A DNA stretch of 64,000 nt from Cinnamomum chago (Eukaryota; Streptophyta; Magnoliopsida; Laurales; Lauraceae). Position 1 is the stretch's first letter. The number at the start of each line of letters is the position of its first letter. Shown in pieces: positions 1-64,000 of this stretch. The stretch spans positions 107,269,001 to 107,333,000 of the forward strand of contig CP142452.1 of assembly GCA_038049695.1 (NCBI GenBank), read 5' to 3'. The translations under genes and the position numbers were made by a program. Under the pieces are notes generated by a model. It was not told the DNA's origin, searched no databases, and was given only the letters and a program-made list of their open reading frames with translations.

Positions 1-862
1 TGAAATGTCCTTCTTTTCCACAATAATGACATTTTGTTTTGGACATATGAGAGAGAGTGCTAGAGAAAGAAGACTCACCTTTCACAAAAGTGTTGGTGAA
101 TTTAGGGTCATGTGAAATATGTTTATTAAAACCAAGACCCGTCCTATCTCCATGAGGTTTACCCAATTTAAATAATTTTTCAAGTCTTTCTTCACTTTGG
201 GTAAACTTGCACTCATACTTTTGTTTATATCCTTCAAGTTGAGTGACTTTGGTTATAAGGATTGAATTTTCATGTTTGACTTTTGAAAGTTCATTTTCAA
301 TTTCCTTATATTTGCTTAGCTCTTCATTGGCAAGTTTTAATTCAAGCTTTAGTTCATTAACAACATTAGATCCAAGCTCTTGGGCTTTTAACTTACTTTT
401 AATCAATTTGGATTCTAAATTGTTAAAGTCTTTGTCTTGCCTTTTTATATGATCTTTTAAATTTAAAATTTCTTTTTCAAGATCATCATAACTTATCTTA
501 ATTTCGTTTAGTTCATCTTTGATATTGGATAAGTTATTTAAAGAGATCATGAACTTAGAGTCTAGACATTTTATCACTTCTTCTTTCTCTCTAAGTTCAT
601 CTTTTGAAGAGACTAGCTCTTTGTTTAGTCTTTTTTATTCTTCTCTCAATTTCTTGTTTTTCTTATTAAGCTCTAGAGATAGAGTGTATAATTCTTCATA
701 GGCTTGTTGAAGATCATCATCATTTCCATCATATTCTTCTTCTTCATTTAAATCACATTGAGATTCTTTTAATTGAATGTTAGAATCTCCAATAGATGGA
801 AGAGTGAGAGATCTAGGAGAATCTACACAAAAGTCTAAACAATCTAGCTTAGTGGAATCCAT
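1..862 (-). pseudogene. Gag gene of minus-strand TR-family element C (one stop codon, cut by window edge)
   Basis: This is the N-terminal and middle part of a Gag protein. The window begins inside its CCHC zinc knuckle (CHYCGKEGH, near positions 2-30). The first in-frame ATG is at 860-862; a TTG lies slightly upstream at 875-877. The body is a Lys/Glu/Asn-rich coiled coil colinear with the TR2 Gag (31199-32731). A TAA at 635-637 interrupts the frame about 75 codons in. The rest reads in the same frame to the window edge with no other break noticed. The family role is the structural capsid or nucleocapsid protein of an LTR retrotransposon. The C-terminal part lies outside the window. Confidence 0.8.
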
Positions 863-964
863 ATCAAAAGAATTCAAACAAACACAAATCTAGGGTTATA
901 AACTCTAGGTTCTTACACCTAATCAAGAGTTCCAACTACTTGATCCTAAGAGATAGAGCACGAG

Positions 965-976
965 GCTCTGATACCA
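965..976 (-). other. Primer binding site of element C
   Basis: On the minus strand this reads TGGTATCAGAGC, the 12-base complement of the plant initiator-methionine tRNA 3' end used by many plant LTR elements. It is 2 bases from the LTR end at 979. It fixes C as a minus-strand element whose gag lies to the left. Confidence 0.9.
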
Positions 977-978
977 AT

Positions 979-1019
979 TGAAAGTCCTTGGATCCTACCC
1001 CTAGAGAGGGGGGGGGGGG
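979..1019 (-). repeat. 3' end of the 5' LTR of element C, cut by TR1
   Basis: This is the reverse complement of the TR LTR terminus (LTR end ...CTTTCA next to the primer site). After 41 bp it stops inside a run of 12 G (1008-1019), where the plus-strand TR1 LTR begins. The rest of this LTR should lie beyond the right edge of the window, after the end of TR1. Confidence 0.8.
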
Positions 1020-1055
1020 TGTTAGGAATTTTGTATTTGCAATTTGATGGATGCA

Positions 1056-1260
1056 CACTACACCAAAAATCGGAAATTGGAACGGAAAAGCGTTCCTAAT
1101 CCTTCCGTTCCTAATCCGTTAAAGTGTTCCAATTTCCGTTCCAATTTGGATTAGGAACGGTTGGTACCAAATTGGAACGGAAATTGGAACACTTTAACGG
1201 ATTAGGAACGGAAGGATTAGGAACGCTTTTCCGTTCCAATTTCCGATTTTTGGTGTAGTG
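1056..1260. mobile_element. CACTA-type miniature element, perfect fold-back
   Basis: The ends are CACTACACCAAAAA and TTTTTGGTGTAGTG, flanked by a 3-bp duplication GCA (1053-1055 and 1261-1263). The empty site is seen in the LTRs at about 29203 and 35260. The element is one inverted repeat: arms 1056-1149 and 1167-1260 (94 bp each) are perfect complements around a 17-base spacer. A CACTA-starting terminus plus a 3-bp duplication is the hallmark of En/Spm (CACTA) transposons. It has no coding capacity. Confidence 0.9.
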
Positions 1261-1797
1261 GCATTTGCACTTTAGCATCATTTGAATTCTCACACTTGCA
1301 TTGTTTTAGAAAACCTTGAAATCTAGTTTTATACATGCATAGCTTTTAAGATTTGGAAAAGTATTTGTTTTATGCATGTTTTGGTTCTAAACTTGGATGC
1401 ATTAGTTTTAGAACCCAAACTCTTTTGAAAACCTATTTCCTTGTGCATTACATTTGGAAAATCATCTTGTGAATTTAGGTTTGAGTCTTGCATACATTCT
1501 TCACAAAAAGAATCATTTTTGTATGCATTTTCATTTGAAAAGAGTTTTATCAAATCAAGCTAGCCTTTGGTTTTAAACTTTTGAATCATTTTAGGCTTTG
1601 GGTGTTTCATGTTTTTAAACATCTTAGAATGTCTTAAAACATGTATTCTAGCTTGGTTTAGTGGCCCAAAAATCCCCCCAAAGAAATACCTTCAAATATG
1701 CAAATTTTGGGAATTTTGGTCCCAGGCCAGAAACGCAGTGTTCCAGGTCGACCGAGCCTGGCCTAGGTCGACCGAGAACACTACCGTTGGCCATTTT

Positions 1798-1898
1798 TCC
1801 AACGGTCAGAAAACTAGCCGTTGTGTGGTCTAGGTCGACCGAGACCCCTTCCTGGTCGACCGAGAGACTAGCCGTTGGACTGTTTTGTGCTATAAAGT
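1798..1898 (+). promoter_or_regulatory. TR1 LTR promoter block: AACGG (MSA-type) sites and TATA box
   Basis: TCCAACGGTCA at 1798-1808 and, reversed, TAGCCGTTGGA at 1869-1879 both fit the mitosis-specific activator consensus YCYAACGGYYA exactly. A weaker copy (CACAACGGCTA, reversed) lies at about 1814-1824. TATAAAGT at 1891-1898 follows about 12 bp after the last site. The same order recurs in the LTRs at 29761-29859 and 35816-35916. Confidence 0.6.
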
Positions 1899-2980
1899 CC
1901 ATTCATTTCCAACCTTTTTCAAGGCTTGACACATGAACTTTTGAGAGCATTTTGGAGCCAAAGAAAGGGGAAGAAGTTGGAAAGGCTAGAGGGCCATTTG
2001 GAAATCAAATGCTTGAGATTTAAAAAGGTAGACCTTACTTATCATTTTGATTTCCATTAAAATTAGAATCTATGCATGTTAAATCTTTGTATTTTGTTTT
2101 ATGCATGATTTCTAGTTTTTAAAGAGTTGTTTTGCAAACTTTTTATCATCTTTGGAATATTAAGAATAGTTTGCAAACTCTCTTGACTAATTCACATGTT
2201 CTTAGACTTTTATATTCATACAACTTGTTTAACTCATTTCTTCAAAGTTGTTTGAATCTTTTATGTGATTAGTCTTATCTTCAATCATCATTTTATAAGC
2301 CTTGATTTTAAAATGCATCATGCATTCATTTAAGAGCTTCCTTGTTGAAATTGATTGAAGAAACACATTCATACACTTGTGCACACACTTTAACTTGTTT
2401 TGGTGTATGTTTGTAATTTGTTATTCACTTTCACATTAGCCTATTTAAGAGGCAATTTCATTGAGCTTTAAATTGTATCTCTTAGAGTGATCTTTTGTGA
2501 AGACACTTTCTTTGCGAAATCTTTATCTTGTAAGGTTATTGCTTAGCCTAAGAAAAGCATCTTGTAAGGTTATTGCTTAGCCTAAGAAAAGCATTTTGTA
2601 AAGGTTATTGCTTAGCCTATAAAAGCACATTGAGAGGTTGTTGTTTAGCCTAGAAAAACAACATTGTAAGGGTGTTGACACCAAAAATGTCACTTTGCCT
2701 CTTCACACCAAAAGCTACATGGAGCCGCATCCTACCAAAAATAGGCAGGCGCCACTTCAAGCATCAGATCTTTTCAGAATCAAACAAAAACTGCAAGGTC
2801 ATTCAAAACAACCAAAAGAGAGGTACACATGAAGTTTCGGGCCATTCCGACATCATTTGGCCTAACTTCACTTCTCCAACAGCTAAGCAGCAGCTCCCGG
2901 CGGCGGACCACCCCGGGACCATGGCACCTAATTCAGAGCTTGCGGATCATCTCAAAATGACTCCAATAGGCTCCTCGTCG

Positions 2981-3457
2981 AATTTCAGGTCAATCGGACA
3001 TCGTTTGACCAGAAGTCAAAGCTCGGCATCTCTCTCGCAGGAGAAACAAAGGCAAGCGTTTGCATGACTCCAAACGGCTTCAAAACTCAAACGAAAGCCT
3101 ATGGTGGGTCTTATCTACTGATGAGGGAGTCACACGTCGAATTTCAAGTCAATCGGACATCGTTTGACCGAAAGTCAAAGCTCGGCATTTCCCTTGCGGT
3201 GAAAACAAAGGCAAGCGTTTGCATGGCCCCAAACGGCTTCAAAACTCAAACGAAAGCCTATGGTGGGTCTTAACTACTCATGAGGGAGTCACACGTCGAA
3301 TTTCAGGTCAATCGGACATCGTTTGACCGAAAGTCAAAGTTCGGCATTTCCCTCGCGGTGAAATCAAAGGCAAGCATTTGCATGACCCCAAACGGCTTCA
3401 AAACTCAAACAAAAACCCATGGTTGGTCTTATTTAATGCTCAAGAAGCTTCACCTCA
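2981..3457 (+). repeat. 159-bp tandem repeat in the E LTR U3 (three periods)
   Basis: The word AATTTCAGGTCAATCGGACA or its variants starts at 2981, 3140, 3299 and 3458, an exact 159-bp period. Degenerate partial units flank the array on both sides (about 2832 and 3458-3490). The same period appears in the other three E LTRs (for example 22745/22904 and 36615/36774). Its position upstream of the TATA box suggests enhancer-type repeats; that role is inferred. Confidence 0.9.
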
Positions 3458-4462
3458 AATTTCAGGTCATTCCGACATCGTTTGACCCTGTTTAAGCTTC
3501 TGGCGGAAAATCAGCAGTTTTGCGCTCGGCTTTTCCCGGAAAATCGGAAACTTTGCAAACCAATTTGCAAGGATTCTCATCATGTTTTTCAGAGGGAAAT
3601 CAAGCCAAAAATGTGGAGAAATGTCATAGAAAACAAACAAAAAAAATGGAAGCGAAAAACGACGAAAAACGGCCAGAAACGGGCCCCGGGAAGCAATTTT
3701 CCCCCCAGGGTCGCAGAGCCCCGCGACCCTGGGCCAGGCCTGCGACCCTGGGCCATGGTCGCCGGCGACCATGGGGCCGGCGACCCTGGGAGGCCCGGGG
3801 CGCCGATTTCGCCCCGGGACCCCCCGTTTCGTCCGTTTTCGCGAGACGAGTTGTTCTGTCCCTGTGATTTTTCCAGATTCAGACTTTTGAGGCTCCAAAT
3901 TCGCCAAGATCACAGGAATCCTTCCAAGAACTTCAAAAACTTCGTTGATCGCCAGCTGAACAACCAAAAAGTGCACTTTTTGCCCGCCCGATCGCGAAAT
4001 CGACTGGACAGATGCTGCCGGCCCGCTGGTATCAACCAATGTCTGAAACTACATGATCATCTGATGTTGATTTACATAAGGATCCATCGATGATCATCGC
4101 AAAGGGAATTCCAAGAGACGCAACATGGCCCGCGACTCTTCAGCTACCAAGGTGGCCACTTAGTGCAATCAATTGGCCCGTTTATGGCAAGTTAATGTGG
4201 TCATTAACCCATTATCTTGAACGGCCCAATCAGAAGCCTCCGTTCAGGAGTTACAAGTCCAAGCAATCATGGCATTCAAGCCATGAAACTCCTAACATAA
4301 TGGAGATTAAAGGCGATTAAATGCCCATGACTCTCCTCCGGCCAATGAAATCCAAGGGTCAGGAGTTACAAAACAAAAAACAATTAAACTTGTAACTCCT
4401 CCCTTAATGAGCTTTATTACCATAAAGGCTCATAAATCACTCCTAAAGGCTACCTAAAGGCC

Positions 4463-4470
4463 TATAAATA
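4463..4470 (+). promoter_or_regulatory. TATA box of the E1 5' LTR
   Basis: TATAAATA in the context CCTATAAATAGGAG is kept in all four E LTRs (24218-24225, 38106-38113, 60899-60906), even though the surrounding sequence differs between E1 and E2. Transcription would start about 30 bp downstream, making this the U3/R region. Confidence 0.75.
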
Positions 4471-5315
4471 GGAGTCCCCTCCAAGCATTCCAGAAATCAG
4501 AAGGATCCAGAAATTATCAGCAATTCCTGCTCTAGAAATCCAGAAGCTCAGAGAGAGAGAAACCTCTGTCGGAATTCCGCAGCAGCCTCCACTACAAGGT
4601 GACAAAAGTCCCTTGGGGGGGCACTCCCCCCCAAGGTCCTTTACCTTCTACTTCAACAAAAGTGGTTTAGACAGGGCTCTTCAGCCCGTCTACTCGGCTT
4701 TTTTTATTGAACATAAGACCTTCTCTCGGTCTTTGTTCTCTAAAAATCTGAGGATATAGCCAAGCCAAGCGAAATCAAGCATCCGACGTTCTCATTTGCA
4801 TGGATGATGGCGGAGTCCATACATGACTCGCGACCGTCAATCTAAACGGGTCCCTCCCACAATCTCCTGAAAAGTTAGATTCTTCCTTTCTCGCTTTTCA
4901 TTGTATTTTGTATTTTATTTTAAAGAGACAAAAAACCACAACTCTTGTCTTTCATTATTGATGAGAATTGTAAATCGGCTATAAACGCCACAAATCGGCT
5001 ATAAACGCCACAAATCGGCTATAAATGCCAAAAAAATTGCCTTTTACGGCAAAATAAAAAACTGTCTCTTTTCTTAAATATATATGCAATGGAAACTTGA
5101 AAAGAAGTTGATTTCCTTTTTTACTTGCGAAGATTGATCTCCGGATCATCACTTGCAATTCCAAGTAAAACAGAAAATCTGGCACACCCACCCAAACACC
5201 CAAAAGCGTTGATGCACGCTCCGCCCCCCGGGGGCGAAAGGATCGGACCAAACGGACTCCCACGTCCGCCGACTCCCGGTAGCGCCTCGGGGACGCTGGA
5301 GCGCGTTCCATCAAG

Positions 5316-5334
5316 TTAGCACACCCGGTGGGAC
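5316..5334 (+). other. Putative primer binding site of E1
   Basis: Two bases after the LTR end lies a tract ending CACACCCGGTGGGAC. The same tract lies 3 bases after the E2 5' LTR (38938-38955), where it begins TGG as a CCA-complementary primer site should. E1 has TAG at that point. I could not assign the tRNA from memory. Confidence 0.55.
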
Positions 5335-5793
5335 AACGTTTACTTGAGAACACCGGATGCTTGGAATTGAAATATTCGCATATTATATCTTTGCTTATGT
5401 TTCTTTTCCGATTTCCTTGGCTACTTTTTGGCTGGTGGCCTATGTTGGATTTCGCATGAGATGGGATTTTTGGAAATTTCAAATTCTTTCAATTTATTTC
5501 CATTCTGTCTCTTTTCAAAAAAAAAAGCAAACTTCTTTGCCTTGGATTCAAAATTGAGAAGTTTTAATCCTATCCTATCGTTCATCGCGCTTGCAGAAAT
5601 GTTGAGCCTGTTCGACTAAGGTTTTGGATCATTGGTTCTCTTTGATGAATTCATATAAAAAAAAAGAAAAAAAAAATTTTTCGTTTTGGATTCAAAATTG
5701 AGAAATTTTGACCCTATCCTATCGTTCATCGCGCTTGCAGAAATGTTGAGCCTGTTCGACTAAGGTTTTGGATCATTGTTTCTCTTCAATAAG

Positions 5794-5829
<36 letters not shown>

Positions 5830-6850
5830 AGAAAGACATAGACTGCTAAGGCCAAACCAACTGCGTTCTTTGATCTCGGTTGATTCAAGAAAAGCCTTGT
5901 CCAGAGTGTGGAGACAGCCTAACTGTTCGAGGCAAGGGTCCTCCAAACGGGTTCATTAAGTAATCCTACCCTTACCTGGGGGCAATTCTATCAATTCTGA
6001 TTTCATAAGACCGGGTTAGGAAGCCTATGTGCGCTCTCCTGTCTTTTAAATAAAAATTGTAAAAAAAAAAAAAACGTTTCAACAAAAAAAAAAGTTAAAA
6101 AAAAAAAAAAAAAAAAAAAATTCTTTTCAAAAAAAAAAAAACTTTTCAACAAAAAAAAAGTTTTTTTTTAAAAAAAAAAAAAAAAAAAAGCAAAAAAAAA
6201 AAGAAAAAAAAAAGTTTTCGTCATTTTTAGGTTCAGATCTGAGAAATTTTGGTCTCTTCCTTTCTGAGCACTGGCGCTCGCGATTATCCGCTGAGCCCGT
6301 GTTCAGATTGGAACATCATTTGCTCTCTTTGATGGACCTGATCTTGGCCCTTCAAAAAAAAAAAACTCTCGTCATTTTGGATTCGGATCCGAGAAATTAT
6401 GGTTCCTTCCAGAGTACTGGCGCTCGCGGAAATCGTTGAGCCCGTCTTTGGATACCATATGCTCTCCTTGACAAATCCATTTTGACATTTCAAAAACCAG
6501 AGGATCCCATCTCATGGATGCGATCACCAGCATTTGTGTCTAGCGGTGCTAGTACGCCCTTTCAGGGTCTACTGTATTCGCGACCGACACATTTGTAAAA
6601 CTCCAATCTTATATTCTTCTTATCTCGAGCAAGCTCTGCTTTGCGATAAGTCGAATTTAGGTTCACAATTGCTTCTAGCAGTCACTGGGACGCTCATTCT
6701 GAGCTGACCCTACCTGCGTTTAGAACAATTGTGCCCTCTATGGCTTTTTTTGCCGTCCTCATGTTGCTTGGGCTGGGCCATGTCCCCTTGAGTGACTTGA
6801 AAAGGTGAAACCATAGAATTTTCCATTGATGATCGCTATATTCTTGTGAT
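5335..6850 (+). repeat. E1 leader with A-tract-separated tandem units
   Basis: This is untranslated leader between primer site and gag. Related units built on 'attcaaaattgagaaattttg ... gcagaaatgttgagcc' start near 5544, 5691, 6228 and 6370. They are separated by long A runs (about 29 A near 5798-5827, and others at 6060-6210). A block at about 5828-6010 and another at 6480-6889 are shared with the E2 leader (41520-41700 and 42050-42447). No supported gene is present. The A runs may be unstable or partly assembly-dependent. Confidence 0.75.
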
Positions 6851-6876
6851 TACTAATGGATGTGGTCTTGTTTCAG
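6851..6876 (+). promoter_or_regulatory. Predicted 3' splice site of a leader intron before gag (E1)
   Basis: TACTAAT (6851-6857), a strong branch-point match, is followed after a T/G-rich stretch by TTTCAG (6871-6876), 13 bases before the gag ATG. The arrangement is identical in E2 (42402-42427). The donor site was not identified, so the intron is an inference. If it is real, the in-frame ATG at 6860 lies inside the intron and the ATG at 6890 is the true start. Confidence 0.45.
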
Positions 6877-6889
6877 AAGTTTACTAACA

Positions 6890-8322
6890 ATGGCAGCTTC
6901 CTTGACCATCACCTTCGACGAGAAAAAACACCAGCAGATGCTTCAACAGAAGCAGAATGTACGCACTCATAAGTGCACTGCTAGTGGCCACAGCGTCAAC
7001 ACCACCAACAATTCACCAAACTCCGGGTCGACCTCGACTCCCCGGACTATTTTCTTTGGGGCGTTGGGACCATTCCCACTTCCTGAAGAACAGGCTGCTC
7101 CCGCTAAAAAGCAAAAAATCGCCTCCCAATGTGTCACTGCCGTGACACCAAAGGCGACCCCCACGAAGCCTCAGCCCGCAAATATCCAGGTCCGTTCCAA
7201 GACTTGGTCCTCAGGGCCTTCACCAAAACAAAGGAGGTCCCGAGCATCTGCCAAGCCAGCATACCTGGCCCCGCTCAAAGAAAATCGGTTCTACCCTCTC
7301 TCTTACATGAAGGAGGAGAAAACCATCTCTGACCTGACTCCCAGGTCAATTCAGCATCAACCAACTTGTTCTTACAAGCCAAAAATCAAATCCCACATCA
7401 CCAGGCCTCCTCAAGCGTCTGCTAAGGCCTGCAAAACTGCAGTTCGACCCTTCATCTCTACAGGGGCCGAGCTTGCACAATTCAAAGCCTCGCTGCAACA
7501 GGCGGAGGACCGGGTCCGCATCCTATCCTTGCCTAACTACAAAGAAGATAAGCTCGGCTGCTGCGCCCGAGGGAGTACATCCTTCATCGTCAAGGCCCAG
7601 CCAGAGCTGACCGAAGCTCAACTCGCTCGTCGAGCACGCCGCCGCGCGACATACCGACAAAAAAGACTAGAGAAACAGAGGACTCAACCTCCTACACTCC
7701 AAGTCTCCCAAAAATGGGTTGAAAAAGAAAGACCCAACCAAGTTGCTGCTATCCATATGGTTGGCAAAACCAGAAGACGCCAGAAGTCAGCAACAAAAAT
7801 CCATGTCAGGCGTTCGGTGACCCGCAGCGTCTCCCGGACACGAAGACATAAAGAAAACTCTCCCGCTCCTTCAAGCCAAGGACATCGGAGTGATCACTCT
7901 TCGAGCTCTTCATCTAAAAGAATGAGCTCTAGCTCAGTCACCAAGACTATATCCTCTTTCGACTCTCGAAGAATGAACGTCTTGGTCACAAATGCCGAGC
8001 AACCTCCGCTACATGATGACGTAGCTGTACGCATCCAGCAGCTGGAACAAGGACAGCAGAGAATAGAGGCCCTAATGGAAAACCTCCTTCTCACTATTCA
8101 ACGTACGCCAAACAATGAAGCTCCTCCGAGCCATCAAGGCGACGAAGAAAATGCGGAAAATAGTGAGTCACGCGCCCTTACCAAAAAGGACGTTGACGAT
8201 ATCATCGCCAAAGCAAAAGAAGAGGATACGCTAAAGGAGCATGGGATCAAGCCACCATATCCCTTGTGGATGGACTCGGTCTCGTTCCCTACAAAATTCA
8301 AACATCCTACCCTCCAAACATA
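6890..8322 (+). pseudogene. E1 gag, N-terminal part (cut by solo LTR)
   Basis: The start is MAASLTITFDE at 6890, the same as the E2 start at 42448. This roughly 478-residue part is basic, Pro/Ser-rich and low in complexity, with Arg-rich and poly-Ser stretches. It ends in a short acidic or helical region just before the conserved retrotransposon-gag domain. The frame runs into the inserted TR solo LTR at 8323 and resumes after the duplicated ACATA at 10528. An N-terminal extension this long before the gag domain is unusual for plant gypsy elements; its function is unknown. Confidence 0.85.
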
Positions 8323-10527
8323 TGTAATTCCATGGGGATCCGAACCCTAGAGGGGGGGTGAATAGGGTGAGCTCCAATTATGACCAATTATGACAAATTT
8401 TAATTTCTTTAAAACAAACTAGTCATAGGTGATGATTATCAAACAATATGCGGAAGCTAATAAAAACAATCACCACAAAGCAATCACCATCACACAAGGA
8501 TTTATAGTGGTTCGGCCTCAATGCCTACATCCACTACCGGCTTGTGAACCAACACCCCACCGGATTTCCACTATTTATGCTTTTCAAATAGGCTAAGCAA
8601 TAACCTTTACAACATATGCTTTCCAAGGCTAAGCAATAACCTTTACATTGATGTTTTTCAAGGCTTAACATCAACCTATACATTATGCTTTTATAGGCTA
8701 AGCAATAACCTCTTCAACCACAAGGTTGGTTATCTCACTAAGATAGTGTCTATCATACACTTGATGGAGATTCTATAAAGCTCATTACAATGCCTCTAAA
8801 ATAGGCGGATATGGAAGTGAATAACAAATACACACTCACACTATGAATGCAAAGATGAAAGTATATGAAGTGTGTGTGTGTGGTCCTCAATCATTTTGAA
8901 AAAGAAAGCTCATAAATGTATGCCTAAGGCTTTTGAAAGTTTTAGCTCATAAAACATTTATAATTGAGGAAACAATGCAATCACATGTTAAAAGTAACAA
9001 CTTGTTAATGATATCAAAGTTACACAAGTTGTATGAAATGGATTAGCTCTAAACATGTGATGCATAGGGATGTCAATCAAATCATCAATGAAGCTCAAAA
9101 CATAAAAATAGATTTGATTGAAATTAGGGGACAAATCATATGTAATTATAAAGACAACTTGAAAAAGATTTACCAATCAAAGTAAAGCAAGTTGTGAAAC
9201 ATTAAAACAATAATACACATATGATTTGTAATGATGTTGAATCCAAAACATAAGATACATTTGAAAGAGATTTTCTTATGATGGAAAACAACAACCAAAG
9301 ATTCAACAAAGTATATGAATCATGTTACATATTTCATTAACATGATCTACTTAGATTTACCAAAGATAAAGTACTACTTTGATGAATCAATGGTGATGTA
9401 TCCAAAACAATAGATCTATTCAAAATATAACACATGCTAAGGATACAACAAATCATAGATTAACATGTTACAAAGATTTACCAATGATAAAACAAAACAT
9501 GAAAACATATGATTTGTAAAGAAGTTGAATCCAAAACATAAGTTAGTTTTGAGAGAGATGTTCTTATGATGGAAAACAACAACCAAAGATTCAACCAAGT
9601 ATAGGAATCATGTTACATATAATTTCAAAGGTTCTTTCATTAACATGATCTACTTAGATTTACCAAAGTTAAGTACTACTTGCATTGAATCATATGGTGT
9701 TGTATCCAAAACAATAAATCAACTCAAAACATAAAACATGTTAAGGACACAACACAAACATAGTTTATCATGCTACAAATGATTTACCAAAAATAAAACA
9801 AAGCATGAAAACATATGATTAAAGAAGGAAGAGCCTACTTGGTGGTTTAACTTCATTAATCCAAGCTTTAGCTTTCCTAATCATCCCCTTCATCCCTTGG
9901 TTCTTTTCCCTTTTGATATGCCTCAAATCCTCTCAAGGAGGGGTTAAAAATTCCCAACTTTTGGCAAGGGAAAGAACTCATATTTATAGCAAAAAGTTGC
10001 CAACGGCTAGTCCTCGGTCGACCGGCACACAGGCCTCGGTCGACCGGGACCACACAACGGTCAAATTTCTGACCGTTGGGGCGCCAGGGCAACTTTCTGC
10101 CTTGCAGTGTTCCCGGTCGACCGGGACCTCTGCGCCGGTCGACCGGCGACACTGCAGTGGCCCCAAAATCCATTTTTTGCAAATTCAAAGTTTTTCTTTG
10201 TGGAATTATTTGGGCCATAAAATCAAGCTTTAAAACATGTTTTAAATCATTCTAAGGGTTTTAAAACATGGAACATAAAAAGCCTAAAACATTTTGAAAG
10301 ATTTAAAACTCATAGGCTAGCTTGATTTTCTAAAACTCTTTTCTAAAACAAATGCATCCAAGATTTAAAAACAAATCATGCATAAATCAAAACTTTTACA
10401 ACTCTTAAAAACAATGCATGAATAAAACAAGATTTCAAGTTTATCTAAAACAATGCATATGTGTGTGAATCAAATGATGCTAGAATGAAATGCATCCATC
10501 AAATTGCAATCTAGAAAATTCCTAACA
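8323..10527 (-). mobile_element. TR-family solo LTR inside E1 gag
   Basis: It is flanked by ACATA (8318-8322 and 10528-10532); the empty site is visible in E2 at about 43898. The ends read TGTAATTCC and CCTAACA on the plus strand, the reverse complement of a TR LTR. At 2205 bp it is longer than the other copies, and its terminal 20 bases differ, so it is a diverged subfamily. Inside are GCTTAGCC tandem units (about 8580-8720), a minus-strand TATAAATA (9981-9988), AACGG sites (10001-10080) and CGGTCGACCG palindromes. The lack of interior and second LTR indicates LTR-LTR recombination after insertion. Confidence 0.95.
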
Positions 10528-11613
10528 ACATATACGGGGAAAGGATCGGCTAGACAGCATGTCATCCACTTCAAAATCCTGACAGGAGCTATTGCGGATC
10601 AAGATGCACTCAAGATTCGCCTCTTTGCAAGCACCCTAAAAGGTACGGCCTTTGATTGGTACTCCACTCTTCCAGAGAACTCCATTCAGAATTGGACCAT
10701 GCTGGAGACACGCTTCTTGACTCACTTCAAAGGTGAGGATCATCCTGTTACTATGGCTCAGCTCTGCAGCCTGAAACAGGGGGAGAATGAGTCTACATAC
10801 GACTTCATTCACAAGTGGAAAGCCATGGCATACAAATGCTCCGATGTGCTGCCACAAGCGTCGCTGGTCGACATCTGCCGAAATAACATGAGAGCCAGAA
10901 TCCGCTCCATGATCATCGGCAACAAATCAAAGAACTTGGGAGAACTCCTAGAAGCTTCTATGGAGGCTGAAACGGTGATCAAAGACCTCAATAGTCAGAA
11001 GTCATCAAAGAAGGAGCCAACCGCCATTGCAACCTCTAAACCAAAGAAGAAAGAGGTCCTCAATGTGCAGACCAAGTCAACTCCTCAGCCACAAAAGAAG
11101 GCTGAAAACAAAGCTGCAGGTAAAAAGCCTGAACTCTCAGAAGCCTTCAGAGAGCGAGTAGAGAAGAAATACCCGTTCGACGAAGATGTTGACGAGATCT
11201 TTGAAGCTCTCATAGCAAATGGCAAGCTCACCTTGCCTGAGCCAAAGAGGCCGGAAGATGTTGGCAAAACCAACGATCCCCGGTATTGTCCATACCACCA
11301 GATGGTGTCACACCCTCTCAATCAATGCTTCGTTGTGAGAGAAAAGATAAACGAGATGTGGAAAAACAGAGTCATCACCTTCGACAAAAACTATGGGTCC
11401 GCCTCCGTCAACATGATCTCGTGTGGACAAACATCAAAATCACCAAAGAGGAAGATCACTACCTCCTTCAAGGTGATAAATAAAATCGAAGCATCTGAGG
11501 GGCTGGTTCCTTACCCGACTCCAGATGGACAACCCTTATGGGTACACCCTGATCTCCTAGAAGATGAAAATTGGGAGATCGTAAAAACAAAGCCGACAGC
11601 GAAGGCAGGCTAG
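10528..11613 (+). pseudogene. E1 gag domain and knuckle region (frameshifted at end)
   Basis: This continues gag after the solo LTR. The conserved retrotransposon-gag fold (Retrotrans_gag type) runs from about 10535 to 10985, with 'LKGTAFDWYSTLP' and 'ARIRSMIIGNKSKNLGELLEA' as landmarks. A Cys/His knuckle typical of Tat Gags (YCPYHQMVSHPLNQC) lies near 11285-11332. Relative to E2, 8 bases are missing at about 11595, so the frame ends at TAG 11611-11613. The following sequence stays open in the shifted frame. Role: capsid formation and RNA packaging. Confidence 0.85.
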
Positions 11614-14600
11614 GAAACACCTTTTCAAGCTCAAACAGCAAGGGAAGGCCCAACCAAAGCTAGAAGTCGATGAAAAGGCAGAGGTATCCTCTACTGCTTC
11701 AAAGACCTCAAAGGCGGTAAGAAAATTCACACTCAGTGATTTCATCCCACCTCAACTGAAAGAAGAGGCCACGCAGGGGGCATCATACTCTTGCAACTCG
11801 GTAGTTGGATTCGCCATGGATGGATATGAGTCCAGCGATACTGACGACGGATTCGACAGCACTAACGAGTGGGAAGAATCTCTTGAGACAGGAGAATACC
11901 TCTCTGATGAAGAGTGGGTCCCTGATACTTATCTTATGCCAGTAATCTGGTATGACCCCTTACGGCCACAAGGATCCTGGTCTCATGATGAAGATGACCA
12001 AGCGGCTGTACAAGAAAATGCTGTCATTCCAGCACCCGTCGTTGATCCTGTGGAAATCAACCATGTTGAGCCACAAGGAGATGATGAAGAAAAAGACCTG
12101 GCTCCCATGCCTGGTCTTGCAGAATATGCGAGGATCTTGCAGCGTCTAGCTCTCGAACAAGAGCGCGACCACGTCAACGAGCTTCCTCCCAATCTGGAGC
12201 CAGGAATCCTTGAAGACCCTCAGGTACCTTCTCCCCTAACTCCTGGAAATGGAGAAAATTGTTGGATTGATGATCCTCTTACATCCGAGGAAGAGTCCGA
12301 CTCCGAGCAGGCAACATCTCCCACTCGAGCTACCTGTAATGTGATAATTCAGGATTATAGCTCTTCCGAGGCCTCGTCTGATGATATCAGTTATACTCCG
12401 GCGACGCCAAGCAATATATCTTCTGAAGCTACCTCGTCTCACGTGACATACACGGAGATAACACCCTCTCAGGTTTCATCACCTGAGACTGTGACTTCAG
12501 AACTCACTTCCCTTCCGGATGATCATCATGAAGAAAACCCTGCTGGGGATGATGAAGGGGTCGACGAAGAAGAAAAGTTGCAGGAAGCTGTTCAGGACTT
12601 GCTCCCGGAAAATGCTCCATGCAACACAATCACTGAGGATACTAGCTTAGCTGCAGGAACATCCCCAGTGGAAGAAGTACAACAGCCTCTTGAAGACAGT
12701 CTTCCAAATGAAGATTCCTCTCAAGAAGCTCTCGAAGTTGGTAGAGGTACCCGTTCTGGTCGGGACTACCATAAAAATTACAATACATCTTCCTTTACTT
12801 ATGTAAACCCTTCTGGGAAAGATGTTATAACAGCCCCTAGTGGCAATAATGATGAACGCGCAGGCCCCAAGGAGGCTTTCAAGTATGACTTGGTTGAGCA
12901 CTTCAAGCACATACCTGCACGACTGCACATCCTAGATTTGTTACGAATGTCTCCGCGCACTCGTGATAATCTCATTTCAGAATTGCAAAAACTGAATGAG
13001 GATGTCGACAAACATGCCCCGCAGGTCCTCCAAATTGAAATGGAATACCGGGTCAAAAATGCAGAAATCTCCTCAAAAGGAGAAGAGAAGAAAATTAAGG
13101 GATCCTGCAGTAGATGTCTCTCGGTTCAAAAGACAACCAGTGCGACCATCGCCTTCACAAAGGAAGATCTCATGCTCGGTGAGACAAAGCACAACCGACC
13201 CCTGTACTTTACAGGATACATTAAGGAAATGCCGGTGCGCAGAATTCAGATTGACCCGGGTTCTGCACTGAACTTTATTTCCACTTCGGCACTCGAAGAG
13301 TTGGGCATTCCACCCAGCAAGCTGAGCCACACATCTGTATCTATCTTTGGGTACGATGGCAACTCTCAAAGGCCCATCGGCAAAATCAGGTTCAAATTGC
13401 AAATCGGTGATCTTATCTCTGAAGTCACTGTGTATGCAATAAAAACCCCGTCATGCTACAACATCCTTCTCGGACGCCCCTGGATACACGAGAATGGAAT
13501 TGTTCCTTCAACGCTACATCAATGCATCAAGTTCATCGGCAACGATGGCATGATACATCGAGTCTTTGCGGATAGAAAACCTTTCAAAGGGAAAGAAGTC
13601 CACTTTGCAGATTCTCAGATGTATGAAAGAGAAAAAGAAACAGAGGAAATGACGTCTTCCGCCGAAAATCTCTTTAAAGATAAAGGCAAGGCTCCTCAAA
13701 AATCACCAGAAGAAAATAAACCCTCTGGAAAACCCGAAGAGAGCAGTCAATCTCCTTTCGTAGTCTCCCTCAAGACTCCAAAACCTTTGGTCATTACAAC
13801 TAAAGGGAAGAAGGTAAAACAAGAGTCTGGGGGCAAATTTGTTGTCTCTTATCTGTCCATCAAACAAAATACAGATTCGGATTCAGAGCCAGAAGATGAT
13901 ACTTCGTCAAGCCAAACTGATACTCAACAAGTTCAGCCCGCTCTTACTCCAATAGAGACACCTGCTGATGTAGAAGATCCTGCATCTGCTTCCTTTGTTG
14001 TTCCGGCAATATCATCTAAAGAAAAACCGATCTTCTTCCATAGATCGAGTGCTGCTTCATCAAAATCCCTGCTTGAACCTTTCCAAAACAAAGGTATGCC
14101 TCTACTGTCTCTGTATAGTCCTGTGGCACAAGCTATCATGAAAAAGATGGGATATGATGCTCAAAACCGAGTTGGCTTGGGGGAAGGCCATGGTATTCTC
14201 ACACCATTGGAGCCCATACTGGCCAAACATCAGCTGGAAGATTGGAGACTCTATGGCTATATAGAAAAGTCTTCATATGGGTTAGGGTTCGATCCTGACG
14301 CCCCTCTGAAACAGCTAACGCAAAGGTTTAGAAGTCAGTTTGTTGACCAAGCCCCAATAGCTCCAGTCCATGAAGACATCGATCTCCCTGGGTATCTCTT
14401 TGGAGAATCACCAGACAAAGATCCGGGAAACCCCTCCAATTGGTTTGATTTCTCCAATGATATGGAGGAATTGTCCGATGATACAGACATGCAGGATTCT
14501 GACCCAGAAGAACCCTCGTCTACAACAGAAGTACCTTACTTCGACCCGGTAACAGCAGGCGATTGGGACTATCTCATAGCGAGCCTTGAGAAGGTTGCTG

Positions 14601-15961
14601 ATCAAGAAGACCCATGGAAAAGAAATGCTGTTGAAACACCAGAAGGCTTCGTTGAGCTGGAGGCCTCCGAAAACATTGTGGAGGAACCACCCTCGAATCT
14701 TCCAACAGAGGATCCTGTTCAAAAGATAGACTTGGGAACACCAAATAACTCACGTCCTGTATTCATAAGCAAGAATATAAAGGATGATGAGTTACCCGAG
14801 TATATCGCTTTTCTTCGTGAGTTCGTTGATTGCTTTGCATGGTCTTATGCTGAAATGCCCGGTTTAGATCCGAAAATAGCAGTCCACAAACTCAATCTTC
14901 AAAAAAATATCAAGCCTGTTAAACAAGGCCAAAGAAGATTCCGTCCAGATGTGATGGATAAAATTGAACAAGAAGTTCAGAAACTCAAAAGCGTCGGCTT
15001 CATCCGTGAGGAACAACATCCTGAATGGTTGGCCAACATTGTCCCCGTGACAAAGAAAAATGGGCAGATCAGGGTCTGTATTGACTATAGAGACCTGAAT
15101 AACGCCTGCCCCAAAGATGAATTCCCGCTTCCGATACCAGAGGTTATGATTGACAATACCTGTGGATTCGAGCGAATGACATTCATGGATGGCTTCTCTG
15201 GCTACAATCAGATAAAGATGCATCCTGAAGACGAAAAGCATACTTCATTTCGGACCCCATTTGGCGTGTATTGCTACACTGTCATGCCATTTGGTCTGAA
15301 AAATGCTGGCGCTACATATCAGAGGGCTATGATGAAGATATTCCAAGATATGCAGCACAAGACGGTTGAATGTTATGTTGATGACCTCGCCGTCAAAAGC
15401 AAAAGAAAAGAAGACCATCTCAAAGATCTTCGAGAAGTATTCCTCCAACTTCGCAAATACAAACTGCGGATGAATCCCCTAAAATGCTTCTTCGGCGTCT
15501 CGTCGGGTAAGTTCCTCGGATTCCTTGTTCGGAAAGATGGAATAGAACTTGACCCCATCAAAGTCAAGGCTATTCTAGAAATGCCCTCTCCCAGAACCTT
15601 GAGAGAATTAAAAGGGCTCCAAGGGAGATTGGCCTATATCAGACGGTTTATCTCCAACCTTTCGGGAAAATGTCGTCCATTCTCCCGATTGATGAAGAAA
15701 GGTGTAGACTTTGTCTGGGATGCTGACTGTGAAGCCGCATTTCAAGATATCAAGTCATACCTAACCAAACCTCCAGTGTTAGCTGCACCTACCACCGGAA
15801 AACCTTTCATCTTGTACACAAGAGCCCTCGACCATTCTCTGGGCGCTCTGCTGGCACAAGAAAATGATGAAAGAAAAGAAGCGGCTCTATACTACCTCAG
15901 CCGTATGCCGGTAGGTGCAGAGCATCGCTACTCCCCAGTCGAAAAAGAATGCTTGCAGTGA
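11614..15961 (+). pseudogene. E1 pol: protease, G-patch-like motif, reverse transcriptase, first RNase H
   Basis: After an acidic linker come the protease (DPGSALN active site near 13253-13275, and LGRPWIHENG near 13470), a G-patch-like stretch (MKKMGYDAQNRVGLG, about 14139-14185), the reverse transcriptase (about 14780-15500, catalytic YVDD at 15374-15385) and the start of the gypsy RNase H (about 15800 onward). A single G is missing relative to E2 at about 15955, so this frame ends at 15961 and the reading moves to the next frame. The upstream frame is open back to the 8-bp deletion. The enzymes copy element RNA into DNA in the cytoplasmic particle. Confidence 0.88.
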
Positions 15962-17910
15962 TGTTCGCCATAAAAAAGCTACGTCACTATCTGCTTTCCA
16001 ACACAGTTTATCTGGTCTCAAGGATCAACCTCTTAAAGGTCCTTGTCACGAAAGCAGGTTCTCTCAATGCAAGACTGGCAAAATGGTCTATCCTTCTATC
16101 ACAATTTGATATTAGGTATGTACCACAAAAAGCAATCAAAGGCCAAGCTTTAGCAGACTTTCTCGCGGAGCATCCGTTGCCTGAAGATTCTCCACTAAGA
16201 GATGATCTCCCCGACGAATCCATCTACAATGTGGAGGCTTTCTCACCAAGTGCTTCCTGGCACATGTACTTCGATGGTGCAACCAGAACAAACGAGAAAA
16301 GAGAGTCGGTCTCGGGAGTTGGCATTCTCTTTGTTAGCCCCGACAAAAACATGATTCCGCACGCCTTCTCGCTACTGGAACCATGCACAAACAATGCAGC
16401 AGAATACCAAGCCCTGATTCTAGGATTGGAACTTGCCATTGAATCCGGTATCACCATACTGGAAGTCTTCGGAGACTCTCAACTGATTGTCAATCAGATG
16501 AATCAAAAATTTGAAGTCAGAAAGCCTGATTTGTTGCCATACTACAACAAGGCACAATCACTTTTGCAGAAGTTTGACATCTGTCACATCACCCACATCC
16601 TCAGAGGTGAAAACATTCGTGCAGATGCCCTGGCTGGACTTGCCGCATCTATGGCAATCCGAAAAGGGGAAAACATGCAAATTACAGTGTGCGGAAGAAG
16701 AATCCTCCCTCCTCTCAACACACATCAAGCAGTTGCTGAATGCCACAGGGTGGTTGGAAGTCGGATTTCTATCCTTCAAACTTCGGTCGGCGACTGGAGG
16801 GATCCGTTCATTGATTACACTATGTTCGGGATCCTACCTGAAGATCCAAAAGAACGGGTAAGCATCCAAAGACGAGCCCCAAATTTTCATTTGGATATTC
16901 CTTCAAAAATGCTCTATAGGAAATCCTACAACGGAGTACTTCTACGCTGCTTGTCACAACAAGAGGTTGAAGAAACACTCAAAGAAGTCCATGCTGGTCT
17001 TTGTGGAGCCCATCAGGCTGGCCCTAAGCTCTACGATCAGATAAAAAGGTTAGGTTATTATTGGCCTACCATGGTGGCTGATGCAATGCAATTTGCTAAG
17101 CGCTGCCAAAAATGCCAAATTCATGGAGATTATGTCCACATGCCTCCAGAATGGCTGCATCCCATAGCGATCTCATGGCCTTTTGAAGCCTGGGGTATGG
17201 ACATCATAGGTCCTATCTCCCCTCCATCAAGCAAAGGTCATCAATTCATCTTCGCTGCTACGGATTATTTCTCCAAGTGGTCAGAAGCATTCGCGCTTAG
17301 TGAAATGAAGACCTCATCAGTCCTTCAATTCTTGCGCACCAACATCATTTGTCGCTTCGGCATACCTAAAAGATTCGTCCATGATAACGGACCACAGTTC
17401 CGCGATCACCGATTCTACAGGTTCTGCGATAAATACAAAATCCAAAGTTGTCCTTCAACTCCGTACAATCCGGCAGCAAATGGACTAGCAGAGGCTTTCA
17501 ACAAAACGCTTTGCAAAATCCTCAAGAAAATGGTCTCTAGTCACAAAAGAGATTGGGGTGACAAACTGCCTGAAGCTCTGTGGGCCTATCGAACCACCGT
17601 TCGAGGACCAACCCATAGCACACCATTCTCCTTGGTCTATGGATGCGAAGCTATTGTCCCTTTGGAAGTTCAAATCCCTTCCTTAAGGGTATCTCTGCAA
17701 AATGACATGACACAAGAAAGTAATGTCAAATTGAGACTCCAAGAGCTGGATAACCTCGATGAGAGACGGCTCGAAGCTCTACAAAGCATTGAACTCTACC
17801 AAGCACGCATGGCAGGATCTTTTGACAAGAAGGTCAGGCAACGCGCCTACAAAAAAAGGAGACTTGGTTCTTACAGTAAAAAGACCAATGGTTTTTGCCA
17901 ACAAATCTAA
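15949..17910 (+). pseudogene. E1 pol: RNase H end, second (archaeal-type) RNase H, integrase
   Basis: After the remainder of the first RNase H comes a second RNase H: YFDGA near 16269, NAAEYQAL near 16396, GDSQLIV near 16471, and ENIRADALA near 16609 supply the D-E-D-D set. This dual arrangement defines the Tat lineage. The integrase follows: His/Cys zinc-binding N-terminus (about 16990-17125) and core D (GMDIIG, about 17196), D (HDNGPQF, about 17382) and E (GLAEAFNK, about 17483). One extra A in an A-run near 17852 shifts the frame, so it ends early at 17910. Confidence 0.88.
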
Positions 17911-18052
17911 AGGCAAATTTGAACCAAAATGGGAGGGACCTTTCGTCATCGACAAAGTCTTCTCCAACGGCGCATACGCTCTTCTAAACATGGAGGGTGA
18001 CAGATGTATGCTGCCCATCAATGGAAAATTCTTGAAGCGGTACTACCCTTGA
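17853..18052 (+). pseudogene. E1 integrase C-terminus (shifted frame)
   Basis: The C-terminal tail continues in another frame after the extra A at about 17852. It contains a GPF/Y-type module (KWEGPFVIDKVF) and ends FLKRYYP, as in E2 (51426). No chromodomain follows, which separates this element from chromoviruses. The 18053-18430 stretch after it is noncoding spacer with A runs, also present in E2 (51427-51790). Confidence 0.85.
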
Positions 18053-18429
18053 AGGTTTTTTCATCGGGTCAGAGCAACGCCTGCACGGCCAAAGCCTATT
18101 CCCAGGTATCTGCTCGTCAAACCCACTTCTTTTGGAATTTTCATTCTCCTGTTGAAATTTCTAAAAAAAACCCCTCAAAAAAATGTCTCTTTCATCGTTT
18201 CATTGTTAAAAAAAAAAAGCAAATCCAAAAATCCAAGTTTAGGAACCTCTCCCCAAACTTGACCAAAATTTTCGATCCTTGAACCCAAAATTCATGGTTT
18301 GAAACAAAATCAGGACCTAGGGATTTCAGCCCTAGTCCACCCCGACTTTTTACCACCAAAATGGTTTTGAGTCAAAAAATTTACGACCCTCGTGTCTTTA
18401 AACAAAAAAAAAATGGTTTTTCAAAAAAC

Positions 18430-18835
18430 CGCAGGGAAGCGACGTTCAGTCGATACTTGCAAAACCCAAAATCGGAAGGATGCGAACCCCATTCGATACT
18501 TCCAAAACCCCAAAATTTCAAAAAATCGTGGAGACGCAACGTTCCAGTTGATATCCACAACCCAAATTTCAAAACAAACAAAAAACAAAACAAAGGTTCG
18601 AAAAAACCTCAAACTTCAAAAATCGTGGGGAAGCGACATTCCATCGATACCCACAAAACAAATGTTTTTGAAGACAAAAGCAAGGAAGCGACATCCCATC
18701 GATACTTGCACCCAAATCCGCGAGGAGACGACATTCCATCGATACTCGCAACCGAATGAGCAAGGAGGCGACATTCCATCGATACTTGCAATACCATTCA
18801 GCAGGGAGGCGACTTTTAGTCGATACTTGCATTTT
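18430..18835 (+). repeat. Dispersed-tandem repeat with CGACATTCCATCGATACTTGCA core (E1)
   Basis: About eight variants of a core 'gcgac(a/g)ttc(c)atcgatac(t/c)(t/c)gca', usually preceded by 'gcagggaag' or 'gcaaggagg', recur at intervals of about 35-110 bp. E2 carries the same block at about 51808-52205, with small differences. No coding function is supported. Confidence 0.8.
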
Positions 18836-18849
18836 TGAAAACCAAAATT

Positions 18850-19545
18850 TGGCTTTCACGCCAAAAAACCCGGCTTCCATGCCAAAAATTCGGCTTTCAC
18901 GCCAAAAAACCAAAAACCTGGCTTTCACGCCAAAAACTCGGCTTTTATGCCAAAAATCAAAATTCGGCTTTCATGCCACCAAAACAAAACTCGGTTTTCA
19001 AAAAATTCGGCTTTCATGCCAAAAACAAAATCTGGTTCTTACACCAAAAACAAAACCGGCTCTCATGCCACAAACCAAAATTTGGCTTTCATGCCACCTC
19101 AAAATCGGCTTTCATGCCACCTCAAAATCGGCTTTCATGCCACCCCAAAAACTGGCTTTCATGCCACCTCAAAATCGGCTTTCATGCCACCCCAAAAAAC
19201 TGGCTTTCATGCCACCTCAAAATCGGCTTTCATGCCACCCCAAAAATTGGCTTTCATGCCACCTCAAAATCGGCTTTCATGCCACCCCAAAAATTGGCTT
19301 TCACGCCACCAAAATCGGCTTTCATGCCATCTCAAAAAATTTTGGCTCTCATGCCATCTCAAAATTTGGCTTTCACGCCACCAAAATTGGCTTCCATGCC
19401 ACCTCAAAATTTCGGCTTCCACGCCATCCAAAATTTTGGCTCTCATGCCATAAACCCAAATCCGACTATAGATGTCACCCAAAAATTGGCTTTCATGCCG
19501 CAAGCAAAATCTGGCTCCCATGCCAAAACATGTCTCAAAAACTGG
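18850..19545 (+). repeat. GGC-N6-GCC minisatellite (E1)
   Basis: Units of roughly 22-26 bp follow the pattern AAATCGGCTTTCATGCCACC. The GGC and GCC arms hardly change, while the six bases between (TTTCAT, TTCCAT, TCTCAT, TTTCAC, TCCCAT) and the A/C-rich spacer vary. All three plus frames stay open for hundreds of bases; this is a composition effect. The 19546-19841 stretch after it is A-rich spacer with no supported gene. The E2 array (52224-52850) differs in unit order and number. Confidence 0.85.
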
Positions 19546-19841
19546 CTCCCATGCCAAAACAATCATTTGTCAAAAGATTTCTCACAAAATGACAAACTTT
19601 TGATCACATCCCATTTAGCAATCACTTTAATCACAATATTTGAGTGAGCGTAGGGAAAACAAAAAAGAAAAAAAAAAAAAAGAGGAGTACCAAAAATACA
19701 TGTGGTACCAAAAAAAAAGAAGAAGAAGAAAAGAAAAAGTGTTCACAAGCACTGCAAAAAATGTATACCAAAAAAAATACATGTGGTATATAAAAAAGAG
19801 AGAAAGAGTTTCTATAAAAAAAAAAAAAAAAAAACAGGGAC

Positions 19842-21381
19842 TCAGCCAAAAATGCTCTCCAGCCAAGCTTTCAGCTCCTCAAGCAAACTCTTGGCTTCAT
19901 CCGTCAGAGTCTCCAAGGCACGCTTCTTCAAGAATCTGCCATGAGTAGCTGGAGAAGGCTCTATCCCTTCTGCTACACCAGGAAGATTATCCCGAGCAGC
20001 CTGCCATCGTTCATTCTCTCTAGCCTTCCTATTGAGAATCTGATCGACCTCTGCAACTTGGCAAATCAAAGCACTCTCCCTGTCACGAGCCTCTATTATG
20101 GCAGTCCACGTACGGGCGACTTGGGCTTTTAAGTGTTCGAGATGCTTCCTTGCCTCCTCAACCTCTCCATCAAGGATGCTAAGGTCATACTGCAGCCTGA
20201 TGATGTCTAACTCTGCTCGGTTCCTCTCCCGAACCAGCTGTTTCCTGCCCTGTGCAGTCTCTTTCAATTCCGATTGAGCCTTCTCAACCGGGTTCAGGAA
20301 CATCTCTTGGAAGAATTGGTCAACACGGTAGCTGATGGTCTCAAACCACTTGTCGCCTAATGCAATGATCCTATCAACGATCGCCTGGGCGTCCGTAACA
20401 TCCAGACCAATATCTTCCTCAGCATCTTTGAGAATCTCCTTCACATGCGGAATCTTGCTACGCGCAACATCCAAGTATCCAGAAAGGAGGGTCTCAATCC
20501 AAGAACTCAAAACCCGCATCACCACCTTCTTCGCATACTGAAGAGATAGGTCAGATGAAGACTCACCCTTCTCTGACGATTGGCTGCCCAAGTCATGTCC
20601 CATCAGAAGAGTAATAACAGAGCACTTTCCAATCGGGGCCGCTGGAGAAGGAATCTTAACATGAGGTCTTGCCTCTGCCGCGTCAGAATTGGCTGGAGGA
20701 TTAACTTCTGGCATCCCTGGCTCTGGCTCTGAAGGAAGCGATGGATTCTCTTCTGTCACTTCAAAATCTGCCAAACACAAAAAAAAAGGTATGAATAGGA
20801 TCCTGTTAAAAATCACTATCAGGGTTATTACTATACCTTCTTCGACGATTGGCGGAATGCTTTCCTTCTCCATGAACTCATCGGAAGTATCGTCAACACT
20901 GGCGTCCATCGATGGTTCAAAGTCGTCGGAATCCTGTGATAAATCAGCTGATACAAAAAAAAAAGTGTGTGTTAGCAAATCAAGTCACAGATAAAAAAAA
21001 AAGAAAGCGGAAAAAGTAATACCAGTTGGAGATTCTGCATTCATTTCAGAGTCCCTTGGTTTGTCTTCTGGCGTCTCCACAGGATCAGGCATCCTCTCAT
21101 CGGTTGCAACATCAGGGATCACCATGTCTTCCTCTTCCACAAAAAAAAAAAAAAAAAAAAAAAAATGCAAAAAGAGAAAAAAAAAAGAAAGAAAAAAGAG
21201 AAGCACAAAAAAAAAAGGAAAAAAAAAACGTGCAAAAAGGAAAAAGAAAAAAAAAGAGAAAAGAAAAAAGAAAAAAGAAAAAAAAAGAAAAAAAAAGAAA
21301 AGAAACACTTTCTTTTTCCCCATCCTATTTCTACATGGATTTCTTGTAAAAGAAAAAAAAGGGTAACTTACTTGAAGCCAT
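19842..21381 (-). CDS. E1 antisense gene, short form lacking the mobile-domain exon
   Basis: Predicted exons on the minus strand are 21372-21381 (ATG at 21379-21381, donor GTAAGT), 21023-21133, 20837-20947 and 19842-20767. The lengths sum to 1158 bases, exactly 386 codons, with all junctions in phase 1. The first acceptor (GTGGAAG before 21133) is weaker than in E2. The product would be an acidic N-terminus plus a long coiled coil (about 230 C-terminal residues rich in Glu, Lys and Arg). The large exon present in E2 (54500-57004) is absent: the first intron collapses from A/G-rich sequence directly to the next exon. The upstream TATAAAAG of E2 reads CATAAAAG here (21501-21510), so expression may be weaker. 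It is colinear with the E2 gene but probably a reduced derivative. Confidence 0.55.
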
Positions 21382-22047
21382 GGATGGAGAAGAAGAAGAA
21401 CTTGAAGACTCTTGAAGAAGGAGAACTCTTGATCTTGGAGCAACTCTTGAAGACTTTTGCAAAAAGAAAGCAATAGGAGCAAGAGATCCAACCTCAATTG
21501 CTTTTATGGAAGAGAGCAAACCAAAAGAGGAAAGAGGAGAAAAGCAAGGAGGTAAGTGCTAAAAATTAGCAACCTTCCCAAAAGAAAAGGAAACTTGGGA
21601 TATTCTCTCCCAAAACAAAGATCCTTTGAGAAATTCTCTCCCAAAGAAAGATATTTTGAGAGAATCTTTCCCAAAATCAAGAAAACTTGAGAAAATCTCT
21701 CAAAGTAAAGATAATTTTAGATATTCTCCACCCAAAAGAGATATCTTTAGATATTCTTTACAAAAATGACACCATATGAGATCTAAGCCATCCTTCAAAG
21801 CTTAAGGTCCCATGGGTTAGCCCAAATAAGCCAGGTTTAACCACCTAGGCACTAAAAGTGGCTTTTAGTCAAAATTCCTCTTACCAAGAGCATACAAAAA
21901 AAATGGTTCCATGCCTCTCTTTTGAGTTGATTGGACCATACAAAATTCCAAGCCTCATGAGCTTCCAAAATCCAAAACCATCTCACCTCATGAGCCAAAT
22001 TGAGCCAAACCTTGAAATTGACATTTCACCAAAAATCAAACCGGTCC
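21382..22047. other. Noncoding region between antisense gene and hairpins (E1)
   Basis: It holds the presumed 5' flank of the antisense gene (to about 21540) and a run of loose repeats of 'gatattctctcccaaa' (about 21595-21770, six or so variants). Unremarkable AT-rich sequence follows. No supported gene. E2 has the matching block at 58135-58712. Confidence 0.6.
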
Positions 22048-22194
22048 CCTAACATTCCACATACAGCTTGTTAGGTCACAAGACCAAAACCAAAAACCAA
22101 AACCTGACCCCCCAACATTCCACATACAGTTTGTTGGGTCACACGGTCAAAACCAAAATCCGACCCCCTAACTTGCCATATACAGCCTGTTAGG
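22048..22194 (+). repeat. Three tandem hairpin units before the E1 polypurine tract
   Basis: Three units of about 60 bp each hold an inverted repeat: CCTAACA/TGTTAGG (22048-22054, 22069-22075), CCCAACA/TGTTGGG (22111-22117, 22132-22138) and CCTAAC/GTTAGG (22167-22172, 22189-22194). The loops (14, 14 and 16 bases) share CATACAG or TATACAG. The second stem has T-A replaced by C-G on both sides. E2 repeats this at 58713-58859. Confidence 0.8.
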
Positions 22195-22425
22195 ACTCAA
22201 GGTCAAAACAAAAATCCAAATCCGCACCCCCGATGTCATCTTCAAAACTTTGCCTCAAGATGGTACATGATTCCTATCGCTACCATAAAATCCCCTGGAA
22301 GCTCAAAAGGCTACTCCATCAAAAAAAAAAAAAATGCTCAAAGACTCTTGGTCAAGACAGAAGCTCTTCTTCAAGATTCTCTTCGAGGCACATCGACTGC
22401 AAAAGCTATATCGTCGCTGTACCTC

Positions 22426-22432
22426 GAGGGGG
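22426..22432 (+). other. Polypurine tract of E1
   Basis: GAGGGGG lies 4 bases before the 3' LTR start, within CTCGAGGGGGCATT. It is identical in E2. It primes plus-strand DNA synthesis in this family type. Confidence 0.8.
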
Positions 22433-22436
22433 CATT

Positions 22437-25048
22437 TGTTGACACCAAAAATGTCACTTTGCCTCTTCACACCAAAAGCTACATGGAGCCGCATCCTACC
22501 AAAAATAGACAGGCGCCACTTCAAGCATCAGATCTTGTCAGAATCAAACAAAAACTGCAAGGTCATTCAAAACAACCAAAAGAGAGGTACACATGAAGTT
22601 TCGGGCCATTCCGACATCATTTGGCCTAACTTCACTTCTCCAACAGCTAAGCAGCAGCTCCCAGCGGCGGACCACCCCGGGACCATGGCACCTAATTCGG
22701 AGCTTGTGGATCATCTCAAAATGACTCCAATAGGCTCCTCGTCGAATTTCAGGTCAATCGGACATCGTTTGACCAGAAGTCAAAGCTCGGCATCTCTCTC
22801 GCAGGAGAAACAAAGGCAAGCGTTTGCATGACTCCAAACGGCTTCAAAACTCAAACGAAAGCCTATGATGGGTCTTATCTACTGATGAGGGAGTCACACG
22901 TCGAATTTCAGGTCAATCGGACATCGTTTGACCGAAAGTCAAAGCTCGGCATTTCCCTTGCGGTGAAAACAAAGGCAAGCGTTTGCATGGCCCCAAACGG
23001 CTTTAAAACTCAAACAAAAGCCTATGGTGGGTCTTAGCTACTGATGAGGGAGTCACACGTCGAATTTCAGGTCAATCGGACATCGTTTGACCGAAAGTCA
23101 AAGTTCGGCATTTCCCTCGCGGTGAAATCAAAGGCAAGCATTTGCATGACCCCAAACGGCTTCAAAACTCAAACAAAAACCCATGGTTGGTCTTATTTAA
23201 TGCTCAAGAAGCTTCACCTCAAATTTCAGGTCATTCCGACATCGTTTGACCCTGTTTCAGCTTCTGGCGGAAAATCAGCAGTTTTGCGCTCGGCTTTTCC
23301 CGGAAAATTGGAAACTTTGCAAACCAATTTGCAAGGATTCTCATCATGTTTTTCAGAGGGAAATAAAGCCAAAAATGTGGAGAAATGTCATAGAAAACAA
23401 ACAAAAAAAACAGAAGCGAAAAACGACGAAAAACGGCCAGAAACGGGCCCCGGGAAGCAATTTTCCCCCCAGGGTCGCAGAGCCCCGCGACCCTGGGCCA
23501 TGGTTGCAGGCGACCATGGGGCCGGCGACCCTGGGAGGCCCGGGGCGCCGATTTCGCCCCGGGACCCCCCGTTTCGTCCGTTTTCGCGAGACGAGTTGTT
23601 CTGTCCCTGTGATTTTTCCAGATTCAGACTTTTGAGGCTCCAAATTCACCGATATTCGCCAAGATCACAGGAATCCTTCCAAGAACTTCAAAAACTTCGT
23701 TGATCGCCAGCTGAACAACCAAAAAGTGCACTTTCTGCCCGCCCGATCGCGAAATCGACTGGACAGATGCTGCCGGCCCGCTGGTATCAACCAATGTCTG
23801 AAACTATATGATCATCTGATGTTGATTTACATAAGGATCCATCGATGATCATCGCAAAGGGAATTCCAAGAGACGCAACATGGCCCGCGAGTCTTCAGCT
23901 ACCAAGGTGGCCACTTAGTGCAATCAATTGGCCCGTTTATGGCAAGTTAATGTGGTCATTAACCCATTATCTTGAACGGCCCAATCAGAAGCCTCCGTTC
24001 AGGAGTTACAAGTCCAAGCAATCATGGCATTCAAGCCATGAAACTCCTAACATAATGGAGATTAAAGGCGATTAAATGCCCATGACTCTCCTCCGGCCAA
24101 TGAAATCCAAGGGTCAGGAGTTACAAAACAAAAAGCAATTAAACTTGTAACTCCTCCCTTAATGAGCTTTATTACCATAAAGGCTCATAAATCACTCCTA
24201 AAGGCTACCTAAAGGCCTATAAATAGGAGTCCCCTCCAAGCATTCCAGAAATCAGAAGGATCCAGAAATTATCAGCAATTCCTGCTCTAGAAATCCAGAA
24301 GCTCAGAGAGAGAGAAACCTCTGTCGGAATTCCGCAGCAGCCTCCGCTACAAGGTGACAAAAGTCCCTTGGGGGGGCACTCCACCCCAAGGTCCTTTACC
24401 TTCTACTTCAACAAAAGTGGCTTAGACAGGGCTCTTCAGCCCGTCTACTCGGCTTTTTTTATTGAACATAAGACCTTCTCTCGGTCTTTGTTCTCTAAAA
24501 ATCTGAGGATATAGCCAAGCCAAGCGAAATCAAGCATCCGACGTTCTCATTTGCATGGATGATGGCGGAGTCCATACATGACTCGCGACCGTCAATCTAA
24601 ACGGGTCCCTCCCACAATCTCCTGAAAAGTTAGATTCTTCCTTTCTCGCTTTTCATTGTATTTTGTATTTTATTTTAAAGAGACAAAAAACCACAACTCT
24701 TGTCTTTCATTATTGATGAGAATTGTAAATCGGCTATAAACGCCACAAATCGGCTATAAATGCCAAAAAAATCGCCTTTTACGGCAAAATAAAAAACTGT
24801 CTCTTTTCTTAAATATATATGCAATGGAAACTTGAAAAGAAGTTGATTTCCTTTTTTACTTGCGAAGATTGATCTCCGGATCATCACTTGCAATTCCAAG
24901 TAAAACAGAAAATCTGGCACACCCACCCAAACACCCAAAAGCGTTGATGCACGCTCCGCCCCCCGGGGGCGAAAGGATCGGACCAAACGGACTCCCACGT
25001 CCGCCGACTCCCTGTAGCGCCTCGGGGACGCTGGAGCGCGTTCCATCA
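22437..25048 (+). repeat. E1 3' LTR
   Basis: It runs TGTTGACACC to CCATCA, 2612 bp, and is nearly identical to 2673-5313. Differences include a shorter GC-rich palindromic block (about 23470-23545) and one fewer 20-bp GGCTATAAACGCC unit (about 24725-24765). TATA box at 24218-24225; 159-bp repeats from 22745. Confidence 0.95.
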
Positions 25049-25336
25049 AAGGGTTATTGCTTAGCCTAGTAAAAAGCATAAATAGTGGAAATCCGGTGGG
25101 GTGATTGGATTACAAGCCGGTAGTGGACATAGGCATTGAGGCCGAACCACTATAAATCTGTGTGTAGTGGTGTTTGCTTTGTGATGATTGTTTTATTAGC
25201 TTCCGCATTTTGATTGTTTATCATCACTTGTGACTAATTTATGTTAAGAAATTAAAATTGGTCTAAAATTGGTCATAGTTGTAGCACACCCTATTCACCC
25301 CCCCCCCTCTAGGGTTAGGATCCCAAGGAACTTTCA
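25049..25336 (+). repeat. TR1 5' LTR, second part
   Basis: It begins with the duplicated AAGGG, then continues the GCTTAGCC repeat exactly where it was cut at 2672. It runs through a C-rich stretch to the LTR end ...CTTTCA. Together with 1020-2672 it forms one LTR matching 29167-31082. Confidence 0.92.
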
Positions 25337-25338
25337 AT

Positions 25339-25350
25339 TGGTATCAGAGC
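25339..25350 (+). other. Primer binding site of TR1
   Basis: TGGTATCAGAGC, complementary to the initiator-Met tRNA 3' end, 2 bases after the LTR. It is followed about 80 bases later by AAACCCTAG, a telo-box-like word also present in TR2. Confidence 0.9.
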
Positions 25351-25436
25351 AAAGTGCTCTATCTTATAGGATTAAGTGTTTGGAACTCTTGATTAGGTGT
25401 AAAAACCTAGAGTCAAAACCCTAGAGTTGTCCTTAC

Positions 25437-27005
25437 ATGAAAATCATTAGAATGGACTCCACTATGCTAGACTTTGTAGATTCTTCTAGACCCCTCATTC
25501 TTCCATCTTATGGAGATTCAAACATTGAAATTAAAGAATCTCAACTTGAATTAAAAGAAGAAGAATTTGATGAACTTGAAGCCTATGAGGAATTGTACAC
25601 ATGGTCCTTAGAGGTTTCCAAGAAAAATGAAAGATTAAAAGAAGAATCTAAAAGGCTAAACCAAGAATTAGACTCTTCTAAAAATGAACTTAGAGAAAAA
25701 GATGAATTTATAAATTGTGTAGAATCTAAGTTCATGATCTCTATGAATAACCTATACAATGCTCAAGATGAACTAAAAGAATTAAAGATAGGTTATGATC
25801 ATCTTAATAAGGAAAATCTAAAACTAAGAGATCAATTACAAAGGCAAGATAAAGACTTTAACAATCTTGAATCTAAATTGACTATCTCTAAGGAAAATTT
25901 ATCTAATGCTCAAGATGAATTAAATGAGATTAAGATAAATTGTGATGAGCTTAAAAATGAAAATTTAAACCTAAGAGATACAATTAAAAGACAAGATGAA
26001 AACATTAACTATTTAAAATCCAAGTTGACAATTTCCAATGACAATTTGTCTAATGCTCAAAGTAATTTAAAAACTTTAGAACTTGGATCTAATGTTGTTA
26101 ATGAGCTTAAATCTAAGTTAAAACTTGCCTATGAAGAGCTAAACAATTTTAAGGGAATTGAAAATGAACTAACAAAAGTTTAAAATGAAAATTCAACCCT
26201 TAAAACCCAAGTCACTCAACTTGAAGAGTACAAACAAAAGTATGAGTGCAAATTTACCCAAAGTAATGAGAAATTTGTAAAATTATTTAAATTGGGTAAA
26301 TCTCAAAGAGATAGGACAGGTCTTGGTTTTGATAGGAATATTTCACATGACCCTAATTTTACCAACACTTTTGTGAAAGGTGAGTCCTCATTCTCTAGCA
26401 CTCACACTTCTTTGCCCATGTCTAAATGTAATTATTGTGGCATTGAAGGACACCTTAGGTTTGAGTGCAAACTAAGAAGAAGCAATGTGTCTAATCCCAT
26501 CTTTGAACCAAAGAAAGTAAAATCAAACTTGAAGGGTAAGACATTAAAAACCAAGGAAGCCTCCATAAAGCTTAAAAAAGTTAAACCAATTAACAAGGAG
26601 TCTTCCAAGATAGATTCTAAAAAGCTTAAACAAGTTAAACGAAAAATCAAAGAATCTATTAACAAAAAGCTTCTCAACCTACCTCCCTTAAGTCAAAACA
26701 TGAAAGAACTTTTGAAGAAAATTACAAAGTTAAATCTAAATTTCAAAAGTCAAAGAAAGGGAGAAAATAAGAAGAAAAGAAAAATGAATCAATCCCCTAA
26801 GAAGAAAACTCACCAACCTCAAAAGACTAATCACTATTCTAAGCTAAATTTAGTCAAATCTAAATATCATGGTGATAAGTTTAAATTGAGAATTTATCAA
26901 GTTAAATCTCCTTTAGTTGGTGAGAATTCCAAACTAGACCTCAAAGTTCAACCCTCTCAAGACCTTAGGTGGATTCCTAAAGTTATTTACCTAGACAAAC
27001 CTTAA
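25437..27005 (+). pseudogene. TR1 gag (one stop codon)
   Basis: The ATG at 25437 opens a Gag colinear with that of TR2; a second ATG lies at 25452, equivalent to the TR2 start. A Lys/Glu/Asn-rich coiled coil runs to a TAA at 26181-26183, where TR2 has a sense codon. The same frame then continues to 27005 through a zinc knuckle (CNYCGIEGHLRFEC, about 26428-26470) and a strongly basic Lys-rich tail ending in WIPKVIYLDKP. It differs from an intact gene by this one visible nonsense change. It is the capsid or nucleocapsid protein of a gag-only element. Confidence 0.85.
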
Positions 27006-29161
27006 GGCCTTGGACCTTCTTGACCAACCTATTCTTTAATAGTTAAATCACTTTGTTGGTCATGTTGCATTTGCATTTTGTTCCTTCTTAGTTACATTTC
27101 TTAAAATGCATTGCTTCTTTATGATCAATTGATTTTGCTTTCATGCACCATTCTAAGTTACACTTCATGGTTTTCAAAATCTTTTGATTATAATTTCATC
27201 ATGTTAGAATTGCTTATTGCTCTCATTTAGTTATATGCCTTGCATTGCATTTCTATACATGATTAATTGATTGTGATTTTAAAAGCTTTCATAGCTAGAT
27301 TTTTCATGATCAATTGTTGTTGAATCATTTGTGTAGATGTCATAGTAAGATTTTTTGAACAAATGATTTGAATCAATTCAAGTTTTTCCATGGATTCCTA
27401 AGTTATACTTTAATATGGAAAATCATTGTTTTGAAAAATCAACTTGTATGTGTTTCATTTAAGTTATATCTTCTAAAATACAAAGTTGAACATTGATCTT
27501 CAATTTCATTCTTTTTATGCTCATTGTTGGATTTTGTTTACCAAAATGATTTGAAGATTGTTTGGATGGAAATGCTCCATAACCTCATTAGTTATAATCT
27601 TTTTAGCATGTTCCATGATTCTCATTTCCTTTTCTTTTGGTTTCATTATCTTAGAAATGGAAATGAATGTTGTTTGCATCTTTGCTTATTTAGTTATTCT
27701 TTTTATATGCAAATGACAATTGGTTCTATGTATAGTTGTGATCCTAGTAATATTTGTAGAAACCATACTAGAACCCAAATCCATCCTTTTTGCCTTATAG
27801 TCATTTCTTTATGGATGGTTATGATGTTGATTCATGTAGATTCTCTTGGTGTCATCCTTATACATGTTTCAACTTCATATGTAGTGTTCTTGATCATATG
27901 AATCTCTTTGAAATCCATTCCTTACATTTATGTTGGTTGATGGATATCTTAGTAGTTGAATTCATATGATTTGGACACTTTGAGAATTGCATGCTTTACC
28001 TAGTCATATCTTTTTGCATTGCAATTTCTCTTATTCATCACCTTGCTCAATAGTTATATCTTTAAAAGTGATGAATATGCATTAATGATGCTTGATGGAA
28101 GTTTGTCACATCCTTGCTTTTATTCATGTTATCATAGTCAATTGGTTTCATTTGGTATAACTTTCCATTGATTTCATATCCAATTGATATCTTATCTTGT
28201 GTATGTGATAGACCATGTGTGCATTGGATTGAACTTAATAAGCAATATGATTGTTCCATGGCACACACCATTAGCATCATAATGTTCATAATTGCCACCT
28301 CTTTTGCTCTTATAGTTATATCCATGACCACCATGTTTATGTGTTCATAATATTGGTTGGTTATTAGTTGAGGTTGGCTTCATGCTTGAATTTCATTTCA
28401 CTCATTCTTGCACATAATAGTCACATTTAATGTTTGAATGAAATGAGTTCAAAACTTTCATAGCATATGATTTTCATAGTTAAATTAGTTGATGCTATGT
28501 TAGGTAAACCCCATTGCATCATGGATAGCTCTAATTTGGATTTTTCCTAATAGTTATACTCTTAAATCCATTTTAGAGTGATTGATCTAATAGTCATATC
28601 CTTAAATCTCAATTGGTACTCTTTGTTTTTCCAATTGATATCCATGATTGCTTTTCCCATTAGACCTTGCTTTCTTTTGGTAATTTGATCATATTGTGCT
28701 CTATAGTAAAATGGATCTAATCCTTTCTTTGAAGTTGACCCTCACTTGGTTAAACCATCTTCTTCTTGTACCTAATAGTTAAATCTTTGTCAAGAGTTTG
28801 ACAAAAGAAGAGAATGGATTGAGGGGGAGTGTAAACCTTCATAAGAAGTATTAGTTTTGATCAAATTGACCCTTGGATTGCCTTTGAGCCCTTAGAGACT
28901 ACTACTTCACATGATAGCCTGTTATGCATTTCATTTTCGATTTCATTTGTTAACAGGTGCTACTAAAGGTATTTTCCTTATTTCATGTGTGTAGGTACCT
29001 TTGCAATTTAATGGCAAAGGGGGAGAGAGTTCGAGAGTTCAAGAACTCGAAGATCTCCTATCCATCAAAGGGGGAGAAAGAATTCAAGTTCTCAAGAAGG
29101 GTGAAGAGAATGTCCAAGAGCCCTAAGGAGAGAGTGTGTATGATCTTCTACAAAGGGAGAG
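27006..29161 (+). other. TR1 interior without pol: AT-rich noncoding region
   Basis: There is no protease, integrase, RT or RNase H motif in any frame that I can recognise; short open frames here are not preserved between TR1 and TR2. The word AGTTATATC or AGTCATATC and close variants recurs about 17 times between 27041 and 28785. The last part (from about 29012) has AAAGGGGGAGA runs like those before the TR2 3' LTR. It stops at 29166, where TR2 inserted. Confidence 0.75.
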
Positions 29162-29166
29162 AATAC

Positions 29167-31082
29167 TGTTAGGGATTTTGTAATTGCAATTTGATGGATG
29201 CATTTGCACTTTAGCATCATTTGATATTTCACACATGCATTGATTTAAAATACCTTGAAATCTAGTTTTATACATGCATTGGTTTTTAGATTTGGAAAAG
29301 TTTTTGTTTTATGCATGTTTTGGTTTTAAACTTGGATGCATTAGTTTTGAAACCCAAACTCTTTTGAAAACCTAATTCCTTGTGCATTATATTTGGAAAA
29401 TCAACTTGTGAATTTAGGTTTGAGCTTTGCATACATTCATTTCAAAAAGAATCATTTTTGTATGCATTTTCATTTGAAAAGAGTTTTATCAAATCAAGCT
29501 AGCCTTTGGTTTTAAACTTTTGAATCATTTTAGGCTTTGTGTTTTTCATGTTTTTAAACATCTTAGAATGTCTTAAAACATGTTATTTAAGCTTGATTTA
29601 GTGGCCAAAAGGTCCCCCAAAGAAATACCTTTGAAATGGCAAAAGTTGCATTTTTTGCAAAAAGGGGGTGTCCCGGCAGTGTCGCCGGTCGACCGAGACA
29701 CAGGTCTCGGTCGACCGAGACAACTGGAAGTCATTTTTTCCAGAACCTGTTCTGTAGCTGCAACGGTCAGAAATTTGACCGTTGTGCCTTCCCGGTCGAC
29801 CGAGACCCCTTTGCCGGTCGACCGAGGACTAGCCGTTGGACACTTTTTGGCTATAAAATCCATTCTTTTCCAACCTTCTTTGGTGTTGAACACATGAACC
29901 CTTGAGAGCATTTTGGAGCCATTGAAAGGGGATAAAGTTGGAAAGGCTAGAAGGTCATTAGGAGAGCTAAAGCTTGGATCAATGAGTTAAACAACCAAGT
30001 AAGCTCTACCTTTTGTTAATCATAGTTTTCATGTTTTGCTTAAGCTATTGGTAAATGGTTTTGTACATGATAACTATGATGTGTAGAATCCTTTCTTCTT
30101 CTAATCTTTGGTCTAATTAAGATTGGATTCTTCACATTAGGTTTCAATCCAAGTTGTTTTTAAAACTTACTTAATCATGCTTAGCCAAAGTCTTTGATTT
30201 CCTTTAATGCATGATTCTTTGTCTTGGTTGAAACTTGCTTGTTGTTTTCATTCATTTAAACATTAGTAAAATCTATTTGTTTTTGAAAACAACATTGCAC
30301 ATGCATCACATGTTCTAAGTTAGTCTTTTTCTTACAACTTGTGATTCTTGATTTTCATATCATAAACAAGTTATTAAACATACATGTGATTTGCATTAGA
30401 CTTCATTCAAATCTTTTATATGTCTTAAACTTTGAAATGCTTTGAGCATACATATGAATGAGCCTTCATTTTAAAATTGATTGAAGTCATCACACACACA
30501 CACATCATGAGCATACACTTTTGCATACATAGAGTGTTTGTGTGAGTTTGTATTACACTTTCATATCCGCCTATTTAAGAGGCAATTTCTTTGAGCTAAA
30601 ATTGTAATCTCTTAGAGTGTTGAGTAAACACTTTCTTTGAGAAATCTTGAATTGTGTAAGGTTATTGCTTAGCCTAAGAAAAGCATATTGTAAGGTTATT
30701 GCTTAGCCTAAGAAAAGCATTTTGTAAAGGTTATTGCTTAGCCTAGAAAAGCACATAGAGAGGTTGTTGTTTAGCCTTGAAAAGCAACTTTGTAAGGGTT
30801 ATTGCTTAGCCTTTGAAAAAGCATAAATAGTGGAAATCCGGTGGGGTGATTGGATTCACAAGCCGGTAGTGGATGTAGGCATTGAGGCCGAACCACTATA
30901 AACATTGGTGTTGTGGTGCATGCTATGTGGTGATTGTTTTTGTTTAGCTTCCGCATATTGAATGTTTAATCATCACATGTGACTAGTTTATGTTTAGAAA
31001 TTAAAATTGGTTTAAATTGGTCACAATTGTAGCTCACCCTATTCACCCCCCCCTCTAGGGTTAGGATCCTCGTGGACTTTCA
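29167..31082 (+). repeat. TR2 5' LTR (uninterrupted reference copy of the TR LTR)
   Basis: 1916 bp, TGTTAGGG to CTTTCA. Features in order: four CGGTCGACCG-type palindromes (about 29685-29825), AACGG sites and TATA box (29761-29859), a CA repeat (about 30490), five tandem GCTTAGCC units (about 30655-30815), and a C-run before CTCTAGGGTTAGG near the end. Confidence 0.95.
29761..29859 (+). promoter_or_regulatory. TR2 5' LTR promoter block
   Basis: CAACGGTCA (29761-29769) and TGACCGTTG (29776-29784) form an inverted pair. TAGCCGTTGGA (29830-29840) is a perfect reversed MSA match, and TATAAAAT lies at 29852-29859. CGGTCGACCG palindromes lie between and upstream. MSA elements (YCYAACGGYYA) are bound by MYB3R factors at G2/M; use of that pathway here is inference. 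Confidence 0.6.
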
Positions 31083-31084
31083 AT

Positions 31085-31096
31085 TGGTATCAGAGC
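31085..31096 (+). other. Primer binding site of TR2
   Basis: TGGTATCAGAGC, initiator-Met tRNA complement, 2 bases after the LTR. Confidence 0.92.
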
Positions 31097-31198
31097 CAAG
31101 TGCTCTATCCCTTAGGATCAAGTGTTTGAAACTCTTGATTAGGTGTAAAAACCTAGAGTTAAAACCCTAGAGTTGTACTTTTTTTGAAAATCATTAGA

Positions 31199-32731
31199 AT
31201 GGACTCCACTAGGCTAGACTTTGTAGATTCTTCTAGACCCCTCATTCTTCCATCTTATGGAGATTCAAACATTGAAATTAAAGAATCTCAACTTGAATTA
31301 AAAGAAGAAGAATATGATGAACTTGAAGCCTATGAGGAATTGTACACATGGTCCTTAGAGGTTTCCAAGAAAAATAAAAGATTAAAAGAAGAATCTATAA
31401 GGCTAAACCAAGAATTAGACTCTTCTAAAAATGAACTTAGAGAAAAAGATGAATTTATAAATTGTGTAGAATCTAAGTTCATGATCTCTCTAAATAATCT
31501 ATCTAACATTCAAGATGAACTAAGAGAATTAAAGATGGATTATGATAATGTCAATAAGGAAAATTTAATTCTAAGAGATCAAATAAAAAGGCAAGATAAA
31601 GACTTTAACAATCTTGAATCTAAATTGACTATCTCTAAGGAAAATTTATCTAATGCTCAAGATGAATCAAATGAGATTAAGATAAATTGTGATGAGCTTA
31701 AAAATGAAAATTTGAACCTAAGAGATACTATTAAAAGACAAGATGTAGACATTGACAACTTAGAATCCAAGTTGATCAAAAGTAAGTTAAAAACAAAAGA
31801 ACTTGGATCTAATGTTATTGATGAACTAAAGCTTGAATTAAAACTTGCCTATGAAGAGCTAAACAATTATAAGGAAATTGAAAATGAACTTTCAAAAGTC
31901 AAACATGAAAATTCAATCCTTATAACCAAAGTCACTCAACTTGAAAACTATAAACAAAAGTATGAGTGCAAGTTTACCCAAAGTGAAGAGAAACTTGAAA
32001 AATTATTCAAATTGGGTAAATCTCATGGAGATAGGACGGGTATTGGATTTAATAGGAATATGTCTTATGACCCTAAATTCACCAACACATTTGTGAAAGG
32101 TGAGTCCTCATTCTCTAGCACTCTCTCTCAAATGTCCAAAATTAAATGTCATTATTGTGGTAAAGAAGGACATCTAAAATTTGAGTGCAAACTAAGAAAA
32201 AGAAGCTATGTGTCTAAACCAATCTTTGAACTAAAGAATGGAGAATCAAAACCTATGAAGGGTAAGACACTAAAAATCAAGAAAGACTCCAAAAAGACTA
32301 AACAAGTTAAATCTATTAAAATGGAGTCTCCTAAGATAGATTCTAAAAAGCTTAAACAAGTCAAACCAAGTTTGAAAGAATCTATTAACAAAAAGCTTCT
32401 CAACCTACCTCCCTTAAGTCAAAACATGAAAGAACTTTTGAAGAAAATTACTAAGTTAAATCTAAATTTCAAAAGTCAAAGAAAGGGAGAAAATAAGAAG
32501 AAAAGAAAAGAGAAACAATCCCCTAAGAAACAAACTCACCAACATCAAAAGACTAATCACCATTCTAAGCCAAATTTAGTAAAATCTAAATATCATGGTG
32601 ATAAGTTCAAATTGAAAATTTATCAAGTTAAATCTCCTATAGTTGGTGAGAAGTCCAAAATAGACCTCAAAGTTCAACCCTCCCAAGACCTTAGGTGGAT
32701 TCCTAAAGTTATTTACCTAGACAAACCTTAG
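31199..32731 (+). CDS. TR2 Gag protein (intact, 510 aa)
   Basis: The first ATG is at 31199; an in-frame TTG at 31184 is not needed. Residues about 40-280 form a long Lys/Glu/Asn-rich coiled coil with internally similar segments (three variants of 'NLESKLTISKENLSNAQDE'). A CCHC zinc knuckle (CHYCGKEGHLKFEC) lies at roughly residues 315-330. A very basic C-terminal third, rich in Lys, ends at WIPKVIYLDKP and a stop. The protein would form particles and bind element RNA. It is the only Gag of this family in the window with no break. The knuckle and Met-tRNA primer suggest a Ty1/copia-related origin, but with no pol I cannot prove it. Confidence 0.88.
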   Translation: MDSTRLDFVDSSRPLILPSYGDSNIEIKESQLELKEEEYDELEAYEELYTWSLEVSKKNKRLKEESIRLNQELDSSKNELREKDEFINCVESKFMISLNNLSNIQDELRELKMDYDNVNKENLILRDQIKRQDKDFNNLESKLTISKENLSNAQDESNEIKINCDELKNENLNLRDTIKRQDVDIDNLESKLIKSKLKTKELGSNVIDELKLELKLAYEELNNYKEIENELSKVKHENSILITKVTQLENYKQKYECKFTQSEEKLEKLFKLGKSHGDRTGIGFNRNMSYDPKFTNTFVKGESSFSSTLSQMSKIKCHYCGKEGHLKFECKLRKRSYVSKPIFELKNGESKPMKGKTLKIKKDSKKTKQVKSIKMESPKIDSKKLKQVKPSLKESINKKLLNLPPLSQNMKELLKKITKLNLNFKSQRKGENKKKRKEKQSPKKQTHQHQKTNHHSKPNLVKSKYHGDKFKLKIYQVKSPIVGEKSKIDLKVQPSQDLRWIPKVIYLDKP

Positions 32732-34734
32732 GGTCTTGAACCTCATTGACCAACCTATTCTTTATAGTCAAATCCTTTTGTTGGTCATGTAGCTTTGCAT
32801 TTTGGTTCTTTCTTAGTTACATTTCATAAAATGCATTGTTTCTTTATGATCAATTGATTTTGTTTTCATACACCATTCTAAGTTACACTTCATGGTTTTC
32901 AAAATCTCTTGATTATAATTTCATCATGTTAGATTTGCTTTTTGCTCACATTTAGTTTTATGTTTTGCATTGCATTTCAACATGATTAATTGATTGTGAT
33001 TTTAAAAGCTTTTATAGCTAGATTTTTCATGATCAATTGTTTTTGAATCATTTGTGTAGATGTCATGGTAAGATTATTTGAACAAATGATTTGAATCAAT
33101 TCAAGTTTTTCCATGGATTTCCAAGTTATACTTTTATATGGAGAACATTGTTTTGTAAAATCAACTTGTATGTATTTCAATTAAGTTATATCTTTTAAAA
33201 TACAATGTTGAAAATTGTTCTTCATAGTCATTCCTTCTATGCTTATTGTTGGATTTTGTTTATTGAAATGATTTGAAGATTGTATGATTGGAAATGCTTT
33301 TTAACTTCATTAGTCATATTCATCAAAGCATGTTCCATGTTTTCATTTCCTTTTCTTTTGGTTTAATTATATTAGAATTGGAAATGAATGTTGTTTGCAT
33401 CCTTGCTTGTTTATTTACATTCTTTTTATATGCAAATGACTTTTGGTTCCATGTATGGTTGTGATCTTAGTAATATTTGTAGAAACCATACTAGAACCCA
33501 AATCCATCCTCTATGCCTTTTAGTCATATCTTTTTGGATGGTTATGATGTTGACTCATGTAGATTCTCTTGGTATCATCCTTATACATGTTTCAACTTCA
33601 TAGTAGTGTTCTTAATCATATGAAACTCTTTGAAATCCATTCATTGTATTTCTATATGTTTGATGAATATCTTAGATGTTGAATTCATATGATTTAGTCA
33701 CTTTGGAAATTGAATGCATTACAAAGTTATATCCTTTTGCATTGCAATTTACCTTGTTCATCACTATGCTCAATAGTCATATCCTTAAAAGTGATGAATA
33801 TGCATTTATGATGCTTGATGGAATTTTGAGTTTGTCACATCCTTGCTTTTAATCATGTTATCAAATCCAATTGGTTTCTTTTGGTATAAGTTTCCATTGT
33901 TTTCATAACCAATTGATGACTTATCTTGTGTATGTGATAGACCTTGTGTGCATTGGACTAAACTTGATAGTAATATATTTGTTCCATGTCACACACCATT
34001 AGCATCATAATGTTCATGATTGCCTCCTCACTTGCTCTTATAGGTATATCTCATGACCACCATGTTTATGTGTTAATAATATTGGTTGGTTATTATTTGA
34101 GGTTGGCTTCATGATTGAAATTCATTTCACTCTTTCTTGCACATTAATAGTCATATTTATAGTTTGAGTGAAATGATTTCAAAACTTTCATAGCATATGA
34201 TTTTCATAAGTTATATTGTTTGATGCTATGTTTGAGTAAACCCCATTGCATCATGGATAGCTCTAATTTGGATTTATCTTAATAGTTATATTCTCTTAAA
34301 TCCATTTTAGAGTGATTGAGTTTATAGTCACATCCTTTAATCTCAATTGATATGTTTATTTCAATTGGTATCCATGATCGTTAATGACCTTGCTCTCTTT
34401 TGGTAATTTGATCATATGAGCCTTATAGTTAAATGAATCTAATCCTTTCCTTGAAGTTGACCCTCACTTGGTTAAACCATCTACTTCTTGAATCTAATAG
34501 TTAAATCTTTGTCAAGAGTTTGACAAAAGAAGAGAATGGATTGAGGGGGAGTGTAAACCTTCATAGGAAGTATTAGTTTTGATCAAATTCACCCTTGGAT
34601 TGCTATTGAGCCCTTAGAGTTAACTTACATACATGATAGCCTGTTATGAATTTCATTTTCGATTTCATTTGTTAACATGTGCTACTAAAGGTATTCTTCT
34701 TGTCTCATGTGTGTAGGTACCTTTGCAATTTAAT
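32732..34734 (+). other. TR2 interior without pol: AT-rich noncoding region
   Basis: It aligns along its length with 27006-29010 in TR1, with many indels that break every short open frame. AGTTATATC/AGTCATATC-type words recur here too. No coding region is supported. Confidence 0.75.
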
Positions 34735-35220
34735 GTCAAAGGGGGAGAGAGAGTTCAAGTGTGACTCAAAGATCTCCTACTCTTCAAAGGGGGAGAGAGT
34801 TCGAGAGTTCAAGTACTCGAAGATCTCCTATCCATCAAAGGGGGAGAAAGAACTCAAGTTCTCAAAGGGTGAAGAGAATGTCCAAGCTTCCTAAGGAGGT
34901 TTTGTATGATCTTCTACAAAGGGAGAGAATGCATACCTTGCCAAAGGGAGAGAGAGGCATGGTCAAAGGGGGAGAGCAAATAGAAGAAAGAAAGCTTGGA
35001 GCTAAAGAAGATGCTTGGCTAAAGAGAGGAAGATGGAAAGAAAGCTTGAAGAATGATCAAGCTCCAAGCATCAAGAAGATTGAAGAAAAGAGCCCAAGAG
35101 CCCAAGCTAAGAGAAGGAGCATCCAAGAAGATTTCAAGACTTGTCCAGCTTAGGGGGAGCTGAAGACTTGGTGTGTTAATTTCTATGATGAGTAAGTTGC
35201 CATCAAATTGCAAAGGGGGA
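34735..35220 (+). repeat. Cluster of PPT-like AAAGGGGGAGA tracts before the TR2 3' LTR
   Basis: Seven runs of CAAAGGG(GG)AGA lie near 34738, 34787, 34839, 34917, 34940, 34965 and 35212. The last, AAAGGGGGA at 35212-35220, is 3 bases from the LTR and is the best true polypurine tract. Between them are direct repeats such as 'gagttcaagtactcgaagatctcctat'-like blocks. TR1 has the same kind of cluster at 29012-29161 and 62575-62640. Confidence 0.75.
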
Positions 35221-35223
35221 GAT

Positions 35224-36305
35224 TGTTAGGGATTTTGTAATTGCAATTTGATGGATGCATTTGCACTTTAGCATCATTTGATATTTCACACATGCATTGA
35301 TTTAAAATACCTTGAAATCTAGTTTTATACATGCATTGGTTTTTAGATTTGGAAAAGTTTTTGTTTTATGCATGTTTTGGTTTTAAACTTGGATGCATTA
35401 GTTTTGAAACCCAAACTCTTTTGAAAACCTAATTCCTTGTGCATTATATTTGGAAAATCAACTTGTGAATTTAGGTTTGAGTTTTGCATACATTCATTTC
35501 AAAAAGAATCATTTTTGTATGCATTTTCATTTGAAAAGAGTTTTATCAAATCAAGCTAGCCTTTGGTTTTAAACTTTTGAATCATTTTAGGCTTTGTGTT
35601 TTTCATGTTTTTAAACATCTTAGAATGTCTTAAAACATGTTATTTAAGCTTGATTTAGTGGCCAAAAGGTCCCCCAAAGAAATACCTTTGAAATGGCAAA
35701 AGTTGCATTTTTTGCAAAAAGGGGGTGTCCCGGCAGTGTCGCCGGTCGACCGAGACACAGGTCTCGGTCGACCGAGACAACTGGAAGTCATTTTTTCCAG
35801 AACCTGTTCTGTAGCTCCAACGGTCAGAAATTTGACCGTTGTGCCTTCCCGGTCGACCGAGACCCCTTTGCCGGTCGACCGAGGACTAGCCGTTGGACAC
35901 TTTTTGGCTATAAAATCCATTCTTTTCCAACCTTCTTTGGTGTTGAACACATGAACCCTTGAGAGCATTTTGGAGCCATTGAAAGGGGATAAAGTTGGAA
36001 AGGCTAGAAGGTCATTAGGAGAGCTAAAGCTTGGGTCAATGAGTTAAACAACCAAGTAAGCTCTACCTTTTGTTAATCATAGTTTTCATGTTTTGCTTAA
36101 GCTATTGGTAAATGGTTTTGTACATGATAACTATGACGTGTAGAATCCTTTCTTCTTCTAATCTTTGGTCTAATTAAGATTGGATTCTTCACATTAGGTT
36201 TCAATCCAAGTTGTTTTTAAAACTTACTTAATCATGCTTAGCCAAAGTCTTTGATTTCCTTTAATGCATGATTCTTTGTCTTGGTTGAAACTTGCTTGTT
36301 GTTTT
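35224..36305 (+). repeat. TR2 3' LTR, first part
   Basis: It begins TGTTAGGG and is nearly identical to 29167-30250. E2 cuts it after GTTTT (36301-36305). Confidence 0.95.
35816..35916 (+). promoter_or_regulatory. TR2 3' LTR promoter block
   Basis: TCCAACGGTCA (35816-35826) and reversed TAGCCGTTGGA (35887-35897) are both exact YCYAACGGYYA matches; TATAAAAT is at 35909-35916. The first site is exact here but has one mismatch in the 5' LTR (TGCAACGGTCA). Confidence 0.6.
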
Positions 36306-38934
36306 TGTTGACACCAAAAATGTCACTTTGCCTCTTCACACCAAAAGCTACATGTAGCCACATCCTACCAAAAATAGGCAGGCACCACTTCAAGCATCAG
36401 ATCTTGTCAGAATCAAACAAAAAACTGCAAGGTCATTCAAAACAACCAAAAGAGAGGTACACATGAAGTTTCAGGCCATTCCGACATTATTTGGCCTAGC
36501 TTCACTTCTCCAACAGCTAAGCAGCAGTTCCCGGCGGCGGACCACCCCGGGACCATGGCACCTAATTCGGAGCTTGCGGATCATCTCAAAATGACTCCAA
36601 TAGGCTCCTCGTCGAATTTCAGGTCAAACGGACATCGTTTGACCAGAAGTCAAAGCTCGGCATCTCTCTCGCAGGAGAAACAAAGGCAAGCGTTTGCATG
36701 GCCCCAAACGGCTTCAAAACCCAAACGAAAGCCTTTGGTGGGTCTTAACTACTGATGAGGGAGTCACACGTAAAATTTCAGGTCAATCGGACATCGTTTG
36801 ACCGAAAGTCAAAGTTCGGCATTTCCCTCGTGGTGAAATCAAAGGCAAGCGTTTGCATGACTCCAAATGGCTTCAAAACTCAAACGAAAGCCTATGGTTG
36901 GTCTTATCTACTGATGAGGGAGTCACACGTCGAATTTCAGGTCAATCGGACATCGTTTGACCGAAAGTCAAAGCTCGGCATTTCCCTCGCGGTGAAATCA
37001 AAGGCAAGCATTTGCATGACCCCAAACGGCTTCAAAACTCAAACGAAAGCCCATGGTTGGTCTTATTTAATGCTCAAGAAGCTTCACCTCAAAATTCAGG
37101 TCATTCCGACATCGTTTGACCCTGTTTCAGCTTCTGGCGGAAAATCAGCAGTTCTGCGCTCGGCTTTTCCCGGAAAATCAGAAACTTTGCAAACCAATTT
37201 GCAAGGATTCTCATCATGTTTTTCAGAGGGAAATCAAGCCAAAAGTGTGGAGAAATGTCATAGAAAACAAACAAAAAAAACGGAAGCGAAAAACGACGAA
37301 AAACGGCCAGAAACGGGCCCCGGGAAGCAATTTTCCCCCCAGGGTCGCAGAGCCCCGCGACCCTGGGCCAGGCCTGCGACCCTGGGCCATGGTCGCCGGC
37401 GACCATGGGGCCGGCGACCCTGGGAGGTCCGGGGCGCCGATTTCGCCCCGGGACCCCCCGTTTCGTCCGTTTTCGCGAGACGAGTTGTTCTGTCCCTGTG
37501 ATTTTTCCAGATTCAGACTTTTGAGGCTCCAAATTCGCCGATATTCGCCAAGATCACAGGAATCCTTCCAAGAACTTCAAAAACTTCGTTGATCGCCAGC
37601 TGAACAACCAAAAAGTGCACTTTCTGCCCGCCCGATCGCGAAATCGACTGGACAGATGCTGCCAGCCCGCTGGTATCAACCAATGTCTGAAACTACATGA
37701 TCATCTGATGTTGATTTACATAAGGATCCATCGATGATCATCGTAAAGGGAATTCCAAGAGACGCAACATGGCCCGCGACTCTTCAGTTACCAAGGTGGC
37801 CACTTAGTGCAATCAATTGGCCCGTTTATGGCAAGTTAATGCGGTCATTAACCCATTATCTTGAACGGCCCAATCAGAAGCCTCCGTTCAGGAGTTACAA
37901 GTCCAAGCAATCATGACATTAAAATCATGAAACTCCCATCATCATGGAGATTAAAAGCAATTAAATGCCCACTACTCTCCATCGGCCAATCAAATGCAAG
38001 GAAAAAGGAGTTACAAAACAAGTAATTAAAAACTTGTAACTCCTTCCATCATGAGCATTAATACCATAAATGCTCATAAACTCTCCTAAATGGCTACCAA
38101 ATGCCTATAAATAGGAAGCCATTCCAAGGAAAAGGAGATCCCGGAGAAAATCGCCACGGATCCGGAAAAATCGCCAGAAAATCATTTAAAAATCCTCGGA
38201 GAAATCTCTACAACCCTGCTCCTTCAAGAAAACTCTGCTGCGACAAGTTCAACAAGGTGATTGAAGCCCCTTGGGGGGCCACCCCCCCAAAGGCCACCTC
38301 TCCTTCTATCCAACATGGCTAGATGCGGCTTTTCAGCCCGTCTACTCAGTTTTTTACCGGATATAGGACCTTATCTTGGTCCTTATCCTCTAAAAATCTG
38401 AGGTTGGAGCCAAGCCAAGAAATCAAGCACTATGTTCTCATCTGAAGGACGATGGCGGAGCCCATACATGACTCGCGACCATCGATCTGAACGAGCCCTC
38501 CCACAATCGCATGAGAAGTTAGATTCCTTTTTCTTACTTTTCTGTTGTAAATTGTATTTTTTCTAAAGAGACAAAAAAATCACATCTCTTGTCTTTCATT
38601 ATTGATAAGATTTGTAAATCGCCTTTCATGGCAAAATCGCCTCCAACGGCACCAAACCGCCTTCTACGGCACAAAAACGCCTTTCATGGCATTCAAACAA
38701 AACTGTCTCTTTTATTAAAATATGTATGCAATGGAAAACTAGAAAAAAGTTTCATTTCCCTTTTTACTTGTGAAGGTGAATCTCCGGATCACCATTTCTA
38801 AATTCCAAGTATAAAAGAGAAATTGGCATACCCGTACAAAAAACTGATGCCCGCTTTTCCTTTTTCCCTCCACCATACCCCGTCAGCCCCGGGGCGGAGG
38901 CAGCTTTGGAAAAAGACAAAAGCCGGGACCATCA
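36306..38934 (+). repeat. E2 5' LTR
   Basis: The first 1.6 kb is nearly identical to the E1 LTRs; from about 37905 to the end it is clearly diverged. 159-bp repeats begin at 36615. A GC-rich palindromic block lies at about 37347-37430 and TATAAATA at 38106-38113. A four-unit GCC-N6-GGC repeat lies at about 38620-38692, the stem-reversed counterpart of the GGC-N-GCC units in E1. Confidence 0.95.
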
Positions 38935-38937
38935 AGC

Positions 38938-38955
38938 TGGCACACCCGGTGGGAC
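38938..38955 (+). other. Putative primer binding site of E2
   Basis: TGGCACACCCGGTGGGAC begins 3 bases after the LTR and starts with TGG, as expected for pairing to a tRNA CCA end. The tRNA is not assigned. Confidence 0.6.
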
Positions 38956-38979
38956 TCGTTCATTTGATGAACATGTGCT

Positions 38980-40863
38980 TGAAAGTCCACGAGGATCCTA
39001 ACCCTAGAGGGGGGGGTGAATAGGGTGAGCTACAACTAATGACTAATTATGACCAATTTTAATTTCTTAAACTAAACTAGTCACAAGTGGTGATTATAAG
39101 AAAAAATGCGGAAGCTCAAATAAACAATCACCACAAAAGCATGCACCACAACACAATATTTATAGTGGTTCGGCCAACGTGCCTACATCCACTACCGGCT
39201 TGTGTCTCCAACACCCCACCGGATTCCACTAAGTATGCTTTTTACTAGGCTAAGCAATAACCCTTACAATGTGCTTTTCTAGGCTAAGCAATAACCTTAC
39301 AAGATGCTTTTCAAAGGCTAAGCAATAACCTTACAAGATGCTTTTCAAAGGCTAAGCAATAACCTTACAAGTTGCTTTTCTTAGGCTTAGCAATAACCTT
39401 TACAAATAGTTTTCTCAAAGAAAGTGTCTTAACAAAAGAACACTCTAAGAGATTACAATTTAAGCTCAATGGAATTGCCTCTTGAATAGGCTAATATGAA
39501 AGTGAAAACTAAACTCACACAAACACTCTATGAATGCAAAGATGTATGCTTATGAGGTGTGTGTGTGATGGCTTCAATCAAGTTCAAAAAGAAAGCTTAA
39601 TCAAATATATTGCATAAAGCAATTCAAAGTTTAAAGCTCATAAAAGATTGATTGAAGTCTTATGCTAATCACATGTATGAAATTCAACTTGTTTATGACA
39701 TGAAAAACAAGGACTAACAAGTTGTATGAAAATGGCTAATTTAGAACATGTGATGCATGTGCATGTTGTTTTCAAAACCAAATTAATTTTACTAATGTTT
39801 AAATGAATGAAAACAACAAGCAATGTTTCAACCAAGTGATATAATCATGCAATACAAGAAATCCAAGATTTATGACTAAACATGATTAAGAAAGTTTAAA
39901 ACAAAACTTGGTTTGAAAACAAAGTGATGAATCCAATTCTTGAATATCAAAGATGAAGGGAAGAATGGATTCAACACATCATTGTTATCATGCTTGAAAT
40001 CAATTTCCAAAGTTTCAAACAAAGCACATAACAAATGATTAAATCAAAGTAAAACTTACTTGGAGATTTAACTTAGTTGATCCAAGCTTAAGCTTTACTT
40101 AATGACCCTTTAGCCTCTCTTAGTTCCTCCCCTTTGTCTTGTCTCAAAGCTCCTCAAAGAAGGCTTAAAAATCTCCAACCAAAGACAAAGGAAAGAGCTC
40201 ATTTAAATACCAAAAACTGCCCAACGGCTAGTTTGGCCGGTTGACCGGCCATGTCAGGCCGGTTGACCGGCCAAGCACAACGGTCATAATTCTGACCGTT
40301 GGGGCGCCAGGTAAATTCCTGCTGCAGTGTTCCCGGTCGACCGGGACCTATGCGCCGGTCGACCAGCGACACTGCCGGGAACCCAAAAATTCCAATTTTA
40401 GCAAGATGAAGGTTTTCTTTGTGGAATTTTGTGGGTCACTAAACCAAGCTTAAAAACATGTTTTAAAACATTTAAAAACATGAAACACACAAAGCCTAAA
40501 AAGATTCAAAACTTTAAACCATAGGCTAGCTTGATTTGAGAAAAACTCTTTTCAAATGAAATTGCATACAAAACTGATTCTAAAGGTGCTGAAAGTATGC
40601 AAACCTCAAACCTAAATACCTAACATGATTTTCCAAATGTAGAGCACAAGGAAATAGGTTTTCAAAAAGAGTTTGGGTTCTAAAACCAATGCATCCAAGT
40701 TTATGACCTAAACATGCATAAACCACAAACTTTTCCAAATCTAAAAACCAATGCATGTATAACACTAGATTTCAAGATATTTTAAATCAATGCATGTGTG
40801 CGAATTCAAATGATGCCAATATGCAAATGCATCCACCAAATTGCAAAAACAAAATACCTAACA
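38980..40863 (-). mobile_element. TR-family solo LTR in the E2 leader
   Basis: GTGCT duplications (38975-38979, 40864-40868) flank it. Plus-strand ends are TGAAAGTCC and CCTAACA, 1884 bp. It has GCTTAGCC tandem units (about 39240-39405), AACGG sites CCCAACGGCTA (40220-40230) and TGACCGTTGGG (40293-40303), and a minus-strand AT-rich TATA-like word near 40200. There is no interior, so this is a recombined solo LTR. Confidence 0.95.
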
Positions 40864-42401
40864 GTGCTTAGATTCCTTTTGGCTCCTTTTTAGTTGGTGG
40901 CCTATGTTGGATCTTGCATCTAAAAAAAAAAAACCACATGAGATGGGATTCTTGGAAATTTCTTCTTTTGAGTTTATTTCCAGTCTTTCTTGTTTCTAAA
41001 AAAAAAAATCATCAAAAAACAAAATCTGATTTACAAAAAAAAAATTTCAGATTTTCCTCTTTTGGGTTTAAGTTGAGAAACTTTGGTTTCTTCCTTTTCG
41101 GACTTCGGGATCGCAGAAATGTTGAACCCATTTTCGGAATGGAGCACCATTCGCTCTCTTCTATGAATCCATAAAAAAAAAATCAAAAAACAAAATCTGA
41201 TTTACAAAAAAATTCTCAGATTTTCCTCTTTTGGGTTTAAGTTGAGAAACTTTGGTTTCTTCCTTTTCGGACTTCGGGATCGCAGAAATGTTGAACCCAT
41301 TTTCGGAATGGAGCACCATTCGCTCTCTTCTATGAATCCAAAAAAAAAAAAAAATCAAAAAACAAAATCTGATTTACAAAAAATTCTCAGATTTTCCTCT
41401 TTTGGGTTTAAGTTGAGAAAATTTGGTTTCTTCCTTTTCGGACTTCGGGATCGCAGAAATGTTGAACCCATTTTCGGAACGGAACACCATTCGCTCTCTT
41501 CTACGAATCCATAAAAAAAAAAAACCACTAAGGTTGCACCAATTGCGTTCTTTGACCAAAGTGGATCTAAGAAAAGCCTTGTCCAGAGTGTGGAGACAGC
41601 TAGACTGTTCTAGGCAAGGGTCCTCCAAACGGGTTCATTAAGTAATCTTACCCTTACCTGGGGGCTGATCTATCAACTGAGGTTTCATAAGATCGAATTG
41701 GAGATCTATGTGAACTCTTAAAAAAAAAGAAATCTTCAAAAAAAAAAAGGAAAAAAAAAACTTCTGTCATTTTTGGATTCATATTTGAGAAATCTTGGTT
41801 CCTTCCTTTTCGGACTTCGAGATCGCAGAAATGTTGAACTCATTTTCGGATTGGAATACCATTTGCTCTCTTCTATAAAGTCCAATCTTGACACTTTCAA
41901 AAAAAAAACTTCCGTCACTTTTGGATTCACATTTGAGAAATCCTGGTTCCTTCCTTTTCGGACTTTCGAGCTCGCAGAAATGTTGAGCTCATTTTCGGAT
42001 TGGAATACCATTTGCTCTCTCCTATGAATCCAATCTTGACCTTTCAAAAATCCCATCTCGTGTCCTTTCCAAGGATGCGATTTGCAACATTTGTGCCTAG
42101 CGGTGCTAGTACGCCCTTTCGGGTCTACTGTATTCGCAACTGACACATTTGTATCTCAACCTTATATCATTTTACCTTGAGTGAGCTTTGCTTCTCGGTA
42201 ATTTGAATTAAGGTTCACAATTGCTTCTAGCAGTCACTGGGACACTCATTCTGAGCTGACCCTACCTGCGTTTAGAACAATTGTGCCCTCTATGGCTTTT
42301 CTGCCCTCCTCATATTGCTTGGGCTGGGCCATGTCCCCTCGGGCGACTTGAAAAGGCGAAACCATAGTATTTTCCATTTATGATCACCATATTCTTGTGA
42401 T
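40864..42401 (+). repeat. E2 leader with five A-tract-separated units
   Basis: Three close units of 169-171 bp start at 41051, 41220 and 41391. Two diverged units start near 41770 and 41915. Each holds 'gcagaaatgttga(a/g)c' and 'gctctct' and ends in an A run. A conserved non-repeat block lies at 41520-41700. No supported gene. Confidence 0.8.
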
Positions 42402-42427
42402 TACTAATGGATATGGTCTTGTTTCAG
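42402..42427 (+). promoter_or_regulatory. Predicted 3' splice site of a leader intron before gag (E2)
   Basis: TACTAAT (42402-42408) and TTTCAG (42422-42427) have the same spacing as in E1, 20 bases before the gag ATG. Donor not found. Confidence 0.45.
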
Positions 42428-42447
42428 AAGTTTTCCAAAAACTAACA

Positions 42448-45400
42448 ATGGCAGCTTCATTAACCATCACCTTTGATGAGAACAAGTACCAGCTCATGCT
42501 CCAAGACAAACAAACCAAGCGCACTTACAAGCGCCCTGCCAGCTGCCGAAGCGTCATTTCCCTCGGCAACTCAGAAGACACCGGGTCAAACTCTACTCCC
42601 CGGACCATTGTCTTCGGGTCATTGGGACCATTCCCACTACCCGCAGAAGAAACCGCACCTGCCAAGAAGCAGAGAACCGCCCCTCAACGTATCACTACAG
42701 TGATACCAAGGGCGACCATCAAGAAACCTGAGGCCCGTAGTGCTCCTGGAAAGCCTCAACCAGCAAGAAACCAAGTCTGTTCAAAGACTTGGTCTCCAAG
42801 ACCTTCACCCAAACAGCGAAGGTCACAAACATCAGCAAAGCCAGCATACCTGGCCCTTCTCAAGGAGAACCGGTTCTACCCTCTTGCTTACATGAAAGAG
42901 GAGAAGCCTACCCTCCGCCAAACTAAACCAACTCAGCACGAGCCGGCCTGCTCATACAAGCCCAAAATCAAATCGTGCATCGTAAGGCCTCCGCAAGAAC
43001 CTGCCAAGGCCTTCACACATGCGAGCCGACCCTTCCTCTCAACGGGAGCCGAACTCGCAAAATTCAAAGCTTTGCTGCGACAGGCAAAGGACCGCGTCCA
43101 GATCCTGTCCCTGCCCGTCTTCAAAGAAGACAAGCTTGGCTGCTGCGCACCAGGGACTACGTCCTTCATTGCCAGAGCACAGCCAGAGCTAACCGAAGCT
43201 CAAATCGCTCGTCGTATGCGTCGCCGAACGGCATATCGACAAAAGAGACTAGAGAAGCAAAGAACCCAGGATTCTGCACTTCAGGTCTCTAAAAAATGGG
43301 TCGAAAAAGAAAGACCCGACCAAATTGTTGCTGTTCATATGGTTGGCAAAACCAGAAAACGCCAGAAGTCAGCAACTAAAATCCATGTCAGACGTCCGGT
43401 GACTCGCAGCGTCTCCCGGACACGAAGACATAAAGAAAACTCTCCCGCTTCTTCAAGCCAAGGACATCGGAGTGACCACTCTTCGAGCTCTTCATCTAAA
43501 AGAATGAGCTCCAGCTCAGTCACCAAGACTATATCCTCTTTCGTCTCTCGAAGAATGAACGTCTTGGTCACAAATACTGAGCAACCTCCGCCGCATGATG
43601 ACGTAACCGCACGCATCCAGCAGCTGGAGCAAGGGCAGCAGAGGATAGAGACTCTAATAGAAAACCTAATTCTCAATCTTCAGCGTCCACAAAACAATGA
43701 AGCTCCTCCGAGCCATCAAGGCGACGAGGAAAATGCGGAAAACAATGAGTCACGCGCCCTTACCAAAAAGGACGTTGACGATATCCTCGCCAAAGCAAAA
43801 GAAGAGGATACAGTAAAGGAGCATGGGATCAAGCCACCATATCCCTTGTGGATGGACTCAGTCCCGTTCCCTACAAAATTCAAGCAACCTACTCTCCAAA
43901 CATATACGGGGAAGGGTTCGGCCAGACAGCACGTCATCCATTTCAAGATCCTGACGGGAGCTATTGCGGACCAAGATGCCCTCAAAATTCGCCTCTTTGC
44001 AAGTACCCTAAAAGGTACGGCCTTTGATTGGTACTCCACTCTGCCGGAGGACTCCATTCAAAATTGGGCCATGTTGGAGACACGCTTCCTAACCCACTTC
44101 AAAGGTGAGGATCATCCCGTTACTATGGCTCAGCTCTGCAGCCTAAAACAGGGAGAGAATGAGTCAACATATGACTTTATTCACAAGTGGAAGGCAATGG
44201 CATACAAATGCTCCGATGTACTGCCACAAGCATCACTGGTCGACATCTGCCGAAACAACATGAGAGCAAGAATCCGCTCCATGATCATCGGCAACAAATC
44301 AAAGAACCTGGGAGAACTCCTGGAAGCAGCTATGGAAGCTGAAACGGTGATCAAAGATCTCAACAGTCAGAAATCATTGAAGAAAGAGTCGACTGCCATT
44401 GCAACCTCAAAACCAAAGAAAAAGGAGGTTCTCAATGTGCAAACCAAGTCAGCTCCTCAGCCGCCAAAGAAAGCTGAAAACAAAGATGCAGGTAAAAAGC
44501 CTGAACTCTCTGATGCATTCAAAGAACGAGTAGAGAAGAAATACCCGTTCGATGAAGATGTTGAAGAAATCTTTGGGGCACTCCTAGCAAACGGCAAACT
44601 TACATTGCCTGACCCCAAAAGACCGGGCGATGTTGGCAAAACCAACGATCCTCGGTACTGTCCATACCATCAGATGGTCTCGCATCCTCTCAATCAATGC
44701 TTTGTTGTGAGAGAGAAGATAAATGAGATGTGGAAAAACGGAGTCATTACCTTCGACAAGAACTATGGGTCTGCCTCCGTCAACATGGTGTCGTGTGGAC
44801 AAAAACAAAAATCACCAAAAGAGAAGATCACTACTTCCTTCAAGGTGATAAAGATGACCCAAACGTCCCAAGAGTTGGTTCCATATCCAACATCAGACGG
44901 ACAGCCCATATGGGTACACCCCGATCTCCTAGAAGATGAAAATTGGGAGGTCGTCAAAACAAAGCCAACCGCTCAACAGCGAAGGCAAGCCAGGAGACAA
45001 CTCCGCAAGCTCAAACAGCAGGAGAAAGCTCCGAAAAAGCAAGAAGTCGCTGAAAAGGCAGAAACCTCCTCTACCGCTTCACTGGGGGCAACAGAAGAGT
45101 CCTCCCCTAAGGCGGCAAGAAAATTCACTCTTGGTGATTTCATGCCACCACACCTCAAAGATGAAACTATGCAAGGGGCATCATACTCTTGCAACTCGGT
45201 GGTCGGATTCCCCATGGATGGATACGAGTCCAGTGACACCGCCAGTGACATCGATGAGTGGGAGGAATCCCTCGAAACAGGAGAATATCTCTCCGACGAG
45301 GAATGGATCCCTGAATCTTATCTTATGCCAGTAATCTGGTATAACCCATTACAGCCGCAAGGATCCTGGTCTGATGATGAAGAAGACCAAGAGGCTGTCC

Positions 45401-48400
45401 AAGAAAATACTCCAGTGGAACCCAACCATGTTGAACCACAAGGAGCAGACGAAGAAGAAGATTTGGCTCCCGTGCCTGATCTCGATGAATACGCAAGGAT
45501 CTTGCAGCACCTTGCTATAGAGCAAGAACAAGGTCGCATCAATCAGCTTCGTCACAACCCAGCACCGCAAGTTCCTGAAAATCTACAGGAATCTCCTCCG
45601 GTAACCCCGGAAAACGAAGAAAGCTGTTGGATCGACGATCCTCTTACATCTGAGGACGAATCTGATTCCCAACAGTTCATCTTGGAGGCATCTTCCGTCA
45701 AAGTTACTTGCAATGCAATAGCTCAGGATGATAATTCCTCACCTTCTCAGGCTTCGTCTCCTGAAACAGTGACATCGGAACTCAAACCTCTTCCGACTGA
45801 TCACCTTGAAGAAATTCCAGCCGGTGAAATCTTCTTCAGAGAAAATCCGGTCAATTGGTCCCAAATGCCCGATCTCATCGGTGATGTCTGGACCGACAAA
45901 ATATTTGATAAAGAAGGAAAGTTGCTGGATGCTGTTCAGGACTTGCTCCCGGAAAATGCTCCATGCAACACAATTACTGAAGATGGCAATGCTGACACAG
46001 AGACATCTTCAGCAAATGAGAAGGAACAACCCCTCGATCTCGAGGGTGATCTTCTAAACAAAGACCCTTCTCCAGAAGCTCTTGAAGTTGGTAGAGGTAC
46101 CCGTTCTGGCCGGGATTACCATAAAAACTACAACCAACCTTCTGCTTCTTATGTAAATCCTTCGGGAAAACAAGCTGTAAACGCCCCTAGTGGCAAGAAT
46201 AATGAAAATGCAGGCCCCAAGGAGGCTTTCAAGTACGACTTGATTCAGCACTTCAAACACATACCTGCACGTCTGCACATCCTAGACTTATTACGAATGT
46301 CACCACAGACTCGTGATAGTCTCATTTCAGAACTACAAATGCTGGATGCGGATGTCGACAAACATGCCCCACAAGTCCTGCAAATTGAAATGGACTATAG
46401 GGTCGAAAAATCAAAAACTCCCTCAAAAGGAGAAAAGAAGAAAACTGAGGGATCCTGCATCGAATGCCTCTCGGTTCAAAAAGCAGCAAGTGCAACCATC
46501 GCCTTCACCAAGGAAGATCTCCTGCTAGGCGAGACAAAGCACAACCGACCCCTGTACTTCACCGGGTACATCAAAGAGGTGCCAGTACGCAAAATCCAGA
46601 TCGATCCAGGTTCTGCACTCAACCTCATCTCCACTTCGGCACTCGAAGAACTGGGCATTCCGCCTAGCAAGCTGAGCCACACGTCTGTGTCCATCTTTGG
46701 ATATGATGGCAGCGCTCAAAGGCCGATCGACAAAATCAGGTTCAAGTTGCAAATCGGTGATCTTATCTCCGAGGTCACTGTCTATGCGATAAAGACCCCT
46801 TCATGCTACAACATCCTTCTCGGACGTCCCTGGATACACGAGAATGGTGTTGTCCCTTCGACTTTACATCAGTGCATCAAGTTCGTTGGCAATGACGGCT
46901 TGATACATCGAGTGTTTGCAGACAAAAAGCCCTTCAAAGGTAAAGAAGTCTATTTCGCAGATGCTCAAATGTACAAAGATGAAAAAGAAGAAAGGGAGGA
47001 AGAAACAGCATCCTTTGCCGAAAATCTCCAGAAAGACAAAGGCAAGGCTCCTCAGCAATCACCAGAAGAAAATAAACCCTCTATCAAAACCGAAGAGAAT
47101 GATCAATCTCCCTTCATGGTCTCCCTCAAGTCTTCAAAGCCTCTGGTGATCACCACCAAAGGAAAGAAGACAAAACAAAGGGCTGGGGGCAAGTTTGCTG
47201 TCTCCTTCGTGTCTATCTTGCAAGACACGGATTCGGACTCAGAGCCAGAAGACGATACATCGTCAAGCCAAGCTGATAATCAACAAGTTCAGCCCGCTCT
47301 CACTCCGATGGAGACAACCGTTGACATAGAAGATCCAGCATCTGCTTCCTTTGTTGTTCCAGCAACATCAGCAGAAGAAAAGCCAATCTTCTTCCATAAA
47401 TCAGGAGCTTCTTCATCAAATTCTTCGCTTGAACCTTTCCAAAAAGAAGGTATGCCTCAACTATCCCTGTATAGTCCAATGGCGCAAGCTATCATGAAGA
47501 AAATGGGCTACGATGCTCAGAACCCAATCGGTTTGGGAAATAACCGTGGTATTATCACGCCATTGGAACCAACCTTGACCAAAAGTCATCTGGAAGGTTG
47601 GAAACCCCACCGCCACATAGAAAAGTCTTCACATGGGCTGGGGTATGATCCTGACGCTCCCTTGAGACAGTTGACACAAAGGCTGCAAAGTCATCTTGCC
47701 GACCAAGCCTCAACATCTCATATTAATGAAGACATCGATCTCCCTGAATATCTCTTTGAAGAGTTGATCGTCAAGGATCCAGGAAGTTCATCCAATTGTT
47801 ACGATTTCTCTGATGATGAAGAGGAATTGTCCGATGATACAGACACAAGGTTCTCTGACCCAGAAGAACCACTGTCTCCAAAAGAAGTGCCCTACTTCGA
47901 CCCAGTTTCAACAGGTGATTGGGACCATCTCATAACAAATCTTGAGAAAAGTACCAATCAAGAAGACCCATGGACAAAAGCAGAGCCGTGGTCCGTAGAT
48001 ACCTTTGGAACTCCAGAAGGCTTTGTTGGGTTGGAAGCCTCCGAAAATATTGTGGAGGAACCACCTTCAAATCTTCCAACTGAAGATTCTGTTCAAAAGA
48101 TAGACTTGGGAACACCTGATAACCTACGTCCTGTATTCATAAGCAAGAATATAAAGGATGATGAGTTACCCGAGTATATCGCGTTTCTTCATGAGTTCGT
48201 TGATTGTTTTGCATGGTCTTACGCTGAGATGCCTGGCTTAGACCCCAAAATAGCAGTCCACAAACTCAATCTTCAAAAAGATATCAAGCCTGTCAAACAA
48301 GGCCAAAGAAGGTTCCGTCCTGACGTGATGGACAAAATTGAACAAGAAGTCCAAAAACTCAAAAGCGTTGGCTTCATCCGTGAGGAACAACATCCTGAAT

Positions 48401-50244
48401 GGTTGGCCAACATCGTCCCCGTGACAAAGAAAAATGGGCAAATCAGGGTTTGCATTGATTACAGAGACCTGAACAATGCATGCCCAAAAGATGAATTCCC
48501 GCTCCCTATACCTGAGGTGATGATCGACAACACCTGTGGGTTCGAGCGAATGACATTCATGGATGGCTTCTCTGGCTACAATCAGATAAAGATGCATCCT
48601 GAAGATGAAAAACACACAGCATTTCGGACCCCGTTTGGCGTGTATTGCTACACTGTCATGCCATTCGGTCTGAAGAATGCCGGCGCTACATATCAGAGGG
48701 CTATGATGAAGATCTTCCAAGATATGCAGCACAAGACGGTCGAATGTTATGTCGATGACCTCGCCGTCAAAAGCAAAAGAAAAGAAGACCATCTCAAAGA
48801 TCTTCGGGAAGTCTTCCTCCGACTTCGCAAACACAAACTGCGAATGAATCCCCTCAAATGCTTCTTCGGTGTTTCATCGGGTAAGTTTCTTGGGTTCATA
48901 GTACGGAAAGCTGGCATAGAGCTTGACCCCACCAAAGTCAAGGCTATCCTAGAAATGCCATCTCCAAGAACCCTAAGACAATTAAAAGGGCTCCAAGGAA
49001 GATTGGCATACATTCGGCGGTTCATCTCCAACCTATCAGGGAAGTGCCGTCCATTCTCTCGGTTAATGAAGAAAGGTGTCGATTTTGTCTGGGATGCTGA
49101 ATGTGAAGCTGCGTTCCAGGACATCAAGTCATACCTGACTAAACCTCCAGTGTTGGCTGCCCCCACAACTGGAAAACCATTCCTCTTGTACACAAGAGCC
49201 CTTGACCGTTCTTTAGGCGCTCTACTTGCACAAAAGAATGACGAGGGAAAAGAAGCTGTTCTATATTACCTTAGCCGCATGTTGGTAGGTGCAGAGCATC
49301 GCTACTCTCCAGTCGAAAAAGAATGCTTGGCAGTAATGTTTGCCGTACAAAAACTGCGTCACTACCTGCTATCCAACACAGTGTACCTAATTTCGAGGAT
49401 CAACCTCCTAAAGGTCCTTGTCACAAAAGCAGGTTCTCTCAATGCCCGACTGGCAAAATGGTCCATCCTCCTGTCACAATTTGACATTAGGTATGTACCA
49501 CAAAAAGCAATCAAAGGCCAAGCTCTAGCAGACTTCCTCGCGGAGCATCCATTGCCTAAAGATTCTCCACTCAGAGATGACCTCCCAGACGAATCAGTCT
49601 ACAGTGTGGAGACTTCCTTATCAAATGCTTCCTGGCACATGTACTTCGATGGCGCAACCAGGACAAATGAAAGGGGAAATCAAATATCGGGAATTGGCAT
49701 TCTCTTTGTTAGTCCCGACAAATACATGATTCCACACGCATTCTCACTACTGGAACCATGTTCAAACAATGCAGCTGAGTACCAAGCCCTGATCATAGGA
49801 TTGGAACTCGCCCTTGAATCCGGCATCACTACGCTGGAAGCTTTTGGAGACTCTCAACTGATCGTCAACCAGATGAATCAGAAATTTGAAGTCAGGAAGC
49901 CCGATCTGTTGCCTTACTACAACAAAGCACAATCGCTTCGACAAAAGTTCGACATCTGTCACATCACCCACATCCTCAGAGGTGAAAACATTCGTGCAGA
50001 TGCCCTGGCTGGACTTGCTGCGTCTATGGCAATCCAAGAAGGGGAAAACATGCGAATTACAGTGTGTCAAAAAAGGATTCTCCCTCCTCTCAACACACAT
50101 CAAGCAGTTGCTGAATGCCACCAAGTGGTTGGAAGTCGGATTTCCGTCCTTAAACCTCTGATCGGCGACTGGAGGGATCCGTTCATTGATTACATAATGT
50201 TCGGAATCCTACCTGAAGATCCAAAAGAACGGGTAAGCATCTAA
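42448..50244 (+). CDS. E2 Gag-Pol polyprotein up to a premature stop (2598 aa)
   Basis: The first in-frame ATG (MAASLTITFDEN) is at 42448; the frame is open further upstream only from a GTG inside the presumed intron. Approximate order by residue: basic Ser/Pro-rich N-terminus 1-480; gag domain 486-635; Cys/His knuckle (YCPYHQMVSHPLNQC) near 737; acidic linker; protease with DPGSALN at about 1386; G-patch-like MKKMGYDAQNPIGLG near 1680; reverse transcriptase with YVDD at about 2101 (48748-48759); RNase H about 2245-2320; second RNase H (YFDGA, NAAEYQAL, GDSQLIV, RADALA) about 2395-2530. A TAA at 50242-50244, where E1 has CAA, stops it before integrase. Only this change separates it from a continuous 2992-residue frame ending at 51426. 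Gag and Pol share one frame with no shift, so protein ratio must be set some other way. Confidence 0.93.
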   Translation: MAASLTITFDENKYQLMLQDKQTKRTYKRPASCRSVISLGNSEDTGSNSTPRTIVFGSLGPFPLPAEETAPAKKQRTAPQRITTVIPRATIKKPEARSAPGKPQPARNQVCSKTWSPRPSPKQRRSQTSAKPAYLALLKENRFYPLAYMKEEKPTLRQTKPTQHEPACSYKPKIKSCIVRPPQEPAKAFTHASRPFLSTGAELAKFKALLRQAKDRVQILSLPVFKEDKLGCCAPGTTSFIARAQPELTEAQIARRMRRRTAYRQKRLEKQRTQDSALQVSKKWVEKERPDQIVAVHMVGKTRKRQKSATKIHVRRPVTRSVSRTRRHKENSPASSSQGHRSDHSSSSSSKRMSSSSVTKTISSFVSRRMNVLVTNTEQPPPHDDVTARIQQLEQGQQRIETLIENLILNLQRPQNNEAPPSHQGDEENAENNESRALTKKDVDDILAKAKEEDTVKEHGIKPPYPLWMDSVPFPTKFKQPTLQTYTGKGSARQHVIHFKILTGAIADQDALKIRLFASTLKGTAFDWYSTLPEDSIQNWAMLETRFLTHFKGEDHPVTMAQLCSLKQGENESTYDFIHKWKAMAYKCSDVLPQASLVDICRNNMRARIRSMIIGNKSKNLGELLEAAMEAETVIKDLNSQKSLKKESTAIATSKPKKKEVLNVQTKSAPQPPKKAENKDAGKKPELSDAFKERVEKKYPFDEDVEEIFGALLANGKLTLPDPKRPGDVGKTNDPRYCPYHQMVSHPLNQCFVVREKINEMWKNGVITFDKNYGSASVNMVSCGQKQKSPKEKITTSFKVIKMTQTSQELVPYPTSDGQPIWVHPDLLEDENWEVVKTKPTAQQRRQARRQLRKLKQQEKAPKKQEVAEKAETSSTASLGATEESSPKAARKFTLGDFMPPHLKDETMQGASYSCNSVVGFPMDGYESSDTASDIDEWEESLETGEYLSDEEWIPESYLMPVIWYNPLQPQGSWSDDEEDQEAVQENTPVEPNHVEPQGADEEEDLAPVPDLDEYARILQHLAIEQEQGRINQLRHNPAPQVPENLQESPPVTPENEESCWIDDPLTSEDESDSQQFILEASSVKVTCNAIAQDDNSSPSQASSPETVTSELKPLPTDHLEEIPAGEIFFRENPVNWSQMPDLIGDVWTDKIFDKEGKLLDAVQDLLPENAPCNTITEDGNADTETSSANEKEQPLDLEGDLLNKDPSPEALEVGRGTRSGRDYHKNYNQPSASYVNPSGKQAVNAPSGKNNENAGPKEAFKYDLIQHFKHIPARLHILDLLRMSPQTRDSLISELQMLDADVDKHAPQVLQIEMDYRVEKSKTPSKGEKKKTEGSCIECLSVQKAASATIAFTKEDLLLGETKHNRPLYFTGYIKEVPVRKIQIDPGSALNLISTSALEELGIPPSKLSHTSVSIFGYDGSAQRPIDKIRFKLQIGDLISEVTVYAIKTPSCYNILLGRPWIHENGVVPSTLHQCIKFVGNDGLIHRVFADKKPFKGKEVYFADAQMYKDEKEEREEETASFAENLQKDKGKAPQQSPEENKPSIKTEENDQSPFMVSLKSSKPLVITTKGKKTKQRAGGKFAVSFVSILQDTDSDSEPEDDTSSSQADNQQVQPALTPMETTVDIEDPASASFVVPATSAEEKPIFFHKSGASSSNSSLEPFQKEGMPQLSLYSPMAQAIMKKMGYDAQNPIGLGNNRGIITPLEPTLTKSHLEGWKPHRHIEKSSHGLGYDPDAPLRQLTQRLQSHLADQASTSHINEDIDLPEYLFEELIVKDPGSSSNCYDFSDDEEELSDDTDTRFSDPEEPLSPKEVPYFDPVSTGDWDHLITNLEKSTNQEDPWTKAEPWSVDTFGTPEGFVGLEASENIVEEPPSNLPTEDSVQKIDLGTPDNLRPVFISKNIKDDELPEYIAFLHEFVDCFAWSYAEMPGLDPKIAVHKLNLQKDIKPVKQGQRRFRPDVMDKIEQEVQKLKSVGFIREEQHPEWLANIVPVTKKNGQIRVCIDYRDLNNACPKDEFPLPIPEVMIDNTCGFERMTFMDGFSGYNQIKMHPEDEKHTAFRTPFGVYCYTVMPFGLKNAGATYQRAMMKIFQDMQHKTVECYVDDLAVKSKRKEDHLKDLREVFLRLRKHKLRMNPLKCFFGVSSGKFLGFIVRKAGIELDPTKVKAILEMPSPRTLRQLKGLQGRLAYIRRFISNLSGKCRPFSRLMKKGVDFVWDAECEAAFQDIKSYLTKPPVLAAPTTGKPFLLYTRALDRSLGALLAQKNDEGKEAVLYYLSRMLVGAEHRYSPVEKECLAVMFAVQKLRHYLLSNTVYLISRINLLKVLVTKAGSLNARLAKWSILLSQFDIRYVPQKAIKGQALADFLAEHPLPKDSPLRDDLPDESVYSVETSLSNASWHMYFDGATRTNERGNQISGIGILFVSPDKYMIPHAFSLLEPCSNNAAEYQALIIGLELALESGITTLEAFGDSQLIVNQMNQKFEVRKPDLLPYYNKAQSLRQKFDICHITHILRGENIRADALAGLAASMAIQEGENMRITVCQKRILPPLNTHQAVAECHQVVGSRISVLKPLIGDWRDPFIDYIMFGILPEDPKERVSI

Positions 50245-51426
50245 AGACGAGCCCCAAACTTTCATTTGGATATTCCTGCAAAAATGCTGTATAGAAAATC
50301 CTACAATGGAGTACTTCTACGCTGCTTGTCACAACAAGAGGCTGAGGAAACACTCAAAGAAGTACATGCTGGTCTTTGTGGAGCCCATCAGGCTGGGCCT
50401 AAGCTCTACGATCAGATAAAAAGGTTAGGTTATTATTGGCCTACCATGGTGGCTGATGCAATGCAATTTGCTAAGCGCTGCCAACAATGCCAAATTCATG
50501 GAGACTATGTCCACATGCCTCCGGAATGGCTGCATCCTACAGCAATCTCATGGCCTTTTGAAGCCTGGGGTATGGACATCATAGGTCCTATCTCCTCTCC
50601 ATCGAGCAAAGGTCATCGCTTCATCTTCGCCGCTACGGATTATTTCTCCAAGTGGTCAGAAGCATTCGCGCTTAGTGAAATGAAGACCTCATCAGTCCTT
50701 CAGTTCTTGCGCACCAACATCATTTGTCGCTTCGGCATACCTAAAAGATTCGTCCATGATAACGGACCACAGTTCCGCGATCACCGATTCTACAGGTTCT
50801 GCGACAAATACAAAATCCAAAGTTGTCCTTCAACTCCTTATAATCCGGCAGCGAATGGACTAGCAGAGGCCTTCAACAAGACGCTCTGCAAAATCCTCAA
50901 GAAAATGGTCTCTAGTCACAAAAGAGAATGGGGCGACAAACTGCCTGAAGCTTTGTGGGCCTATCGAACCACCGTTCGAGGACCAACCCATAGCACACCA
51001 TTCTCCTTGGTCTATGGATGCGAAGCTGTTGTCCCTTTGGAAGTTCAAATTCCTTCCTTAAGGGTATCTCTACAAAATGACATGACGCAAGAAAGCAATG
51101 TCAAATTGAGACTCCAAGAGCTGGATAACCTCGATGAGAGACGGCTCGAAGCTCTACAAAGCATTGAACTCTACCAAGCACGCATGGCAGGATCTTTTGA
51201 CAAGAAGGTCCGGCAACGCGCCTACAAAAAGGGAGACTTGGTTCTTACAGTAAAAAGACCAATGGTTTTTGCCAACAAATCCAAAGGCAAATTTGAACCA
51301 AAATGGGAGGGACCTTTCGTCATCGACAAAGTCTTCTCCAACGGCGCATACGCTCTTCTAAACATGGAGGGTGACAGATGTATGCTGCCCATCAATGGAA
51401 AGTTCTTGAAGCGGTACTACCCTTGA
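50245..51426 (+). pseudogene. E2 integrase (same frame, after the stop codon)
   Basis: It continues the polyprotein frame. The His/Cys zinc-binding region (HAGLCGAH... C-x2-C) lies at about 50365-50495. Catalytic D, D, E fall in GMDIIG (about 50574), HDNGPQF (about 50755) and GLAEAFNK (about 50860). A GPF/Y-type module (KWEGPFVI) precedes the terminal KRYYP. There is no chromodomain. An internal ATG at 50266 could only give a protein cut from its normal polyprotein context. From about 50400 on it is nearly identical to E1, unlike the upstream parts. Confidence 0.9.
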
Positions 51427-52205
51427 AGGTTTCTTCCATCGGGTCAGAGCGACGCCTGCACGGCCAAAGCCTATTCCTAGGTATCTGCTCATCAAACCCA
51501 CTCCTTTTGGAATTTTCATCCTCTTGTTGAAATTTCTAAACAAAAAAAAAACCCCTCAAAACAATGTCTCTTTCATCGTTTCATTGTTCAAAAAAAAAAG
51601 CAAATCCAAAAATCCAAGTTTAGGAGCCTCTTCCCAAACTTGACCAAAATTTTCGATCCTTGAACCCAAAATTCATGGTTTGAAACAAAATCAGGACCTA
51701 GGGATTTCAGCCCTAGTCCACCCCGACTTTTACCACCAAAATGGTTTTGAGTCAAAATTTACGACCCTCGTGTCTTTAAAAAAAAAAAAATGGTTTTTCA
51801 AAAACCGCAGGGAAGCGACGTTCAGTCGATACTTGCAAAACCCAAAATCGGAAGGATGCGAACCCCATTCGATACTTCCAAAACCCCAAAATTTCAAAAA
51901 TCGTGGAGACGCAACGTTCCAGTTGATATCCACAACCCAAATTTTAAAACAAACAAAAAACAAAACAAAGGTTCGAAAAAACCTCAAAATTCAAAAATCG
52001 TGGGGAAGCGACATTCCATCAATACCCACAAAACAAAATTTTTGAAGACAAAAGCAGGGAAGCGACGCTTAGTCGATACTTGCACCCAAATCCGCGAGGA
52101 GGCGACATTTCATCGATACTCGCAACCGAATGAGCAAGGAAGCGACATTCCATCGATACTTGCAATACCATTCAGCAGGGAGGCGACTTTTAGTCGATAC
52201 TTGCA
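51427..52205 (+). repeat. Post-pol spacer and CGACATTCCATCGATACTTGCA-type repeat (E2)
   Basis: 51427-51790 is spacer matching E1 18053-18420. From about 51808 the GCGAC...TCGATACTTGCA core recurs about eight times, as in E1 18430-18835. Confidence 0.75.
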
Positions 52206-52223
52206 TTTTTGAAAACCAAAAAC

Positions 52224-52850
52224 CTGGCTTTCACGCCAAAAAACCCGGCTTCCATGCCAAAAATCCGGCTTTCATGCCAAAAATCAAAAATCCGGCTTTC
52301 ATGCCAAAAATCAAAATTCGGCTTTCATGCCAAAAATCAAAATTCGGCTTCCATGCCAACAAAACAAAACTCGGTTTTCAAAAAAAAAATCTGGCTTTCA
52401 TGCCAAAAACAAAAAAATCTGGCTTCCATGCCAAAAAGAAATTTCGGCTTTCATGCCAAAAACAAAATCTGGTTCTTACACCAAAAACAAAACCGGCTCT
52501 CATGCCACAAACCAAATCTTGGCTTTCATGCCATCTCAAAAAATTTTGGCTCTCATGCCATCCCAAAATTTTGGCTCTCATGCCATCCCAAAATTTGGCT
52601 TTCATGCCATCCCAAATCGGCTTTCATGCCACCTCAAAATTCGGCTTTCATGCCATCATAAAAAAAAAACCTGGCTTTTACGCCAACCAAAACAAAAACC
52701 CGGCTTTCATGCCAACAAAACAAACTGGTTTTCAAAACAAACCGGCTATAGATGCCATCCAAATCCGGCTATAGATGCCACCCGAAATTTGGCTTTCATG
52801 CCGTGAACAAAATCTGGCTCCCATGCCAAAACATGTCTCAAAAACTGGCT
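52224..52850 (+). repeat. GGC-N6-GCC minisatellite (E2)
   Basis: Same unit type as E1 18850-19545, but with different unit order and number, and with some GGCTATAGATGCC units near 52745-52775. The following 52851-53096 is A-rich spacer without a supported gene. Confidence 0.85.
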
Positions 52851-53096
52851 CCCATGCCAAAACAATCATTTGTCAAAAGATTTCTCACAAAATGACAAAC
52901 TTTTGATCACATCCCATTTAGCAATCACTTTAATCACAATATTTGAGTGAGCGTAGGGAAAACAAAAAAAAGAAAGTACCAAAAAATACATGTGGTACCA
53001 AAAAAAAAAAGAAAAGAAAAGTGTTCACAAGCACTACAAAAATGTATACCAAAAAAAAATATACACGTGGTATACAAAAAGAGAGAAAGAGGGGTC

Positions 53097-54258
53097 TCAG
53101 CCAAAAATGCTCTCCAGCCAAGCTTTCAGCTCCTCAAGCAAACTCTTGGCTTCATCCGTTAGAGTCTCCAAGGCACGCTTCTTCAAGAATCTGCCATGAG
53201 TAGCTGGAGAAGGCTCTATCCCTTCTGCTACACCAGGAAGATTATCCCGAGCAGTCTGCCATCGTTCATTCTCTCTAGCCTTCCTATTGAGAATCTGATC
53301 GGCCTCTGCAACTTGGCGAATCAAAGCACTCTCCCTGTCACGAGCCTCTGTTATGGCGGACCACGTACTGGCAACTTGGGCCTTTAGGTGTTCGAGATGC
53401 TTCCTTGCCTCCTCAACCTCTCCATCAAGGATGCTAAGGTCATGCTGCAGCCTGATGATGTCTAACTCCGCTCGGTTCCTCTCCCGAACCAGCTGCTTCC
53501 TGCCCTGTGTAGTCTCTTTCAAATCCGATTGGGCCTTCTCAGCAGGAGTCAGGAACATTTCTTGGAAGAACTGGTCATCAGGATAGCTGATGGTCTCAAA
53601 CCACCCGTTGCCTAATGCAATGATCTTATCAACGATCGCCCGGGCGTCCGTAACATCCAGACCAATATCTTCCTCAGCATCTTTGAGAATCTCCTTCACA
53701 TGCGGAATCTTGCTACGTGCAACATCCAAGTGTCCAGAAAGGAGGGTCTCAATCCAAGAACTCAAAACCCGCATCACCACCTTCTTCGCATACTGAAGAG
53801 ATGGGCCAGATGAAGACTCACCCTTCTCTGTCGATTGGTTGCCCAAGTCATGTCCCATCGGAAGAATAACAATAGAACACTTTCCAATCGGGGCCGCTGG
53901 AGAAGGAATCTCAACATGAGGTCTTGCCTCTGCCGCGTCAGAATTGGCTGGAGGAGTCCCAATTACTGGGTCAACTTCTGGCATCCCTGGCTCTGGCTCT
54001 GAAGGAAGCGATGGACTCTCTTCTGTCACTTCAAAATCTGCCAAACACAAAAAGGTATGAATATGATCTTGTCAAAAAAAAAAAAAAAATTGTGTCAAGA
54101 TTATCACTATGAAATACCTTCTTCCATGATGGGTGGAGTACTTTCTGTCTCCATTTGCTCATCTGAGGCATCGTCAAAAGCCATATCCATAGATGGCTCG
54201 AAGTCGGAACCCTCTGGCAAGTCAGCTGACAAGAAAACAAAAATATGTGTCAGCAAAT

Positions 54259-54289
<31 letters not shown>

Positions 54290-57200
54290 TCATCCTCATA
54301 CCAGGTGGAGATTCTGGGTCCTCCCCAGAGTCCCTCAACTCTTCTTCAGATGCCGCAACTGGATCCATCACCGCCTCATCGGCAGGAACCTCGGGCATCA
54401 CCAAGTTTTCATCCTCTGCAAAAGAAAGAAAACAACAGATCAAAAAAAAATCCCTCATAAAAGGAAAGAAGCGGAAATAGAGAAGAAGGAGAATCATACC
54501 AACATCGGCGGCCTCTTCTTCACGACTCCTTTTCTTTGGAGGCTCATCAGCATCTCCTGATACCTCCTCAGCGATGGTAGAAGGGACTTCCAGATCAAGA
54601 GAGTCTTTGTGGCGTCTCTCAGTGCGACGCTGTCCTCTCCTCCTCTTTTTTCTACGAGCCGGTCTACTTGAAGTACCTGCCTCACTGTCAAAGTCAGGAC
54701 TTCCACTTGGCTCCTCACTGGACGACCCGCTCCTACCAGTGGACCCCATGGAAGCCTTCATTCGCTCTGCTTGCATCCAAGTGACGATCTCGGCTTCCTC
54801 CTCCTCGAGCTGTCTCAAGACCTCAGCAGGTATCTCTTGAGCGGCTCCGGATCTAATGACATCCTGTTCCTCGAGAAAGCCTATCCTATGCTTCTCTCCA
54901 GAAAGGAAGAACAAAACTTCCCCTCGACGGATGCCATCTGATCTACCAAGACCCTTCCCAGGAGATTGCTTGACATTCAGCTCCTTCTTGGAAAGCCCTC
55001 GGTACACAGCAAAGCTCTCCACGAACCACTTCGTGAAGCCAGCAGTCCGGAAAATGGGCAACTCAGGATAGGAAATCATGGCAGTAGTGTCCTCCGCACT
55101 ATAGAAAGCCCATGCATTTCTCCCGTCCTGCAAACCTCCAAAACGCTTCACCATGCTCGAAGGCGCTCCAACAACGCCTTGAGAGAAGCCTAATTGCAAT
55201 GCAAAACGCGAAGGGACATACGGCTGGATATCAACAAAAAGATGTCTGCGGTACACCATCGTGCCAACACGTATGTTTAAAAGCCACCTCTTCTCTGCGT
55301 TGGTCAAAGAATAGTGTCTTCCCGATCCTGCCCTGGTAGAATCTCGGGAGACACCAAAATCAAAAGCCTTCTTCCGCAAATCTGGAAAAAGCTTTACTGA
55401 AGATTGCCCAATCTCGACATCCCTGAATCGTCGGATTCTCAAGCGGGCAGACAAAAGTGAATCGGAAACGGCTTTTCCCCTGGCCAACCGAATCATAAAA
55501 GGGTCATCATCCTGAGCAGCGCCCAAACGGTGGAAGCCGGGACAGTGGTACACATACCACGAATAAAAAATATGGGCTGAGAATACCCTATTCAAAGGAA
55601 GCCCAAGCCGAACCAGAAAAGCAGCAGCCTGCAGTTCGGTGCACAAATAGGAGTAAAGAGCAGGCACCAAAGCCAACTGCTTTCCGAACGCCATCTGACA
55701 AGCTGGAAATATACAATGCGGCCTGATGTGTGTTCCGTCTCCTCCAGCAAAAACAGCCTCACCCAGCCAATAAGTGAGGTACGCAGCAACGTCTCTCCGC
55801 AGCGCAATGTCGGAGCAAACGGCGTCTGTACTTGTGAGAAATTTCTTCAAATTCTCTCGCATGGCAGAAATCTTCTTCCCCGGATTCTTAGTCTTGGCTT
55901 CCTGGATCATACTCTCAGAAGATTCTTCGTCGCCAAAAAAGTTTGGAGACAAAGAGCTGAAACTCCTCCAACTGCTACACCGGACTTTCAAGCCCTCCTT
56001 CTCCCTCAAAAAATCGTAGAAGGCGACAAGCTGAAAGTACAAAAGCCTGAACTCCTCAGACTGCTCCTCAAGGACGCTGTCGATCGGCATAAATTCCTCA
56101 TAGAGTTTGCCGAGGATGGGTAACCCGGTAATGGCACTCAGCTCCTTCAAAGAAAAACCAATCTCACCATTCGTAACAATGAAGGTGTTGGTTTGTGGAA
56201 GGAAGGACTCCAGCATGGCCATAAAAGCCTCATCGGAGAAAACTACGGTTTGCCTAAACGCGCGAACCGCATCAAAAATCTCGGCCTCCTTCAGAATGGC
56301 ACCGCCGATCTGCAAGATATGATCAGTCCACGACTCCCAGCTCGAGTCAACACTGAAACGGCCACGAAGTCGAAAAGGCTTCACCCAATTGCTGCCATCG
56401 CCCCTGAAAATGCCAAGGCCCACCGGTCTCAAATCAACCGATGGATGATCAGATTCTTGGTAGCCGCTGGCCGGCATCAACATGTCCAGACGGACAGGCG
56501 ACTTCTCTGCATAACCAGAAGGACCGCCAACAAAAACCCCGGTCTTGACCACATTGGTCCTCTTCACCCAGCTTGGAGGATCTTCTCTCTTAGAGCATGT
56601 GGGAGAAAGACTCATGATCGAAATAGTACGATCAAAAGGCGACCGGGTAGAAATGGTTCTCTCCTCACCATCGGCTGTGTAAGAGAACTGAAAGCATCTC
56701 CTTTGATATGACAAGTCATCAGGAGCTGCATCACCAAAGAAAAAGGTAGGCTTGGGCACAACGCTCTGATCGTCCATGACCCAAGGACGATTGCTTGCCA
56801 TAATCTTGTAAAACTCCTCATCCTTGAGAGCGATCAGTCGCTGTCTCATCTCATCTCGGTTGAGCGAGTCACACTCTTCCAAGTTTCTCTCCACATACTG
56901 GACCTTCTCCCAGGCCTGTTGTACAGCCGCATTGGAAGATCTGGCAGATCGACGAGGTGCATCGGTAACGGGCTTCTTACCCTTGTTCGTTCTGGAGGAA
57001 CTACCTGCAAAGATTGAAAAAAAAAAAAAAATCAATCAACAGAATGACAGAATTTTGCTAAAAAAAAAATCCTAGCGAAATTTTGGCATGACTCCGAGGC
57101 AATTCCGAAGAAAAGGGAATCACCCCGAAAAGAAAGGAAGCCTGAAGATGAGCTCAACATCGCTGCGAGCTCATAATCAATGAAGGATTCTCAAAGAAGA

Positions 57201-58006
57201 CTCGAACTCAAACATTGCTGCGAGATCAAGACAGTCTTCTCAAATTTCCGCAAGAATCGGAAAAGAGCTCAACATTGCTGCGAGCTTCAAATCCCAAAAC
57301 TTGCAAAAAGCTCCTCGAAACCCCCGCAAGACTAAAGAAAGAGCTCAACATTGCTGCGAGCTTCAAATCTCAAGACTTGCAAAAGATTTCCAGGTGTGCA
57401 TCATGCTCCCAATTCAATTTACCAAAAATCATGCATAAAAGAAAATCATCATGCACTAGATGCTAGGAAAACCTTGACAAAATTTGACCAATTCCAACCC
57501 AACTTGGTCAAAATCAAACTTTGTCTAAGTCAAAATTCATGTTGACTTAACATAGAAACTCTAGCCTTCTATCTTGATGCATCAAACAAAAAAAAAATGC
57601 ATAAACATCTTGAATTGCATGAAACCTCATTATCATGATGATGCAAGAAGGGGAGAAAGGAAAGTTTTTTTTTAAAAAAAAAAAAAAAGAAGAAGAAAAA
57701 AAAAAGAAAAGAGAAAAAAAAAAAAAAACTATGGGCTGGCCCACAGGCCGAAGCCCACAGGCCGTGGCCCATGGGCCACATGGCCGTACGGCCCAAGCTA
57801 TACGGACATGTCCGTACAGCAGCAAAAAAAAAAAAAAAAAAGAGAGAAAAAAAGAAAAAAAAAGAAGAAAGAAAAAAAAAAGAGAAAAGAAAAGGGCGTG
57901 TAAAAAAAAAGAAGAAAAAAACACGTGCAAAAAGAAAAAAAAATGATGAAACTTTCTTTACATGGAATTTCTTGTAAAAAGAAATAAAAAACTTACTTGA
58001 AGCCAT
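53097..58006 (-). CDS. E2 antisense gene: five-exon plant-mobile-domain and coiled-coil protein (1225 aa predicted)
   Basis: Exons on the minus strand are 57997-58006 (ATG 58004-58006), 54500-57004, 54302-54415, 54118-54225 and 53097-54037. Every intron is GT-AG (992, 84, 76 and 80 bp), has a T-rich 3' end, and is in phase 1. Exons total 3678 bases, 1226 codons, open to TGA at 53097-53099. Exon 2 holds a plant mobile domain (PMD, aminotransferase-like), about residues 205-500, with landmarks 'VDSSWESWTDHILQIG', 'FLPQTNTFIVTNGEIGFSL' and 'SAITGLPILG'. After it come basic nuclear-type signals (KKRRRGQRRTERR, PPKKRSRE). Small acidic exons 3-4 and a coiled-coil exon 5 follow. Tat elements are known to carry extra, sometimes antisense, frames. 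PMD proteins MAIL1 and MAIN act in transposon silencing in Arabidopsis. A nuclear role against silencing is inference. Confidence 0.8.
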
Positions 58007-58126
58007 GGATGGAGAAGAAAGAAGAACTTGAAGACTCTTGAAGAAGGAGGATTCTTGATCTTAGAGCAACTCTTGAAGACTTTTGCAAAAAGAAAGCAAT
58101 AGGAGCAAGAGATCCCACCTCAATTG

Positions 58127-58134
58127 CTTTTATA
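58127..58134 (-). promoter_or_regulatory. TATA box for the antisense gene (E2)
   Basis: TATAAAAG on the minus strand lies about 120 bases upstream of the ATG at 58006, leaving room for a start near 58100 and a short 5' leader. The same position in E1 reads CATAAAAG. The sequence is partly palindromic (CTTTTATAAAAG), so a plus-strand match also exists. Confidence 0.55.
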
Positions 58135-58712
58135 AAAGAGAGCAAACCAAAAGAGGAAACAAGAGAAAAGCAAGGAGGTAAGGGCTAAAAATTAGCAACC
58201 TTCCCAAAAGAAAAGGAAACTTGGGATATTCTCTCCCAAAACAAAGATTCTTTGAGAAATTCTCTCCAAAAAGAAAGGGAATGAGAGATATTCTCTCCCA
58301 AAGAAAGATATTTTGAGAGAATCTCTCCCAAAATCAAGGAAACTTGAGAAAATCTCTCAAAGTAAAGATATTTTTAGATATTCTCCACCCAAAAGAGATA
58401 TCTTTAGATATTCTTTACGAAAATGACACCATATGAGATCTAAGCCATCCTTCAAAGCTTAAGGTCCCATGGGTTAGCCCATATGAGCCAGGTTTGACCA
58501 CCTAGGCACTAAAAGTGGCTTTTAGTCAAAATTCCTCTTACCAAGAGCATACAAAAAAAAATAAAAATGGTTCCATGCCTCACTTTTGAGTTGATTGGAC
58601 CATACAAAAATTCCAAGCCTCATGAGCTTCCAAGATCCAAAACCATCTCACCTCATGAGCCAAATTGAGCCAAACCTTGAAATTGACATTTCACCAAAAA
58701 TCAAACCGGTCC
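58135..58712. other. Noncoding region between antisense gene and hairpins (E2)
   Basis: It matches E1 21510-22047. Repeats of 'gatattctctcccaaa' lie at about 58215-58415, with one more unit than E1 near 58270-58300. No supported gene. Confidence 0.6.
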
Positions 58713-58859
58713 CCTAACATTCCACATACAGCTTGTTAGGTCACAAGACCAAAACCAAAAACCAAAACCTGACCCCCCAACATTCCACATACAGTTTGTT
58801 GGGTCACACGGTCAAAACCAAAATCCGACCCCCTAACTTGCCACATACAGCCTGTTAGG
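58713..58859 (+). repeat. Three tandem hairpin units before the E2 polypurine tract
   Basis: Stems are CCTAACA/TGTTAGG (58713-58719, 58734-58740), CCCAACA/TGTTGGG (58776-58782, 58797-58803) and CCTAAC/GTTAGG (58832-58837, 58854-58859). Loops are 14, 14 and 16 bases, as in E1. Confidence 0.8.
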
Positions 58860-59098
58860 ACTCAAGGTCAAAACAAAAATCCAAATCCGCATCCCCGATG
58901 TCATCTTCAATACTTTGCCTCAAAATGGTACATGATTCCTATCACTACCATAAAATCCCCTGGAAGCTCAAAAGGCTACCCAAAAAAAAAAAAAAAAAAA
59001 AAAAAAATGCTCAAAGACTCTTGGTCAAGTCAGAAGCTCTTCTTCAAGATTCTCTTCGAGGCACATCGACTGCAAAAGCTATATCGTCGCTGTACCTC

Positions 59099-59105
59099 GA
59101 GGGGG
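59099..59105 (+). other. Polypurine tract of E2
   Basis: GAGGGGG within CTCGAGGGGGCATT, 4 bases before the 3' LTR. Confidence 0.8.
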
Positions 59106-59109
59106 CATT

Positions 59110-61727
59110 TGTTGACACCAAAAATGTCACTTTGCCTCTTCACACCAAAAGCTACATGGAGCCACATCCTACCAAAAATAGGCAGGCACCACTTCAAGCA
59201 TCAGATCTTGTCAGAATCAAACAAAAAACTGCAAGGTCATTCAAAACAACCAAAAGAGAGGTACACATGAAGTTTCAGGCCATTCCGACATTATTTGGCC
59301 TAGCTTCACTTCTCCAACAGCTAAGCAGCAGCTCCCGGCGGCGGACCACCCCGGGACCATGGCACCTAATTCGGAGCTTGCGGATCATCTCAAAATGACT
59401 CCAATAGGCTCCTCGTCGAATTTCAGGTCAAACGGACATCGTTTGACCAGAAGTCAAAGCTCGGCATCTCTCTCGCAGGAGAAACAAAGGCAAGCATTTG
59501 CATGGCCCCAAACGGCTTCAAAACCCAAACGAAAGCCTATGGTGGGTCTTAACTACTGATGAGGGAGTCACACGTCGAATTTCAGGTCAATCGGACATCG
59601 TTTGACCGAAAGTCAAAGTTCGGCATTTCCCTCGTGGTGAAATCAAAGGCAAGCGTTTGCATGACTCCAAATGGCTTCAAAACTCAAACGAAAGCCTATG
59701 GTTGGTCTTATCTACTGATGAGGGAGTCACACGTCGAATTTCAGGTCAATCGGACATCGTTTGACCGAAAGTCAAAGCTCGGCATTTCCCTCGCGGTGAA
59801 ATCAAAGGCAAGCATTTGCATGACCCCAAACGGCTTCAAAACTCAAACGAAAGCCCATGGTTGGTCTTATTTAATGCTCAAGAAGCTTCACCTCAAAATT
59901 CAGGTCATTCCGACATCGTTTGACCCTGTTTCAGCTTCTGGCGGAAAATCAGTAGTTCTGCGCTCGGCTTTTCCCGGAAAATCAGAAACTTTGCAAACCA
60001 ATTTGCAAGGATTCTCATCATGTTTTTCAGAGGGAAATCAAGCCAAAAGTGTGGAGAAATGTCATAGAAAACAAACAAAAAAAATGGAAGCGAAAAACGA
60101 CGAAAAACGGCCAGAAACGGGCCCCGGGAAGCAATTTTCCCCCCAGGGTCGCAGAGCCCCGCGACCCTGGGCCATGGTTGCCGGCGACCATGGCCCATGG
60201 TCGCCGGCGACCCTGGGAGGTCCGGGGCGCCGATTTCGCCCCGGGACCCCCCGTTTCGTCCGTTTTCGCGAGACGAGTTGTTCTGTCCCTGTGATTTTTC
60301 CAGATTCAGACTTTTGAGGCTCCAAATTCACCGATATTCGCCAAGATCACAGGAATCCTTCCAAGAACTTCAAAAACTTCGTTGATCGCCAGCTGAACAA
60401 CCAAAAAGTGCACTTTCTGCCCGCCCGATCGCGAAATCGACTGGACAGATGCTGCCAGCCCGCTGGTATCAACCAATGTCTGAAACTACATGATCATCTG
60501 ATGTTGATTTACATAAGGATCCATCGATGATCATCGCAAAGGGAATTCCAAGAGACGCAACATGGCCCGCGACTCTTCAGTTACCAAGGTGGCCACTTAG
60601 TGCAATCAATTGGCCCGTTTATGGCAAGTTAATGCGGTCATTAACCCATTATCTTGAACGGCCCAATCAGAAGCCTCCGTTCAGGAGTTACAAGTCCAAG
60701 CAATCATGACATTAAAATCATGAAACTCCCATCATCATGGAGATTAAAAGCAATTAAATGCCCACTACTCTCCATCGGCCAATCAAATGCAAGGAAAAAG
60801 GAGTTACAAAACAAGTAATTAAAAACTTGTAACTCCTTCCATCATGAGCATTAATACCATAAATGCTCATAAACTCTCCTAAATGGCTACCAAATGCCTA
60901 TAAATAGGAAGCCATTCCAAGGAAAAGGAGATCCCGGAGAAAATCGCCACGGATCCGGAAAAATCGCCAGAAAATCATTTAAAAATCCTCGGAGAAATCT
61001 CTACAACCCTGCTCCTTCAAGAAAACTCTGCTGCGACAAGTTCAACAAGGTGATTGAAGCCCCTTGGGGGGCCACCCCCCCAAAGGCCACCTCTCCTTCT
61101 ATCCAACATGGCTAGATGCGGCTTTTCAGCCCGTCTACTCAGTTTTTTACCGGATATAGGACCTTATCTTGGTCCTTATCCTCTAAAAATCTGAGGTTGG
61201 AGCCAAGCCAAGAAATCAAGCACTATGTTCTCATCTGAAGGACGATGGCGGAGCCCATACATGACTCGCGACCATCGATCTGAACGAGCCCTCCCACAAT
61301 CGCATGAGAAGTTAGATTCCTTTTTCTTACTTTTCTGTTGTAAATTGTATTTTTTCTAAAGAGACAAAAAAATCACATCTCTTGTCTTTCATTATTGATA
61401 AGATTTGTAAATCGCCTTTCATGGCAAAATCGCCTCCAACGGCACCAAACCGCCTTCTACGGCACAAAAACGCCTTTCATGGCATTCAAACAAAACTGTC
61501 TCTTTTATTAAAATATGTATGCAATGGAAAACTAGAAAAAAGTTTCATTTCCCTTTTTACTTGTGAAGGTGAATCTCCGGATCACCATTTCTAAATTCCA
61601 AGTATAAAAGAGAAATTGGCATACCCGTACAAAAAACTGATGCCCGCTTTTCCTTTTTCCCTCCACCATACCCCGTCAGCCCCGGGGCGGAGGCAGCTTT
61701 GGAAAAAGACAAAAGCCGGGACCATCA
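59110..61727 (+). repeat. E2 3' LTR
   Basis: 2618 bp, TGTTGACACC to CCATCA, nearly identical to 36306-38934. The GC-rich palindromic block (about 60145-60215) has its own arrangement, with GCCATGGTTGCCGGCGACC followed by an inverted copy. TATA box at 60899-60906. Confidence 0.95.
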
Positions 61728-62569
61728 GTTTTCATTCATTTAAACATTAGTAAAATCTATTTGTTTTTGAAAACAACATTGCACATGCATCACATGTTCT
61801 AAGTTAGTCTTTTTCTTACAACTTGTGATTCTTGATTTTCATATCATAAACAAGTTATTAAACATACATGTGATTTGCATTAGACTTCATTCAAATCTTT
61901 TATATGTCTTAAACTTTGAAATGCTTTGAGCATACATATGAATGAGCCTTCATTTTAAAATTGATTGAAGTCATCACACACACACATCATGAGCATGCAC
62001 TTTTGCATACATAGAGTGTTTGTGTGAGTTTGTATTACACTTTCATATCCGCCTATTTAAGAGGCAATTTCTTTGAGCTAAAATTGTAATCTCTTAGAGT
62101 GTTGAGTAAACACTTTCTTTGAGAAATCTTGAATTGTGTAAGGTTATTGCTTAGCCTAAGAAAAGCATATTGTAAGGTTATTGCTTAGCCTAAGAAAAGC
62201 ATTTTGTAAAGGTTATTGCTTAGCCTAGAAAAGCACATAGAGAGGTTGTTGTTTAGCCTTGAAAAGAAACTTTGTAAGGGTTATTGCTTAGCCTTTGAAA
62301 AAGCATAAATAGTGGAAATCCGGTGGGGTGATTGGATTCACAAGCCGGTAGTGGATGTAGGCATTTAGGCCGAACCACTATAAACATTGGTGTTGTGGTG
62401 CATGCTATGTGGTGATTGTTTTTGTTTAGCTTCCGCATACTGAATGTTTAATCATCACATGTGACTAGTTTATGTTTAGAAATTAAAATTGGTTTAAATT
62501 GGTCACAATTGTAGCTCACCCTATTCACCCCCCCCCCCCCTCTAGGGTTAGGATCCTCGTGGACTTTCA
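61728..62569 (+). repeat. TR2 3' LTR, second part
   Basis: It begins with the duplicated GTTTT and continues the LTR exactly from 36305 through the GCTTAGCC units (about 62140-62310). It ends ...CTTTCA after a C-run. Confidence 0.95.
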
Positions 62570-62788
62570 AATACATATCTTACCAAAGGGAGAGAAAGGC
62601 ATGGTCAAAGGGGGAGAGCAAATAGAAGAAAGAAAGCTTGGAGCTAAAAGAAGATGCTTGGCTAAAGAGAGGAAGATGGAAAGAAAGCTTGAAGAATGAT
62701 CAAGCACCAAGCATCAAGAAGATTGAAGAAAAGAGCCCAAGAGCCCAAGCTAAGAGAAGGAGCATCCAAGAAGATTTCAAGACTTGTC
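62570..62788 (+). other. TR1 interior, continued
   Basis: It starts with AATAC, the right copy of the TR2 duplication, and matches TR2 34930-35145, including AAAGGG(GG)AGA tracts. It is cut at 62788 by a minus-strand LTR. An overlapping open frame here is incidental. Confidence 0.85.
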
Positions 62789-64000
62789 TGAAAGTCCACG
62801 AGGATCCTAACCCTAGAGGGGGGGGGGGTGAATAGGGTGAGCTACAACTATGACCAATTTAAACCAATTTTAATTTCTTAAACAAAACTAGTCACATGTG
62901 ATGAATAATCAATCAATATGCGGAAGCTAAACAAATCAATCACCACATAGCAATCACCACAACACAATATTTATAGTGGTTCGGCCAACGTGCCTACATC
63001 CACTACCGGCTTGTGTATCCAACACCCCACCGGATTTCACTATTTATGCTTTTTACTAGGCTAAGCAATAACCCTTACAAAGTTGTTTTTCTAGGCTAAA
63101 CAACAACCTCTCAATGTGCTTTTAGAGGCTAAGCAATAACCTTTACAATGTGCTTTTCAAGGCTAAGCAATAACCTTTACAAATCAAGATTTCTCAAAGA
63201 AAGTGTCTTCACAAAAGAACACTCCAAGAGATACAATTTAAGCTCAATTTAATTTGCCTCTAAATAGGCGGATATGAAAATTAAAACTAACTCACACAAA
63301 CACTCAAAGAAATGCAAAGATGTATGCTTATGAAGTGTAAGTGTGAAAACTTCAATCAAGTTTAAAAGTAAGCTCAATCAATTTGTGCTTAATGCACTTT
63401 GAAAGTTTAAGGCACAAAAAGATATGATTGAAGTTCTATGCAAATCACTTGAACAATTACACACTTGTGAATGATATGAAAATCTAAAGATCACAAGTTG
63501 TATGAAAGTGTTTAAGCCTAATCAAGTGATGCATGTGCAATGTTGTTTTCAAAAACTAATTTGACTAAAGATTAAATGAATGAAAACAACAAGGGAAGTT
63601 TCAACCAAGTGAAGTAATCATGCAATAAAGGAAATCAAAGATTTATGGCTAAGCATGATTAAGAAAGTTTAAAACAAAACTTGGGTTGAAATCAAAGTGA
63701 TGAATCCAATCTTGAATATCAAAGATGGAGGGAAGAAAGGATTCAACACATCATTGTTATCATGCTTGAAATCATTTTCTAAAGTTTCAAATAAAGCACA
63801 TAACAAATGATTAATTAAAAGTAAAACTTACTTGGAGATTTAACTTAGTTGATCCAAGCTTAAGCTTCACTTAATGACCCCTTGATGTCTCTTAGATCAT
63901 CCCCTTTGTCTTGTCTCAAAGCTCCTCAAAGAAGGCTTAAAAATCTCCAACCAAAGACAAAGGAAAGAACTCATTTATATCCCCAAAACAGCCCAACGGC
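62789..64000 (-). repeat. TR-family LTR D, minus strand, running off the window
   Basis: It begins TGAAAGTCCACGAGG, the reverse complement of a TR LTR end, as at 38980. GCTTAGCC units lie at about 63055-63180, and a minus-strand TATAAAT (about 63973-63980) is near the edge. The window ends inside an AACGG site. Whether it is a solo LTR or one end of a full element cannot be seen. Candidate left duplication: TTGTC (62784-62788). Confidence 0.9.

Follow-up and report, generated by a model that had tools for sequence, protein, structure and literature searches.

A putative five-exon antisense gene for a PMD protein in a Tat-clade retrotransposon of Cinnamomum chago

In the window analysed here, a stretch of 64,000 nucleotides of the Cinnamomum chago genome (contig CP142452.1, positions 107,269,001 to 107,333,000), a Tat-clade element quite likely carries an antisense PMD gene with a TATA-type motif, a micro-exon, four spliceosomal introns and a nuclear product that would act in trans. 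Replication through RNA is expected to strip retroelements of their introns; the carrier shows a route by which a conserved multi-intron gene may be kept, namely antisense to the genomic RNA. Translation of the five joined exons, all on the minus strand (Table 1), gave one frame of 1225 codons (3678 nt) whose sole stop is the terminal TGA, and every exon junction is in phase 1. These figures bear out the model proposed in an earlier note on this DNA, which had described four GT-AG introns in phase 1 and a frame open from ATG to TGA with a length divisible by three; its junction numbers (57997/57004, 54500/54415, 54302/54225 and 54118/54037) are the exon edges, and its three short introns of 76-84 bp measured 84, 76 and 80 bp. 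Judged from the sequence, exons 2-5 almost certainly form a spliced gene, and exon 1 as drawn is a likely prediction. An overlapping sense gene was rejected, the longest stop-free stretch of the sense strand across the gene being 195 codons, as was the idea that exons 3, 4 and the start of exon 5 are mutual duplicates, their similarity not exceeding that of shuffles. Intron 2 has no in-frame stop in the window, so it alone of the four could be read through; coding read-through was rejected, its length not being a multiple of three in 11 of 20 copies.

Table 1. Features of the carrier element, its antisense gene and a related element (window coordinates)
Feature	Coordinates	Strand	Remarks
Element 1	2673..25049	+	related element, LTRs 97% identical; antisense gene without exon 2
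5' LTR	36306..38934	+	TG...CA; TSD GTTTT before it at 36301-36305
gag - protease-like - RT - RNase H - additional RNase H	42397..50244	+	single sense ORF, stop before integrase
Integrase ORF	50266..51426	+	PF00665 and PF17921 above cutoffs
Exon 5	53097..54037	-	C-terminal region; TGA at 53099-53097; indel-free in 17/20 copies
Intron 4	54038..54117	-	80 bp, GT..AG; found too in element 1 and L041
Exon 4	54118..54225	-	acidic; sole indel versus element 1 and L041 is 3 nt
Intron 3	54226..54301	-	76 bp, GT..AG; found too in element 1 and L041
Exon 3	54302..54415	-	acidic; indel-free in 19/20 copies
Intron 2	54416..54499	-	84 bp, GT..AG
Exon 2	54500..57004	-	PMD domain (PF10536); basic cluster near 3' end
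Intron 1	57005..57996	-	992 bp, GT..AG; indel-rich in other copies
Exon 1	57997..58006	-	ATGGCTTCAA, predicted 10-nt micro-exon carrying the start codon; least certain exon
Putative antisense TATA box	58127..58134	-	TATAAAAG; about 120 bp before ATG
3' LTR	59110..61727	+	polypurine GAGGGGG before it, TSD GTTTT after it at 61728-61732

The carrier is a Ty3/gypsy Tat-clade element of the Ogre/Retand type. Its LTRs (98.7% identical, TG..CA) are flanked on both sides by the 5-bp TSD GTTTT, and its long sense ORF matched Retrotrans_gag, RVT_1, RT_RNaseH and RVT_3 above the Pfam cutoffs and Asp_protease_2 below its cutoff. RT_RNaseH (2259-2362) is followed by RVT_3 (2425-2539) and then by the integrase ORF, so that an additional RNase H lies between RH and INT, the order that marks the Tat clade (PMC6317226); the gypsy assignment of the earlier note holds. 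The PMD-bearing extra ORF typical of many, but not all, Ogre elements is present, and the carrier is not filed as an Ogre member because gag to aRH lie in one ORF. TRP28 (PF04195), the Retand marker, is absent from the spliced protein, in which PMD is the sole Pfam match. In many copies the antisense gene lies between pol and the 3' LTR, which is the aORF-3R position. The PBS region of the carrier is near 38938.

A first look at the genome yielded 2275 exon-2 candidates, and 20 copies were taken from the 40 best exon-2 matches; exon 2 is thus pre-selected for integrity, while exons 3-5 played no part in the ranking. Nine copies are fully open, five have one or two stops only, one has a 1-nt gap and five are structurally disrupted, the open share (9/20) being biased upward because the copies come from the best exon-2 matches; the frame, as the earlier model called for, is not broken in most copies. 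Twelve of the 20 were picked after viewing their ends, with L009, L012 (the copy with the 1-nt exon gap), L016, L017, L020, L021, L023 and L027 omitted. In these 12 copies, non-homopolymer indels numbered 0 in 41,076 exon bases versus 33 in 8,720 intron bases, a rate that predicts 155 in the exons (51 in exons 3-5 alone, where again none was seen); introns 2-4 have 32 events, every one of them in a homopolymer, and 0 such indels in 1,263 bases, so that outside homopolymers the contrast between exons and introns is carried by intron 1 and the flanks. Substitution level by itself does not set exons apart from introns (0.49-1.09% in parts of intron 1, 1.40-1.87% in exon 2 and 5.48% in exon 4 across the 12 copies). 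Exon 1 is unchanged in all 12, and its ATG and donor are kept in element 1 and L042 as well. Four GT..AG pairs were scored in 18 copies, the first donor of L009 and L023 being uninformative because exon 1 is not alignable there. Furthermore, a query of joined exons spanning introns 2-4, for which 40 of 1522 candidates were scored, gave no precisely intron-less copy among the matches listed. The top match of that search was L043, which was rejected as a spliced retrocopy; it has an imprecise 84-bp deletion that runs into exon 4. The occurrence of introns in many copies supports the reading that the gene multiplied together with them, which agrees with the earlier proposal that an intron-bearing gene can be propagated.

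Against one diverged copy, L041, dN/dS was 0.25 (p=1e-18) over part of exon 2 through exon 4, the alignment starting only at the 3' part of exon 2 and the subfamily value being that of this copy alone. The 3' part of exon 2 gave 0.24, with 34, 47 and 80 substitutions at codon positions 1, 2 and 3; constraint is weak in exon 5 (0.56-0.58) and in exon 3 taken by itself (0.49-0.51), with Fisher tests not significant for L041. Among 16 rows (the window plus 15 of the 20 copies), substitutions common to copies were 40 N : 33 S versus 95 N : 44 S for copy-private ones (one-sided Fisher p=0.037), and replacements among the shared substitutions were also depleted relative to the neutral expectation (p 0.0002-0.003). 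These data demonstrate frame-specific purifying selection on the predicted gene, and the ratio near 1 that would have spoken against the earlier proposal was not found in the comparison with L041. A non-coding or chance frame was rejected by the exon indel deficit and the dN/dS of 0.25.

Protein searches, each of which scored about 8000 candidates, matched avocado models, the contig proteins P0001 and P0018 and a mislabelled record, P0003; no other named plant was among the matches listed, and, with only that many candidates scored in each, a host relative may have escaped notice. The database models with matching residues at the 2/3, 3/4 and 4/5 joins are nearly all from avocado, and these may be gene-finder output with common biases. 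Of the 17 models spanning the exon 2/3 join, 13 align there without a gap and are identical at 10 or more of 21 residues; P0003 (which runs into intron 2), P0015 and P0031 give no support (7-8/21 identical), and P0011 has a 41-residue insert. The exon 3/4 join is gapless in 16/16 spanning models and the exon 4/5 join in 9/11, P0008 and P0020 giving no support. Only P0016 (MTSSSSSR) and P0044 (MASSSSSR) use the exon 1 join, among 10 models that reach the start of exon 2; the other eight begin elsewhere or extend in from the intron. Exon 4 is omitted in P0005, P0006 and P0011, and the avocado models P0006 and P0011 extend to a matching C-terminus. A pattern search of viral contigs gave no match, and one of genome contigs gave 14 matches, none of them a relative.

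In element 1 the exon-2-deleted form has its junction within the poly-T tracts of introns 1 and 2, and L042 has the same junction. Because two loci have it in common, this form has spread, and the PMD is therefore not needed in cis; it speaks against an essential cis function of the PMD exon.

Host Pol II would transcribe the gene antisense from a TATA-type promoter motif, and the spliceosome would join the exons of the transcript. The TATA-like motif that the earlier note had placed about 120 bp upstream is present, and TATAAAAG was found in 16 of the 20 fetched copies, with CATAAAAG in one (L019) and in element 1; three copies could not be aligned there. Segment 58007-58160 has one indel in 1,847 bases over the 12 copies, and its substitution level of 0.87% is lower than in the upstream stretches (1.31-5.58%) but not lower than in intron 1 (0.49-1.09%). 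In the sense genomic RNA the introns lie backwards; they would thus stay unspliced, be reverse-transcribed into new elements and so be kept across copying. More generally, retrotransposons might hold a multi-intron gene antisense, with splicing yielding an export-competent mRNA that is distinct from the genome and not reverse-transcribed, and with the PMD product serving defective derivatives too as a trans anti-silencing factor; this general model is speculative and, as we see it, rather unlikely.

The spliced protein matched PF10536 at 9.5e-16 (58.3 bits versus a gathering cutoff of 34.9), so the PMD that the earlier note had named passes a Pfam check, and the basic motifs it had described are seen as a basic cluster near residues 787-803; an acidic stretch is also visible. 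A PDB sequence search gave a single match (E 0.095), and AlphaFold gave no usable model of exon 2 (pLDDT 28). With its PMD, basic cluster, acidic region and C-terminal part, the product has a putative nuclear regulatory role that we moderately favour; it would most likely act in the nucleus, in trans, on element expression or silencing, perhaps as a competitor of host PMD proteins such as MAIN/MAIL1. Ikeda et al. reportedly speculated on anti-silencing by MULE-captured PMDs. A specifically anti-silencing product is a tentative suggestion drawn from MAIN/MAIL1, which take part in TE silencing (PMC5418596). The protein might instead serve a step distinct from silencing, such as bringing the pre-integration complex into the nucleus or targeting it to chromatin; the basic cluster and the nuclear localisation of Grande GENE23 (PMC7264820) fit such a role, which we consider possible but unlikely, PMD being the only Pfam match in the protein and no result here telling silencing apart from other steps.

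The earlier note had the transcript overlapping the 3' part of the sense RNA, and the entire gene falls opposite that part. This arrangement would also suit an improbable reading that accepts the frame as real and ancestral and holds that what matters now is the antisense RNA, pairing with the sense RNA, making siRNA and limiting the element by self-limitation or host control; antisense RNA is discussed as a regulator in PMC7264820 and tea PMD genes are phasiRNA sources (PMC10673657), yet pairing would not preserve a codon frame, bar exon indels or yield a dN/dS of 0.25. A recently captured host PMD gene fragment or gene-model artefact, hitch-hiking without selection, is highly improbable: PMD is known in host genes too (PMC5418596) and capture of genomic DNA would bring introns along, but introns 2-4 sit at identical places in the diverged subfamily (L041), avocado models have identical joins, the genome holds the exon-2 candidates counted above, dN/dS is 0.25 and the protein matches listed, from about 8000 candidates scored per search, include no other named plant.

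The reading of an antisense PMD gene under selection has parallels. HTLV-1 HBZ is spliced and is likewise an antisense gene kept through reverse transcription, although in a different virus family, and we know of no homology between it and the present protein. Its antisense orientation is noted in PMC11963269. Accessory ORFs on the antisense strand ahead of the 3' LTR have been published, as has the occurrence of PMD in Ogre elements. Maize Grande gene23 (aORF-3R) is antisense between pol and the 3' LTR, as here, with its own promoter and a nuclear protein; unlike the present gene, it is not credited with introns or a PMD in the accessible part of PMC7264820, whose authors urge a search for antisense and spliced transcripts. 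Retand TRP28 ORFs are likewise antisense between pol and the 3' LTR, with tandem repeats in that stretch, and were called by ORF Finder as uninterrupted frames (PMC11963269); they encode TRP28 (PF04195), whereas PMD is found here. PMD occurs in 57% of Ogre elements, which have the PMD and the aRH order in common with the carrier; the survey as excerpted (PMC6317226) took their extra ORFs from getorf with a minimum of 250 codons and so did not model spliced genes. The intron known from Ogre belongs to the sense gag-pol RNA, whereas the present introns are antisense. The PMD-C proteins MAIN/MAIL1 and the gypsy PMD-A proteins (the PMD-A clades are gypsy-encoded; PMC5418596) share the Pfam domain, to which the present protein adds basic, acidic and C-terminal regions. 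Among the open-access papers listed in literature searches, with most subscription journals outside this scope, no multi-intron or intron-bearing antisense gene was found in a plant LTR element. Surveys that, as far as their excerpts go, count uninterrupted extra ORFs only (PMC6317226, PMC11963269) cannot model such genes, and large Tat elements may therefore hold more of them. PMD genes that TEs carry under selection would also provide material to test a domain shared with host silencing factors. Lastly, the earlier note had likened the gene to artificial retrotransposition reporters; the principle is the same, but the arrangement is opposite: the reporter intron runs in the element's sense direction and is removed (PMC12786077), whereas here the introns are antisense and kept.

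The earlier note had claimed a five-exon gene, antisense within a gypsy element, with four GT-AG introns, a TATA box and a PMD-containing product. Its exon coordinates proved correct: the joined exons form an open frame of 3678 nt (1225 codons) whose sole stop is terminal, every junction is in phase 1, and introns 1-4 (992, 84, 76 and 80 bp) all run from GT to AG. The TATA motif was found upstream of exon 1, and a Pfam match confirmed the PMD (PF10536) in the spliced product.

Positions of the antisense gene, its carrier element and the neighbouring element
Feature	Position	Strand	Remarks
Exon 1	58006-57997	minus	
Exon 2	57004-54500	minus	
Exon 3	54415-54302	minus	
Exon 4	54225-54118	minus	
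Exon 5	54037-53097	minus	
Putative TATA box	58134-58127	minus	TATAAAAG
Carrier LTRs	36306-38934 and 59110-61727		98.7% identity between them; GTTTT flanks both sides
Element 1	2673-25049		related to carrier; holds remnant of antisense gene

In the carrier, the gene is placed after pol and before the 3' LTR. On the carrier's sense strand, a single ORF runs from gag through a protease-like match (below cutoff), RT and RNase H to a second RNase H; the integrase follows after a stop, outside this ORF. PMC6317226 describes an extra RNase H, placed between RH and INT, as the mark of angiosperm Tat elements (Ogre or Retand) and reports a PMD for 57% of Ogre elements. Published work already includes antisense ORFs located between pol and the 3' LTR (PMC7264820, PMC11963269); Grande gene23, which shares this position and orientation, is described with its own promoter in PMC7264820, which also urges a search for spliced transcripts. 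A 2025 review (PMC12786077) describes introns as generally absent from plant LTR elements and lists Ogre and EVADE as exceptions, and no multi-intron antisense gene in a plant LTR element was found in the open-access literature searched. The sense pol frame carries a stop at 50244, past the second RNase H and ahead of integrase, and the antisense gene is fully open. A tandem array (52207-52862, units of ~20-53 bp) separates pol from the 3' end of the gene; a similar array is present in element 1, and comparable arrays are described for Retand (PMC11963269). A repeat at 38980-40865, just inside the 5' LTR, recurs inverted at 29165-31083 and elsewhere, and is probably a nested insertion.

A search of the 1.06-Gb genome with exon 2 gave 2275 first-look candidates, the best 40 of which, when scored, were all full length at 98-100% identity. 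Among 20 gene regions fetched from these 40 and checked for exon lesions, nine were intact (ATG, four GT..AG pairs, unbroken spliced frame), five had just one or two stops, one had a 1-nt gap and five were structurally disrupted; the four GT..AG pairs were scored in 18 of the 20, exon 1 being unalignable in two of these 18. Across 12 wider regions, non-homopolymer indels numbered 0 in 41,076 exon bases, 33 in 8,720 intron bases, 39 in 9,053 upstream bases and 50 in 9,260 downstream bases; with homopolymers included, the counts were 0 in 44,136 (exons) and 144 in 14,012 (introns). Exons 3-5, which had no part in the exon-2 ranking, showed 0 indels versus 51 expected. The contrast is limited in that the 32 indels of introns 2-4 sit in homopolymers. 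Substitution level alone does not tell exons from introns in the 12 copies (intron 1 parts, 0.49-1.09%; introns 2-4, 1.96-3.18%; exon 2, 1.40-1.87%; exon 4, 5.48%; exon 5, 2.24%). Intron 1 is low in substitutions yet full of indels, and the segment 57005-58300 (intron 1 and the 5' segment) carries 0.5-1.3% substitutions versus 1.4-5.5% in coding exons 2-5, perhaps from recent homogenisation. Intron 2 (54416-54499), read in frame, gives a hydrophobic 28-residue stretch, and its multiple-of-three length is not kept across copies.

Purifying selection on the spliced frame, also raised earlier, was borne out against one diverged copy, L041, with a dN/dS of 0.25 (dS 0.845, dN 0.211; p=1e-18) over the 3' part of exon 2 and exons 3 and 4. 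By part, the ratio was 0.24 in exon 2 (p=3e-15; 34, 47 and 80 changes at codon positions 1, 2 and 3), 0.51 in exon 3 (p=0.15) and 0.58 in exon 5 (p=0.18); in exon 4, dS was saturated and dN was 0.21 (p=1e-5). Introns 2-4 of L041 are also GT..AG, and the exon gaps in this comparison are 12 and 3 nt. Element 1, compared with the carrier's gene, gave 0.49 in exon 3 and 0.56 in exon 5 (exon 4 dS saturated, dN 0.21), with pol as a yardstick at 0.13-0.14. Across 16 rows (the window and 15 copies), changes in at least two rows were below neutral (40 N : 33 S), and copy-private changes were neutral-like (95 N : 44 S; p 0.05-0.31, marginal at one ratio tried), as expected if selection works during element replication and ceases after insertion.

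The splice joins were compared with 49 database matches: predicted proteins of avocado (Persea americana), two contig proteins and a single mislabelled record. These joins come from gene models that may or may not have had read support, one avocado annotation being described as BRAKER with RNA-seq (PMC9531333). Of 17 models spanning the exon 2/3 join, 13 crossed it without a gap and with 10 or more of 21 residues identical, and the other four gave no support; the 3/4 join was gapless in 16 of 16 and the 4/5 join in 9 of 11. Two models, P0016 (MTSSSSSR) and P0044 (MASSSSSR), start with the exon 1/2 join over the 992-bp intron. Exon 1 is nevertheless less certain, because 8 of the 10 models reaching the start of exon 2 use a different start or continue into it out of the intron; both the ATG and the donor of exon 1 persist in element 1 and at another locus, L042, despite a diverged following intron. 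Avocado models P0005, P0006 and P0011 join exon 3 in frame to exon 5, skipping the symmetric phase-1 exon 4, possibly through alternative splicing or a gene-finder effect. One public protein, P0003, filed under Yersinia pestis on a 4348-bp contig, is 79% identical to the product of this antisense gene and looks like plant contamination or mislabelling.

The proposal that the gene is propagated with its introns held up: with a joined-exon query spanning introns 2-4, no precisely intron-less copy was present among the matches listed for the best 40 of 1522 candidates, which aligned exon by exon save for one. Judged from these sequences, introns 2-4 are inherited by new copies, which fits reverse transcription of the sense RNA. 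The one listed match to cross a junction, L043, was rejected as a spliced retrocopy: it is an imprecise 84-bp deletion.

The antisense transcript would start from the putative internal TATA promoter, host splicing would join its exons, and the mRNA would be translated into a protein with a PMD, a basic cluster (RRKKRRRGQRRTERR in the predicted translation), an acidic stretch (39 acidic and 2 basic among residues 836-960) and a C-terminal region. Ikeda et al. reportedly speculated on anti-silencing by MULE-captured PMDs. MAIN and MAIL1 are described as silencing TEs and interacting with PP7L (PMC5418596, PMC7156037). By analogy, the leading guess is that the product may act in anti-silencing or transcriptional regulation in trans. 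A spliced, antisense, intron-bearing PMD gene whose product would act in trans is a likely overall explanation, tempered by the weaker support for exon 1 and for the promoter segment.

Element 1 (at 21160-21210) and L042 (at ~2960-3060) share one exon-2 deletion junction, which falls inside the poly-T tracts of introns 1 and 2, and both have lost the intron 2 acceptor; the sharing indicates that the PMD-less form has been mobile and multiplied. This derivative argues against a requirement in cis: either it was complemented in trans or it can do without the PMD. Element 1 (19842-21065 versus 53097-54415) and L041 are also mosaic, with 95-97% identity to the carrier's gene in exon 5 and 64-73% in exons 3-4; the switch falls in or near intron 4, and this jump suggests recombination between subfamilies.
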